IMG/VR virus record: IMGVR_UViG_3300025411_001047
Coordinates: 1-43,104 of that record
Strand: one strand, 5' to 3'
From: a virus
Length of the DNA: 43,104 bases
Of the stretch, positions 1 through 43,104 are shown piece after piece. A program made the translations under genes and the position numbers. The stretch's first letter is position 1; each line of letters begins with the position of its first letter. The notes under the pieces were generated by a model that made no database searches, was not told the DNA's origin, and saw only the letters and a list, made by a program, of their open reading frames with translations.

Positions 1-515
1 TGATTAAGAGTCATTACTCTACCCATCATATAAGATACCCATTTGTTAGGGTGCGGAAATAGTTTGAGATAATAAGAATAGTCAAATGAAATAGCTAACT
101 TATCTACATCAATTTCTTGATCTAAAGTTACATAACATTTAACTAATTCAGCATAAGTTTTACCTTGTACCACGCCGATAGTTTTAGAATCGTTAACAAA
201 GTCCCATTCTCTCCATAAGCATTTCTTAGCAGACTCAATTGTACCATTACAATCCTCCAATACGTCTGGTATGATATACTCTGTAGGGTTAAGTCTTTGA
301 ATCCAATAAGCATAGCGTTTAGGATTAAAAGATTCACCTAATTCAAAGATAGAATTATCTAATAAGACATGTCTACCCATTTTAACACTATCTTCAAAGA
401 ACTTGTAATATTCTGGGTGAGTTTCGAAGAGGTGCACTAAAGCGTAGCAGTAATCGTTGTATGTACGAGAGATCTCGAGCATACTTAAAGGAGATTCGTG
501 AGATATTTTAATCAT
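1..515 (-). CDS. dpdA: DpdA-like 7-deazaguanine DNA transglycosylase (3' end beyond the window)
   Basis: The first 171 residues of a gene that runs off the left edge. It starts at 515 and its ATG overlaps the polymerase stop as ATGA. I recognise a TGT-like TIM-barrel protein of the phage DpdA type: LLDNSIFELG, then PTEYIIPDVLED with an Asp typical of the base-exchange pocket, then GVVQGKTYAEL and KLAISFDYSYY. Phage DpdA enzymes replace guanine in DNA with preQ0 or a derivative. They are relatives of tRNA-guanine transglycosylase. The queD, queE, queC and amidotransferase genes in this window could supply the base. The C-terminal half, with the zinc site and the second catalytic Asp, is not visible, so a tRNA-acting homologue is not fully excluded. 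Confidence 0.72.
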   Translation of the reverse strand, partial: MIKISHESPLSMLEISRTYNDYCYALVHLFETHPEYYKFFEDSVKMGRHVLLDNSIFELGESFNPKRYAYWIQRLNPTEYIIPDVLEDCNGTIESAKKCLWREWDFVNDSKTIGVVQGKTYAELVKCYVTLDQEIDVDKLAISFDYSYYLKLFPHPNKWVSYMMGRVMTLN

Positions 516-3076
516 GTGAATAGGTCAAATAAGTCTGTTTGTGCTTGATTGTTTACTTGTGGTAACTGCCAGTTAAGAGCTTCATAAACTGCTTTTACTG
601 GAGGTACTATAATTGTATCGAACATTTCTTCATAATCAACTTGAAAATCGTTTAATTCTGGTGGAAAACTAACAGGGTAGCAAAGAGTATCAATATTATA
701 CCTGTTAGGCGCAATATAAATCTTCTTTACCTTACCACCTGAAGTAATGCGTTCGTACTTTGTTTCTAACCCTCTATGTTTTAATAGCATGTTATACCAA
801 ATAGCTCCTTTGACATGATTAGGTGTACCTTTAGCTATTTTAAACCCTTCTGAACGTACTTCATGTTTTTCTAAATCACTTAAACCACCTCTAATAGCTA
901 CATCGTCAATAGATAATGATTTAAACCCATCATAAACGTCTCTATAAATAGTGTTTGCTTTATTTTGATCTTGTACTAATAAGCTATTCTCAATAACCTT
1001 TTTAATTAGTTCTTTAGCTTTCTTAGGGGTAGTAGAACGTGCAATTTCAACACCAACATATTTAAACTTACTAACATCTGCACCTTCGTCATTTAATACA
1101 TGTATAATGTAGCGTTTCTTTTCAAGGTATACTCCTACATCACAGATAGATTCACGTTTGAAGAAATAGCGTGGGTCTATTGAGTTGAGTTTATCTTTAG
1201 CCCATTGTTTAATATGTTCGTTAAGATATACACCTAATTCGTCATCAATGAACTTTAAACCTTCTTTATTAACCTTGTTTTCAGTTAATATGTTTAACTT
1301 CATTTGATCTAATAAAGGTTGAATAGTAACGTGAGTACTATCCGTATCGTTATATATAGTTAACGATTTACCAGTGTAGCCAAACCTTTCCTTAGCGTAT
1401 TGATCAATGATATCACTTGCTTGCTTAACCACTGACTGACCAGTAAGAGTAATGCTACCGGCGTGATCACTATCGCAAATAGGGCTAAACTTATTAGCAA
1501 AAACACCGTAAATGGAGTTAAGAAGAATTTTGATAACGTGCTGAATGGTGTCAGCTCGTTCCATATTAAACTTACACGTTTTGTACTCATCTGTATCTGT
1601 AGTTAACTTACTTAGTTTCTTTTTAAATTCGACGTACTGATTTTTATTGGTTACACGCTCTTTATACAGCCCATCAATTAATGCAGGCACCACACCTTTT
1701 TTCTTTTGCGTGTATAGTACATTTGCTTTAGATAGAGCAAGTTTTTCAACCTGCATAAACTGTATAAACTTTTCATGCGATAGTGGCTGCTCTTTGTTAT
1801 TACCGTAACGAATAACCACTTCAGTATCACTCTTACTAACTATTTTACCGAACTTAGTCTCCGGGGATATATTCAAGGTAATAATGGTATTAGGGTATAG
1901 TGAGTTAGCGTCATAACTTACTATAGACTTTTGTAGGCCTCTTTCTGGTTCTCTTACGAAACCACCCTGAATTTCCTCGCGTAGAGGTCCTTCAACGAAT
2001 GTTGGTATAACCATACCGTGTTTATATGCTTGTAGTGCAACGCACCCGGTAACAATAGAAACTTTACCTAAAGCTGCTTCAAACGAGGTTAGTCCTTTGT
2101 AAGCTAACATACGAATAATCTTAAAGAATTGCAGTTTCTTTTCCATTCGTACTAACAGGTCAACGTCTTGAATATTATAATCTACAAAGTTATTCCAGTC
2201 GTTTTCAGATAGAGAAGCTAAGTTGGTAGCGTTGATAGCTAATTTACCTTCACCTAATTCGTGTTGTGCCACAAAGTTTAGTGCATACGACTCTAACAAA
2301 CCGCGAGCAAAACCTCTGTACACTTCGAGATAATCCATTGCAGATATACCATGAATATACCAACGATCTAACTCTTGACCTTTAACAAAGATACCTTTAC
2401 GACACCAAAGACTTTTTACTGGGGATAACCTCTTAGCTGCGTCTTCTCCTAATAAGTTATTAATACGGTTAATTAAATAAGGGAAGTCGAAAAAGTCTGT
2501 ATTCCACCCTGATAGTATATCAGGGTAATAACCGCTTTCCCAGAACTCTAAAAACTTTTCTAAAAGGTTATATTCACTTGTGCATTGAGTGTATATAACG
2601 TTATCACGAGTCGGAGTATAAGGCTTACAACCCCAGGTATAAAAGTGTTCAGAAAGGTTATCATATATAGTTAACAGATTGATAGGATGCTTTGCATCCT
2701 TAGCTTCAGGGAACTCATCCGGTGAATAAACTTCGATATCAAGAAAGCAAACCTTTAATGGGTTAGCAGAAAACTCAGGTTTTTCGTATTCGTCTTTAAA
2801 CTGCTCAATAAGAAATTGTTGCTCTACCTGAATATTGTGATATAGACGTTTAATGGCGCCGTCTTGTGCAGCTTTATTACGATCAAAGTTACTCTTAAAT
2901 ACTTTTTTCTTTAACTTAGTATTAAAGATAGATAAAGCATCAGCTGTTTCAGCATTTGTCTCTACATAAAAATAAGGCTGATAAGGTGTTTTTTTGATTA
3001 CACGCTTACCATTCTCATCCCACGTAAAGAGATGACACATACTATCTCGTTGACTGTAATAAATGTTACGATACAC
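512..3076 (-). CDS. 43: Family B DNA polymerase, T4 gp43-like
   Basis: An 854-residue replicative polymerase with a 3'-5' proofreading exonuclease. Exo I is DIE at residues 113-115, Exo II is SGWNTDFFDFPYL near 189-201, and Exo III is YNIQDVDLL near 300-308. Polymerase motif A is SYDANSLYP (387-395), motif B is KILLNSIYG (516-524) and motif C is YNDTDS (575-580). All catalytic acidic residues are present and the length is close to that of T4 gp43 (898). The C-terminus ends in a short hydrophobic tail (DLFDLF), a plausible sliding-clamp peptide (inference). It lies 32 bases after a glycosyltransferase gene and overlaps the DpdA-like gene by 4 bases, so modification enzyme and polymerase are probably co-transcribed. 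Confidence 0.97.
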   Translation of the reverse strand: MYRNIYYSQRDSMCHLFTWDENGKRVIKKTPYQPYFYVETNAETADALSIFNTKLKKKVFKSNFDRNKAAQDGAIKRLYHNIQVEQQFLIEQFKDEYEKPEFSANPLKVCFLDIEVYSPDEFPEAKDAKHPINLLTIYDNLSEHFYTWGCKPYTPTRDNVIYTQCTSEYNLLEKFLEFWESGYYPDILSGWNTDFFDFPYLINRINNLLGEDAAKRLSPVKSLWCRKGIFVKGQELDRWYIHGISAMDYLEVYRGFARGLLESYALNFVAQHELGEGKLAINATNLASLSENDWNNFVDYNIQDVDLLVRMEKKLQFFKIIRMLAYKGLTSFEAALGKVSIVTGCVALQAYKHGMVIPTFVEGPLREEIQGGFVREPERGLQKSIVSYDANSLYPNTIITLNISPETKFGKIVSKSDTEVVIRYGNNKEQPLSHEKFIQFMQVEKLALSKANVLYTQKKKGVVPALIDGLYKERVTNKNQYVEFKKKLSKLTTDTDEYKTCKFNMERADTIQHVIKILLNSIYGVFANKFSPICDSDHAGSITLTGQSVVKQASDIIDQYAKERFGYTGKSLTIYNDTDSTHVTIQPLLDQMKLNILTENKVNKEGLKFIDDELGVYLNEHIKQWAKDKLNSIDPRYFFKRESICDVGVYLEKKRYIIHVLNDEGADVSKFKYVGVEIARSTTPKKAKELIKKVIENSLLVQDQNKANTIYRDVYDGFKSLSIDDVAIRGGLSDLEKHEVRSEGFKIAKGTPNHVKGAIWYNMLLKHRGLETKYERITSGGKVKKIYIAPNRYNIDTLCYPVSFPPELNDFQVDYEEMFDTIIVPPVKAVYEALNWQLPQVNNQAQTDLFDLFT

Positions 3077-3108
3077 AGGTCATTATTATGTGACCTTCCA
3101 CAAAAATA

Positions 3109-4272
3109 TCAAGAGAAATATACTTTGCAATACTCATCTATATGGTCTTCTAACCAATATTTTGTAGCATTTTTACGAGCAATATCCGATTCGGTTAGAT
3201 ATGTACGGCGATCACTTAATGTTTTCTTGATAACACTTACCATTTCATCTGCTGTATCAAATCTCAATGGAGCGTTTTTATATGGTTCTAAGTTTTGACA
3301 AACACAAGGTATACCTAATGCACCAGCTTCAATGTGTTTAATATTGGCTTTAGCTAAATTAAACCTATTATTCTGTAATGGAGCTATTACCATATTAACG
3401 TTTAAAGCATTGAATGCATAGGGATAATCCCAGAGTTTCGTCCAACCAATATACTCTATATCACCACTACGTACATAGTCTGCAAGCTCTTGTGGGCAAC
3501 CGCCCATTAATACCCATTTAAACTGCTTGACTGTTTTCTTAATGACATCCAATATATCACCGAAATCGTCTTTAATTCCAGGCACCCCTGCAACATTAAA
3601 ATGTGTAGGGCTACCGATATAACCAATACGTGGTCGGCGCTTGTTGGTTTCGTAATTTTCTGATATCTTAGTCTTATTATAAAACCTATCCATCCAGAAC
3701 TTCGGCATATAGTTAGGCAATACAATACCAGGTACACCTGACTTCTCCTGATAATACTTAGCCATATACTCAGTTGGAGCAGTAATGCCATCACATAGCT
3801 GCATTATCTCGATAGCGGTTTTACCAATACTTGGATCAACAAATGCTTCACGAGCCTTATTATATAAAGGAATATCTTCAGGAAATATTACATCGTCAAT
3901 TTCATAATATATCTTAAAATTATTAGTTTTTTCTGAAATACTCTTTAAGAACTTTACAAATTGTAATTGAGTGGGGGTAACTTGTCTTTGTATTCTTACA
4001 GAAGAAATACCTTGATAGAAGTTCTCCTGTAAAATCATAAAGTTATTGTTATTAATAATACCTAATTGATGTGCATTAATAACTGATTCAGGCCAATGCA
4101 TACGCCAGAAACCACAACCTTGATGGTCTGCAGCAAAACTCACTGCACGTTTCATACCACCTGGTGTCTCCATTACTGGAAGTGGTGTATCAACCACCGG
4201 GCTACCAAAAGCAGGTGCCCCAAGAGGCATTTGCGGTGCACCGATTACTAAGCCGTTATTAGGAAATATCAT
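3109..4272 (-). CDS. GT4-like glycosyltransferase (GT-B fold)
   Basis: A 387-residue protein. Residues about 1-40 are a Pro/Gly/Ala-rich leader unlike a usual GT start. The rest looks like a GT-B enzyme. The C-terminal Rossmann half has RIGYIGSPTH, then a WVLMGG strand, a YIGW element, and near the end HIEAGALGIPCVCQN, the family's nucleotide-sugar binding loop. It should move a sugar from a nucleotide donor, but acceptor and donor cannot be read. It overlaps the end of gene 46 by 14 bases and sits just before the polymerase gene, so it belongs to the replication operon. A second in-frame ATG at codon 15 is possible. Confidence 0.75.
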   Translation of the reverse strand: MIFPNNGLVIGAPQMPLGAPAFGSPVVDTPLPVMETPGGMKRAVSFAADHQGCGFWRMHWPESVINAHQLGIINNNNFMILQENFYQGISSVRIQRQVTPTQLQFVKFLKSISEKTNNFKIYYEIDDVIFPEDIPLYNKAREAFVDPSIGKTAIEIMQLCDGITAPTEYMAKYYQEKSGVPGIVLPNYMPKFWMDRFYNKTKISENYETNKRRPRIGYIGSPTHFNVAGVPGIKDDFGDILDVIKKTVKQFKWVLMGGCPQELADYVRSGDIEYIGWTKLWDYPYAFNALNVNMVIAPLQNNRFNLAKANIKHIEAGALGIPCVCQNLEPYKNAPLRFDTADEMVSVIKKTLSDRRTYLTESDIARKNATKYWLEDHIDEYCKVYFS

Positions 4273-6082
4273 AAGTTGTTGTTCTTGTTGTTATGCCGTT
4301 TTTCTTTTCAAGATATACGATTTCACCACCGATACAGTATTTTTTACTCTCTTTACGGTGAGAAATAATATAAATTGATTCATTGTAATTATCTACCCTT
4401 TCTTTAAGAATATCAAGTACTAACTCAATACCTTTTTCATCCAATGATGAATCAAATAATTCATCAAACATACTCAAGTTAAGCCAAACATCAGCCTGTG
4501 CTCTACGGATATCTTGAAACGTAAATAACATTGCAAGATCGATAGCTTTACGCTCTGCACCGGAAAAGTTAAAATAGCTACACTGACTTCCACGCTCGTT
4601 GGTAATAGTCTCTTCAAAAAACTCGTTAAATGTAACGATACTATTGCTTTCAAGTCTACGCAAATATTGTGCTAAACGCATGTTTAATACTTGTAGTATC
4701 TTTTTAACAATATACGACTTCACTCCTTCTTCGTCCACAATAAACTTAGCAGACTCAACTATATCTATTCTTTCTTGTAAAGAGCTAATTTGTTTTTTAG
4801 TCTCGTTTTGCCTTGTAACAATAGCATCTATAATATCTTGATAGTTATTAGAGTCTTTGTTGAGCTGATCTATATCTACGACTAATGAAGATTGCCACTC
4901 ATTGAGTTGCTTAACACGATTATTAATGTTTTCTACTTCTTTCTTACGAATATTAAAGTCGTTTATTTTCTTCTGAATTGTTACTATAGCCTTTTCAACT
5001 TTATCTAATTGCTCTTGTGCTTCTACTAAAAGCGGCTTTTGTGTATCAATAACCTCTGTGTACTTTTGTATTTCAGTCTGACACTCCGCTTTATCTTTTT
5101 CATATTGAGTGTTTACAGCTTCAGCTAAGTCTTTACCGCAATGAGGGCATTTACTATCTACCTTCTTTAGCTTTTTAATACGATCATTATTAAGTTTGAT
5201 ATGTGTTTCCGCTTCAGTAATAAGCTTGTTTATAGTAGCTATTTTACGGTCGCATGCTGTTTCAGCTGTTTTTAATGTAGATAGCTTATCTTGTATTTGC
5301 TTTTCTGCTACTGTATCTACTGACTCTAAACTGTTAAGCTTTTCATCTATACCTGCCAGTTCCTTAGCATTGTTAGACTGACGTGTTAATAGAACTTCAA
5401 GTCTTTTCTTTTTAGTGTCTTCATAAGTTTCTTTTTGTTTAATCGCGTCTGCTAAAGATCTGTTAGTTTCTTCTACTTTTGTACTTTCAATATCAAGTAA
5501 GCGTTTTGCTTCATTATAATCAAAGCGTGCAAAACTTAACATATTACTAAACACTTCTAAACCAAGTATGCCTTCAATAAACTTGCGTTTCTCGATCTTC
5601 TTCTGTGCCATGAAAGGTACAGTGGTATTAATTGTCATAACAACACTGTTCTGAAATATTTCAGAAGAGGTTTTAATAGTGTCGACTATCAACTCTGTAG
5701 TTTGCGGTACACCAGATCTGGTAACGTCTTCACCATTAATAAAGAAGAAACATTTAGTGGGGTTAAGTGTTCTTAGCACTCGACATTCATTATTAATACC
5801 ATCTTGCTGATAAGTAAATTCAAGCTCGACTTCACACAACTGATCCGGTGCTTGATCGTTTACTATGTTTTCTTTTTTAAGATCGCGTATAGTGCTACCG
5901 TACAGAGCAAAATGCACTGCGTCAGCAATAGTGGACTTTCCAACGCCATTCGCTCTATCAGCTTTATCATAATTTTTACCTGTAATAATATTTAGTCCAG
6001 GCTTAAAATCTACAACTACCGGTCTTTTACCTACAGACAGGAAATTAGTAATTTTTAAATGTTTGAAATAAACATAACGCAT
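4259..6082 (-). CDS. 46: Recombination endonuclease ATPase subunit, gp46-like (SbcC/Rad50 family)
   Basis: A 607-residue SMC-type ATPase. The Walker A loop is NGVGKST at about 45-51. A long coiled coil is broken by the zinc hook CPHC at 312-315. The ABC signature region is FSGAERKAIDLAM and Walker B is MFDELFDSSLD. With gp47 it forms the Mre11/Rad50-like nuclease that resects DNA ends for recombination-dependent replication. In T4 genes 46 and 47 are close together. Here five GT genes and a nucleotide hydrolase gene lie between them. A TATATTATACT sequence upstream (about 6093-6112) resembles the one before uvsY and may be an internal promoter (weak). Confidence 0.95.
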   Translation of the reverse strand: MRYVYFKHLKITNFLSVGKRPVVVDFKPGLNIITGKNYDKADRANGVGKSTIADAVHFALYGSTIRDLKKENIVNDQAPDQLCEVELEFTYQQDGINNECRVLRTLNPTKCFFFINGEDVTRSGVPQTTELIVDTIKTSSEIFQNSVVMTINTTVPFMAQKKIEKRKFIEGILGLEVFSNMLSFARFDYNEAKRLLDIESTKVEETNRSLADAIKQKETYEDTKKKRLEVLLTRQSNNAKELAGIDEKLNSLESVDTVAEKQIQDKLSTLKTAETACDRKIATINKLITEAETHIKLNNDRIKKLKKVDSKCPHCGKDLAEAVNTQYEKDKAECQTEIQKYTEVIDTQKPLLVEAQEQLDKVEKAIVTIQKKINDFNIRKKEVENINNRVKQLNEWQSSLVVDIDQLNKDSNNYQDIIDAIVTRQNETKKQISSLQERIDIVESAKFIVDEEGVKSYIVKKILQVLNMRLAQYLRRLESNSIVTFNEFFEETITNERGSQCSYFNFSGAERKAIDLAMLFTFQDIRRAQADVWLNLSMFDELFDSSLDEKGIELVLDILKERVDNYNESIYIISHRKESKKYCIGGEIVYLEKKNGITTRTTTYDIS

Positions 6083-6126
6083 TACCTAATAGTATAATAT
6101 AGAACTATCTTTTTTCTACTGTAAAC

Positions 6127-6909
6127 TTATTTAACGTTTGCAAACTTAGAACCTACCGGTCTAAGTGTAACTTTTTCACCACCAAACAAATCAGTAGGGT
6201 TAAACTGTGTAAATAATTGACTATATAGTTCTTTATCAAAACTGTACTTGTTACCAGCTTCACAAGCTTCTCTATAGAGCTTTAAACCGTACTTATGTGC
6301 AAGACTGGTCATTATTGCTTGTTCAGTTCTATGTTCAATAAATTCCGGAGCTTCTGCAGCAAGAATACTTTTATCAAACGTTGTAGCTAATGGGTTGACA
6401 CAATATGTTAACCATTCCATTAAAAACTGTGTAGCTTTCCATTTACCTTTTTGAAATAACATAAACCGTGCAACACCAGCCTGTACGTTGTAATATTTAG
6501 GGTCGTTTTGTCCCATCACAATGTAACAATCTTTCTTGCACCAATAAGAGTGTGTTTGTCCGTTAGCCGCAAATAGCATTACACCACCGTCTTTATCGCA
6601 TTGATTAAACAATACATTTAAATCACTAACAGGGTAACAATCAGCATCTGTAAATAGCACTATATCACCGTCTTGTAGGTTTTGTAAAGCATGATATATT
6701 ATAAATGGTTTCCAGCAATACCATCCAAAACCTCTTTTATGCGGGTGTTCCCAAAGCCATTTATTTTGTTCAAAGAATGGTTGTTTCATTAACCATACAT
6801 CATCGTACACTTTAACTTCATCAGCACCGAATTTAATACCGTCTTGAACTATTATACGAGTGGTGTCATCATAGATATTACCACCAAAAGTAATGTATAC
6901 TTTTTTCAT
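6127..6909 (-). CDS. Glycosyltransferase, GT-A type with DAD motif
   Basis: A 260-residue protein. It begins KKVYITFGG and contains GFGWYCWKPFII at about 60-71, followed by GDIVLFTDADCYPVSDL with the metal-binding DAD at 88-90. That order is typical of small GT-A nucleotide-sugar transferases found in capsule clusters and in phages. Its family number cannot be assigned by eye. The start codon overlaps the previous gene's stop (TAATG). The last about 20 residues, rich in Lys, Val and Arg, end without a membrane segment, so a soluble cytoplasmic enzyme is expected. Acceptor unknown. Confidence 0.7.
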   Translation of the reverse strand: MKKVYITFGGNIYDDTTRIIVQDGIKFGADEVKVYDDVWLMKQPFFEQNKWLWEHPHKRGFGWYCWKPFIIYHALQNLQDGDIVLFTDADCYPVSDLNVLFNQCDKDGGVMLFAANGQTHSYWCKKDCYIVMGQNDPKYYNVQAGVARFMLFQKGKWKATQFLMEWLTYCVNPLATTFDKSILAAEAPEFIEHRTEQAIMTSLAHKYGLKLYREACEAGNKYSFDKELYSQLFTQFNPTDLFGGEKVTLRPVGSKFANVK

Positions 6910-7664
6910 TATAATTTAGCCCAAGGCCATGTGCTGACGTATCTTAGTAAGTCTTCTTTTTTAGCATTTAATACTTTATCGAATTCTTTTCTATTATTAT
7001 TATAATATGGGTTAGCTTCACTGCTATCTTGAGATCTTACATGATCAATATGATATAAAGGACCATTTACTCTTGCAATACGGTAACCAAGTATTTCAAA
7101 ACGCTTTAACCGTTCCCAGTCTTCACAGCCCCAAGATACACAATTTTCATTTTCCATTCCACCCTCTATAAAGGCTTTTTTGTACCAAAATACAGCACCA
7201 CCAAAGGAATTTTTACCGAAATTTTGATATGTATCAGGGTTTAAGTTAGCCGGGTCTAAGTTTACAATTTCCTTTAAAACATCACGTTTAATGTTAACAA
7301 AATAACCACTATAAGGATATACACAGTCTAAGTTATTGCTTTTTAATAAATTATATGCTTTTACAATTTGTTTTACAGGAAATATTACATCACAATCATA
7401 ATTAGCTATAAAATCAGTTGTGGCTTGCTTAGCCATATTGTTAAGATAACGAGTACGGTGAAACACACCGTCATTTTGTTCATAAACATGTGTAATACTG
7501 TATTTATTTTTAAATATAGGTTTAGGTCCGTTTTCATACACAATTATATTAGTATCAAAATTGTGTAACAAATACTCGATAACATAGTTGAGATTGAATG
7601 CTCTATCATCACTATCAATTCTGACAGGTATTGTGAATGTTAGGTTTTTTAAATCAATTTTCAT
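6909..7664 (-). CDS. GT2/GT7-like glycosyltransferase
   Basis: A 251-residue GT-A enzyme. It opens with a typical strand (LTFTIPVRIDSDDR), has the DxD-type triplet DCD at 90-92, and carries FGGAVFWYKKAF followed by VSWGCEDWE at 176-184. The GGA...WGxEDxE arrangement is the hallmark of the galactosyltransferase C-terminal region (GT7) and of related chondroitin-polymerase-type GT2 enzymes. It therefore probably transfers a hexose or hexosamine (family knowledge, not proof). It overlaps its upstream neighbour as ATGA and its downstream neighbour as TAATG, so the order with the adjacent GTs is fixed by translational coupling. Confidence 0.75.
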   Translation of the reverse strand: MKIDLKNLTFTIPVRIDSDDRAFNLNYVIEYLLHNFDTNIIVYENGPKPIFKNKYSITHVYEQNDGVFHRTRYLNNMAKQATTDFIANYDCDVIFPVKQIVKAYNLLKSNNLDCVYPYSGYFVNIKRDVLKEIVNLDPANLNPDTYQNFGKNSFGGAVFWYKKAFIEGGMENENCVSWGCEDWERLKRFEILGYRIARVNGPLYHIDHVRSQDSSEANPYYNNNRKEFDKVLNAKKEDLLRYVSTWPWAKL

Positions 7665-7975
7665 TGGTATTCTTTTCTATCGTCTAATTCTGGTTTATTT
7701 TTTTCCGTCCACATCATACACATAATATTCCACACAGCAGCTGCAGCATGATCCTCACTGTCTTCTCCTTGCCAGTATTTCATTAAATGACGCTGTGCAC
7801 TGTCATAATATACTGACGTATTCATACCTTTCTTCCAGTTATTGAAACCGTACTTCTGCCCGCCTACAACAAAGTGGCTTGCCACTCTCATTAATTCTTC
7901 ATGAGGCACCAGGCTAACTCTTGGTTTGCCAACATCAGTGTCTCTTTGTGCACCTGTATCAAATTGTCTTTTCAT
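7661..7975 (-). CDS. dATP/dGTP diphosphohydrolase N-terminal-domain-like protein
   Basis: A 104-residue protein that resembles a small phage domain annotated as dATP/dGTP diphosphohydrolase, N-terminal. The visible pattern is GKPRVSLVP, then VGGQKYGFNNWKKG, then a helix with RHLMKYWQGEDSEDHAAAAVWN. The His/Glu/Asp-rich helix pair resembles all-alpha MazG-like NTP hydrolases that bind metal. If active it would alter the purine dNTP pool. It lies inside a run of glycosyltransferases with short overlaps on both sides, so it is co-expressed with sugar-transfer enzymes. A direct role in the deazaguanine pathway is not required, because DpdA works after replication. Confidence 0.6.
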   Translation of the reverse strand: MKRQFDTGAQRDTDVGKPRVSLVPHEELMRVASHFVVGGQKYGFNNWKKGMNTSVYYDSAQRHLMKYWQGEDSEDHAAAAVWNIMCMMWTEKNKPELDDRKEYQ

Positions 7976-8780
7976 TTTGTAATATATTGTTATATATCCA
8001 ATCTTCTGATAAAATATAGTTTTGTGCTAATTTAAAGTTTTCTTCAATAGCTGCTTTCTTACTATCGTATAATTCTACTGTACAATTTTTAAGCTTCTCT
8101 TTTAAATCATACAAGTCATTAAAGATAATAAAACCATCAGTATTAAAGAATTTATCAATAGAAGGACACCCCCAGTATATAGGAATTGTACCAGACATCA
8201 AGGTATCAATAAGCTTTTCTGTAAAATAAAAATCTCTCTTACAGTTTTCAATTGCAAAATGATATCGGTAATCCGCTAATCCTTCTATTTTATGCATGGG
8301 GTTTTTCTTAAACTGAATATAGGAAGGACCGAAAGCATCCACCTTATTACCAGCGGCTTGTATTATTTGATGTCTTAATTTGTGACCGGGCAGTTGGTTT
8401 TTGTTCGAAGCTATAATAGAGAACATTTTGCTCTTTTCATATATTTTTCTTTCAGGTACTTCTAACCAACACCCTCCAACCGGATACCATTTAGCGTTTG
8501 GTAAAGACAAAAACTCTTTATCGTGTGTCCATATTTCTTTATAAAAAGCTGAATTAGCTTTGACATACTCATATGGCTGTGGGTTAATTTCATAAGGTTC
8601 TAATAACCATGCAATATTGCCTTTATCTAATTGGTAATCAGTACACACCACATCAGTTCCATGTGGAGCGTCGCTGCGGTTCCATATTATATGTTCAGAA
8701 ATGCTTACTGGTGGTGTTGGATTATTACTAAACGCGCAGTGACCGAAATTAGAGTCTTTTATGTATAATTCTTTTTTCAT
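7959..8780 (-). CDS. GT10-type fucosyltransferase-like protein
   Basis: A 273-residue protein. I start it at the ATG at 8780 because this gives an ATGA overlap with the upstream gene; an ATG four codons earlier (8792) is also possible. Residues about 174-204 hold the GT10 signature: YHFAIENC, then FYFTEKLIDTLMSGTIPIYWG. In GT10 (alpha-1,3/1,4-fucosyltransferases) this segment binds GDP-fucose. The length is that of a catalytic domain alone, with no membrane-anchoring basic tail like that of Helicobacter enzymes. It sits directly after a GT11-type gene. No GDP-fucose synthesis gene is in the window. Some family members use other donors. Confidence 0.78.
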   Translation of the reverse strand: MKKELYIKDSNFGHCAFSNNPTPPVSISEHIIWNRSDAPHGTDVVCTDYQLDKGNIAWLLEPYEINPQPYEYVKANSAFYKEIWTHDKEFLSLPNAKWYPVGGCWLEVPERKIYEKSKMFSIIASNKNQLPGHKLRHQIIQAAGNKVDAFGPSYIQFKKNPMHKIEGLADYRYHFAIENCKRDFYFTEKLIDTLMSGTIPIYWGCPSIDKFFNTDGFIIFNDLYDLKEKLKNCTVELYDSKKAAIEENFKLAQNYILSEDWIYNNILQNEKTI

Positions 8781-9565
8781 ACTTTTATCCACCCCTCTGC
8801 TTGCAAATCTTTACCATCTGATGGCCCGTTAATACCAAACCACTGTTTGGGCATAACAACAACTTTATCTCTATTTGTGTTTAACCAAGCTGCCCACCAT
8901 GAAAAGGAGGAATTAGTTATTATATTGTTGCTACACAAAGACATCATAACAAAATCATCCATGTCGTTTCTACCTTGCATAAATAATACCTTTTTACCTG
9001 TTTTAGTAAACAGTTGTTTATTTTCTTTACACCAATTTATGTCATCAGACATTACTATATAAGTGTTAACAGTGGTTAAGCTTTCAACTTTAAGTTGAGC
9101 GTTATACCAATAGGTTTCAGGTTGCTGTACATGTATATCAGGGTATTTTAAATAGTCTCCGCGACGTACATGTATAGAGCATGTATTGGTTATACCATTT
9201 AAAGAGTCTTTTATTGGTTGTATATACTCATTTTTAAATGTAAAGAAATTGCGTATTGTGTTTTTTGCTTCAGGAGAACTGAAGTATTTTTCACTTTGAA
9301 AATAACCTTCAAGGTATGTAAATGTATTTTTTGGCAACACTACCGGGTTATAATCAAAGCTCTGTTCTTTTACAATATTACCTGTTCCTGGCGCTAAACC
9401 CGGTAACTGCTCGTTAAAGTAACGATTATTACTCCATTCTGCAAAACCATACTTTAAATTATTGCTGATAGCAATACCTATCGTACTTGCAATTAAAAAT
9501 AATTGATTACCAAACCCATAACCACTACGTTTTACGTTAGTTATACCTAAATGTGTTACTTGCAT
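8777..9565 (-). CDS. GT11-type alpha-1,2-fucosyltransferase-like protein
   Basis: A 262-residue enzyme with the GT11 motifs in order: GFGNQLF at 17-23, HVRRGDYL at 132-139 (the GDP-fucose-binding HxRRxD motif), SDDINWC near 173, and NSSFSWWAAWLN at 218-229. Family members add fucose in alpha-1,2 linkage to galactose, as in O-antigen and H-type structures. The gene overlaps the upstream GT2 by 10 bases and the GT10-type gene by 4, so the two fucosyltransferase types are translated together. All motif residues look intact, so I expect an active enzyme. Confidence 0.88.
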   Translation of the reverse strand: MQVTHLGITNVKRSGYGFGNQLFLIASTIGIAISNNLKYGFAEWSNNRYFNEQLPGLAPGTGNIVKEQSFDYNPVVLPKNTFTYLEGYFQSEKYFSSPEAKNTIRNFFTFKNEYIQPIKDSLNGITNTCSIHVRRGDYLKYPDIHVQQPETYWYNAQLKVESLTTVNTYIVMSDDINWCKENKQLFTKTGKKVLFMQGRNDMDDFVMMSLCSNNIITNSSFSWWAAWLNTNRDKVVVMPKQWFGINGPSDGKDLQAEGWIKV

Positions 9566-10353
9566 TTATAAATTTCTTTTAAGCGTTGTAGTACTACAGA
9601 AAGACCGGTATCAGGGTTTTCTACAGCTGATACACCGTGTATCTTTCTGTAATGATCAGCACCTTTATACATATTTTCAGTCCATTTTTCGGTATGTGTA
9701 ATAGAACTGTTTTGTATAGAGCCTGGTATTTCTTTAAGTAATTCATCACTACCTTCTACATCTGGAAACCACCAAAATGCAGGCAAATAGTTTTTCTTAA
9801 TTGCTCTTTGACACAGCTCTACGTGTTCCCATGCATTTTGAAAAAATGTATCATGATAACCAACATCTGTCATAAATTGACGATGAAAATACGAAAACGC
9901 TCCAACACAATGAAAATTAAGTGCAACTTTTATATTATTTGGGTATTCTACAATATACCTCGGATTTGGTTTACTATAATCTGGTGTTCTGTTGGCTGGT
10001 CCATGATAACCGAAATTTAAATGACGTATACCTGTACCATTAGCAGTATCTATATATTTTTGCCAAACATCAGGTGTTTGAATTAAAATATCATTTTCAA
10101 CAAGAAATATATGTTCACATTCTCTATTGACTAACACCTGCATAGCTCTATTTTTAGCTCTCCCAACTGATTGATATGGCGGTCTATTGTTCATTATTTC
10201 AATACCATCAGGTAATGCACCATCTGGTATTTTAATACCATCATTAATTAAAATAATATCAGTTAACGGGCCTTTATTCGCAAGTATACTTGCAACACAC
10301 TGTTTAGTGTATTCCAATCTATCACATGCTATTACTGCTGCTCCTATTTTCAT
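9556..10353 (-). CDS. GT2-like glycosyltransferase
   Basis: A 265-residue GT-A protein. It begins IGAAVIACDRLEYTKQCVASIL and continues with ILINDG, SVGRAKNRAMQ and FLVENDILI (83-91), where END takes the place of the usual DxD. A later HVELCQRA segment could provide the catalytic base. These features match GT2-like phage enzymes. Its start overlaps the gene 47 stop as ATGA, so the glycosyltransferase run begins directly after a recombination gene. Donor and acceptor are not evident. Confidence 0.72.
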   Translation of the reverse strand: MKIGAAVIACDRLEYTKQCVASILANKGPLTDIILINDGIKIPDGALPDGIEIMNNRPPYQSVGRAKNRAMQVLVNRECEHIFLVENDILIQTPDVWQKYIDTANGTGIRHLNFGYHGPANRTPDYSKPNPRYIVEYPNNIKVALNFHCVGAFSYFHRQFMTDVGYHDTFFQNAWEHVELCQRAIKKNYLPAFWWFPDVEGSDELLKEIPGSIQNSSITHTEKWTENMYKGADHYRKIHGVSAVENPDTGLSVVLQRLKEIYKCK

Positions 10354-11405
10354 GTTATTGTTAATGCTCTATGGTATAAATCTGTTACGTAACTCTTTAC
10401 CTTATCCTTATGATTAACATCTAATAAATCAATGAATTCTGATATAGAGTTTTCAACACTAATACTAAAATCCTTGGTATTAGCTTCTTCTACATTAAGC
10501 TTAGATAGTTCTGAATAATCGTATTCTAAAGTAAGCTCGACAGGTTTAATTGAAGCAATCTTTCTAACAATATTATCTACTACTTCAGGTGTAAGTTGTT
10601 TATCTATGTAAAATTTTACTATATTGTTACGTATAAAGCCTTTTAAAGATTCAGCTGTATATACACCATTAGCTATTTCAGAGTATTTAATCTTGTTATA
10701 GCGTGGTGATATGTTATTAACAATAAACTCGTAACTTAAGTCTTTTAAATCTAAAATGTATAAACCTTTAGTAGTACCATAATCACCCCAATCCTGTTGA
10801 TACGGGCACCCAACATAAAGAATAGTACCATCTTTGTATTTGCGTTCTTCTCTATGGTGAAAGTGACCTGTAATAGTTAAAGGTGCTCTATCAGTTAAAT
10901 CAGAAGTCTTAAGCCCGTTAGTACATACTTTATAAGAGTTCATTTTAAAGCTATTAACTTCAAAATGACCTACAATTAGATCACATTTAGGTACTTCGTT
11001 AATATCTTGACCCCACGGACAGAATGCTATTTTCTTTCCTTGGAGCGTTTCGACCGTAAGCTTATCAATAACAGTAATATTACTCCAGCCACGAAGTATG
11101 GATACGGAATTAACTGAAGAATTATCACGGTAGTAAGCATCGTGATTACCCACGGTAACAATGATGTTAAAATCACGCAATACATCAAAAATGTCAGTAA
11201 CCACGTGAAGAGTGTTAACAGCAATGTCATTACGATCATGAAATATGTCTCCAGGTATTAGTATATCTTTTATGCCTTGTTGTTTAAACTGCTCAGCAGC
11301 CCACTTAGCGTGCTCCAAAGCAATCTTGTGCCATGTTTCACTATTACGGTGAACACCGTAGTGCGGATCAGAAAATATACCGATTCTTAAATTAGTTATT
11401 GTCAT
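10350..11405 (-). CDS. 47: Recombination endonuclease subunit, gp47-like (SbcD/Mre11 family)
   Basis: A 351-residue calcineurin-like phosphoesterase. The metal-binding motifs are in order: GIFSDPHYG, PGDIFHDRND, VGNHDAYY, a GHFEVN segment and GHFHHRE. It is the nuclease partner of the gp46 ATPase. I start it at 11405 (MTITNLRIGIFSD), which gives a 14-base overlap with gene 55. A longer form from 11447 would add 14 hydrophobic residues that the family lacks. The C-terminal part without phosphoesterase motifs should contact the gp46 coiled coil. Confidence 0.93.
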   Translation of the reverse strand: MTITNLRIGIFSDPHYGVHRNSETWHKIALEHAKWAAEQFKQQGIKDILIPGDIFHDRNDIAVNTLHVVTDIFDVLRDFNIIVTVGNHDAYYRDNSSVNSVSILRGWSNITVIDKLTVETLQGKKIAFCPWGQDINEVPKCDLIVGHFEVNSFKMNSYKVCTNGLKTSDLTDRAPLTITGHFHHREERKYKDGTILYVGCPYQQDWGDYGTTKGLYILDLKDLSYEFIVNNISPRYNKIKYSEIANGVYTAESLKGFIRNNIVKFYIDKQLTPEVVDNIVRKIASIKPVELTLEYDYSELSKLNVEEANTKDFSISVENSISEFIDLLDVNHKDKVKSYVTDLYHRALTIT

Positions 11406-11904
11406 TATTATTATTACGTTTAGCGGGATTAACCGGATCATCAACACCTACCTGAGGCCCGATAATACTATACACTTCTTCTTGATATGCCGCTAATGTG
11501 TCTCTCATGCGTTTTTCTTTTTTAATACGAGAACGCCAGCAATTAAACGAAATTGAATTAAAATAAGAGAATGGATTACTACCTTTATCAAAATTATATT
11601 TCTTATCTTTTAATGCATTGAACATATTAATTAAAGAATCACCAATAGCGTCTTCTTTAAAGGTATAATTGATAAAGTTTGAAGCATGTGCAAGCCCATA
11701 AGCAATGTTTTTAATCATCATTGCTAAATCATCGGTAATGATATTGGTTTCATAGTATTTGCGTAACTCAGCTGTAAAATCAGCTGGGCTCACATAATAT
11801 ACTTTTTTAGCTTTAGCAGACTCACTTAATGGCTTTTTAGGCTTAGGTGGTGCTTTAGCTTTCGGTAATTGTTTTTTCGGTAATTTTGATTTGTTCAAGG
11901 GCAT
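11392..11904 (-). CDS. 55: Late-transcription sigma factor, gp55-like
   Basis: A 170-residue protein with a Lys/Pro-rich N-terminal tail of about 35 residues, then a helical sigma-region-2-like core. The diagnostic stretch is DKGSNPFSYFNSISFNCW followed by RIKKEKR, as in T4 gp55 and its relatives. gp55 directs host RNA polymerase to late promoters of type TATAAATA, together with the sliding clamp. The window has many matching boxes upstream of virion genes (listed separately). The start is chosen at 11904; earlier ATGs at 11925 and 11952 would deepen the overlap with uvsW, which is already 50 bases. The C-terminus ends in an Asn/Asp run. Confidence 0.88.
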   Translation of the reverse strand: MPLNKSKLPKKQLPKAKAPPKPKKPLSESAKAKKVYYVSPADFTAELRKYYETNIITDDLAMMIKNIAYGLAHASNFINYTFKEDAIGDSLINMFNALKDKKYNFDKGSNPFSYFNSISFNCWRSRIKKEKRMRDTLAAYQEEVYSIIGPQVGVDDPVNPAKRNNNNDNN

Positions 11905-13306
11905 AAAATTCTTTTCGTTTGTCATAGTGTTTACCACCATAGATAAGCTCATCTACAATGTCAATGATAGTAAGAATGTCCTTATTTTCATGTACACGTA
12001 AACCACGACCAATAGACTGTAAAGTTTTGATCTTGGACTTACCGCCTGCAGCAAACACTATATAATGAATGTTTTTTATAGAAATTCCAGTAGAAAAAAT
12101 TTTGCTTATAGCAACACATACAACATTGTTATGCTGTTCCATTAGTTCTTGCACCTTTTTACGGTCCTCAACTTCAACACTACCTTGTATAAAGTACACT
12201 TGTTTACCGGTTAAGGTTGATAAAGTATTATACAAATTTTCACCGTGTGCAATATGGTCCACAAGTATAAGGCTGTTATTATTTAGTTTACCAATAATGT
12301 TCTTAATAACCTCGTTACGAAATTTGTTTATGTGTATAAAATCTAACTCAGTTAAGTATCTTTGAGCTGCCGCTACTGCAGTATAATCTGGCTTCATTGC
12401 ATACTCAATATGTAAGGCTAAAGCTTGAGCATTAGCAATATACTCTCCACCAGCTGCTTCTCTTAGTTCGGTTGTAGTTTTTTTAAATATAACCGGCCCG
12501 ATAAAATTATTAATATTCCATTTATCGATATCATTTTCTGGTAATGTACCTGTAAAACCAATACGTCTTAGTGTGGGTATTTTATCAATAAGTTTACATA
12601 CCTTATTACCTCTACGTAGCTTATGACACTCATCTACAACTAACAAACCTACTTTGTTAAACCAAGAAATATCCGACGACTTACTTTGTAAAATACCCAT
12701 ATTAGCTATAATAACACGGGCATTAGAGTCTAACTCAGTATCTCCTGTCCACTTACTCACTATCTCCATAGGAAAGTTGTATGAAATAAAGTCTTTATAA
12801 GTTTGTGCCACTAAACCTAAATCTGGCACTACAATTAATACTTTTTCAGTAAGTTTGATACTGTGTAATGCAGCATATACTAAATTAGCGATAATTAATG
12901 TTTTACCACCACCAGTAGCTAACTCTACAACACCATAACCACTTTCTAATGCTTTATTAACAGCTGTCTCCTGGTAATCTCTAAGTTTAAATTCACTGTC
13001 TAAAGTTTTATGTGTTCCGGTATTGAGAATATGAGTTTGAAGTAAAACATCATTGTATTCTTTATTAACTTTAATTTCAAATGGTATAGTTTGAGAGTTA
13101 AGGTAATCTACAATTTCCGGAACTAAACCTATACCACAATAACCGGCATTAGTTATAGCGTAGATACGCTGAGGTAAAAATCTTTGATATCGATTAAAAC
13201 GTGCCCCCGGGTTTTTAACACTAAAACGTTCTTTAATATTGTTAAGGTATTCCGAAACAATCTTTACTTCTTTGCGTTTAGGGTCGTATTGAAGTTCTAC
13301 TACCAT
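11855..13306 (-). CDS. uvsW: UvsW-like DNA/RNA helicase (SF2)
   Basis: A 483-residue superfamily 2 helicase. The N-terminal about 100 residues contact nucleic acid. They are followed by the Q-like segment FKLRDYQ, Walker A ATGGGKT (130-136), DECH at 225-228, GFTGTLP (motif III) and QSIGRGLR (motif VI). T4 UvsW unwinds R-loops and stalled or branched intermediates, moving the phage from origin-dependent to recombination-dependent replication. The ATG overlaps the uvsY-like stop (TAATG), which fits a uvsY-uvsW pairing as in T4-like genomes. Confidence 0.92.
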   Translation of the reverse strand: MVVELQYDPKRKEVKIVSEYLNNIKERFSVKNPGARFNRYQRFLPQRIYAITNAGYCGIGLVPEIVDYLNSQTIPFEIKVNKEYNDVLLQTHILNTGTHKTLDSEFKLRDYQETAVNKALESGYGVVELATGGGKTLIIANLVYAALHSIKLTEKVLIVVPDLGLVAQTYKDFISYNFPMEIVSKWTGDTELDSNARVIIANMGILQSKSSDISWFNKVGLLVVDECHKLRRGNKVCKLIDKIPTLRRIGFTGTLPENDIDKWNINNFIGPVIFKKTTTELREAAGGEYIANAQALALHIEYAMKPDYTAVAAAQRYLTELDFIHINKFRNEVIKNIIGKLNNNSLILVDHIAHGENLYNTLSTLTGKQVYFIQGSVEVEDRKKVQELMEQHNNVVCVAISKIFSTGISIKNIHYIVFAAGGKSKIKTLQSIGRGLRVHENKDILTIIDIVDELIYGGKHYDKRKEFYALEQIKITEKTITES

Positions 13307-13707
13307 TAGGTCGTTTCGAGCTTTTGTAAATCTATTACGTTTTTACAATCGTACGTTAACGAGCTGGTTAGTTTTTCTACCTTCTCAAGATACTCAATAA
13401 TACCTTCTAACTTTTCAATATACTCAGTCAATTGCACTATATTAGGATTATTTTGAGATAATTGTTCTAATGCAGTCTTACTCATTGAAACAGGACTCGC
13501 ATTAGCAGTATTCTTAATAAGATCTTTTTTCTTAGCTTGAAGCTTACGCAATTGAGCTTTATGTTGCATCATGCGTGCTACCCATTTATGTTTGATAGTG
13601 GGCACTAACATTGCTTTGTCTTTAAGAGACAATTCATCTACCTGTATATCTTGTATAATTTCAGTTTGGTAGTTAATAAATAGTGTATCTAAATCGGGTA
13701 AGTCCAT
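13306..13707 (-). CDS. uvsY: UvsY-like recombination mediator
   Basis: A 133-residue protein. An upstream extension in the same frame would give 177 residues, but that part is hydrophobic and overlaps the divergent gene, so I start at MDLPDLDTLF (13707). An ATG four codons earlier is also possible. The helix KHKWVARMMQHKAQLRKLQAKK and the C-terminal coiled segment resemble T4 UvsY in length, charge and layout. UvsY loads the UvsX recombinase onto gp32-coated single strands. The position directly before uvsW supports the call. Sequence identity to T4 is low by eye, so this is a family assignment and not a certainty. Confidence 0.65.
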   Translation of the reverse strand: MDLPDLDTLFINYQTEIIQDIQVDELSLKDKAMLVPTIKHKWVARMMQHKAQLRKLQAKKKDLIKNTANASPVSMSKTALEQLSQNNPNIVQLTEYIEKLEGIIEYLEKVEKLTSSLTYDCKNVIDLQKLETT

Positions 13708-13750
13708 AATAAACAACATAAGTATAATATAATCTTTAATATAATCAACA
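13708..13750. promoter_or_regulatory. Divergent AT-rich start region of the replication operon
   Basis: Only 43 bases separate the uvsY-like start (minus) from the next plus-strand start. They contain AGTATAATATAAT and a second TTAATATAAT, both usable as -10-like elements in either direction. This is the only upstream region of the 13.7-kb minus-strand operon with an obvious promoter-like sequence. No -35 consensus is clear. Confidence 0.4.
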
Positions 13751-14026
13751 GTGAAAAAATTTGATAAAAAAATACAGAAAATCTTAGAAGATATGGGAGC
13801 GGCAGCAGGTACTACTGCAGCTGCAGGAATCGGAAGCACAAGTGCAGCTGCTGGTGTACCTATAGGTCAAAGTAGTGATAAAATATATGCACCAGGCGAT
13901 GCTCGCAATCTATTTGGTGCTCCGGAAAAAACAAAGAAGAAAAAATCTAAATTTAAAGCTCCTAAAAATAATCCAGGTTTTAAATCCAAATTTAAGGTTA
14001 TCCGTAGAACTCCGCCAGGTTTGTAA
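13751..14026 (+). CDS. Small basic Ala-rich protein, possible internal head protein
   Basis: A 91-residue protein from a GTG start. The first 14 residues (KKFDKKIQKILED) form an amphipathic helix ending in I-L-E, which fits the (I/L)-x-E cleavage rule of T4 prohead protease gp21. An Ala/Gly/Thr-rich linker and a strongly basic tail (KKKKSKFKAPK... and RRTPPG) follow. This layout, a short targeting helix, a cleavage site and a DNA-friendly basic body, is that of T4 internal proteins packaged with DNA. I know no homologue; the function is inferred from this layout and from similar neighbours. Confidence 0.5.
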   Translation: MKKFDKKIQKILEDMGAAAGTTAAAGIGSTSAAAGVPIGQSSDKIYAPGDARNLFGAPEKTKKKKSKFKAPKNNPGFKSKFKVIRRTPPGL

Positions 14027-14039
14027 TAAGTCAAAGTAA

Positions 14040-14537
14040 ATGGATTTAGGCCACTGGACAACAAATGAAGCTTTCAACAACAATATTCTGCCTTACGGTT
14101 TTATTTATCGTATTACAAACGTGGTCAGTGGTAAGGTCTATTTCGGTAAAAAGCAGATTAGAAGCGTTAAAAAACTTAAACCGCTTAAAGGAAGAAAAAA
14201 CAAAAGACACTTCGACGTAGAAACAGATTGGAAGACTTATACTTCATCATCTAATGATGTTAATGAAGATATAAAAAAAATCGGTAAAGACAAGTTTAAA
14301 TTTGAAATATTGCGTTTTTGTGATAGTAAGTTTGAATTAGCATATTACGAAGCTAAAATACAGTTTGACAACAATGTACTGTTAAAAGAAGGATATTACA
14401 ACGGTATTATAAATTGCCGTATTGGAAGAGCACCTGGTGCACTATTAAAAAAGCTTGCACAAGAAGAAAACGGTGTTATTATAAACAATAATGCGATATC
14501 ACCAGACAGATCTTCACTTGATAGTAGTAGACTTTGA
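14040..14537 (+). CDS. GIY-YIG-type endonuclease
   Basis: A 165-residue protein with the nuclease core near the N-terminus: GFIY at 20-23, then GKVYFGKKQ (31-39), which takes the place of the YIG element. Further on come Arg/Lys-rich strands and a Glu-containing helix (LAYYEAKIQFD), where the family's metal-binding Glu lies. GIY-YIG nucleases in T4-like phages are either homing endonucleases (Seg type) or repair/recombination nucleases. No DNA-recognition domain such as NUMOD is evident after residue 130, so a free-standing role is more likely. It overlaps the next gene by 47 bases. Confidence 0.68.
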   Translation: MDLGHWTTNEAFNNNILPYGFIYRITNVVSGKVYFGKKQIRSVKKLKPLKGRKNKRHFDVETDWKTYTSSSNDVNEDIKKIGKDKFKFEILRFCDSKFELAYYEAKIQFDNNVLLKEGYYNGIINCRIGRAPGALLKKLAQEENGVIINNNAISPDRSSLDSSRL

Positions 14538-14973
14538 AAGTGTAGCTGAAGATATACAAAACAGCTATTTAACAAAGTTAAGAAGCGAGTTTCAGGTGTT
14601 TGCTGATGATTTACCTAAAAAAGATGCAAGCAGGCTATTAGTTTATTATATATTGCAACAAGTACTTGAAATACAGGTAAATTTTAAAGAACATAAAAAG
14701 AACATAATATTTTACATTAACGAAAAGTTAGATACATATAAAGATATAAAATCTAACTTTAAAAGCGTAGCAAATGCATTAAATCTAATAGTATATACTA
14801 ATACAATATATTATGATTGTATATACAGCAAATCCGGGGAATCTACTGAATTAATTAACAGTGTAACTAATTACCGCTTTAATTTCGATCACAACAAATA
14901 CTCCCACCGGAAATTAGTAACATACCTTAAAAAGCGCAAGATAAGTCCGGATATTCTAAACCAGTGCAAGTAG
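14491..14973 (+). CDS. Hypothetical protein
   Basis: A 160-residue protein I do not recognise. It begins with a hydrophobic strand ending in acidic residues (LHLIVVDFES), continues with a helical part, a second strand (NIIFYINEK) and a third (LNLIVYTNTIYYD), which suggests an alpha/beta fold. The strand-plus-Asp layout would fit a PIN- or DnaQ-like nuclease, but I cannot place the remaining catalytic acids. It overlaps the GIY-YIG gene by 47 bases in another frame; no better internal start is evident. Confidence 0.5.
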   Translation: MRYHQTDLHLIVVDFESVAEDIQNSYLTKLRSEFQVFADDLPKKDASRLLVYYILQQVLEIQVNFKEHKKNIIFYINEKLDTYKDIKSNFKSVANALNLIVYTNTIYYDCIYSKSGESTELINSVTNYRFNFDHNKYSHRKLVTYLKKRKISPDILNQCK

Positions 14974-14986
14974 CAAGTTTCCGGGA

Positions 14987-15031
14987 GATATATATATTAT
15001 ATATGATATATCAGGCGAGCGCAGCGAGCCT
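14987..15031. repeat. AT-rich palindromic tract followed by a GC-rich inverted repeat
   Basis: Positions 14987-15012 read GATATAT...ATATATC, almost self-complementary. Directly after, 15013-15031 is a GC-rich block (AGGCGAGCGCAGCGAGCCT) whose ends AGGC/GCCT can pair. This block differs from the base composition around it. It lies in the longest intergenic gap of the window (14974-15187), which otherwise shows no coding potential. It could be a terminator-like RNA hairpin, although a good U-tract is missing, or a protein-binding site. Confidence 0.45.
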
Positions 15032-15175
15032 ATTAAAAAATAAACAAGAAAAACCTATAACAAACATAACGTATAGATTACTATCTGTACATAGTCCGTC
15101 TTTTCCCTCCCCGGTATTATATTAAATGAATCCACGAAAAATCAACTATAGTTCTTTATTTTTGTTGTAAGTCAG

Positions 15176-15184
15176 TAAATAATA
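15176..15184 (+). promoter_or_regulatory. Candidate late promoter TAAATAATA
   Basis: The box ends 3 bases before the ATG of the Ala/Gln-rich gene at 15188. The exact same 9-mer recurs before the portal, nrdB and the minus-strand gene at 22320. It is related to the T4 late promoter TATAAATA used by gp55. Confidence 0.5.
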
Positions 15185-15187
15185 ACA

Positions 15188-15565
15188 ATGGAAACGTTAT
15201 ACGAGAAGTTTAAACCTAAAAGTAAATTTTTAGCTATTGTAGCAAAATTTAATAAGAGTGGTCTTGCGACTGAAGATGGAGCGAATCCTGGAGCATTGCC
15301 TGGTACTGCACCTGTTGCACCGACTTCTGCACCAAATCCAGCTTTAGCACAAGCACAAGACAAAGTTAATAAAGATACAGCTGATTTAAAGAAAAAACAA
15401 AAAGTACAGGCACAACAAGATATTAATTCAGTTAACAGTCAAATTGGACAACTTAAAAGTCAAGCCAATACACAAGACCCTACACAAAAAGCCGCTGCTA
15501 CAGCTGCACTTGCTGCTGCTAATGCAAAGTTACAACAAGCTCAAGCAATAATGAAACAACCATGA
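15188..15565 (+). CDS. Ala/Gln-rich coiled-coil protein, possible internal head protein
   Basis: A 125-residue protein. The start is basic and amphipathic (YEKFKPKSKFLAIVAKF), followed by an Ala/Pro/Gly/Thr linker (residues about 35-55) and a Gln/Ala/Lys-rich helix to the C-terminus with heptad-like spacing. There is no signal peptide or membrane helix. The protein resembles its neighbour downstream in layout: helix, low-complexity linker, helical domain. An (I/L)-x-E site is not clearly present; the nearest Glu is in GLATED. Cleavage by the prohead protease is therefore less sure than for related genes. The stop overlaps the next ATG (ATGA). Confidence 0.5.
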   Translation: METLYEKFKPKSKFLAIVAKFNKSGLATEDGANPGALPGTAPVAPTSAPNPALAQAQDKVNKDTADLKKKQKVQAQQDINSVNSQIGQLKSQANTQDPTQKAAATAALAAANAKLQQAQAIMKQP

Positions 15566-15909
15566 GTAAATTTAATAAAAAAATAAACGAATTTTATTTT
15601 AATCTTTTAGAGGCTGATCAACAAACTGGTTTAGATCAAACCGGCGGTCAACAAGGAGATCAAACTACAGCAGCTGCTCCTGCACAAGCACCAGCACAAG
15701 CACCAGCACCTGCAGCTCCGGAGCAACAAGAAGCTCAACCAATGACCCCTGAGGGTAAAGTATTCTTAGTAGAACTTGCACTTAAAGCTTTAGCTGTTGA
15801 TTCTTCTACGATTAGTGAACAAGACAAATCTATATTTGAAACCCACGTTACTAAAGATAACGCTGATCAAGTAGCAGACCGTATTAAACAAATAGTAGAA
15901 GGTCTTTAA
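15562..15909 (+). CDS. Small protein with capsid-targeting-like N-terminus and Ala/Pro/Gln linker
   Basis: A 115-residue protein. The N-terminus SKFNKKINEFYFNLLEAD is an amphipathic helix ending in L-L-E, matching the gp21 protease rule (I/L)-x-E. Residues about 20-60 are a Gln/Pro/Ala linker with APAQ repeats. The last 55 residues form a compact acidic helical domain (EGKVFLVELALKALAVD). No known family comes to mind. The layout suggests a packaged internal protein trimmed during head maturation. Its stop shares TTAA with the stop of the lysozyme gene on the other strand. Confidence 0.5.
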   Translation: MSKFNKKINEFYFNLLEADQQTGLDQTGGQQGDQTTAAAPAQAPAQAPAPAAPEQQEAQPMTPEGKVFLVELALKALAVDSSTISEQDKSIFETHVTKDNADQVADRIKQIVEGL

Positions 15910-16520
15910 TTAAAGTACCGGTTTGCAAATGCATGATTGCGACCGGTTAGCTCTTTGCCGTTAGAGTGACGTTTGTACTGTGTCATCATTGTATCAATGT
16001 CGTTGTTAATTACGCCGTCTACAAATTGTGGAAATTTGTTAATAACACCATTAAATGCGAAATCTATTAACATTTCCTTGCTTTTAGTTGGTAACTTTTC
16101 AAATACACCAGCACCGTAAGTTTTATTAATGACGTGCTTAGCTGTCTCTGAAGCTTTCATTATATCTTTAATTAAAAGCTTAGTTGCTTCTTCATCAGTA
16201 AGACCTTTACTAAAAATATCACCGTGATGTAGTTTGTGGCCATAAGCAATAGTATCAGTACCGCCCTCGACACTTTTGTGTGGGTGCCACAACCCGTGTT
16301 TAAAACCTGTATGTGTACTGTTTTCTACACCTTTAATATAATTGATAAAGTCAGGTGTTGGCATAAAGCTTGCCTGGTAAAAAGACTTAAAATCAGCCGC
16401 CGGTTTGTTTACTTTATGTACAATTGCTGCAGGATTGTCAAAATGGATTGGAGGTGGTGGAGGTACATCCATAATGGCTTCTTTTATATTTACTTGCTTA
16501 TTATGCTTTACCGATTGCAT
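15906..16520 (-). CDS. T4-type lysozyme domain protein (GH24-like muramidase)
   Basis: A 204-residue protein. Residues about 57-200 look like a phage lysozyme: FINYIKGVEN with a candidate catalytic Glu66, then GGTDTIAYGHKL (87-97), matching the Thr-containing YTIGxGH element of T4 lysozyme, then GLTDEEATKLLIKDI. It should cleave the MurNAc-GlcNAc bond of peptidoglycan. The N-terminal 40 residues are a tail with a five-Pro run and no signal peptide, so either holin-dependent release or incorporation in the virion is possible. It is a single minus-strand gene among plus-strand genes with its own TATAAATA box 6 bases before the ATG. Confidence 0.78.
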   Translation of the reverse strand: MQSVKHNKQVNIKEAIMDVPPPPPIHFDNPAAIVHKVNKPAADFKSFYQASFMPTPDFINYIKGVENSTHTGFKHGLWHPHKSVEGGTDTIAYGHKLHHGDIFSKGLTDEEATKLLIKDIMKASETAKHVINKTYGAGVFEKLPTKSKEMLIDFAFNGVINKFPQFVDGVINNDIDTMMTQYKRHSNGKELTGRNHAFANRYFN

Positions 16521-16526
16521 TAGTTA

Positions 16527-16534
16527 TATTTATA
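16527..16534 (-). promoter_or_regulatory. Candidate late promoter TATAAATA (lysozyme)
   Basis: On the minus strand this reads exactly TATAAATA, the T4 late consensus, ending 6 bases before the lysozyme ATG. If the T4 spacing holds, transcription would begin at or next to the start codon, giving a leaderless or almost leaderless mRNA. Confidence 0.6.
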
Positions 16535-16553
16535 ATAAATATGCCATAATAAA

Positions 16554-16907
16554 GTGTATATAAAGTATCGCGATAAAACATACAGTAGTATTGACTTACC
16601 AATTTTTATCTATTTTAAAACGGATAAAAACCGTAATGACTTTATAAACTTACTGCAATTTTATGAATTAGGCACTTGGTGCAGAGTAAACTGTATGTAT
16701 TTTGTTTTAGCAGGTAAAACTGTAATAAAAGACAAAAGAGCATTTATATATTTCAGAATTGATGAAAAAGAAGAAAAACGCACTTTACAAAGAAGCTTAT
16801 TTGATACTAATGACGCGGATAATAATGCAATGATGTGTGCTCCAGATGATATAGATGAAGACACCTTGCTAAAATGGGTACAAAACCATTTAGAAAAGCT
16901 TGATTAA
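16554..16907 (+). CDS. Hypothetical protein
   Basis: A 117-residue protein from a GTG start; no ATG is available in the first 60 codons except internal ones at YFVLAG and later. It begins with beta-strand-like segments (YIKYRDKTYSSIDLPIFIYFKT), has a central YFVLAGK and ends with an acidic helix (DDIDEDTLLKWVQNHLEKL). No motif is recognised. It is divergent from the lysozyme gene, from which it is separated by only 33 AT-rich bases, and lies before queD. Confidence 0.55.
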   Translation: MYIKYRDKTYSSIDLPIFIYFKTDKNRNDFINLLQFYELGTWCRVNCMYFVLAGKTVIKDKRAFIYFRIDEKEEKRTLQRSLFDTNDADNNAMMCAPDDIDEDTLLKWVQNHLEKLD

Positions 16908-16933
16908 AATTATTTTTATTATAGTATGAAGTT

Positions 16934-17398
16934 ATGTCAAAATACACTTCTACTAAAGTTATTCCGTTAGGGTCGTGCGCATTTCGCCAACCTTTTGCAA
17001 ACAGTCACTGTCACTTTATTCATGGTTATAGATTACAAGCTAAGTTCTGGTTTGAATGTAATCAATTAGATGATAACAATTGGGTAGTAGATTTTGGTGC
17101 TCTTAAACCGCTTAAGACAGCATTAGAAGAGCAGTTTGATCATACAACTGTAGTGTGGGAAAAGGATCCCGAACTACAAACATTTCAAATGCTCAATAAA
17201 AAAGAGATTATAGATTTACGTATAATGTCTGGCGGTGTAGGTATTGAAAAGTTTGCTGAATATTGTCATAAAGAAGCAAATGAATTTGTAAATGATCTCA
17301 CATTAGGTCGTTGCTGGTGTTCTAAAGTTGAAGTGTGGGAACACCCGGACAATTCAGCTATATTTGAAACAATTCATGATGGAGAGTGGAAAAGCTAA
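16934..17398 (+). CDS. queD: 6-carboxy-tetrahydropterin synthase (QueD), phage type
   Basis: A 154-residue T-fold enzyme. QueD converts dihydroneopterin triphosphate to 6-carboxy-tetrahydropterin, the second step towards preQ0. Visible motifs are SHCHFIHGYRL (24-34) with the catalytic Cys26 in the C-x3-H-G segment, WVVDFGALK (50-58), FDHT (68-71) for the catalytic Asp/His pair, and a late Glu (VEVWE). Compared with E. coli QueD, the last zinc His of HGH is Tyr (HGY, residue 32), and the expected His near residue 17 is in a CAFRQ segment. Other phage-type QueD proteins, as I recall them, share this pattern. queE follows 21 bases later. Confidence 0.85.
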   Translation: MSKYTSTKVIPLGSCAFRQPFANSHCHFIHGYRLQAKFWFECNQLDDNNWVVDFGALKPLKTALEEQFDHTTVVWEKDPELQTFQMLNKKEIIDLRIMSGGVGIEKFAEYCHKEANEFVNDLTLGRCWCSKVEVWEHPDNSAIFETIHDGEWKS

Positions 17399-17419
17399 TC
17401 TTATATAATATAATAACGT

Positions 17420-18223
17420 ATGCCAATTGACCCTAATAAAACTTTATTTCTTTCAGACGATTTCGTATTTTATACATTAGAAGGTGAAGGCCGTTATATC
17501 GGTTACCCTTCAGTGTTTATGAGATTGTCTATGTGCAACCTTACGTGTATCGGTTTTAAAAGTGAAGATGCACCATTTGGTTGTGACTCTTATGTCAGCT
17601 GGTCTAAGAAGAACAAGATGACGTTTGAAGAGATTGCTCAATTTTACGAAAAGAATGGTTATGATGAGAATCTAAGACAAGGCGCTCTACTTAAAATTAC
17701 CGGTGGTGAACCTTTTATTCAGCAAAAGAACTTAATTGAGTTCGTTAAATTTATTAGAGATCGTTGGGGTTTTGCAAACTATAGTAAAACTCTCACTATG
17801 GATGATACTAACAGACCATCATTACATATTGATTTTGAAACTAATGCTACTTTAATGCCTGACCCAGAATGGGATCAAATTGGTTGTATTGTTACATACA
17901 CAACATCGCCAAAACTATCAAGTAATGGAGACCCTGAAGATAAGCGCTTTAAACCAGAAGTCTTACGTTTCTTAGTAAAGAAAGATGCTTGTTTTAAGTT
18001 CGTAGCAAGACAAGAGTCTGATTTAAATGAAGTGTTAGAAAAATATTTAAACAACCCAGATGTAGGTTTACGTTCAGAGCAAGTATGGATTATGCCTTGC
18101 TGTGGTAGTCGTAAAGAATTATTAGAAGTTGGACCAGTAGTAGCAGAGCTTTGCAAAAAGTATGGTTTTAAATTCTCTAACAGATTACACTTGCAAGTTT
18201 GGGATCGCGCACTCAAGGTTTAA
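17420..18223 (+). CDS. queE: 7-carboxy-7-deazaguanine synthase (QueE), radical SAM
   Basis: A 267-residue radical-SAM enzyme that contracts the pterin ring to 7-carboxy-7-deazaguanine. It has FYTLEGEGRYIGYPSVFMRL, matching the family's substrate-binding start. The cluster cysteines are probably C39, C43 and C55 (CNLTC...GCD), spaced C-x3-C-x11-C instead of the standard C-x3-C-x2-C. GGEP is at 95-98 for SAM binding. A C-terminal VWIMP segment is also typical. It is in one run with queD and followed by a small membrane-protein gene 3 bases later. Confidence 0.87.
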   Translation: MPIDPNKTLFLSDDFVFYTLEGEGRYIGYPSVFMRLSMCNLTCIGFKSEDAPFGCDSYVSWSKKNKMTFEEIAQFYEKNGYDENLRQGALLKITGGEPFIQQKNLIEFVKFIRDRWGFANYSKTLTMDDTNRPSLHIDFETNATLMPDPEWDQIGCIVTYTTSPKLSSNGDPEDKRFKPEVLRFLVKKDACFKFVARQESDLNEVLEKYLNNPDVGLRSEQVWIMPCCGSRKELLEVGPVVAELCKKYGFKFSNRLHLQVWDRALKV

Positions 18224-18226
18224 TAT

Positions 18227-18388
18227 ATGAACGACATTCCTGATCCTAAAAAACATAAAAACATTAGTATTATCAAAAGCATTATTCGTATTATTGCGGG
18301 TACATGTCTTTGCTTCGGTGCTCTCTGGGTTACCGGTATATTACTAATCGTAGCAGAAATACTCGGTATTATTGAAGAAATGGTATAA
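18227..18388 (+). CDS. Small single-pass membrane protein
   Basis: A 53-residue gene starting at the ATG of TAATATATG just after queE and stopping at TAA 18386-18388. The protein has a polar basic N-terminus (MNDIPDPKKHKN) and then about 30 hydrophobic residues (IIRIIAGTCLCFGALWVTG... and LLIVAEILGII), enough for one or a tight pair of membrane spans, with a short acidic end. The gene is tightly spaced (3 bases before and 3 after), which supports a real gene. A role in lysis or membrane targeting is possible, but no family is recognised. Confidence 0.55.
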   Translation: MNDIPDPKKHKNISIIKSIIRIIAGTCLCFGALWVTGILLIVAEILGIIEEMV

Positions 18389-18391
18389 TAT

Positions 18392-18709
18392 ATGAAACAA
18401 GAAATAAAATTCACATATACGTTAGAGCATACTAATGACGATATTAATGTCAGTGTGCCTCGTAAGATTGAAATTATATTTGACGGTCAAGCCGACTTAG
18501 AGGAACTAACAGAGCAGTTTAACGCTTTTGTTAAAGCTATAGGTTACAACCCACCTCACAATTGTGTACTTGATTGGGTAGATGTTAACGGAGAAGACGC
18601 ATCGTATGATGATATTAGTATTCAAGACCTTGTAACAGAATCTGATGCAAAAAACAAAGTACAGAAGAAATTTGCTAAAGTAGCTAAGAAGAATAAATCA
18701 AATAAATGA
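18392..18709 (+). CDS. Hypothetical protein
   Basis: A 105-residue protein. Beta-rich N-terminal segments (KQEIKFTYTLEHT, SVPRKIEIIFD) are followed by a helix (LEELTEQFNAFVKAIGY), an NCVLDWVDV strand and a highly basic Lys-rich end (KKFAKVAKKNKSNK). The fold looks small and globular, and the tail could bind nucleic acid. No family recognised. It overlaps the kinase gene as ATGA and follows the small membrane protein by 3 bases, so it is part of the queD-queE-kinase run. Confidence 0.55.
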   Translation: MKQEIKFTYTLEHTNDDINVSVPRKIEIIFDGQADLEELTEQFNAFVKAIGYNPPHNCVLDWVDVNGEDASYDDISIQDLVTESDAKNKVQKKFAKVAKKNKSNK

Positions 18710-19416
18710 GCACCTCTAAACTTAATAAAGTTGGCATTATCGGTACCCAGTGTGTAGGTAAGTCTACACTTGTAGCAGATTTTAAGGAAAAGTGGCCTGT
18801 ATTTGAATCTCCAACTAAGTCGTATAGAGATTTGGTAAAAAAGAAGAAACTACCTCTCAATAAAGAAGCAACAAAAGAGTCTCAAGAAATTATTCTTAAT
18901 TTTCTTGTAGATGAGGCTATGGCAAATTACGGCAAAAAGAAAATGATATTTGACCGTACACCATTAGATAATCTGGTTTATTCACTTTATTTGTATGACA
19001 AAGGCTTGGGTGGTATAGATGAAGCATTTATCGATAAGTGCGTAGCATTAGTTCGTAATGCTATGAGCTCATATTCAGTTATATTTTACCTACCGTTTTG
19101 TAAAGAGAACGATGTATTATTAGCAGCTGCACCTAATAGAGATATAGACCCGGTTTATCGTTCAGAGATAGGTCATATATTCGAAGGTATATATAAAGCA
19201 TGGGAAAAGGGTAAAGGTACACGTTTCTTTAATCACGAAGATTGCCCGCCTATTATTCCGATTTTCGGTTCAAGACAAGAACGTATTGCAATGATTAGCC
19301 TTTATATCAACGATAAAGGTGATTTATATGGGGAAAATGAGTCTATTGTTTCGGATTTCCTACAGAAGGAACTCTTACAACAAAACTTAATTGAACCTAT
19401 GAAAAAAATGAAATAA
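18706..19416 (+). CDS. P-loop ATPase/kinase (AAA_28-like)
   Basis: A 236-residue protein with Walker A GTQCVGKS at 13-20, then a YRDLVKKKKLPLN segment with a bound-base-type helix, and a DRTPLDNLVYSLYLY stretch that resembles the acceptor-binding DR element of deoxynucleoside and NadR-type kinases. A basic lid region (APNRDIDPVYR) follows. This pattern fits the AAA_28 family of nucleoside or nicotinamide riboside kinases. In the queD/queE neighbourhood a nucleotide-level job is attractive but not shown. No membrane segment. The C-terminus is acidic and then basic. Confidence 0.7.
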   Translation: MSTSKLNKVGIIGTQCVGKSTLVADFKEKWPVFESPTKSYRDLVKKKKLPLNKEATKESQEIILNFLVDEAMANYGKKKMIFDRTPLDNLVYSLYLYDKGLGGIDEAFIDKCVALVRNAMSSYSVIFYLPFCKENDVLLAAAPNRDIDPVYRSEIGHIFEGIYKAWEKGKGTRFFNHEDCPPIIPIFGSRQERIAMISLYINDKGDLYGENESIVSDFLQKELLQQNLIEPMKKMK

Positions 19417-19434
19417 AACTTGCCTTAAATTGTG

Positions 19435-19442
19435 TAAGTAAT
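19435..19442 (+). promoter_or_regulatory. Candidate late promoter variant TAAGTAAT
   Basis: The box lies 11 bases before the ATG of the gene at 19454. The same octamer occurs before the scaffold gene at 37210-37217. It differs from the TAAATAAT boxes by one base (A to G). Confidence 0.4.
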
Positions 19443-19453
19443 CATATTACCGT

Positions 19454-20092
19454 ATGAATTTTAACAAGCTTGCAAACGTAATTAATGAATCCCTTACTTC
19501 AGAAGAAGTGGAAGGCCGTAACCCTAATGCTTCATTTGCTGACTGGAAAGCAGCAAATCCTGAATTGGCTAAAGGTCCAAGTGCATATTATCACTTCAAG
19601 AAATCTACAAGAGGTGGTACTACTCCAGCTGCTGCTCCTATAGCACCTGCTGTACATCATACAGAGATAGATCCACGCAAACAAGAAATAGTGGATCAAT
19701 TAGTATCACAAGGTTTATCTCCAGAAGAGATATACAAACATCTTGCAAACACATTACCAGGTCAAACACCATTTGAAGGTAATTTTAAAGACGTTTTGGG
19801 TATGATAGCTTTAGCTAAAGGTGAAGAACCAAGTGAAGTTGAGCCTGAATTTAATCCAGAAGCTGAAAAAGCTGCTAAGATGGCTCGTTTACGTAGTTTC
19901 TTTATGAAGCCAAAAGCTGAACGTGACCGTATTTTAGCTGCTAAACGTAAAGCAGCAGAAGTTGCTCCTAAGGTAGATAAAGACGAAGATGGGGATGAAG
20001 TAGAAGCTGATCCTTATGTTTCCCATTACGTGAAGGCTATGAAAAAGAGCCCTTACGATGCTGATGAAACAGACCCTGTAGAAGCTGATTAA
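19454..20092 (+). CDS. Ala/Lys/Glu-rich protein, possible internal head protein
   Basis: A 212-residue protein. Its N-terminus MNFNKLANVINESL is an amphipathic helix with an I-N-E site for a gp21-type protease. Then follow a short conserved-looking block (ADWKAANPELAKGPSAYYHFKK), a Thr/Pro/Ala linker, a helical domain (QEIVDQLVSQGLSPEEIYKHL) and a highly charged C-terminus with acidic repeats. No catalytic motif seen. The gene stands alone between two short gaps, preceded by a late-type box, which fits a late virion protein. Its stop is shared through TTAA with the gp4-like gene on the other strand. Confidence 0.55.
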   Translation: MNFNKLANVINESLTSEEVEGRNPNASFADWKAANPELAKGPSAYYHFKKSTRGGTTPAAAPIAPAVHHTEIDPRKQEIVDQLVSQGLSPEEIYKHLANTLPGQTPFEGNFKDVLGMIALAKGEEPSEVEPEFNPEAEKAAKMARLRSFFMKPKAERDRILAAKRKAAEVAPKVDKDEDGDEVEADPYVSHYVKAMKKSPYDADETDPVEAD

Positions 20093-20544
20093 TTACCTAA
20101 GAATTTTTCAGTCAGTACAATAAACTTCATTCCTTTTTTAGCCGCGTATTCACTCGCGGCTTTCCATTTGCACTGATTCTGGTGATACATTAAATTTTCA
20201 TATAAAACAGTACTCGACTTTTTTCTGTCAGAAGGCACTGGTGCTTGAGTTTGAGCATGAGGTTTTACTTCTATTAAATATTTTTGTATGTTACCTTGTT
20301 CATCTTTAATAGCTGCAACTAAATCTACGTAATACTTGTGTACTTTTTTATCGACGTCGTTATAATAGGGCACTACAATTGATTCACTTGCCCAAGCAGT
20401 AACGTTTGGGTTAGTATCAAAATAATAAAAAAACTTCCGTTCTAATAGAGACCTATATGAAGGATTTGTATTACCTATATATTTTTCTTTGTTTATAGGG
20501 TTATAAATTCCCTGAATATATTTGCTATTTTTAGCGGTGCCCAT
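20089..20544 (-). CDS. 4: Head-completion protein, gp4-like nuclease
   Basis: A 151-residue protein, almost the same length as T4 gp4 (150). It shows KYIQGIYNPINKEKYIG and then a PD-(D/E)xK nuclease layout: Glu35 in LLERKFF, Asp74 in YYVDLV and Glu92-x-Lys94 in IEVKP. In T4, gp4 finishes the portal vertex after packaging so that a tail can join; without it heads stay defective. A nuclease function that trims the packaged DNA end is inferred from the fold. It is a single minus-strand gene between a late protein and the primase. Confidence 0.82.
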   Translation of the reverse strand: MGTAKNSKYIQGIYNPINKEKYIGNTNPSYRSLLERKFFYYFDTNPNVTAWASESIVVPYYNDVDKKVHKYYVDLVAAIKDEQGNIQKYLIEVKPHAQTQAPVPSDRKKSSTVLYENLMYHQNQCKWKAASEYAAKKGMKFIVLTEKFLGN

Positions 20545-20563
20545 AACATATAATTACTCTACT

Positions 20564-21583
20564 GTGCAAATATCTCAAAACTTAGTTATTCGTACATTCT
20601 TTCAATACTGTAAAAGACCAGTATTTAAGAAAAGTACCGGCACGTATGCAGGAGAATGTCCGTATTGTCATGAAGGTAAGAGCGCGGGTAGAAAACGTAG
20701 ATTCTTTTATATACCAGAAGAAGATCATTTATACTGTCATAACTGTAATGAGAGTAAGAGTGGCATAGATTTCGTCAAAGATAGAACTGGTATGTCACTA
20801 TCTGAAATTTTATCCGAATCTGAGACACATGCTGAAACAGTAGAAGATATTATTAAGAAATCAGTAACATATAAAAAGTACAACCCTAAGAGCTTACCAG
20901 ATGACAGTATAAACATGTACGACCCTAATCAGGTATCATTTTATAAAGAAAACCAAGTAGTACAGGATGCTTTAGCGTTTATAACTAATAGACGACTTGA
21001 TACAGCTATTAATAAGCCAAGAGCTCTTTGGTTAAGTTTAACAGACTATACACACAAGAATAGAGTTATATTTCCTTTTTATTCGGCAGATAGCAACACT
21101 AAAGTAGAACACTATCAGTCCAGGGCACTGTATAAAGTAGATGAAGACAGAGCAAAGTATCTATCTAAAGCTAATAGTGAAAAAGGCATATTTAATTTAG
21201 ATAAGGTTACTTCTGATATTGATTACATATACCTACAGGAAGGACCTATTGATGCTATGTTCTTACGTAATAGTGTGGCGTTAGCTGGTATACATCCTAC
21301 TAAAGAGCAACTAAGCACTATAACCACTAAGTTTCCGTTTCACAAAATAGTGTATGTATTAGATAATCAGTGGAGAGATAAAACTTCACACAAGGTAACT
21401 AAAGAGTTACTTGAAGCAGACCAATGTGTGTTTATTTGGCCAAAAGAGCTTATTAAGTTTAAAGATTTAAACGAGTTGTGTATACACACTAAAAAGGATG
21501 AAATAAGTTCAGAGTTTATAAACAAATATACCCATTGCGGTATGAAAGGTCTATTACATTACTCCCAGGTTAAATGTAATTAA
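20564..21583 (+). CDS. 61: DNA primase (zinc-finger/TOPRIM), gp61-like
   Basis: A 339-residue primase from a GTG start. A longer reading from TTG at 20522 is possible but would overlap the opposite gene's start. The zinc finger has C32, C35, C58 and C61 (ECPYC ... YCHNC). The TOPRIM core follows with YLQEGPIDAMF, whose Glu and Asp are catalytic, and later a VYVLDN strand for the second acidic site. It should make primers for Okazaki fragments with a gp41-like helicase, which is not in this window. Its stop overlaps that of the minus-strand gene through TTAA. Confidence 0.9.
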   Translation: MQISQNLVIRTFFQYCKRPVFKKSTGTYAGECPYCHEGKSAGRKRRFFYIPEEDHLYCHNCNESKSGIDFVKDRTGMSLSEILSESETHAETVEDIIKKSVTYKKYNPKSLPDDSINMYDPNQVSFYKENQVVQDALAFITNRRLDTAINKPRALWLSLTDYTHKNRVIFPFYSADSNTKVEHYQSRALYKVDEDRAKYLSKANSEKGIFNLDKVTSDIDYIYLQEGPIDAMFLRNSVALAGIHPTKEQLSTITTKFPFHKIVYVLDNQWRDKTSHKVTKELLEADQCVFIWPKELIKFKDLNELCIHTKKDEISSEFINKYTHCGMKGLLHYSQVKCN

Positions 21584-22320
21584 CGAGGTGAGTTAACGTC
21601 TTTGATCTTCTTTTCAGAAGTAATAACTACTGACTTAAACACTTCAGCTAAACCGCGTAAGTTTTCAGCCAACTTAGTAATACGTTTTTCTTCACGACGA
21701 ACAATACCACGGAAAGGAACTGAATTCTTAATTTCTAATTGATTGATTTGTGAGTTTAAGCTTTCTGGTCCTGTACCATTAACAAAGTGTGCCATTTCTT
21801 CGAGCTTTTGTATCCATTCATGAGCAGCTTGAATACCGGTTGTGTCAACGGTGTGCTGTGGATTATCTGCTACGTCAAAGTCTTTTGGGTTAGTACCCTT
21901 GTCTAAAGATTTTTGCCAAGCTGCTGCATCATCATTTTGTGCAGGAGCATCAGCTGCAGGAGCTTCTGGTTGAGCTTTTGGGGCTTCCATTACATTTTCT
22001 TTTAAACCTTTAATGTTCTTTGCAAATTGTGCCATGTGTTTAACATGAGGATTTTTGCTATGTAAAGCTTTATCTAACTTAGCTGCTGGAATTTTTTCAC
22101 CTTGTTTTACATGTAAAGCTTTATGAAGACCGCCCTTTTTAGCATGTGCATGTTGAATCCACTTTTTATCTTCTGGAATTGTACCAGTAGTGTTAATAAT
22201 TTCTTTACCGTCTACTTTAGCTTTTTTACCTTTTTTAGTATTATGTAAAGCACCAGTAAAGGCATTACCTTCTGTATCTTCATTAAGAGCTTTCAAAAAT
22301 TTATTTGCAAACGTAGACAT
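21580..22320 (-). CDS. Probable virion protein with cleavable N-terminus
   Basis: A 246-residue protein on the minus strand. Its start STFANKFLKALNEDTEG is amphipathic and has an L-N-E site for a gp21-like protease. A basic Lys/His-rich region with repeated HA/HV dipeptides (IQHAHAKKGGLHKALHVKQG) follows, then an Ala/Pro linker (about 113-130) and a helical C-terminal half with basic Arg-rich segments. No known family or enzyme motif. The layout resembles the other suspected internal proteins of this window. It is divergent from queC and has its own late-type box. Confidence 0.5.
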   Translation of the reverse strand: MSTFANKFLKALNEDTEGNAFTGALHNTKKGKKAKVDGKEIINTTGTIPEDKKWIQHAHAKKGGLHKALHVKQGEKIPAAKLDKALHSKNPHVKHMAQFAKNIKGLKENVMEAPKAQPEAPAADAPAQNDDAAAWQKSLDKGTNPKDFDVADNPQHTVDTTGIQAAHEWIQKLEEMAHFVNGTGPESLNSQINQLEIKNSVPFRGIVRREEKRITKLAENLRGLAEVFKSVVITSEKKIKDVNSPR

Positions 22321-22327
22321 ATGTACA

Positions 22328-22336
22328 TATTATTTA
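22328..22336 (-). promoter_or_regulatory. Candidate late promoter TAAATAATA (minus strand)
   Basis: Read on the minus strand, the box ends 7 bases before the ATG of the gene at 22320. It is an exact copy of the 9-mer before the portal. The queC gene starts on the opposite side of this 60-base gap and shows a different sequence, TTTATAATTTAAAA. Confidence 0.5.
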
Positions 22337-22380
22337 TCAAACCACATTGAATTTTCTCATTTATAATTTAAAATACACAT

Positions 22381-23103
22381 ATGAATAAAGCATTAGTTAT
22401 ATTATCGGGCGGAATGGATAGTACTGTATTACTACACTATGTAACTAAAACACTTAAATACGATGAAGTATATGCTGTTACTTTTAACTATGGTCAACGG
22501 ATTGCTCGAGAAATCGATTGTGCTAAGTTTCAAGCTAAAGCATGCAATGTTAAAGAACATAAAGTAATTAATATGGATTTCTTTAGAGATATCTCTACGA
22601 TGTCTGCTTTAACTAATACAGACCTTAAGATACCAAAAGCTAAGGATGATGTTGGTAATGCTCAACCTTTAAGTTATGTACCCTTTAGAAACCTATTATT
22701 ATTAACAAGCGCAGCTGGTTGGGCTGAATCTATTGGTGCACAAGACTTGTTTTATGGGGCTGTAGAGACTGATGACTTTAGTGGTTATTGGGATTGTACT
22801 TCAATGTTTCTAAATAAGGTTAATGACATTTACGGTCTTAATCGCAAGAATACTATTAAAGTTAATGCGCCGTTTATGCGCTATTCTAAAGAAGAAGTAA
22901 TTAAGACCGGTATTGACTTACAGGTAGACTTTAGACAAACACACACCTGCTATGAGGGTACAGATCCTGCTTGCGGTGAATGTGTGTCGTGCGCTGCTCG
23001 TATTAAAGGCTTTATTGACAACAAAACTATTGATCCCGTTAAATATTCACGTAATATACCTTGGGAACAATACGATTGTAAACCTTTAACCTATTTAACA
23101 TAA
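22381..23103 (+). CDS. queC: 7-cyano-7-deazaguanine synthase (QueC)
   Basis: A 240-residue PP-loop ATPase. It turns 7-carboxy-7-deazaguanine, ammonia and ATP into preQ0 (7-cyano-7-deazaguanine). The ATP-binding PP-loop SGGMDST is at 9-15, and the C-terminal zinc site has C190, C198, C201 and C204 (HTCYEG...CGECVSC), all intact. The length matches bacterial QueC. The next gene, a glutamine amidotransferase, begins one base after the stop, which suggests a working pair. It is not fused to that domain as in the Gat-QueC proteins of some archaea and phages. Confidence 0.93.
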   Translation: MNKALVILSGGMDSTVLLHYVTKTLKYDEVYAVTFNYGQRIAREIDCAKFQAKACNVKEHKVINMDFFRDISTMSALTNTDLKIPKAKDDVGNAQPLSYVPFRNLLLLTSAAGWAESIGAQDLFYGAVETDDFSGYWDCTSMFLNKVNDIYGLNRKNTIKVNAPFMRYSKEEVIKTGIDLQVDFRQTHTCYEGTDPACGECVSCAARIKGFIDNKTIDPVKYSRNIPWEQYDCKPLTYLT

Positions 23104-23104
23104 T

Positions 23105-23761
23105 ATGTGCGGTATAGCAGGTTCAAAATATAAAGATAAAGCTTTTAACTTGTACAAAGATAATCTCGCGAGGGGTTATTATAGTTCAGGTGCATTAACA
23201 TTAGACTCTAATGACCAATACCACATACACAAAACTGAAGGTATTTTTAATGAACCTATAGACTGTTTTAACCCGCCGGGTATAGACACTCACGGTCGTT
23301 ACTTTTTATATCATTCCCGTGGCCCTACCGTAGAAACAAAATCATTTGAAGCGATAAATAATCACCCGTTCATTTATGGTGATTGGATAGTGGCTCATAA
23401 CGGTATTATCAGCAATTTTGAGAGTTTATGTAGAGAGTATTTTCCTGACGAAGATTTTACCGGTAGAACCGATAGCTGTATTATACCGCGTATGTTAGAA
23501 ATTAAATTAAAAGTATCAGAAGCTATGGAATCTCTTAAAGGTACATATGCTATATGGGCTTTTAACAACAAACACAAGAAAACTTACTTAGCCAGAAGTG
23601 CGAGTACATTATTTGCTAATCCGGTTACAGGGTGTTTTTCGTCTACTGAATTTGAAGGTAGTGAATCCTTAAATGAGGGAATTGTTTATGCAATACAAGA
23701 TTACGATTGTATAGTACCAGCTGGTAAATTTAAGCATAAGTCCCCATACTTCATATTCTAA
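23105..23761 (+). CDS. Class II glutamine amidotransferase adjacent to QueC
   Basis: A 218-residue Ntn-type glutamine amidotransferase. Cys2 (MCGIAG) is the nucleophile after Met removal. RGYYSSGALTL, YHSRGPT, NNHPFIYGDWIVAHNGIISNF and GRTDS are the usual glutamine-binding stretches (compare GlmS and PurF). It lacks a synthase domain, so it must supply ammonia to a partner. The position one base after queC points to the archaeosine-type route: Gat plus QueC converts preQ0 to the formamidine form G+. This would give 2'-deoxyarchaeosine in DNA (inference from Gat-QueC biology). Confidence 0.85.
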   Translation: MCGIAGSKYKDKAFNLYKDNLARGYYSSGALTLDSNDQYHIHKTEGIFNEPIDCFNPPGIDTHGRYFLYHSRGPTVETKSFEAINNHPFIYGDWIVAHNGIISNFESLCREYFPDEDFTGRTDSCIIPRMLEIKLKVSEAMESLKGTYAIWAFNNKHKKTYLARSASTLFANPVTGCFSSTEFEGSESLNEGIVYAIQDYDCIVPAGKFKHKSPYFIF

Positions 23762-23766
23762 GTATA
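23759..23766 (+). promoter_or_regulatory. Candidate late promoter variant TAAGTATA
   Basis: The box ends 3 bases before the ATG at 23770 and overlaps the stop codon of the amidotransferase gene. The same TAAGTATA core precedes the tail gene at 28933 and lies in the leader of the capsid gene. Confidence 0.4.
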
Positions 23767-23769
23767 GGT

Positions 23770-24141
23770 ATGCCTTCAAAAAAGATTACATCCGACCGCA
23801 ATATTGCTATAGATTATATCAATAGAGATATAGTAAATGTAAAAGAAGATCTTGCTAATATTAGCAAGATTGTACGAGATGGTAATGGGCACCCAAGTTT
23901 AATGCAACAAGTTGCAACACTTAATAACGATGTAACACATTTAAGAGCTGAAGTAGATAGCCGCTTTAACGAAACGCGGGATTTGATGGAAGTATACCAC
24001 AATGAAATGTACAGCGCTATTAACAAATGCGATGCAAAACATGCTAAACAACAAGGCTTACATTGGCACATGCAAACAGCTATTTGGGTTGCTTTAATAA
24101 GCAGTGTTACAGATCTTTTAATACACTTTTTCGGTAAATAG
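23770..24141 (+). CDS. Coiled-coil protein with C-terminal membrane anchor (holin-like?)
   Basis: A 123-residue protein. A polar N-terminus is followed by a long coiled coil (about residues 25-85) with heptad hydrophobics (VKEDLANISKIV, VATLNNDVTHLRAEV) and one C-terminal membrane helix (WHMQTAIWVALISSVTDLLIHFF). This layout is that of XhlA-type holin-related proteins and of some antiholins, but is also seen in membrane-anchoring phage proteins. No lysozyme lies next to it, so the lysis role is a guess. Confidence 0.5.
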   Translation: MPSKKITSDRNIAIDYINRDIVNVKEDLANISKIVRDGNGHPSLMQQVATLNNDVTHLRAEVDSRFNETRDLMEVYHNEMYSAINKCDAKHAKQQGLHWHMQTAIWVALISSVTDLLIHFFGK

Positions 24142-24181
24142 TGTAGATTTGTTAAGAAAAGTAGCTATACTCTTCTTATAT

Positions 24182-24445
24182 ATGAAGGGTATACAATTAA
24201 CGTTAGAAGAAAAACAACTATTGGTAGAGGCTTTATTATTTTCAAGCATCACCGATATTTGTGCTGAGTGGACACCAAAACAACATCAGCTCATGGTTGA
24301 ACTCGCTAAAAAATTTAACAGTAGTGATATTAAACTCAATAACATATATCTATTCGAAGGTGGCCCGTTTGATAACCCTGTTTTAGCAGAACAAACTAAA
24401 AAAGATTTTATCAATTTACCCCGTAGTAGTGTTATTGTTGACTAA
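24182..24445 (+). CDS. Hypothetical small protein
   Basis: An 87-residue protein starting at the ATG of TATATATG at 24182. A longer TTG-started form (24149) would add eleven hydrophobic residues and is less likely. It has helical segments (LTLEEKQLLVEALLF, PKQHQLMVELAKKF) and ends with RSSVIVD. No domain recognised. Its stop overlaps the next ATG (TAATG), coupling it to a glycosyltransferase-like gene. Confidence 0.5.
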   Translation: MKGIQLTLEEKQLLVEALLFSSITDICAEWTPKQHQLMVELAKKFNSSDIKLNNIYLFEGGPFDNPVLAEQTKKDFINLPRSSVIVD

Positions 24446-25125
24446 TGAACATTAATATAGGTTTTTGTTCTACTGCTACTTCTTATTCTGCTCTTAAAGA
24501 AAGAGACAAATACACTATTGTTAATAGTGAAAATTTAGATACAATTACTACTGTTAGCGGTGTCTTTAATAATAAGACATCTATAGCTAAAATTTATAAT
24601 TCTTTTATTGAGCGTTATAAAGATGAAGATTGTATATTGGTATTAGCGCACGATGATGTACTTATTACTGATAAGAACTGGACACTTAAATTACATCAAG
24701 CAATTGAAAAGTATGATGTGGTGGGATTAGCAGGTGGTAGTAATCCTGCAATTAGACAGCCTTGTTTATGGCATATAATGTGTCCAAGGGAAACTCATAG
24801 CGGTACAGTAGGACACCATATGGACAATAAGACGTTTAAAACTCATTTTGGTAAAACCGGAAGAGTGTTATTACTTGATGGTTTGTTTTTAGCATTTAAC
24901 CCCAAAAAATTATTTAAAGCTGGAGTAAGTTTTGATGAAACATGTCCAGCTAAGTTTCATTTTTATGATATTGATTTCAGTTTACAGTGTAATAAAGCTA
25001 AACTAAAACTCGGTACTATTAATATCGATGCTGTACATGCATCCCCTGGACTTAAATCCTTTACTAAAGACTGGAATGACGGTCAAGATTGGTTTATAAA
25101 CAAATTTAACCGTGGAGAATATTAA
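24445..25125 (+). CDS. Glycosyltransferase-like protein (GT2 fold)
   Basis: A 226-residue protein. Strand and acidic motif LVLAHDDVLI near residue 70-80 replaces DxD, and the segment LLLDGLFLAFNPKKLF followed by FHFYDIDFSLQC is the acceptor-site region of GT2-like enzymes, where the DID acids may act as base. The N-terminus (NINIGFCSTATSYS) is unlike the other GTs here. It is the only GT gene inside the plus-strand metabolic block. The sugar and acceptor cannot be told. Confidence 0.65.
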   Translation: MNINIGFCSTATSYSALKERDKYTIVNSENLDTITTVSGVFNNKTSIAKIYNSFIERYKDEDCILVLAHDDVLITDKNWTLKLHQAIEKYDVVGLAGGSNPAIRQPCLWHIMCPRETHSGTVGHHMDNKTFKTHFGKTGRVLLLDGLFLAFNPKKLFKAGVSFDETCPAKFHFYDIDFSLQCNKAKLKLGTINIDAVHASPGLKSFTKDWNDGQDWFINKFNRGEY

Positions 25126-25146
25126 AATTTATATTAACATACAACT

Positions 25147-25728
25147 ATGATTATTACAGACCAAAAAATATATAATGGCGACTTTATTCATAAGCGTTTC
25201 GCTTATAAGTATTTTAGAGATCGCACTCTACCTATTGGTAATATTGTTAGCTTTGTAGCACCTGTTGAGGTTACATTAAACCTTATTGACTTAGAAGATT
25301 CATTAGAAAAAGACTATATTTATAGTGATTCTATGATTAATTTCTGTTGGGAAATACCTAACTTAGACCCGTTTGGTGCAGTATGTTTTCAACGCTTGTT
25401 TAATACTTCTATTGCTAATATCTTACAGAAGATTATCAATAAGCCTATTGAAATGAAAGGCGATGATATTATGGTACATGCTGAATTTACACAAGGTGGT
25501 GTTGTACAGCAAAAAGGTAAAGCTTCTGTCAGTATTACATATTCAAAAGATAATGTAGCTATTGGCCACACTGGTGTTAACTTAGTAGCCGGTAAACAAG
25601 CTCCTGCCTTTGCATTTAGTACTAACCTAACACCGGAACAAACTGCGAAATTCCAGAATGCCGTTATTGATCAATTTTATAGTATGGTAGATAATATCTT
25701 TATTGCTACCACTAAAATTACTGTTTAA
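25147..25728 (+). CDS. DUF366-like protein
   Basis: A 193-residue protein that by memory of the family resembles DUF366, an uncharacterised domain described from archaea. Shared elements are an opening YNGDFIHKRFAYKYFRD, an IVSFVAPVEV strand, LIDLEDSL followed by DYIYSDSMINFCWE, a QRLFNTSIANIL helix, then KASVSITY and HTGVNLV. No enzyme motif is known to me. Linking it to deazaguanine chemistry would be speculation. It starts a coupled run with the clamp-loader-like and GroES-like genes (TAATG overlap). Confidence 0.55.
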   Translation: MIITDQKIYNGDFIHKRFAYKYFRDRTLPIGNIVSFVAPVEVTLNLIDLEDSLEKDYIYSDSMINFCWEIPNLDPFGAVCFQRLFNTSIANILQKIINKPIEMKGDDIMVHAEFTQGGVVQQKGKASVSITYSKDNVAIGHTGVNLVAGKQAPAFAFSTNLTPEQTAKFQNAVIDQFYSMVDNIFIATTKITV

Positions 25729-26123
25729 TGTTCGAATATCTTAACAAGATACTCTTTAAGACTAAGACTCCTGACACCTCTACTATAAATGAGGTTAAGG
25801 AGTTTCAGCCTTTTTTAATACAGAGGTGGTGTTCTATGTACTCTCCTCAAGTGTCTAACCTTGTTAATCAAACAAGTAACCGGGTTTGGCCGGTATTAGA
25901 AAATAATGCAATGTGGTTTAATTATTTGCATGGTATTATACCTAACTCAAAATTTAAAAGAGTTACATACATAAAAAAACAAAAAGATAAAGATAATACT
26001 AATAAACAAGCAATCAAGGTTGTTGCTAACCACCTTGAAATTTCAGCCCGAGAAGTAAGTCAGTATATAGAACTATTTAATTTAAAATTACCTAATGAAA
26101 AAAAGCATACAACACAAGATTGA
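25728..26123 (+). CDS. Clamp-loader small subunit-like (gp62 type)
   Basis: A 131-residue protein. The pattern FEYLNKIL...FQPFLIQRWCSMY, a central NNAMWFNYLHGIIP, then KRVTYIKK and a C-terminal IEISAREVSQYIELF-like helix follows the layout of the small subunit of T4-like clamp loaders (gp62), where PF-x-NR or QR near residue 30 is typical. gp62 works with gp44 to load the sliding clamp; gp44 and gp45 genes are not in the window. Similarity is judged by eye and moderate, so a different small replication protein is possible. It overlaps the next gene by 29 bases. Confidence 0.55.
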   Translation: MFEYLNKILFKTKTPDTSTINEVKEFQPFLIQRWCSMYSPQVSNLVNQTSNRVWPVLENNAMWFNYLHGIIPNSKFKRVTYIKKQKDKDNTNKQAIKVVANHLEISAREVSQYIELFNLKLPNEKKHTTQD

Positions 26124-26574
26124 AAGAGACATTAAACAAAGTGGTTTAAGCCATGCTGAACAAAACAAAGCACTTGCTGCTAACGAGGCTGTTGAAACCG
26201 ATCTTACTAAAGGTTTAGTTAGACTTGAAGACTATGCAAATAGTGATTTAAATCTCAAGAGCTGGAAGCTTACAGCTGTATTAGATGATATTTTATTCTG
26301 TCAATTTGCTGATACAAACGAAGATGGCACTATGATCCGTCGAGGAGATATTTGGATACCTATTAATGCTGTTAATCAGGCATGGCGTGTAGCTAAAGTC
26401 ATTTTAGCTGGCCCTCGTGCAAAGGTTAAACCAGGTCAACATGTTATTTTTCCGAGTACATTTGGCTTAAAAGCAAGCAATGTTAACAATTTAAAAAATA
26501 TTGTGTTTCTTAACGAAGACCGTATTTTCGGTGTTGCAGAACCGGAAGAAACATATGATAAGTATGTTAAATGA
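26095..26574 (+). CDS. 31: GroES-like co-chaperonin (gp31 type)
   Basis: A 159-residue protein. An N-terminal helical part of about 50 residues precedes a GroES-like barrel: WKLTAVLDDILFCQF, a loop with GTMIRRGDIWIPI, VNQAWRVAKVILAGPRAKVKPGQHVIFPS and a final NEDRIFGV. The VAKVILAGP...KPGQHVIF core is characteristic of GroES and of T4-like gp31 functional equivalents. gp31 replaces GroES so that the host GroEL can fold the large major capsid protein. The mobile loop that touches GroEL would be around residues 72-85. The N-terminal addition is unusual for GroES (97 residues). Confidence 0.65.
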   Translation: MKKSIQHKIERDIKQSGLSHAEQNKALAANEAVETDLTKGLVRLEDYANSDLNLKSWKLTAVLDDILFCQFADTNEDGTMIRRGDIWIPINAVNQAWRVAKVILAGPRAKVKPGQHVIFPSTFGLKASNVNNLKNIVFLNEDRIFGVAEPEETYDKYVK

Positions 26575-26954
26575 GACTTTCCCAAGGAGCATTAGCTACT
26601 CTACTATCTAAAAACGTATTAGAGATAAAATTCGTAAGAAGACGCCCCTCTCCTGGAGAACCAGCAACCAGGAGAATGCTTGCAACTAACGATACTATTT
26701 TGCTAAATAGTTCAGCTGGAAGGACCGCTCTTAACTTTAAACCAGCTACTGGACACTTAAAGTTTAACCCCCAACAAAAGGGGTTAGTACTAACTTGGGA
26801 TATATTCATGCAGGATTATAGGTTAATACCTGCGGAATCTGCTGATGTTGTTAGTGTTATACCTTCCACCCCACCAGATCAGTTCTGGAAATATTTCAGT
26901 GAGGTATTAAGTAGAATGTCAACAGCCGAAAAAGAACGGTTTATGGACAAATAA
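26571..26954 (+). CDS. SH3-barrel-like small phage protein (DUF2693/WYL_2-like)
   Basis: A 127-residue protein that resembles a family common in T4-like phages. Features are a start MRLSQGALATLLSKNVLEIKFVRR, a central ATRRMLATND...LLNSSAGRTALNF, then LVLTWDIFMQDYRLI and a C-terminal FWKYFSEVL helix followed by a KERFMDK end. The TRRMLAT element is typical for the SH3-like DUF2693/WYL_2 proteins as I recall them. The function is unknown; a regulatory or nucleic-acid role has been assumed from the fold. It is coupled by ATGA with the GroES-like gene. Confidence 0.5.
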   Translation: MRLSQGALATLLSKNVLEIKFVRRRPSPGEPATRRMLATNDTILLNSSAGRTALNFKPATGHLKFNPQQKGLVLTWDIFMQDYRLIPAESADVVSVIPSTPPDQFWKYFSEVLSRMSTAEKERFMDK

Positions 26955-26955
26955 A

Positions 26956-27291
26956 ATGCTTAATATTATCGATAACAACATTAAAAATTATTTTCAAAAA
27001 AATATTATTTTAACACTTAAGAACAAACAATACAAAAAAGGAAAATTAATTAATTTTAAGCTTTCCGGTTGTTATCTTTCGTTTATACTATTAACCGAAA
27101 AAAAGAAAGAAACATTTGAAATACCAGTTCCTTTTTCAGTAAAGCCGGAAAAGGATAAACTTGTATTTGATTATACTTTAGAAGCATTAGCAGAAAACGA
27201 TTTTGACTTATTAGTTAATTTGAAAGCAACTAATCAAGTTAAAAAATGCAAATTTTATAATGCAGTCCTTACAATTTCATCATTGAACTAA
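26956..27291 (+). CDS. Hypothetical small basic protein
   Basis: A 111-residue protein that begins one base after the preceding stop. It is Lys-rich and beta-strand-rich (IILTLKNKQYKKGKLINFKLSGCYLSFILLT), with no cysteine pair or catalytic motif. The strand order could fit a small barrel such as an Sm or PilZ-like fold. No family recognised. It is the last gene of the coupled run that starts with the DUF366-like gene. Confidence 0.5.
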   Translation: MLNIIDNNIKNYFQKNIILTLKNKQYKKGKLINFKLSGCYLSFILLTEKKKETFEIPVPFSVKPEKDKLVFDYTLEALAENDFDLLVNLKATNQVKKCKFYNAVLTISSLN

Positions 27292-27316
27292 TTAGATAGT
27301 AGTGTATTATTAGTTA

Positions 27317-28924
27317 ATGTTGCTCAATAAACCGTTACTCGATTACTTTCCTACTGGTTATACACCAAGACCACATCAAATAAAAGGTCTTCAGGATATT
27401 GAAGCGGCTATAAAAAAAGAAAAGAAGTTTATTATTGTACAGGCGCCTACCGGTTCGGGTAAGTCGTTTATCAGTAAAACTCTTTCCAATGCAACCGATG
27501 AATGTGATTCCGAATTCAAAAACTTAGTTTTTAACTACCATGCATATGACGAAGATTATATAGATGTAATGGCCAGGTTTCCGTTACATGGCTTGTTTGC
27601 ACTCACTACCACTAAGGCTTTACAGAATCAGTATAAAGAACTATTTAATGAGTCTTCTATATTTAAAGGCAAGTCTAATTATCAGTGTGATGTAGATGAG
27701 AGCTTTACAGTAGATTATGCCCCGTGTGTTATTACGCAGAAGATGAGAAAAGAATGCTGGGAAGAGCATCGCTGTCCGTATTATGAAGCACGTAACAGTG
27801 CTTTAATAGAAAAGTTTACTGTATTAAATTATGCTTCGTTTTTTAACTTGCCCGATCATTTAAAACATAGACAGGTTATTGTTGCAGATGAGTGTTCAGA
27901 ATTAGAAGACGAAATCGTAAAGAACTTCTCTACATTAATTGATTACCGTCGTTTAACACAAAGCGATATAGAATACACTAAGTTAACATCTGATAACTCT
28001 AATAAAGCTTTAGGTTGGTTAACAGACTTAGCTGAATCTGTTAAAGGGGTAATTGACTCACGCGCAAATCGCTCTCGTTACGATAGTAACAAGGTAGAAC
28101 TCATACAACAGCAGTTTAGAAAAGACCTTTATGAGTCTATTGTTAATACTATAGACCATTGGGAGGATACGCAATACATTATTGAGAAAGATGGTGAAAA
28201 GGCTATCTTTACACCTCTAAAAATAGATAAACTCAGCGGTTGTTTGTTTGATTATGCAGATACAGTAATTTTAATGAGCGCAACTATTGTAGACAAAAAC
28301 ATATTTGCAAAAACATTAGGTATTACTGATTTTGAATATGTAGAGATTGAATCTACCTTTGATCCTAAAAAGAGCCCTATTTATTGCCACACCAAATATC
28401 CATTAAATCACAAGTTAATGGAAAAGAACCTACCACCGGTGGTAGAAATAGCTAATACATTAGCAGATAGTCATAAAGGTGAAAAAGGCATAATACATAC
28501 ACACTCTTTTGCTATTACACAAGCTGTACAAAAGAAGCTTAAAGGTAAGCGCTTTTTATGGAGAGAAGAAGGTACTACTAATGAAGACATTATTAAACAG
28601 CACGTTCTTAGACCAGATGATACAGTTTTAGTTAGTCCCTCTTTAACTATGGGATTAGACTTAAAAGGCGATTTAGGTAAGTGGCAAGTTATTATAAAGC
28701 TACCATATCCATCTTTAGGTGGTAAACGTGTTAAGAAGCTCTTCGAAGAGGATCCAGGTTGGTATAAAATGAGAATGTTTATTGCATTAATACAAGCTTG
28801 TGGAAGGTGTACCAGAAGTGTTGAAGACGAAAGCGTGACTTACATATTGGATGGTTTATCCGCTAAAACTATAATAGATAATAAGAAGATCTTACCTAAA
28901 CACTTTTTAGATCGTATTGTATAA
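27317..28924 (+). CDS. DinG/XPD-type helicase with iron-sulfur cluster
   Basis: A 535-residue superfamily 2 helicase. After RPHQIKGLQDI comes Walker A APTGSGKS (43-50). Four cysteines, C124, C137, C147 and C153 (NYQC, APC, KEC, HRCPYYEARN), form the Fe-S cluster typical of DinG, XPD and Bacillus-like CasDinG. The DExx box is DECS at 191-194, then LSATIVD, TMGLDLKG and QACGRCTRS. Such enzymes unwind 5'-3' and act on R-loops or D-loops. It is a second SF2 helicase besides UvsW. It stands with its own upstream gap, before the tail gene. Confidence 0.88.
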   Translation: MLLNKPLLDYFPTGYTPRPHQIKGLQDIEAAIKKEKKFIIVQAPTGSGKSFISKTLSNATDECDSEFKNLVFNYHAYDEDYIDVMARFPLHGLFALTTTKALQNQYKELFNESSIFKGKSNYQCDVDESFTVDYAPCVITQKMRKECWEEHRCPYYEARNSALIEKFTVLNYASFFNLPDHLKHRQVIVADECSELEDEIVKNFSTLIDYRRLTQSDIEYTKLTSDNSNKALGWLTDLAESVKGVIDSRANRSRYDSNKVELIQQQFRKDLYESIVNTIDHWEDTQYIIEKDGEKAIFTPLKIDKLSGCLFDYADTVILMSATIVDKNIFAKTLGITDFEYVEIESTFDPKKSPIYCHTKYPLNHKLMEKNLPPVVEIANTLADSHKGEKGIIHTHSFAITQAVQKKLKGKRFLWREEGTTNEDIIKQHVLRPDDTVLVSPSLTMGLDLKGDLGKWQVIIKLPYPSLGGKRVKKLFEEDPGWYKMRMFIALIQACGRCTRSVEDESVTYILDGLSAKTIIDNKKILPKHFLDRIV

Positions 28925-28930
28925 GTATAT
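28922..28930 (+). promoter_or_regulatory. Candidate late promoter variant TAAGTATAT
   Basis: The box lies across the stop codon of the helicase gene and ends 2 bases before the GTG start of the tail gene. The same sequence TAAGTATAT is found in the capsid gene leader (38237-38245). Confidence 0.4.
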
Positions 28931-28932
28931 AA

Positions 28933-30924
28933 GTGCAGAACTACACGTATCATTGGGAGGTAAAGGATTTATTAACACAATTTCTTAATGCTTTTGATGG
29001 AGCAGTTGTGAAGCGTTATGATATACATGGTAATGTAGGTAACAATATTGCAGTTAGATATGTTTATGCACCCAAACAACGTGTTCTTTTTGATTTAGTT
29101 GACCCAGCACAGAATTTTACATTACCAGTAGTAGCGTTCTATATTAGTAGTGTCAGTAGGGATCAATCCAGAGTATTTAATAAGCTCTATGGTCAGTTTA
29201 ACGTTAACCCTAACATAGCCGCTTTTACTCCTTCCACCGCTGATCAAAACTTACAACCAGTACCAGTCAATATAGAAGTTAGCGTTAGTATAGTGACACG
29301 TTTTCAGACAGATATGGATCAAATTTTAAGTAATTTTGTTCCATACAGCGACCCGTATTTTATTATTTCTTGGACTCGTAGAGAGATGTCTAACATAGAA
29401 ATTCGTTCTGAAGTACTTTGGAATGGTACATTAACTATGGGTTACCCGGTAGAACAGCAACCCACACAACCAACACGTGTAACGTGTGATACATCATTTA
29501 CTATTAAAGGGTGGTTGTTTAAGGCTGATGCTAACCCTGTAGGAAGAATATTTAAAATTGATACTAATTTTTACCCTGTATCGGGTACTCCTACGTTTGA
29601 AAATCTTGACTACTTAACCGATCCAACTCAAACTGAATCATTTACGATTTCTGCTAAACCTGAAATGCCATATAGTGATCGTTGGTTAACACCTGTCGGT
29701 CTTTCTGGCGCGTTAAACTTATACGGAACAAATTTAAAGTATACAAATTATGTTTACCTTAGCGGTAATAATAATATGTTTGGTACTAACACTCAAACAG
29801 TTAATCTATATGCACTATCATCTGGTTTATCAGCAAACTACCCTGCATTAACTGGTTTAGTGCCAGCCGCAAGTTATTATGTATATAATGATAATAAGTT
29901 GCAAGTAACCTATCCTGCACCATTAACTGTCGGTTATTTTGATATTATTGTATTTAACGATGCAGGTTATACTTTACTTTCAGTTAATTCATATAACTCT
30001 AATCTTTCCGTACAACCACCATACACTCAAGGTATACAGGCTGTATTACCACCCCCACCACAGCCCACCTCAACACCTACACCTACTCCGACATTAACCC
30101 CTACCCCAACACCTGACCCGTCTCCTACCTCTACACCGACTGTAACTCCTGTACCACTTACAGCTACACCTACAGCTACACCTACACCTACAGTAACTTT
30201 AACCCCATCACCTACACCCACGATAACACTAACACCTACTCCATCACCTACTCCAACAGCTACACCTGCTCTTACAGGAACATTGCTACTTAGCGTAGTA
30301 GATGGAACTGACGGTATTGTGTTTAACAGTGTAGGGTATTTAGCAACCAGTATGGTAACGGTTAATATCAATCAACCTTACTCAATTACTGCTATAATTA
30401 GTTATGGGTACGATTTTGAACATTGGAGTCTCACACCTAATGTTGTTGTTGGTAACCCTACAAATACAACTACTACAGTTACCCTTACAGCTGCAGGGGG
30501 TCTTCAAACCATAGGTGCATTTACAGTACTACAACCTACACCGACACCTACACCGGTACCTCCAACACCTACCCCTACACCTACGCGTACACACACCCCA
30601 ACACCTACACCGACTTTAACTCGCACCCCATCCCCTACCCCGACTATTACACCAACCCCAACAGTTAACCTCAGTGTAAGTTTCAATCCAGGCAGACAGA
30701 ATTACATTGAAATTAATGGTGTACAATACACAAGTAGTACGTCTATATCAGGATTGAATGTAAATCAGTCTTATCCAATATCGGTATCCTTAAAAGCAGG
30801 CCAAACGTTTAATAATTGGGGGTATTCAGGCCCTGTAACATTTGCAAGCTCGATTACTAACCCAACAACCTTCACGATAACAGGTGGTGGTCCAGCTACA
30901 ATAAGTGCACTGAGCGGGCCTTAA
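28933..30924 (+). CDS. 15: gp15-like tail terminator fused to Thr-Pro linkers and InlB-like domains
   Basis: A 663-residue protein from a GTG start. Residues about 1-205 look like T4 gp15, the tail sheath stabiliser that closes the tail tip next to the head: [59 protein letters not shown] and [10 protein letters not shown] follow the order in T4 gp15. T4 gp15 is 272 residues. Here about 390 more follow: an IPT/TIG-like Ig domain (near 255-360), a Pro-Thr linker (about 377-446), a divergent InlB B-repeat-like domain (FEHWSL), a second Thr-Pro linker (534-577) and a second such domain (FNNWGYSG). It should project from the neck. Confidence 0.78.
30064..30270 (+). repeat. Hexanucleotide-type ACACCT-like repeat (Thr-Pro linker 1)
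   Basis: A roughly 200-base stretch coding Thr-Pro, with few Ser, Val or Ala steps, written mainly as degenerate ACACCT/ACTCCG-type codon pairs. The repeat unit is six bases, so slippage would keep the frame and change only linker length. The long Pro-Thr run is mucin-like. Confidence 0.75.
30532..30664 (+). repeat. Thr-Pro linker 2 repeat
   Basis: A second degenerate ACACCT-type stretch of about 130 bases in the same gene, coding alternate Thr and Pro with some Arg and His. It separates the two InlB-like domains and has a similar codon make-up to linker 1, so the linker-plus-domain unit may have arisen by duplication. Confidence 0.7.
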
Positions 30925-30977
30925 TAATTTAAAATTGGCATTTTAACAAATCCAGTATATAATAATAGCATACAGTG

Positions 30978-30986
30978 TAAATAATA
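30978..30986 (+). promoter_or_regulatory. Candidate late promoter TAAATAATA (portal)
   Basis: The box ends 5 bases before the portal ATG. A TATATAATAATA tract about 20 bases further upstream could serve as an alternative start. No Shine-Dalgarno sequence lies between box and ATG. Confidence 0.5.
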
Positions 30987-30991
30987 TATAA

Positions 30992-32788
30992 ATGGCTGAC
31001 AACGTACAACCTAACTTCTTCACTCGCACATTTAACAATATTGTTAATAGGTTGCCGTATACTGGTAATGCTCAAGTGATTGACAACATCAAAGAACTTA
31101 ATCCTAAGTTCGAAACATTTTATAATATCAACAGTTCTGCTAAAGAACGTGTATTCAAACAAGCTGTTTCTACTCAACAGGATATGCCTGGTATGCCTTC
31201 CCTTGAAGGTATTGTTATTAATAAAGCATATCACGATTTTCTTTATGCCTTAATTGATACAGATAAACCGAAGCGTTTAGCTGATTATCGGGTTATGGCT
31301 TCTTATGCAGAAATTAGCCACGCTTTAGATGAAATCTGTGATGAAATGCTTGTCAAAGATGATAAAGGTAAGTATGTTGGCTTAACAGTAGCTGAAAGTA
31401 AGGATCCGGTTATTGCAAAAGAACTTCAAAAGAACTTTCACAATTTAGTAGAACAGTTTAACTTAGACAATAAAGGCTTTGAATATTTTAGAGCTATATT
31501 AATTGATGCTGAACTGTACTTTGAAAACGTAATACATGAAGATAAAAAGGATGCTGGTATTATAGGTGTAGTACAGATACCTACAGAGCACATTAATCCT
31601 ATTTACGACAACATTCAAAATATGTTAATTAAAGGCTTCTTATTACGTAAGCCTGTTATCGATAAAGATGCTCAAAATAGAAACACATCTAAACAAGAGT
31701 TAATACCTTTAGAACGTCATCAAGTTACATATTTTCATTCTCATACTTGGAACGAACACAAAACTATTCGTTTACCATATCTTGAAGTAGCACGTAGAGC
31801 ATACAAGCAATTAAGTTTAATTGAAGATAGTATTATTGTTTATCGTTTAGTAAGAGCTCCAGAACGCTTAGTATTTAAAGTAGATGTAGGTAATTTACCT
31901 GCACCTAAAGCAGAAGCTTATATTAAACGTTTAATGCAATCATATTGGTCACGTAGAACATACGATAACGATCAAGGTGGTAATGTTAATGTTTACGACC
32001 CACAATCAATGTTAGATAGTTATTGGTTTGCTAAACGTCCAGATGGTACAGGTACAGACGTTACTTCATTACCAGGTGGTGCTAACTTAGGTCAATTAGA
32101 TGATTTAAATTACTTTGTTAAGAAGCTCTATAAAGCATTACGCGTACCAACAAGCCGTTTAGACCCAGAAGCAAAGTATGCTGATGGTGCTGAAATTTTA
32201 CGTGAAGAGCTTAAGTTTGCACGTCTTATTATTCGTTTCCAACGTCAATTTGCTTCTACATTAAAAGAAACTTTAATTACTCATTTAAAGTTAAAAGGTC
32301 TTTGGGACCAATACAAATTAAAAGAACATGATATACATGTAGCGTTTAACCCACCTACTTATTTCCACGTAGCACGTGAAGCTCAGATACACGATTTAAA
32401 AGTTAAGTCATTAAACGATGCTATTCAAACTGAAGCTGTATCAAAATCATATGCCCTTAAGAAGTATATGAACTGGACTGATGATGAACTTAAAGTTAAT
32501 CGTGAATGGATGAAAAAAGACGCTGCTTTTGCTTTTGAAGTTGCACAAATTACTAATGCTGGCCCTAATTGGCGTCAAGGCATTACAGGTGGTGGTGCAC
32601 AGGGCGGTGGCGGTGGTGGTGGAGCTGGTGGTACGCCTCCAGCATTTGGTCCAGCACCAGGTGGCGGTGGTAGTGCATTACCTCCAGCGGGTGGTGAAGC
32701 TCCTGCAGGCGGAGGTGAGGCTGGTGGAGAAGCTCCTGCAGCTCCTGAACCAGCTGGTGGTGCTCCAAGCGCGCTTCCAGGTACTTAA
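30992..32788 (+). CDS. 20: Portal vertex protein, gp20-like
   Basis: A 598-residue portal protein. The dodecameric portal is the DNA entry channel and head-nucleation site. Visible T4-family features are the start FFTRTFNNIVNRLPYTG, ALDEICDEML, the LERHQVTYFHSHTW stretch, RLVRAPERLVFKVDVGNLP, and the highly typical SRLDPEAKYADGAEILREELKFARLIIRFQ near residue 390. T4 gp20 has 524 residues. The extra length is in a C-terminal tail of about 65 residues that is almost only Gly, Ala and Pro, described separately. The gene is followed after 29 bases by a converging neck-protein gene. Confidence 0.93.
   Translation: MADNVQPNFFTRTFNNIVNRLPYTGNAQVIDNIKELNPKFETFYNINSSAKERVFKQAVSTQQDMPGMPSLEGIVINKAYHDFLYALIDTDKPKRLADYRVMASYAEISHALDEICDEMLVKDDKGKYVGLTVAESKDPVIAKELQKNFHNLVEQFNLDNKGFEYFRAILIDAELYFENVIHEDKKDAGIIGVVQIPTEHINPIYDNIQNMLIKGFLLRKPVIDKDAQNRNTSKQELIPLERHQVTYFHSHTWNEHKTIRLPYLEVARRAYKQLSLIEDSIIVYRLVRAPERLVFKVDVGNLPAPKAEAYIKRLMQSYWSRRTYDNDQGGNVNVYDPQSMLDSYWFAKRPDGTGTDVTSLPGGANLGQLDDLNYFVKKLYKALRVPTSRLDPEAKYADGAEILREELKFARLIIRFQRQFASTLKETLITHLKLKGLWDQYKLKEHDIHVAFNPPTYFHVAREAQIHDLKVKSLNDAIQTEAVSKSYALKKYMNWTDDELKVNREWMKKDAAFAFEVAQITNAGPNWRQGITGGGAQGGGGGGGAGGTPPAFGPAPGGGGSALPPAGGEAPAGGGEAGGEAPAAPEPAGGAPSALPGT
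32586..32785 (+). repeat. Gly/Ala/Pro-rich coding repeat at the portal C-terminus
   Basis: About 200 bases of GGTGGTGG-, GCTCCTGC- and CCAGCA-type low-complexity sequence code a Gly-run, a PAPGGGG segment and EAPAGG/EAPAAPEP steps. It is the only long Gly tract in the window and locally much richer in G and C. Confidence 0.7.
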
Positions 32789-32817
32789 ACGTATAACTAC
32801 TTGATAAAGAACAAGTA

Positions 32818-33702
32818 CTACCCCATAAAAAATCCTGGAGGTTCTTGATCTTCTTGACGCGTATTGAGTAATTGATCTTCAAGATCTTTCTTTTCAGTTG
32901 TACCTTGCGTCATTAACTCACTATATTGTAGTGTACCACTACCAAATAGTTGCGTGTTTTGGAACTTACCGCGTGTATTAGCTATGTTAATCTTAACAAG
33001 CGCTTTTGCGTATTCCATTACCCAACGCTCTTTAACTAAATCTTTTATTGGTCTTTCTATTCTACAGCTTACTGTAGCCCAGTATCTGTCTTTGCCAGCC
33101 ATGGCTGGATCTGGAGTAATACGTAGTACTTGGGTACGAGGATCGAATCGGAAATAAGGTTGCTGTGCAAATACCTTTTCACGCGTCTTTAACCAATCTT
33201 TTAAAATGTGCCAAGAAATAACGTCAAACGCTTTGCTACCTAAGCTATATGCAAAGTGCATTTGCTGTGCCATTGATTGTTCAATAGTAAACAATGTATT
33301 AACACCGTTATTTGAACCCACTGAAAATGAAGTAACATCGATTACTTTTCTGTAATCATTCATATCTACATCCCATCCCGACTGAAATGTTGAACTTAAG
33401 GCAGATACTTCTGGATTTAAAGTATTATTAATGAGCGTGTCCATTCTAATACCCTGACCGTATGTGTACAGGGCACTATCAAACACAATTAATTCTTCTG
33501 TGCCTGGTGTAAACTTTGAATACAACTCTATTGCATAAGCAATAGCATCATAAGCTGCATTACAAGCAATTTCTAAATTAATTACAGGTGCACCAAGCTG
33601 AAAAAAGATACGCTCAGCAAGCATATCATAGCTCTGAATTCTACTATTTAAATTTGTAGATAAAAAGTCTGAAGGACCTACGGTGCTGGAAGGATTAGCC
33701 AT
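32818..33702 (-). CDS. 13: Neck protein, gp13-type
   Basis: A 294-residue protein. The N-terminal ILAERIFFQLGAPVI-like stretch (here AERIFFQLGAPVINLEIACNAAYDA) followed by AIAYAIELYSKFT is a known signature of T4-like neck proteins, in which LGAPxxxxE is followed by a helical YxxxY region. T4 gp13 (309 residues) forms the collar with gp14 and joins head and tail. The C-terminal half with ITPDP and IERPIKDLVKERWVMEYAKALVKIN suggests an all-structural protein. gp13 and gp14 are hard to tell apart by eye. It lies opposite to the portal, next to sugar-transferase genes. Confidence 0.6.
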   Translation of the reverse strand: MANPSSTVGPSDFLSTNLNSRIQSYDMLAERIFFQLGAPVINLEIACNAAYDAIAYAIELYSKFTPGTEELIVFDSALYTYGQGIRMDTLINNTLNPEVSALSSTFQSGWDVDMNDYRKVIDVTSFSVGSNNGVNTLFTIEQSMAQQMHFAYSLGSKAFDVISWHILKDWLKTREKVFAQQPYFRFDPRTQVLRITPDPAMAGKDRYWATVSCRIERPIKDLVKERWVMEYAKALVKINIANTRGKFQNTQLFGSGTLQYSELMTQGTTEKKDLEDQLLNTRQEDQEPPGFFMG

Positions 33703-33713
33703 ATCGCTAATAC

Positions 33714-34187
33714 TTACTTATCACTCAATAGTTTTGATAACGTATCCATTACTTCCTGTGCACTTACAAATGCATCTTTATTATAATCACATTGTTCCCA
33801 TAACCAAAACTGTTTATCTCTAAGATATCTCTTGTCTTTTAACATATTAATATTACGGGTATATCCAAAGATCTTAGGGTCTGATTGACTGAATATAACA
33901 ATACCTCTTTGCAGTTTATGATATGCACATAAATGCTGTAAAAAACTATCTACAGATATCCACGTATCACATTCAGTTACAAGATCTTTAATCTCAGATA
34001 GTCGAAGGTTTTGTTTAAAAACATCAACCCCGGGTAACTGTTTATCTTTAGTAGAACCAATCTGTATAACAGTAATACCAGCTTGTTTCATTAAACCAAT
34101 TAAATCTTCCCAATAAGGAAAGTTTTTAGGGTTTTCTTTACCGTTACGTAATAACTGTGCAAATGGGCTTATGAGTACTTTTTTCAT
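33714..34187 (-). CDS. GT9-like C-terminal half (heptosyltransferase type)
   Basis: A 157-residue protein. I start it at 34187 (MKKVLISPFAQ), which overlaps the upstream stop by ATGA; the frame is open 15 codons further. KNFPYWEDLIGLMKQAGITVIQIGS and CDTWISVDSFLQHLCAYHKLQRGIVIFSQSDP are the nucleotide-sugar half of GT9 (heptosyltransferase) proteins: the first strand-helix, then TWISVDSFLQH, the family's SxxxH-type active segment. A full GT9 is about 320-350 residues, and the N-terminal half appears at the end of the preceding gene. The two may form a split enzyme. Confidence 0.6.
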   Translation of the reverse strand: MKKVLISPFAQLLRNGKENPKNFPYWEDLIGLMKQAGITVIQIGSTKDKQLPGVDVFKQNLRLSEIKDLVTECDTWISVDSFLQHLCAYHKLQRGIVIFSQSDPKIFGYTRNINMLKDKRYLRDKQFWLWEQCDYNKDAFVSAQEVMDTLSKLLSDK

Positions 34188-35233
34188 GATGTGTACATTG
34201 TTTTTAGTGCTTCGGATAGAGATTTTTTCCAATTACGCTGGTCCATCCATCTATATACATTACATTCTTCTTCATTAACAAAAGACGTAGCGTCACTTAA
34301 ACTAACTATTTCTATATTTTCTTCTCCTTCAAATACAGCCGGGTAACAAGCACCTATAACAATCCTACATCCTTTCCACTTTTCTTTAATAGCGGGTAAT
34401 ATACTTCTAAAAGCATAGTGATCACCTATACCACTGTTTAACGGGAATATCTTAACGTTTGAGGGTTTTATACCCCACTTTTTAAGATAGTCATAAAATA
34501 TACTTTCATCTCGTTCGAACATCTTTACTTGTTGATCGCTTCGAATACCACCAGCACCAAAGCGCATGTGCCAGGTCTTTACCCCGGTCATTACAACCAG
34601 CTTCCAACCAGCACGTCTCATTTCATACGTGAAGATTGTTTCTTCTCTATGGCCCACTTTAGATAAATTTAAGTCATAACCATGAGCACCTGCTTCTTTA
34701 CGAAATAAAAATGTACTACCTTGCAAGTGGTCTACTTCAATAAAAGATTCTACTTTAGGATCACACCACTGTATGTTCATCCCCATGAATATATCTTCAA
34801 TCTTATTTGAAGCTAATTTATTATTTATTTCACTTTTTGGGTCTAAGATAAGCGGACCTACAGCAGCTATTTTAGGATCAGTAATAATATAATTATAAAG
34901 CTTTTCAAGAGTGTCTGGCTCCATTATATTATCATCATCTAAACGCCATATAAACTCAGACTTTACGTCTGTTAATGCGCGTTGGTGGTTATGTATTTGA
35001 CCTTTACGCTCACCCACAGTCACTTCCCAATTAATACCTCTTCTGTTGAGTAAAAATAATACATTTCTATAAATTTCATTCTCTCTTATATCTTCAAGCG
35101 TATCATTATCATCGTATATAATAAGCCTTGAGGGTCTAAGAGTTTGATTAGCTAAAGATGTTAATACTAACGGGAAAGTGTTATGGTACCTACCTTTAGT
35201 TGAAACTGTTGCTGTAACTTTATCTGTTATCAT
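34184..35233 (-). CDS. GT2 glycosyltransferase fused to a GT9-like N-terminal half
   Basis: A 349-residue protein. Residues 1-250 form a GT2 enzyme: VTATVSTKGRYHNTFPLVLTSL, LIIYDD, QRALTDVKSEFIWRLDDDNIM with DDD at 99-101, and a GHREETIF segment with the base-type acid. Residues about 259-349 begin VKIFPLNSGIGDHYAFRSILP, the opening of a GT9 domain (GIGD turn and following helix), and continue with RIVIGACYP. This second domain stops where a full GT9 would go on. The following gene (33714) carries the missing part. Its start overlaps the upstream gene as ATGA. Confidence 0.68.
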   Translation of the reverse strand: MITDKVTATVSTKGRYHNTFPLVLTSLANQTLRPSRLIIYDDNDTLEDIRENEIYRNVLFLLNRRGINWEVTVGERKGQIHNHQRALTDVKSEFIWRLDDDNIMEPDTLEKLYNYIITDPKIAAVGPLILDPKSEINNKLASNKIEDIFMGMNIQWCDPKVESFIEVDHLQGSTFLFRKEAGAHGYDLNLSKVGHREETIFTYEMRRAGWKLVVMTGVKTWHMRFGAGGIRSDQQVKMFERDESIFYDYLKKWGIKPSNVKIFPLNSGIGDHYAFRSILPAIKEKWKGCRIVIGACYPAVFEGEENIEIVSLSDATSFVNEEECNVYRWMDQRNWKKSLSEALKTMYTS

Positions 35234-36306
35234 AATTTTGAAGCTTGCACATACATTGTATGTTCATTGTGTTTTTGAGTGCCATCAATTTTAAAACCAC
35301 TACTAATTAATGTTTGTACAATCACAGCAGTATTTAGCATAGGTACTAAGCTTATCACTTTACCACCACTCTTTAAAACCCGGTACCACTCATCTGTATA
35401 ATTGTTCAACAATGCTAATGGTATTTCATGAATTGAATTTGCTAATGCAATTTCACTTACTGAATTATCGTCAAACTCTAATTCATCCCACTTGCAAACT
35501 ATATCGCTTGTCTTAACAATTGGATGTACTTTAATAAATTCTGGTAAAACATTTCTATCGTATATAGAAGTTAAGTGTAGCTTTATATCTTTTACATATC
35601 TTTTTAAATTAATTAAGCTATTTCGCTTAAAAGTTAATGAACCATAACTTTCAATATCTTCAAACGTACCCTCTGCGTAATGATAAATTGGAAAATTACC
35701 AATCACTGTTTTAGAGGACTCTTCTGATTTTTGCAAATTTGTATCATATGGAACCACCTGTAAGTTATAACCCTTAAGTTGTGCTTTTATACAAAAGTCT
35801 ATATCTTCCCCACCACCCGGTGAAAATACTTCATCCAATAACCCCAATTCGTCGAACAACCTCATTGGTATCATTGCACAGAAGAAAACAACGAACCGAG
35901 TTTTAGTGATTTTATCTATAATCCATAATGGCCCTGTAACGCCCATTTTAGGATCATTAATAAAGGGTAATTCTAACTGCTGTAACCAACAATCTGTAGG
36001 TTGTGGTAATAGTACGGTATCGTTATTAAGGAGGATAGCATATTCTCCTTGTGCAGCTTTAATACCTAAATTAGTAGCTTTAGTATAACCTAAACCCTCT
36101 TTACTTTCTATAAGTTTAATACTTGGGTACTTTACCGATAAATCGTTGACATACACTACTGTATCATCTACACAACCATTAGCTACTACAATAACTTCAG
36201 TATTATTTAAATCCGTATGACGTATAATGCTTTCTAAACATGGCTTCAAGAACTTATCCAAATGATTATACGTCGGTATAATAACACTATATTTCGGTTT
36301 ACCCAT
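35230..36306 (-). CDS. GT2 glycosyltransferase with C-terminal decayed methyltransferase domain
   Basis: A 358-residue protein. Residues 1-215 are a GT2: YSVIIPTYNHLDKFLKPC, ANGCVDD, TKATNLGIKAAQGEYAILLNNDT with NND at 94-96, and FSPGGGEDIDFC at 161-172. Residues about 240-358 resemble a class I methyltransferase: IKLHL, VCKWDELEFDDNSVSEIALANSIHEIP, EWYRVLKSGGKVISLVP. The glycine-rich SAM-binding loop expected after IKLHL is replaced by TSIYDRN, so methyl transfer is doubtful. Its GT2 part resembles the tandem genes at 39853 and 40539 (FSPGYGED). It begins the minus-strand group and faces gene 21. Confidence 0.72.
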   Translation of the reverse strand: MGKPKYSVIIPTYNHLDKFLKPCLESIIRHTDLNNTEVIVVANGCVDDTVVYVNDLSVKYPSIKLIESKEGLGYTKATNLGIKAAQGEYAILLNNDTVLLPQPTDCWLQQLELPFINDPKMGVTGPLWIIDKITKTRFVVFFCAMIPMRLFDELGLLDEVFSPGGGEDIDFCIKAQLKGYNLQVVPYDTNLQKSEESSKTVIGNFPIYHYAEGTFEDIESYGSLTFKRNSLINLKRYVKDIKLHLTSIYDRNVLPEFIKVHPIVKTSDIVCKWDELEFDDNSVSEIALANSIHEIPLALLNNYTDEWYRVLKSGGKVISLVPMLNTAVIVQTLISSGFKIDGTQKHNEHTMYVQASKL

Positions 36307-36352
36307 GCTTTATATTATAATATACCATAGAAAAAGCAAGGAGTTACATAAA

Positions 36353-36361
36353 TAAATATAA
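36353..36361 (+). promoter_or_regulatory. Candidate late promoter TAAATATAA (prohead protease)
   Basis: The box ends 5 bases before the gene 21 ATG, in the 60-base gap shared with the divergent GT2 gene. It belongs to the same box type as that before phoH. An AAGGAG sequence lies further upstream (36338-36343), too far from the ATG to act as a ribosome binding site. Confidence 0.5.
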
Positions 36362-36366
36362 GCAAC

Positions 36367-37026
36367 ATGTTACTTAAGTTAATAACACAAAATCCAATTA
36401 CAGAGGGTCTTGATTACCTGATTGAAGAGGGTAATAAAGATAAACCAGCTAATATGTATATTACTGGTACTTATATGGTAGCTGGTGAAAAGAATCGTAA
36501 CAATCGTATCTATGATATCAACGAGATGTCAAAAGAGGTAGATCGTTACAATAATGAATTTGTTAAGAATAATCGTGCGTTAGGAGAACTCGAACACCCA
36601 CAAAGTGCTACTGTTAACAGCGAGCGTGCTTGCCATCTTATTACTGAATTACGTATGGAAGGTAATATTTGCCGTGGTAAGAGTAAAGTTTTAAGTACAC
36701 CACTCGGAGAGGTTTTAAAAAGTTTAATTAGAGATGGTGTTAAGGTTGGCGTTTCTTCCAGAGCGCTTGGCGAACTTGAAGAAAAAGGCGGCGTCAATCA
36801 TGTTAAAAACATGAAACTCATTACTGTGGACGTTGTTGCTGATCCTTCTGCTCCGGGCGCATTTGTTGATGGTATTTTAGAATCTAAAACTTTTATTTTA
36901 AAAGGTAACGGTTTATACGAAGAAGTATACGATACATTTGAAGGTAAATTAAAATCATTACCTAAAAAAGATGTAGATCTTTATCTAAGAGAGCAGATCA
37001 TACAATTTATTAATTCTATAAAATAA
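36367..37026 (+). CDS. 21: Prohead core protease, gp21-like
   Basis: A 219-residue serine protease (T4 gp21 family, S80). It cleaves scaffold, internal proteins and the capsid protein N-terminus during head maturation. The catalytic set can be read: GELEHP with His77, VGVSSR with Ser130 or Ser131, and VDVVADPSAPGAF with a conserved Asp at 155. The N-terminus (LLKLITQNPITEG) itself contains an I-T-E site like the one in the capsid protein, which suggests self-processing. The length is close to T4 gp21 (212). It is followed by a tiny gene and then the scaffold, as in T4's 20-67-68-21-22-23 order. Confidence 0.93.
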   Translation: MLLKLITQNPITEGLDYLIEEGNKDKPANMYITGTYMVAGEKNRNNRIYDINEMSKEVDRYNNEFVKNNRALGELEHPQSATVNSERACHLITELRMEGNICRGKSKVLSTPLGEVLKSLIRDGVKVGVSSRALGELEEKGGVNHVKNMKLITVDVVADPSAPGAFVDGILESKTFILKGNGLYEEVYDTFEGKLKSLPKKDVDLYLREQIIQFINSIK

Positions 37027-37029
37027 TAT

Positions 37030-37182
37030 ATGAACACAAAGCAAACAATAGCTAAGTTCGTTAATCATGTAGCTCGAAACGACTTTAAGAAAGCCGATCA
37101 ACAGCTTGCAGCCATAGTTAATGAAAAAATTAAACAACGTATCCAAGCTGCAGATAAGAAACTTTCAACTCAGGATAAGTAA
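37030..37182 (+). CDS. Small prohead-core-like protein
   Basis: A 50-residue gene from ATG 37030 to TAA 37182. The protein is basic and entirely helical in appearance (TIAKFVNHVARNDFKKADQQLAAIVNEKIKQRIQAADKK), with no signal or membrane part. It lies 3 bases after the protease and 45 before the scaffold. T4 has small core proteins gp67 and gp68 in this part of the cluster, so a core role is inferred from position and not from sequence similarity. Confidence 0.6.
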   Translation: MNTKQTIAKFVNHVARNDFKKADQQLAAIVNEKIKQRIQAADKKLSTQDK

Positions 37183-37209
37183 AATCCTGTTTTTTACCAT
37201 CAATTTATA

Positions 37210-37217
37210 TAAGTAAT
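37210..37217 (+). promoter_or_regulatory. Candidate late promoter variant TAAGTAAT (scaffold)
   Basis: The box lies 10 bases before the ATG of the scaffold gene at 37228, inside TTATATAAGTAATAC. The same octamer occurs before the gene at 19454. Confidence 0.4.
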
Positions 37218-37227
37218 ACTATCATAT

Positions 37228-38184
37228 ATGAGCCAAGACATTAATTCTCTTTTAAAAGAAGCTACTAAGGATATCATTTCAGAAGATACCTTAAAAGCAA
37301 TTTCGGAAGCAATCGAAAAGAAAGCTGAAGAAAAAGTATCCCTCGCTGTTGAAGCAGCTTTAGTTAAACAAGATGATGAATATGCTTCAAAGCTTGAAGC
37401 CGTATTAGAAGCAATTGATGCTGATCATACAGAAAAACTTGACAAGATTGTAGCTCGTATTGACGAGACACATTCCGCTAAGTTTAAACATGCTTTAAAC
37501 ACTCTTGATGAAACTCACAGTGAGAAATTAGTAAAGCTTGTAAAACTTTATGAAAATGCTTTAAACAATGAAGCAAAGAAATTTAAAGAAACATTAGTAG
37601 AACAATTATCTAACTATATCGATCTTTATATTGACAAATCAATCCCAGCACAACAGATTCAAGAAGCTACACAAAACGCTCGTTCGCGCAAGATTGTTGA
37701 AGAGGTAAAACGTTTAGTGGGTTTAAGTGATGAATTCGTTAATGAAGGTGTTAAAGAAGCACTATTAGACGGTAAACAGCAAATTGATGAAGCTAATGCT
37801 CAAATTAAAAAGCTTGAAGAACAAGTAAAACTTATTACAGAAAAAGCTGAAAATGCTGAAAAACAATTATTCTTAGAAAAGAAATTAGAAAACTTCCCAA
37901 AAGCTAAGAAAGAATATATGGTACGTGTTCTTAGCGAAAAGAAGATGGAAACCATTAAAGAAAACTTCAATTACGTTGCAGAAATGTACGATAAGAAAGA
38001 AGAAGATGAAGTACAGGTTCTTAAAGAATCCGTACAAACAAAGACAAAGGGTGTAGACGTAACACAACCAAAAGAAGTACTTAAAGAATCCAAGTCTTAT
38101 TCTTCAGCTGAAGCAGAAGCAACTGAAGGTGCAGCATATGTTGCAAAAGCTTACGTGAGTGAGTTTACAAAAAAACCTTACTGA
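37228..38184 (+). CDS. 22: Prohead scaffold core protein, gp22-like
   Basis: A 318-residue, highly charged, almost completely helical protein that forms the internal scaffold for capsid assembly and is later degraded by the protease. The N-terminus has an L-K-E cleavage site (INSLLKEATKD). The middle has three related units (ADHTEKLDKIVARID, ETHSAKFKHALNTLD, ETHSEKLVKLVKL). A coiled coil follows (QIKKLEEQVKLITEKAENAEKQL), then a conserved-looking FPKAKKEYMVRVLSEKKMETIKENF and a Lys/Glu tail. Placement between gene 21 and gene 23 makes the assignment firm. A hairpin terminator follows 22 bases after the stop. Confidence 0.92.
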   Translation: MSQDINSLLKEATKDIISEDTLKAISEAIEKKAEEKVSLAVEAALVKQDDEYASKLEAVLEAIDADHTEKLDKIVARIDETHSAKFKHALNTLDETHSEKLVKLVKLYENALNNEAKKFKETLVEQLSNYIDLYIDKSIPAQQIQEATQNARSRKIVEEVKRLVGLSDEFVNEGVKEALLDGKQQIDEANAQIKKLEEQVKLITEKAENAEKQLFLEKKLENFPKAKKEYMVRVLSEKKMETIKENFNYVAEMYDKKEEDEVQVLKESVQTKTKGVDVTQPKEVLKESKSYSSAEAEATEGAAYVAKAYVSEFTKKPY

Positions 38185-38206
38185 GTTTTAGGATAAAATA
38201 ATTTAC

Positions 38207-38233
38207 AAAGCCCTGAGAAATCAGGGCTTTTTT
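38207..38233 (+). terminator. Intrinsic terminator after the scaffold gene
   Basis: Stem AAAGCCCTGA pairs with TCAGGGCTTT over ten base pairs around a GAAA tetraloop and is followed by a T-run. It separates scaffold transcription from that of the capsid gene. Confidence 0.9.
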
Positions 38234-38236
38234 ATG

Positions 38237-38245
38237 TAAGTATAT
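38237..38245 (+). promoter_or_regulatory. Candidate late promoter TAAGTATAT (major capsid gene)
   Basis: The box lies 3 bases after the terminator hairpin and 62 bases before the capsid ATG. It is identical to the box before the tail gene at 28933. If used, it gives the longest leader among these genes, containing the hairpin at 38256-38273. A TTTAAAAAAATATT stretch nearer to the ATG is an alternative. Confidence 0.35.
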
Positions 38246-38255
38246 CTACATGTTG

Positions 38256-38273
38256 AAGTACTGTTATGTACTT
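38256..38273 (+). promoter_or_regulatory. Stem-loop in the capsid gene leader
   Basis: AAGTAC pairs with GTACTT around a six-base loop (TGTTAT), 34 bases before the ATG. In a highly expressed mRNA this could act as a 5' stabiliser or as an operator; the sequence alone cannot tell. Confidence 0.4.
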
Positions 38274-38307
38274 GAGGTAATGTTAGTTTAAAAAAATATT
38301 ATTAGAT

Positions 38308-39756
38308 ATGAAATCAATCAAACCTTCACAATCTTACATCAATCAGGATCGTGCAGCAAGCTTACTCAAAAAGTGGGCTCCATTGCTCGAGCACGCTGAT
38401 GATGCAACTCCAGCGATCAAAGATGATCACACAAAGCTAAACACAGCTATTCTTCTTGAAAATCAAGAACAGTGGTGCATAACTGAAGCTTCCAATACTG
38501 CCGGTTACGGTGGTTCATTTGGTTCAGCAGGCTCAATGGGCTTTGGTGGTAAACCATCAAGTGACTTCTATGCTACTGGTGATGCTCGTCTACCAAAGAT
38601 CCTCATTCCGATGATCCGTCGTACTTTCCCAGAATTGATCACAAACGAAATCGTTGGTGTTCAACCTATGAGTGGTCCAGTCGGTCTTGCATTCGCTTTA
38701 CGTTATCGTTACGAATCAGATCCACTCGGTGCTACAAGCCCAGACGGTGGCTATGGTGCAGCTTCAAACAGCGCTAACGGTTGGACAGCAGATTCAGATG
38801 GTACAGAAACAGGCTGGAATTATTTAAATACAGCTTTCACTGGTACATCTGCTTCCTGGCTATCCGGTGGTGCTACAGCTCCTACAGGTTCTGACATTTT
38901 CCCAGTACCTGCTTTCGATCAAGGCGTTGCTAACTTATTAGCAAACTTTGAATTAAGCTCAAACATCCCTCAGATGGTTGTTGCTTTCGAAAAGACAGCA
39001 GTTGAAGCCGGTACACGTCGTTTAGCAGCTCGTTGGTCCGTTGAACTTGAGCAAGATCTCAAGAACATGAACGGTATCGACGTAGACAATGAATTAACGA
39101 ACGCTATGTCGTACGAAATTCAAGCTGAAATCGACCGCGAAATGATTATCCGTATGTGCCAAGTTGCAATCAATGCAGGCTTTGGTCAAGGCTATTCAGT
39201 ATGGTCACCAGTATCAGCTGATGGTCGTTGGTTAGGTGAACGTAACCGTGACTTCTATGCACGTGTTATCGTTGAAGCTAACCGCGTTGCTATCCGTAAC
39301 CGTCGTGGCGCTGCAAACTTCATTGTTGCAACACCTCGCGTTTGCGCAATGTTAGAAATGCTTCCTGAGTTCCAATGGTTCCCTGTTCAAGGTAATGTCA
39401 ACACTCAACCTGTTGGTATCGCTAAGGTAGGTACAGTTGGCGGACGTTTCAATGTTTACCGTGATACACGTACAGAAGCTCAGTATCAAGTAGGTACTCG
39501 TTCAAACCCATTAGAGTATGCTCTATTAGGTTACAAGGGTGCTGAATACTATGATACAGGTATTGTATACTGCCCATACATCCCAGTATTGGTACAACGT
39601 ACAATCGGACCTAATGACTTCAGCCCACGTGTTGGTTTAATGACCCGTTATGGCGTTATTGACCATATCTTCGGTGCAGCATTATACTACCACTTAATTA
39701 TCGTAACAGGTCTACACACATCGTTTACACCTGGTACACAAAGCGTATTCCTCTAA
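38308..39756 (+). CDS. 23: Major capsid protein, gp23-like
   Basis: A 482-residue capsid protein. It has the T4-family start AASLLKKWAPLLEH and ILLENQEQW, then the maturation site I-T-E|A after Glu60, in the same place as the T4 cut (L-T-E|A at 65). Further on come a Gly-rich segment, IPMIRRTFPELITNEIVGVQPMSGPVGLAFALR, RWSVELEQDLKNMNGIDVD, EIDREMIIRM and FIVATPRVCAML, all matching gp23 in order. No gp24-like paralogue is in the window. No Shine-Dalgarno sequence precedes the ATG in spite of the expected high expression. Codon use is GC-richer than in the neighbours. Confidence 0.97.
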   Translation: MKSIKPSQSYINQDRAASLLKKWAPLLEHADDATPAIKDDHTKLNTAILLENQEQWCITEASNTAGYGGSFGSAGSMGFGGKPSSDFYATGDARLPKILIPMIRRTFPELITNEIVGVQPMSGPVGLAFALRYRYESDPLGATSPDGGYGAASNSANGWTADSDGTETGWNYLNTAFTGTSASWLSGGATAPTGSDIFPVPAFDQGVANLLANFELSSNIPQMVVAFEKTAVEAGTRRLAARWSVELEQDLKNMNGIDVDNELTNAMSYEIQAEIDREMIIRMCQVAINAGFGQGYSVWSPVSADGRWLGERNRDFYARVIVEANRVAIRNRRGAANFIVATPRVCAMLEMLPEFQWFPVQGNVNTQPVGIAKVGTVGGRFNVYRDTRTEAQYQVGTRSNPLEYALLGYKGAEYYDTGIVYCPYIPVLVQRTIGPNDFSPRVGLMTRYGVIDHIFGAALYYHLIIVTGLHTSFTPGTQSVFL

Positions 39757-39790
39757 GAGGTCTACACTTAGTAAAAAGTGTTCTAAAAAG

Positions 39791-39818
39791 AACCCGCTCA
39801 GTAATGAGCGGGTTTCTT
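39791..39818 (+). terminator. Intrinsic terminator after the major capsid gene
   Basis: Stem AACCCGCTCA pairs with TGAGCGGGTT over ten base pairs around a GTAA tetraloop, followed by a short T-rich tract. With the terminator at 38207 it makes the capsid gene a one-gene transcription unit. Confidence 0.88.
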
Positions 39819-39834
39819 ATTGCTTATTTGCAAA

Positions 39835-39843
39835 TAAATGTAA
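39835..39843 (+). promoter_or_regulatory. Candidate late promoter variant TAAATGTAA
   Basis: The box lies 9 bases before the ATG of the first tandem GT2 gene. It differs from TAAATATAA by one base. It comes directly after the capsid terminator. Confidence 0.35.
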
Positions 39844-39852
39844 TTATTTAAA

Positions 39853-40536
39853 ATGAAAGATACCACAATCGTAATACCAGCTTACAAACCTACGAGTTTG
39901 CTTATAGATTGTGTTAATTCTATTATTAAAAATACAGATCCGGATGTAGCGGATATATTAGTCGTGTGTAATGGTTGCGATAGAGATACAGCTAATTTTT
40001 TATTAGAAAGCAAATCTAACACAGTACGTTTTGTTTGGTATAATGAACCTATAGGCTTCACTAAAGCAGCCAATATAGGTTTGAAGTTAGCTGAAACCCC
40101 CTACATACTATTAATGAATACAGACGTAACTGTATTAGACTGGCCTCCAAAAAATCTTTGGTTAACTAATTTAATTGACCCCTTAAAACAAAACCCTAAA
40201 ACTGCAGTTACTGGTATCTGTAACATGTATTTTAATTATGGTCTTTATATACCGTTTTTTCTTGTAGGTTTACGTAAGACTACCTTAGAACAATTTAACT
40301 ACTTAGATCAAACGTTTAGCCCGGGGTATGGAGAGGATATAGACTTTTGTTTTAAAGCAGTTGCCGCTGGGTACGACTTAAACGTTATAACTAATAATAC
40401 ATCTGTCGATGAAGAAAAAATATATACCGCTCAGTATCCTATATATCATAAAGGTCAAGGTACATTTGGTTCGGTAGGAGAACAATTAGCTGGTAGAGGT
40501 CACGACATAGTATATCAAAGGTATTTTCAAAAATAA
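39853..40536 (+). CDS. GT2 glycosyltransferase (tandem copy 1)
   Basis: A 227-residue GT-A enzyme: TTIVIPAYKPTSLLIDCVNSII, VVCNGCDRDT, FTKAANIGLKLAETPYILLMNTDV with the metal-binding NTD, and FSPGYGEDIDFCFKA. It ends with a YPIYHKGQGTFGSV stretch. It is closely similar in layout to the next gene and to the GT2 half of the fusion at 35230, so the three come from duplications. It lies right after the major capsid gene, an odd place for a sugar enzyme in a T4-like genome, which fits a virion-linked function (inference). Confidence 0.8.
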   Translation: MKDTTIVIPAYKPTSLLIDCVNSIIKNTDPDVADILVVCNGCDRDTANFLLESKSNTVRFVWYNEPIGFTKAANIGLKLAETPYILLMNTDVTVLDWPPKNLWLTNLIDPLKQNPKTAVTGICNMYFNYGLYIPFFLVGLRKTTLEQFNYLDQTFSPGYGEDIDFCFKAVAAGYDLNVITNNTSVDEEKIYTAQYPIYHKGQGTFGSVGEQLAGRGHDIVYQRYFQK

Positions 40537-40538
40537 TC

Positions 40539-41219
40539 ATGTTAGATACAACCATAATAATTCCTGCATATAAACCCTACACTATTTTAAAGCGTTGTGT
40601 AGACTCTATTATTGCTACCACTGATTTAACTAAAGCCTGTGTTGTAGTAGTTTGTAATGGTAGTGACAGAGAGAGTGCAGATTACATTTTAAATCTTAAC
40701 AACCCAGCTATCACGTTTGTTTGGTCACCAGAAGCTTTAGGCTACCCTAAAGCGACTAATATGGGCATTAAAGTAGCTACAACACCGTATGTTATTTTAT
40801 TAAATTCAGATGTAGTGCTGTATAATCAACCTAAACACTGGTGGGTTGAAAAGATGATAGCACCTTTAAGAACTACACCTAATTTAGCTATTACTGGTTT
40901 AACTGAAGTATGGTTAAACGGTAGAAGTTTCTACCCGTTTGCACATGTAGCGCTTAAAAAAGAAGTAATTGAAAAATTAGGCTATATAGACGAAACATTT
41001 AGTCCAGGATACGGAGAAGATGTAGATTTTTGCTTTAAAATTACTGATGCGGGATATGATTCCCTTATAGTAGCAGAGTTGTTTCCTGATAACGAAAAAG
41101 GGATCAATTTATCTACGTTTCCCATATATCATGGCGGAAAAGAATCGTTCGGTGACGAACGTGGTACTGCTTTGCAAAAAAGAGGTTTCGAAATACTTAA
41201 ACAGAGATATTTCTCTTAA
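40539..41219 (+). CDS. GT2 glycosyltransferase (tandem copy 2)
   Basis: A 226-residue paralogue of the gene just before it, starting 2 bases after its stop. It carries TTIIIPAYKPYTILKRCVDSII, VVCNGSDRES, YPKATNMGIKVATTPYVILLNSDV with NSD, FSPGYGEDVDFCFKI and a final PIYHGGKESFGDERG. All motif residues are kept in both copies, so both seem active. Differences lie in the acceptor-side half, suggesting different acceptors or donors. The stop is shared through TTAA with the gene on the other strand. Confidence 0.8.
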   Translation: MLDTTIIIPAYKPYTILKRCVDSIIATTDLTKACVVVVCNGSDRESADYILNLNNPAITFVWSPEALGYPKATNMGIKVATTPYVILLNSDVVLYNQPKHWWVEKMIAPLRTTPNLAITGLTEVWLNGRSFYPFAHVALKKEVIEKLGYIDETFSPGYGEDVDFCFKITDAGYDSLIVAELFPDNEKGINLSTFPIYHGGKESFGDERGTALQKRGFEILKQRYFS

Positions 41220-41560
41220 TGACAGTTCCACTTACGTAGAGCTAATGCTTTACGGGTAGGTTTACCGTTTGGTTTTTTCATCGGGCCTTTGACACCCTTC
41301 ATACGCGCACAAAAGCTCTTACGGCGTTTAGCTGCTTTGCTGCCTGGTTTTAATTTACCTGGCTTAGTAGTAACAGCCATTGACAAGTGACTACCTGGGT
41401 GACTGTGACGGTAGCTCATTATACCTTTACGGTTAAGACCACCTGTAGGTGATTTACCAGCTTTCTTTTGCCAAGTAGGTGCATGACCTTCAACAGGAAA
41501 CGATTCGGTAAATTCTCTTAACAGACTTTCATACCTTGCATCAAAGTTTTTAAATAGCAT
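41216..41560 (-). CDS. Small basic protein (DUF6321-like), possible virion protein
   Basis: A 114-residue protein. I start it at 41560 (MLFKNFDARYESLLREF); a longer frame adds 14 residues that contain no domain. The N-terminal helix ends in L-L-R-E, again a possible gp21 protease site. The rest, APTWQKKAGKSPTGGLNRKGIMSY, then AAKRRKSFCARMKGVKGPMKK and a final ALRKWNC, is a pattern that I remember from marine and environmental T4-like phages as DUF6321. Lys and Arg make up about a quarter of it, so DNA binding is likely. It is divergent from phoH. Confidence 0.6.
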   Translation of the reverse strand: MLFKNFDARYESLLREFTESFPVEGHAPTWQKKAGKSPTGGLNRKGIMSYRHSHPGSHLSMAVTTKPGKLKPGSKAAKRRKSFCARMKGVKGPMKKPNGKPTRKALALRKWNCH

Positions 41561-41571
41561 ATATATATTTA
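41561..41571 (-). promoter_or_regulatory. Candidate late promoter TAAATATATAT (minus strand)
   Basis: Read on the minus strand, the box touches the ATG of the DUF6321-like gene, within the inverted repeat AGCATA...TATGCT at 41556-41575. A transcript starting from a box so close would be leaderless or begin elsewhere. Confidence 0.35.
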
Positions 41572-41581
41572 TGCTTTGAAG

Positions 41582-41590
41582 TAAATATAA
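41582..41590 (+). promoter_or_regulatory. Candidate late promoter TAAATATAA (phoH)
   Basis: The box ends 4 bases before the phoH ATG. The 34-base divergent gap therefore has one box for each direction. Confidence 0.5.
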
Positions 41591-41594
41591 ACAG

Positions 41595-42374
41595 ATGAGC
41601 AAAAAAAAGCGATTACAAAAACAGAAGTTAGCTCAACAAAGTCAAAATAATGCACCTGCTACTAAAGACAAGAGTATTTTAGTACATCAGGCCGATAAGT
41701 TAGAAAGACCGGTACAGATACGACAAAGGCCGGATTTAACAAATAAACAAAAAGAATTTCTCAAAATAGCATTAGACAATCACACTAAGATTGTATTCTT
41801 AACAGGTCCTTCTGGTAGTAGTAAAAGCTTTTTAGCCACGTTAGTAGCGCTGGAGCTTTTAAATTTAAAGAAGGTATCTGACTTAATATATATTCGCAGT
41901 ATAGTAGAGAGTTCAGATAATAAAATGGGATATCTCCCGGGAGATGCTGCAGAGAAACTATCTCCATATCTTGAACCTTTAATGGAGAAGCTTGATGAAC
42001 TGCTTTGTAAAGCTGATATTAATATGCTTATGAAAGAAAACCGTATTGAAGGTAAACCAACCGGATATCTTCGTGGTCTTTCGTGGAATGCTAAAGCAGT
42101 TATCATGGACGAAGCTCAAAATAGTACATTTAGAGAGCTAACTACTTTAATGACTCGTGTTGGTCAGTTTAGCAAATTGTTTATTTGCGGTGACCCTATG
42201 CAATCAGATATTAATGGTAAATCGGGATTTGAAAAAATGTGTAACGTTTTTAACGATGAAGAGAGTCGAGATAAAGGTATCCATGTCTTTACATTGACGG
42301 AAGCCGATATTGTGCGTAGTGAAATTGTAAAGTTTATTGTAAAAAAATTAGAACTTTACAATAAGAAGGGTTAA
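41595..42374 (+). CDS. phoH: PhoH-like ATPase
   Basis: A 259-residue protein. After a basic leader (KKKRLQKQKLAQQ) and LTNKQKEFLKIALD comes Walker A GPSGSSKS, followed by YIRSIVES, GYLPGDAAEKLSPYL, the Walker B AVIMDEAQN, and CGDPMQSD. These are the PhoH family's motifs in full. PhoH is common in marine and environmental T4-like phages. It is a P-loop ATPase with suspected RNA helicase or RNA-processing functions and no settled phage role. The N-terminal basic tail is longer than in the host proteins. Confidence 0.9.
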   Translation: MSKKKRLQKQKLAQQSQNNAPATKDKSILVHQADKLERPVQIRQRPDLTNKQKEFLKIALDNHTKIVFLTGPSGSSKSFLATLVALELLNLKKVSDLIYIRSIVESSDNKMGYLPGDAAEKLSPYLEPLMEKLDELLCKADINMLMKENRIEGKPTGYLRGLSWNAKAVIMDEAQNSTFRELTTLMTRVGQFSKLFICGDPMQSDINGKSGFEKMCNVFNDEESRDKGIHVFTLTEADIVRSEIVKFIVKKLELYNKKG

Positions 42375-42456
42375 CTTTTCTAACTACGTCCAGCACACAG
42401 GCGAACAAAAAATATTTTTTTATTAGAGATAAAAAAGTAAAAGCCCGTACAATACG

Positions 42457-42465
42457 TAAATAATA
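42457..42465 (+). promoter_or_regulatory. Candidate late-type promoter TAAATAATA (nrdB)
   Basis: The box lies 17 bases before the nrdB ATG and is identical to that before the portal. In T4 nrdB is not a late gene, so either the box is used differently here or it is a chance AT-rich match. Confidence 0.35.
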
Positions 42466-42482
42466 TTCCCTGTACTAAAACT

Positions 42483-43104
42483 ATGATATTCGACGAACAA
42501 ATTTCTCGTAAACCTAATCACTATCCTTGGACTGAGGAATTTATCGAATCCATGCATAATGGTTTTTGGACACATAAGGAGTTTAGCTTTAAGTCAGATG
42601 TACAGCAGTTTAAAGTTAAGTTAAACGATCAAGAAAGAGAAATTATTATTCGCACTTTATCCGCTATCGGTCAAATTGAAGTTGCGGTAAAAACGTTTTG
42701 GGCTAAGCTTGGTGAAAACCTACCACACCCTTCATTACAGGATCTTGGCTATGTAATGGCTAACACTGAAGTAATTCATAATAATGCTTATGAAAGGCTA
42801 TTAACTGTACTCGGCCTTGAAGATGTATTTGAAGAGAATCTCAAGTTAGAATGGATACAAGGCCGTGTAAAGTATCTTAAGAAATATACACATCGTTACT
42901 ATAAAGACAAGAAAAAACAATATCTTTACGCTATTATACTCTTTACACTATTCGTAGAGAATGTATCGCTTATGAGCCAGTTCTACATTATTAACTGGTT
43001 TGCACGTAATAAGAATCTGCTTAAGGATACTGATCAACAGGTTAAATACACTCGTAACGAAGAGCATATTCATGCTCTTGTTGGTATGAAGATTATTAAC
43101 ACTA
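42483..43104 (+). CDS. nrdB: Ribonucleotide reductase class I small subunit, NrdB (3' end beyond the window)
   Basis: The first 207 residues of NrdB. Di-iron ligands are visible: Glu66 (GQIEVAVK), Glu96 and His99 (NTEVIHNNAY), a later Glu in LFVENVS, and Glu and His in EEHIHALVG. Tyr103 is placed for the stable radical (H-x3-Y). NrdB with NrdA turns ribonucleoside diphosphates into deoxy forms, giving the phage its dNTPs. The gene begins 108 bases after phoH and is cut by the right edge. NrdA is not in the window. Confidence 0.94.
   Translation, partial: MIFDEQISRKPNHYPWTEEFIESMHNGFWTHKEFSFKSDVQQFKVKLNDQEREIIIRTLSAIGQIEVAVKTFWAKLGENLPHPSLQDLGYVMANTEVIHNNAYERLLTVLGLEDVFEENLKLEWIQGRVKYLKKYTHRYYKDKKKQYLYAIILFTLFVENVSLMSQFYIINWFARNKNLLKDTDQQVKYTRNEEHIHALVGMKIINT

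Follow-up and report, generated by a model that had tools for sequence, protein, structure and literature searches.

The gp15 gene and its extension

The window, a 43 kb fragment of an uncultured freshwater T4-like phage, carries an open reading frame (ORF) of 663 aa at 28933-30924 on the + strand, the parts of which are listed in Table 1. The frame is open throughout and begins with GTG, a start codon shared with 14 of the 15 relatives inspected. The family PF16724 (T4-type tail sheath stabiliser) matches residues 4-236 with 74.9 bits against a cut-off of 25 (profile positions 1-230 of 245), and phrog_227, annotated as "tail sheath stabilizer", covers residues 1-242. An AlphaFold2 single-chain model of this core, built from 39 sequences, has moderate confidence, and its closest solved fold is T4 gp15 4huh (Foldseek E 2e-10, TMt 0.70), with T4 gp15 4hud and 9mkb matched as well. 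HMM comparison likewise matches the core to T4 gp15 chains. The gp21 protease and gp23 genes lie nearby, and gp15 thus sits among head-neck genes. T4 gp15 (PF16724; 4HUD, 4HUH, 9MKB) resembles the window protein in core fold, length and gene order and, at 272 aa, ends approximately where the Ig-like domain of the window begins. The sequence-only reading had staked its claim on the N-terminal part being gp15, and PF16724, phrog_227, the T4 gp15 fold and gene order all agree on that identity; the length of 205 residues that it gave to the gp15 stretch was too short, as homology reaches approximately residue 242.

Table 1. Parts of the extended gp15 gene and its downstream neighbours, in window coordinates
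Feature	Residues	Position	Strand	Evidence or remark
gp15 core, tail terminator / sheath stabiliser	1-242	28933..29658	+	PF16724, phrog_227, fold, HMM
Ig-like (TIG-like) domain	243-371	29659..30045	+	model, hhalign, tree
Thr-Pro linker 1	372-446	30046..30270	+	73% Thr+Pro
β-domain 1, InlB-B-repeat-like (Flg_new_2)	447-533	30271..30531	+	PF18998 sub-threshold
Thr-Pro linker 2	534-577	30532..30663	+	82% Thr+Pro
β-domain 2	578-663	30664..30921	+	modelled as beta; no family match
Region missing from L007, whose gp15 C-terminus has a clean indel here		30039..30924	+	blastn: alignment breaks off at 30038 and restarts at 30925
Portal protein (gp20), next gene		30992..32788	+	phrog_213; gap to gp15 67 bp
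gp13-type head-tail adaptor (Ad2)		32818..33702	-	phrog_211

Residues 198-240, immediately ahead of the Ig-like domain, are modelled at very low confidence. By analogy with T4 gp15, in which residues 203-245 contact gp14 (PMC12270204), the segment in the window may require a partner protein. Directly upstream of the gp15 start, a TRTAAGTA motif is conserved in most relatives (window 28895-28932) and is perhaps a late promoter of the T4 type.

The Ig-like domain is modelled as all-beta with pLDDT of about 78-91 over much of residues 241-350. Its fold matches, which include Ig, EBF1, TonEBP and cyclomaltodextrinase Ig domains, are weak (E about 1e-2 to 1e-3), and neither the fused domain nor its separate counterpart described below matches Pfam IPT/TIG; "TIG-like" is used here as a working label only. 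The two linkers are the sole Thr-Pro-rich stretches of this kind in the window. β-domain 1 scores 17.1-19.8 bits against PF18998 (InlB B-repeat / Flg_new_2), below the cut-off of 23.6, and a Pfam profile search with β-domain 2 gave no PF18998 match. A weak structure prediction for the two β-domains, based on three sequences, models β-domain 2 as beta with pLDDT of about 65-84, and a fold search with the low-confidence models of both β-domains returned no match below E 1e-3. In tblastn searches against annotated phages, the β-domains, the Ig-like domain and the further C-terminal domain of a relative (L032, see below) found no match. The proposed order of Ig-like domain, Thr-Pro linker, β-domain, Thr-Pro linker and β-domain is confirmed, with the InlB label falling below its cut-off in the window itself; of the structure predictions suggested alongside it, that of the Ig-like domain gave a good model with weak fold matches, and those of the β-domains gave weak models of unmatched fold. 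In the genome of a close relative (L007), a Thr-Pro protein (L101) with the same layout carries two InlB domains at 52.5 bits and adjoins a collagen-like tail fibre.

Elsewhere in its 43 kb, the window has no fewer than nine genes that pass Pfam cut-offs for glycosyltransferases (3109-10353, 24445-25125, 33714-36306 and 39853-41219), some of them among head and neck genes and including GT9, GT10 fucosyltransferase, GT11 and GT7-type domains; virion, DNA and host glycans are candidate targets. O-glycosylation of the Thr-Pro stalks by phage glycosyltransferases was considered and found no support, since Thr-Pro content does not track the number of GT2 genes, the only type counted: one genome (G017) has 30 Thr-Pro pattern matches and no GT2, and another (G002) has no Thr-Pro match and five GT2. 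A DUF366 protein (PF04017, 69.5 bits) is encoded at 25147-25728 near queC (22381-23103), and genes at 16934-18223 resemble queD/queE by eye; the window likely encodes a pathway to 7-deazaguanines in DNA or tRNA.

Conservation of the extension

Thr-Pro repeats may mislead assemblers, and the first 117 bases of a diverged allele (L087) are identical to the window, like a branch in an assembly graph. Even so, a chimera or misjoined repeat is barely credible here and is refuted in the main. Near-identical DNA occurs in five IMG/VR contigs, three of which hold the entire ORF, and a near-identical reading recurs in contigs of several metagenomes. L087 carries both β-domains in the same order, together with an extra domain of approximately 190 aa. 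Between the window and this allele, dN/dS is 0.22 for β-domain 1, 0.09 for β-domain 2 and 0.21-0.24 for the linkers, compared with 0.10 for the portal gene. The extension described in the sequence-only reading is real and conserved, and it is under purifying selection.

The nearest relative by gp15, L007 (91% over 241 residues), has a clean indel in place of the extension (Table 1). The Thr-Pro extension is therefore dispensable at least in L007.

Fused and separate Ig-like domains behind gp15

A sample of 187 gp15 sequences, comprising the window and uncultured relatives, yields a tree of 106 distinct cores. The search for the fusion in related metagenomic phages, which had been suggested as a check, finds the Ig-like domain fused to gp15 in 34 of these cores, all in a single clade (support 100/99, 100% of bootstraps). 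Among the 72 unfused cores, 26 have a separate Ig-like ORF immediately downstream of gp15, mostly of about 110-140 aa. This ORF overlaps gp15 by ATGA at 17 of 34 loci. The fused domain is a homologue of its separate counterpart, as hhalign aligns the two with a probability of 99, E 6e-18 and 29% identity across 102 columns. A tblastn search with the stand-alone gene against the annotated phage collection gave no match. A programmed frameshift into the Ig-like ORF of the sister lineages was rejected, since each of these ORFs has an ATG of its own, located at the gp15 stop or close to it, and coupled translation is then enough. One lineage (L077), which branches beside the fused clade, has gp15, a stop and then, without a change of frame, the Ig-like ORF. 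A single fusion event is the simplest history on a tree that is rooted by midpoint only and in which L077 forms a long branch. The contig L009 was not counted as a fused-clade member that has the core alone, because its stop lies at the very end of the contig.

Some of the separate genes carry more than the Ig-like domain. In L139, the Ig-like domain is followed by TPTPTP and a FISUMP domain (Fibrobacter-major, PF09603, 89.4 bits). In L169, a gene of 576 aa behind gp15 (4815-6545) joins an Ig-like domain, a Thr-Pro linker, a FISUMP-like domain, a second Thr-Pro linker and a lectin-like domain, all assigned by eye; its order of parts is the layout of the window in unfused form. The fused clade, the separate homologue and the L169 layout together indicate that the window ORF is best read as gp15 joined to a formerly separate and translationally coupled downstream gene for a modular adhesin.

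What follows the Ig-like domain varies within the fused clade. Some members have nothing beyond it (about 356-376 aa) or a short tail (about 400-425 aa), three (L025-L027) have a linker only (446 aa), and L032-L034 have a Thr/Ser linker and another domain (572-644 aa). In L025 (3062-3785) and L026 (7342-8065), gp15 stops within the Thr-Pro linker and an in-frame LamG-like ORF follows after TAATAATATATG, with a double stop between the end of the linker and this ORF; a split fusion or readthrough is possible. In other relatives, the gap between gp15 and portal holds LamG-like lectins (PF13385, 28.8-34.3 bits, cut-off 27.6), collagen-like fibres or a large protein that to the eye resembles a beta-helix spike. 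Modules behind the linkers are thus exchanged between lineages, and the gp15-portal junction is a recombination hotspot. The extra domain of L087 recurs at Thr-Pro-linked positions of large proteins in L090-L094 and also matches crAssphage proteins annotated as "putative tail protein". In a separate observation, several gp15 proteins of one subclade (L042, L043, L056 and others) end in a conserved short tail, IDWxxATFTWDGNTYTWLTV.

The statement that no such extension on gp15 was known did not survive comparison. KVP40-like Vibrio phages QD01 (420 aa) and D481, both isolates, have a gp15 core with a long C-terminal extension as in the window (420-421 aa in all), and proteins of 343-532 aa with the gp15 fold are present in BFVD. 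An extension of gp15 as such is therefore not new. The extension in QD01 and D481 consists of short IDWSVRS-type repeats and, unlike that in the window, has no Ig-like domain and no Thr-Pro linker; the QD01 gp15 (L233, 1849-3111) ends in about 200 residues of such repeats of approximately 15 residues each. The gp15 gene of CPt10 was not located in the first 100 kb of its record. What is new is the string of Ig-like, Thr-Pro and adhesin-type parts on gp15, its separate and coupled homologue, and what is most simply a single fusion between them.

Possible roles of the proposed arms at the neck

Flexible arms at the neck, as the sequence-only reading had proposed, are the natural reading of an extension on gp15. 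The best explanation, with somewhat better than even confidence, is that a fusion of gp15 and adhesin would give six outward, flexible neck arms that bind glycans weakly and reversibly. If gp15 forms a hexameric tail cap as in T4, each virion would bear six arms at the neck. An extended linker spans approximately 0.31 nm per residue, so each arm would run from an Ig-like anchor through a linker of ~23 nm, a β-domain and a second linker of ~14 nm to the last β-domain, with both linkers together reaching about 37 nm. The distal domains would attach in a weak, reversible way to glycans on the host surface or outside the cell, and such binding would hold the virion close to cells until the tail fibres engage. 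We infer the six copies and the outward display from T4, and the display keeps that standing because the segment ahead of the Ig-like domain is modelled at such low confidence. Putative weak binding of host surface glycans is favoured as the role of the arms.

Several observations argue for the adhesin reading. The stand-alone genes of L139 and L169 carry the same kind of string, lectin genes occupy the gp15-portal site in relatives, and related modules occur on virion-like proteins (the L007 genome, L090-L094 and crAssphage). Carbohydrate-binding modules on the neck are also known to bind hosts, if weakly, in 936 lactococcal phages (PMC6669499). There, binding modules displayed on the neck passage structure have demonstrated binding; the 936 phages differ in being siphophages with the module on a separate neck protein rather than on the terminator. 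Against the adhesin reading stand the sub-threshold InlB match in the window, the fold search without a match below the threshold, and L007, which lives without the Thr-Pro extension. In Anabaena phage A-1(L), moreover, a carbohydrate module on the neck fibre failed to bind the host (PMC10966104). The neck fibres of A-1(L) and the fibritin whiskers of T4 are neck appendages, as proposed for gp15 of the window, but are separate trimeric fibre proteins rather than a gp15 fusion. Cyanophage P-SSM2 offers another neck protein that is much extended at its C-terminus, gp14 (470 aa, PF11649 at 3-184), which is a different ring protein and lacks Thr-Pro linkers. Ig-like domains are displayed on virions by T4 Hoc and by gut-phage Ig-like adhesins; Hoc is located on the capsid, and the targets differ from the putative ones of the window.

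T4 whiskers are located at this same place and hold fibres (PMC3004832), which raises the prospect that the arms stand in for fibritin whiskers as a mechanical device that holds or deploys the tail fibres, instead of attaching to cells. A search of nine large contigs from the wider group gave no match to Fibritin_C (PF07921), an absence that is weak evidence because this profile is short and the contigs may be incomplete. The mechanical role is nonetheless improbable, since lineages differ by exchange of the distal domains (InlB-like, L032 type, LamG, FISUMP), which fits binding better than a fixed mechanical partner, and since Vibrio phage QD01 carries fibritin and an extended gp15 together. 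The same turnover could suggest that the extension decorates the virion neutrally or with slight benefit, for stability or shielding, and was acquired by loose recombination at a C-terminus that tolerates additions: extensions are gained and lost, L007 has none, that of L025 stops in the linker, and the junction is a hotspot. This too is unlikely, as the two β-domains are under purifying selection (dN/dS 0.22 and 0.09) and lectin-like content recurs there in a non-random way.

Adhesion to epithelia can be mediated by Ig-like domains that gut phages carry (PMC13370021), and the earlier suggestion of mucus binding would extend to the neck arms the adherence to animal mucus proposed for T4 Hoc. 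That suggestion finds no support and is highly improbable: metagenome 3300006104, the source of a near-identical contig (L002), is tied to a freshwater bog (PMC7449369), which makes animal mucus an unlikely target, and a mucin-like linker composition is not mucin binding. Removal of the extension during assembly, or its absence from virions, is very unlikely as well. A gp21-type prohead protease is encoded nearby, but in T4 assembly gp15 is added with the tail, separate from the prohead where such a protease acts.

A broader reading, for which the odds are somewhat short of even, builds on weak glycan binding by gp15-borne arms and treats the gp15 ring, throughout a large group of uncultured T4-like phages, as a docking platform for neck adhesins of a new class. 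The small Ig-like protein would sit on gp15 and carry exchangeable glycan-binding domains on Thr-Pro stalks, and the fusion would have made this anchor covalent. Fusion in the clade of the window would point to a physical partnership of gp15 and the Ig-like protein where the two are still separate, and the pair of separate and fused genes predicts binding of the unfused Ig-like protein to the ring of gp15. Tail terminators have been seen as plain joints, and the one in the window bears a modular adhesin. If true, this would add a head-proximal adhesion site to fibres, baseplate, capsid and neck fibres, and the small unannotated gene behind gp15 in 26 of the 72 unfused lineages sampled would gain a likely function.
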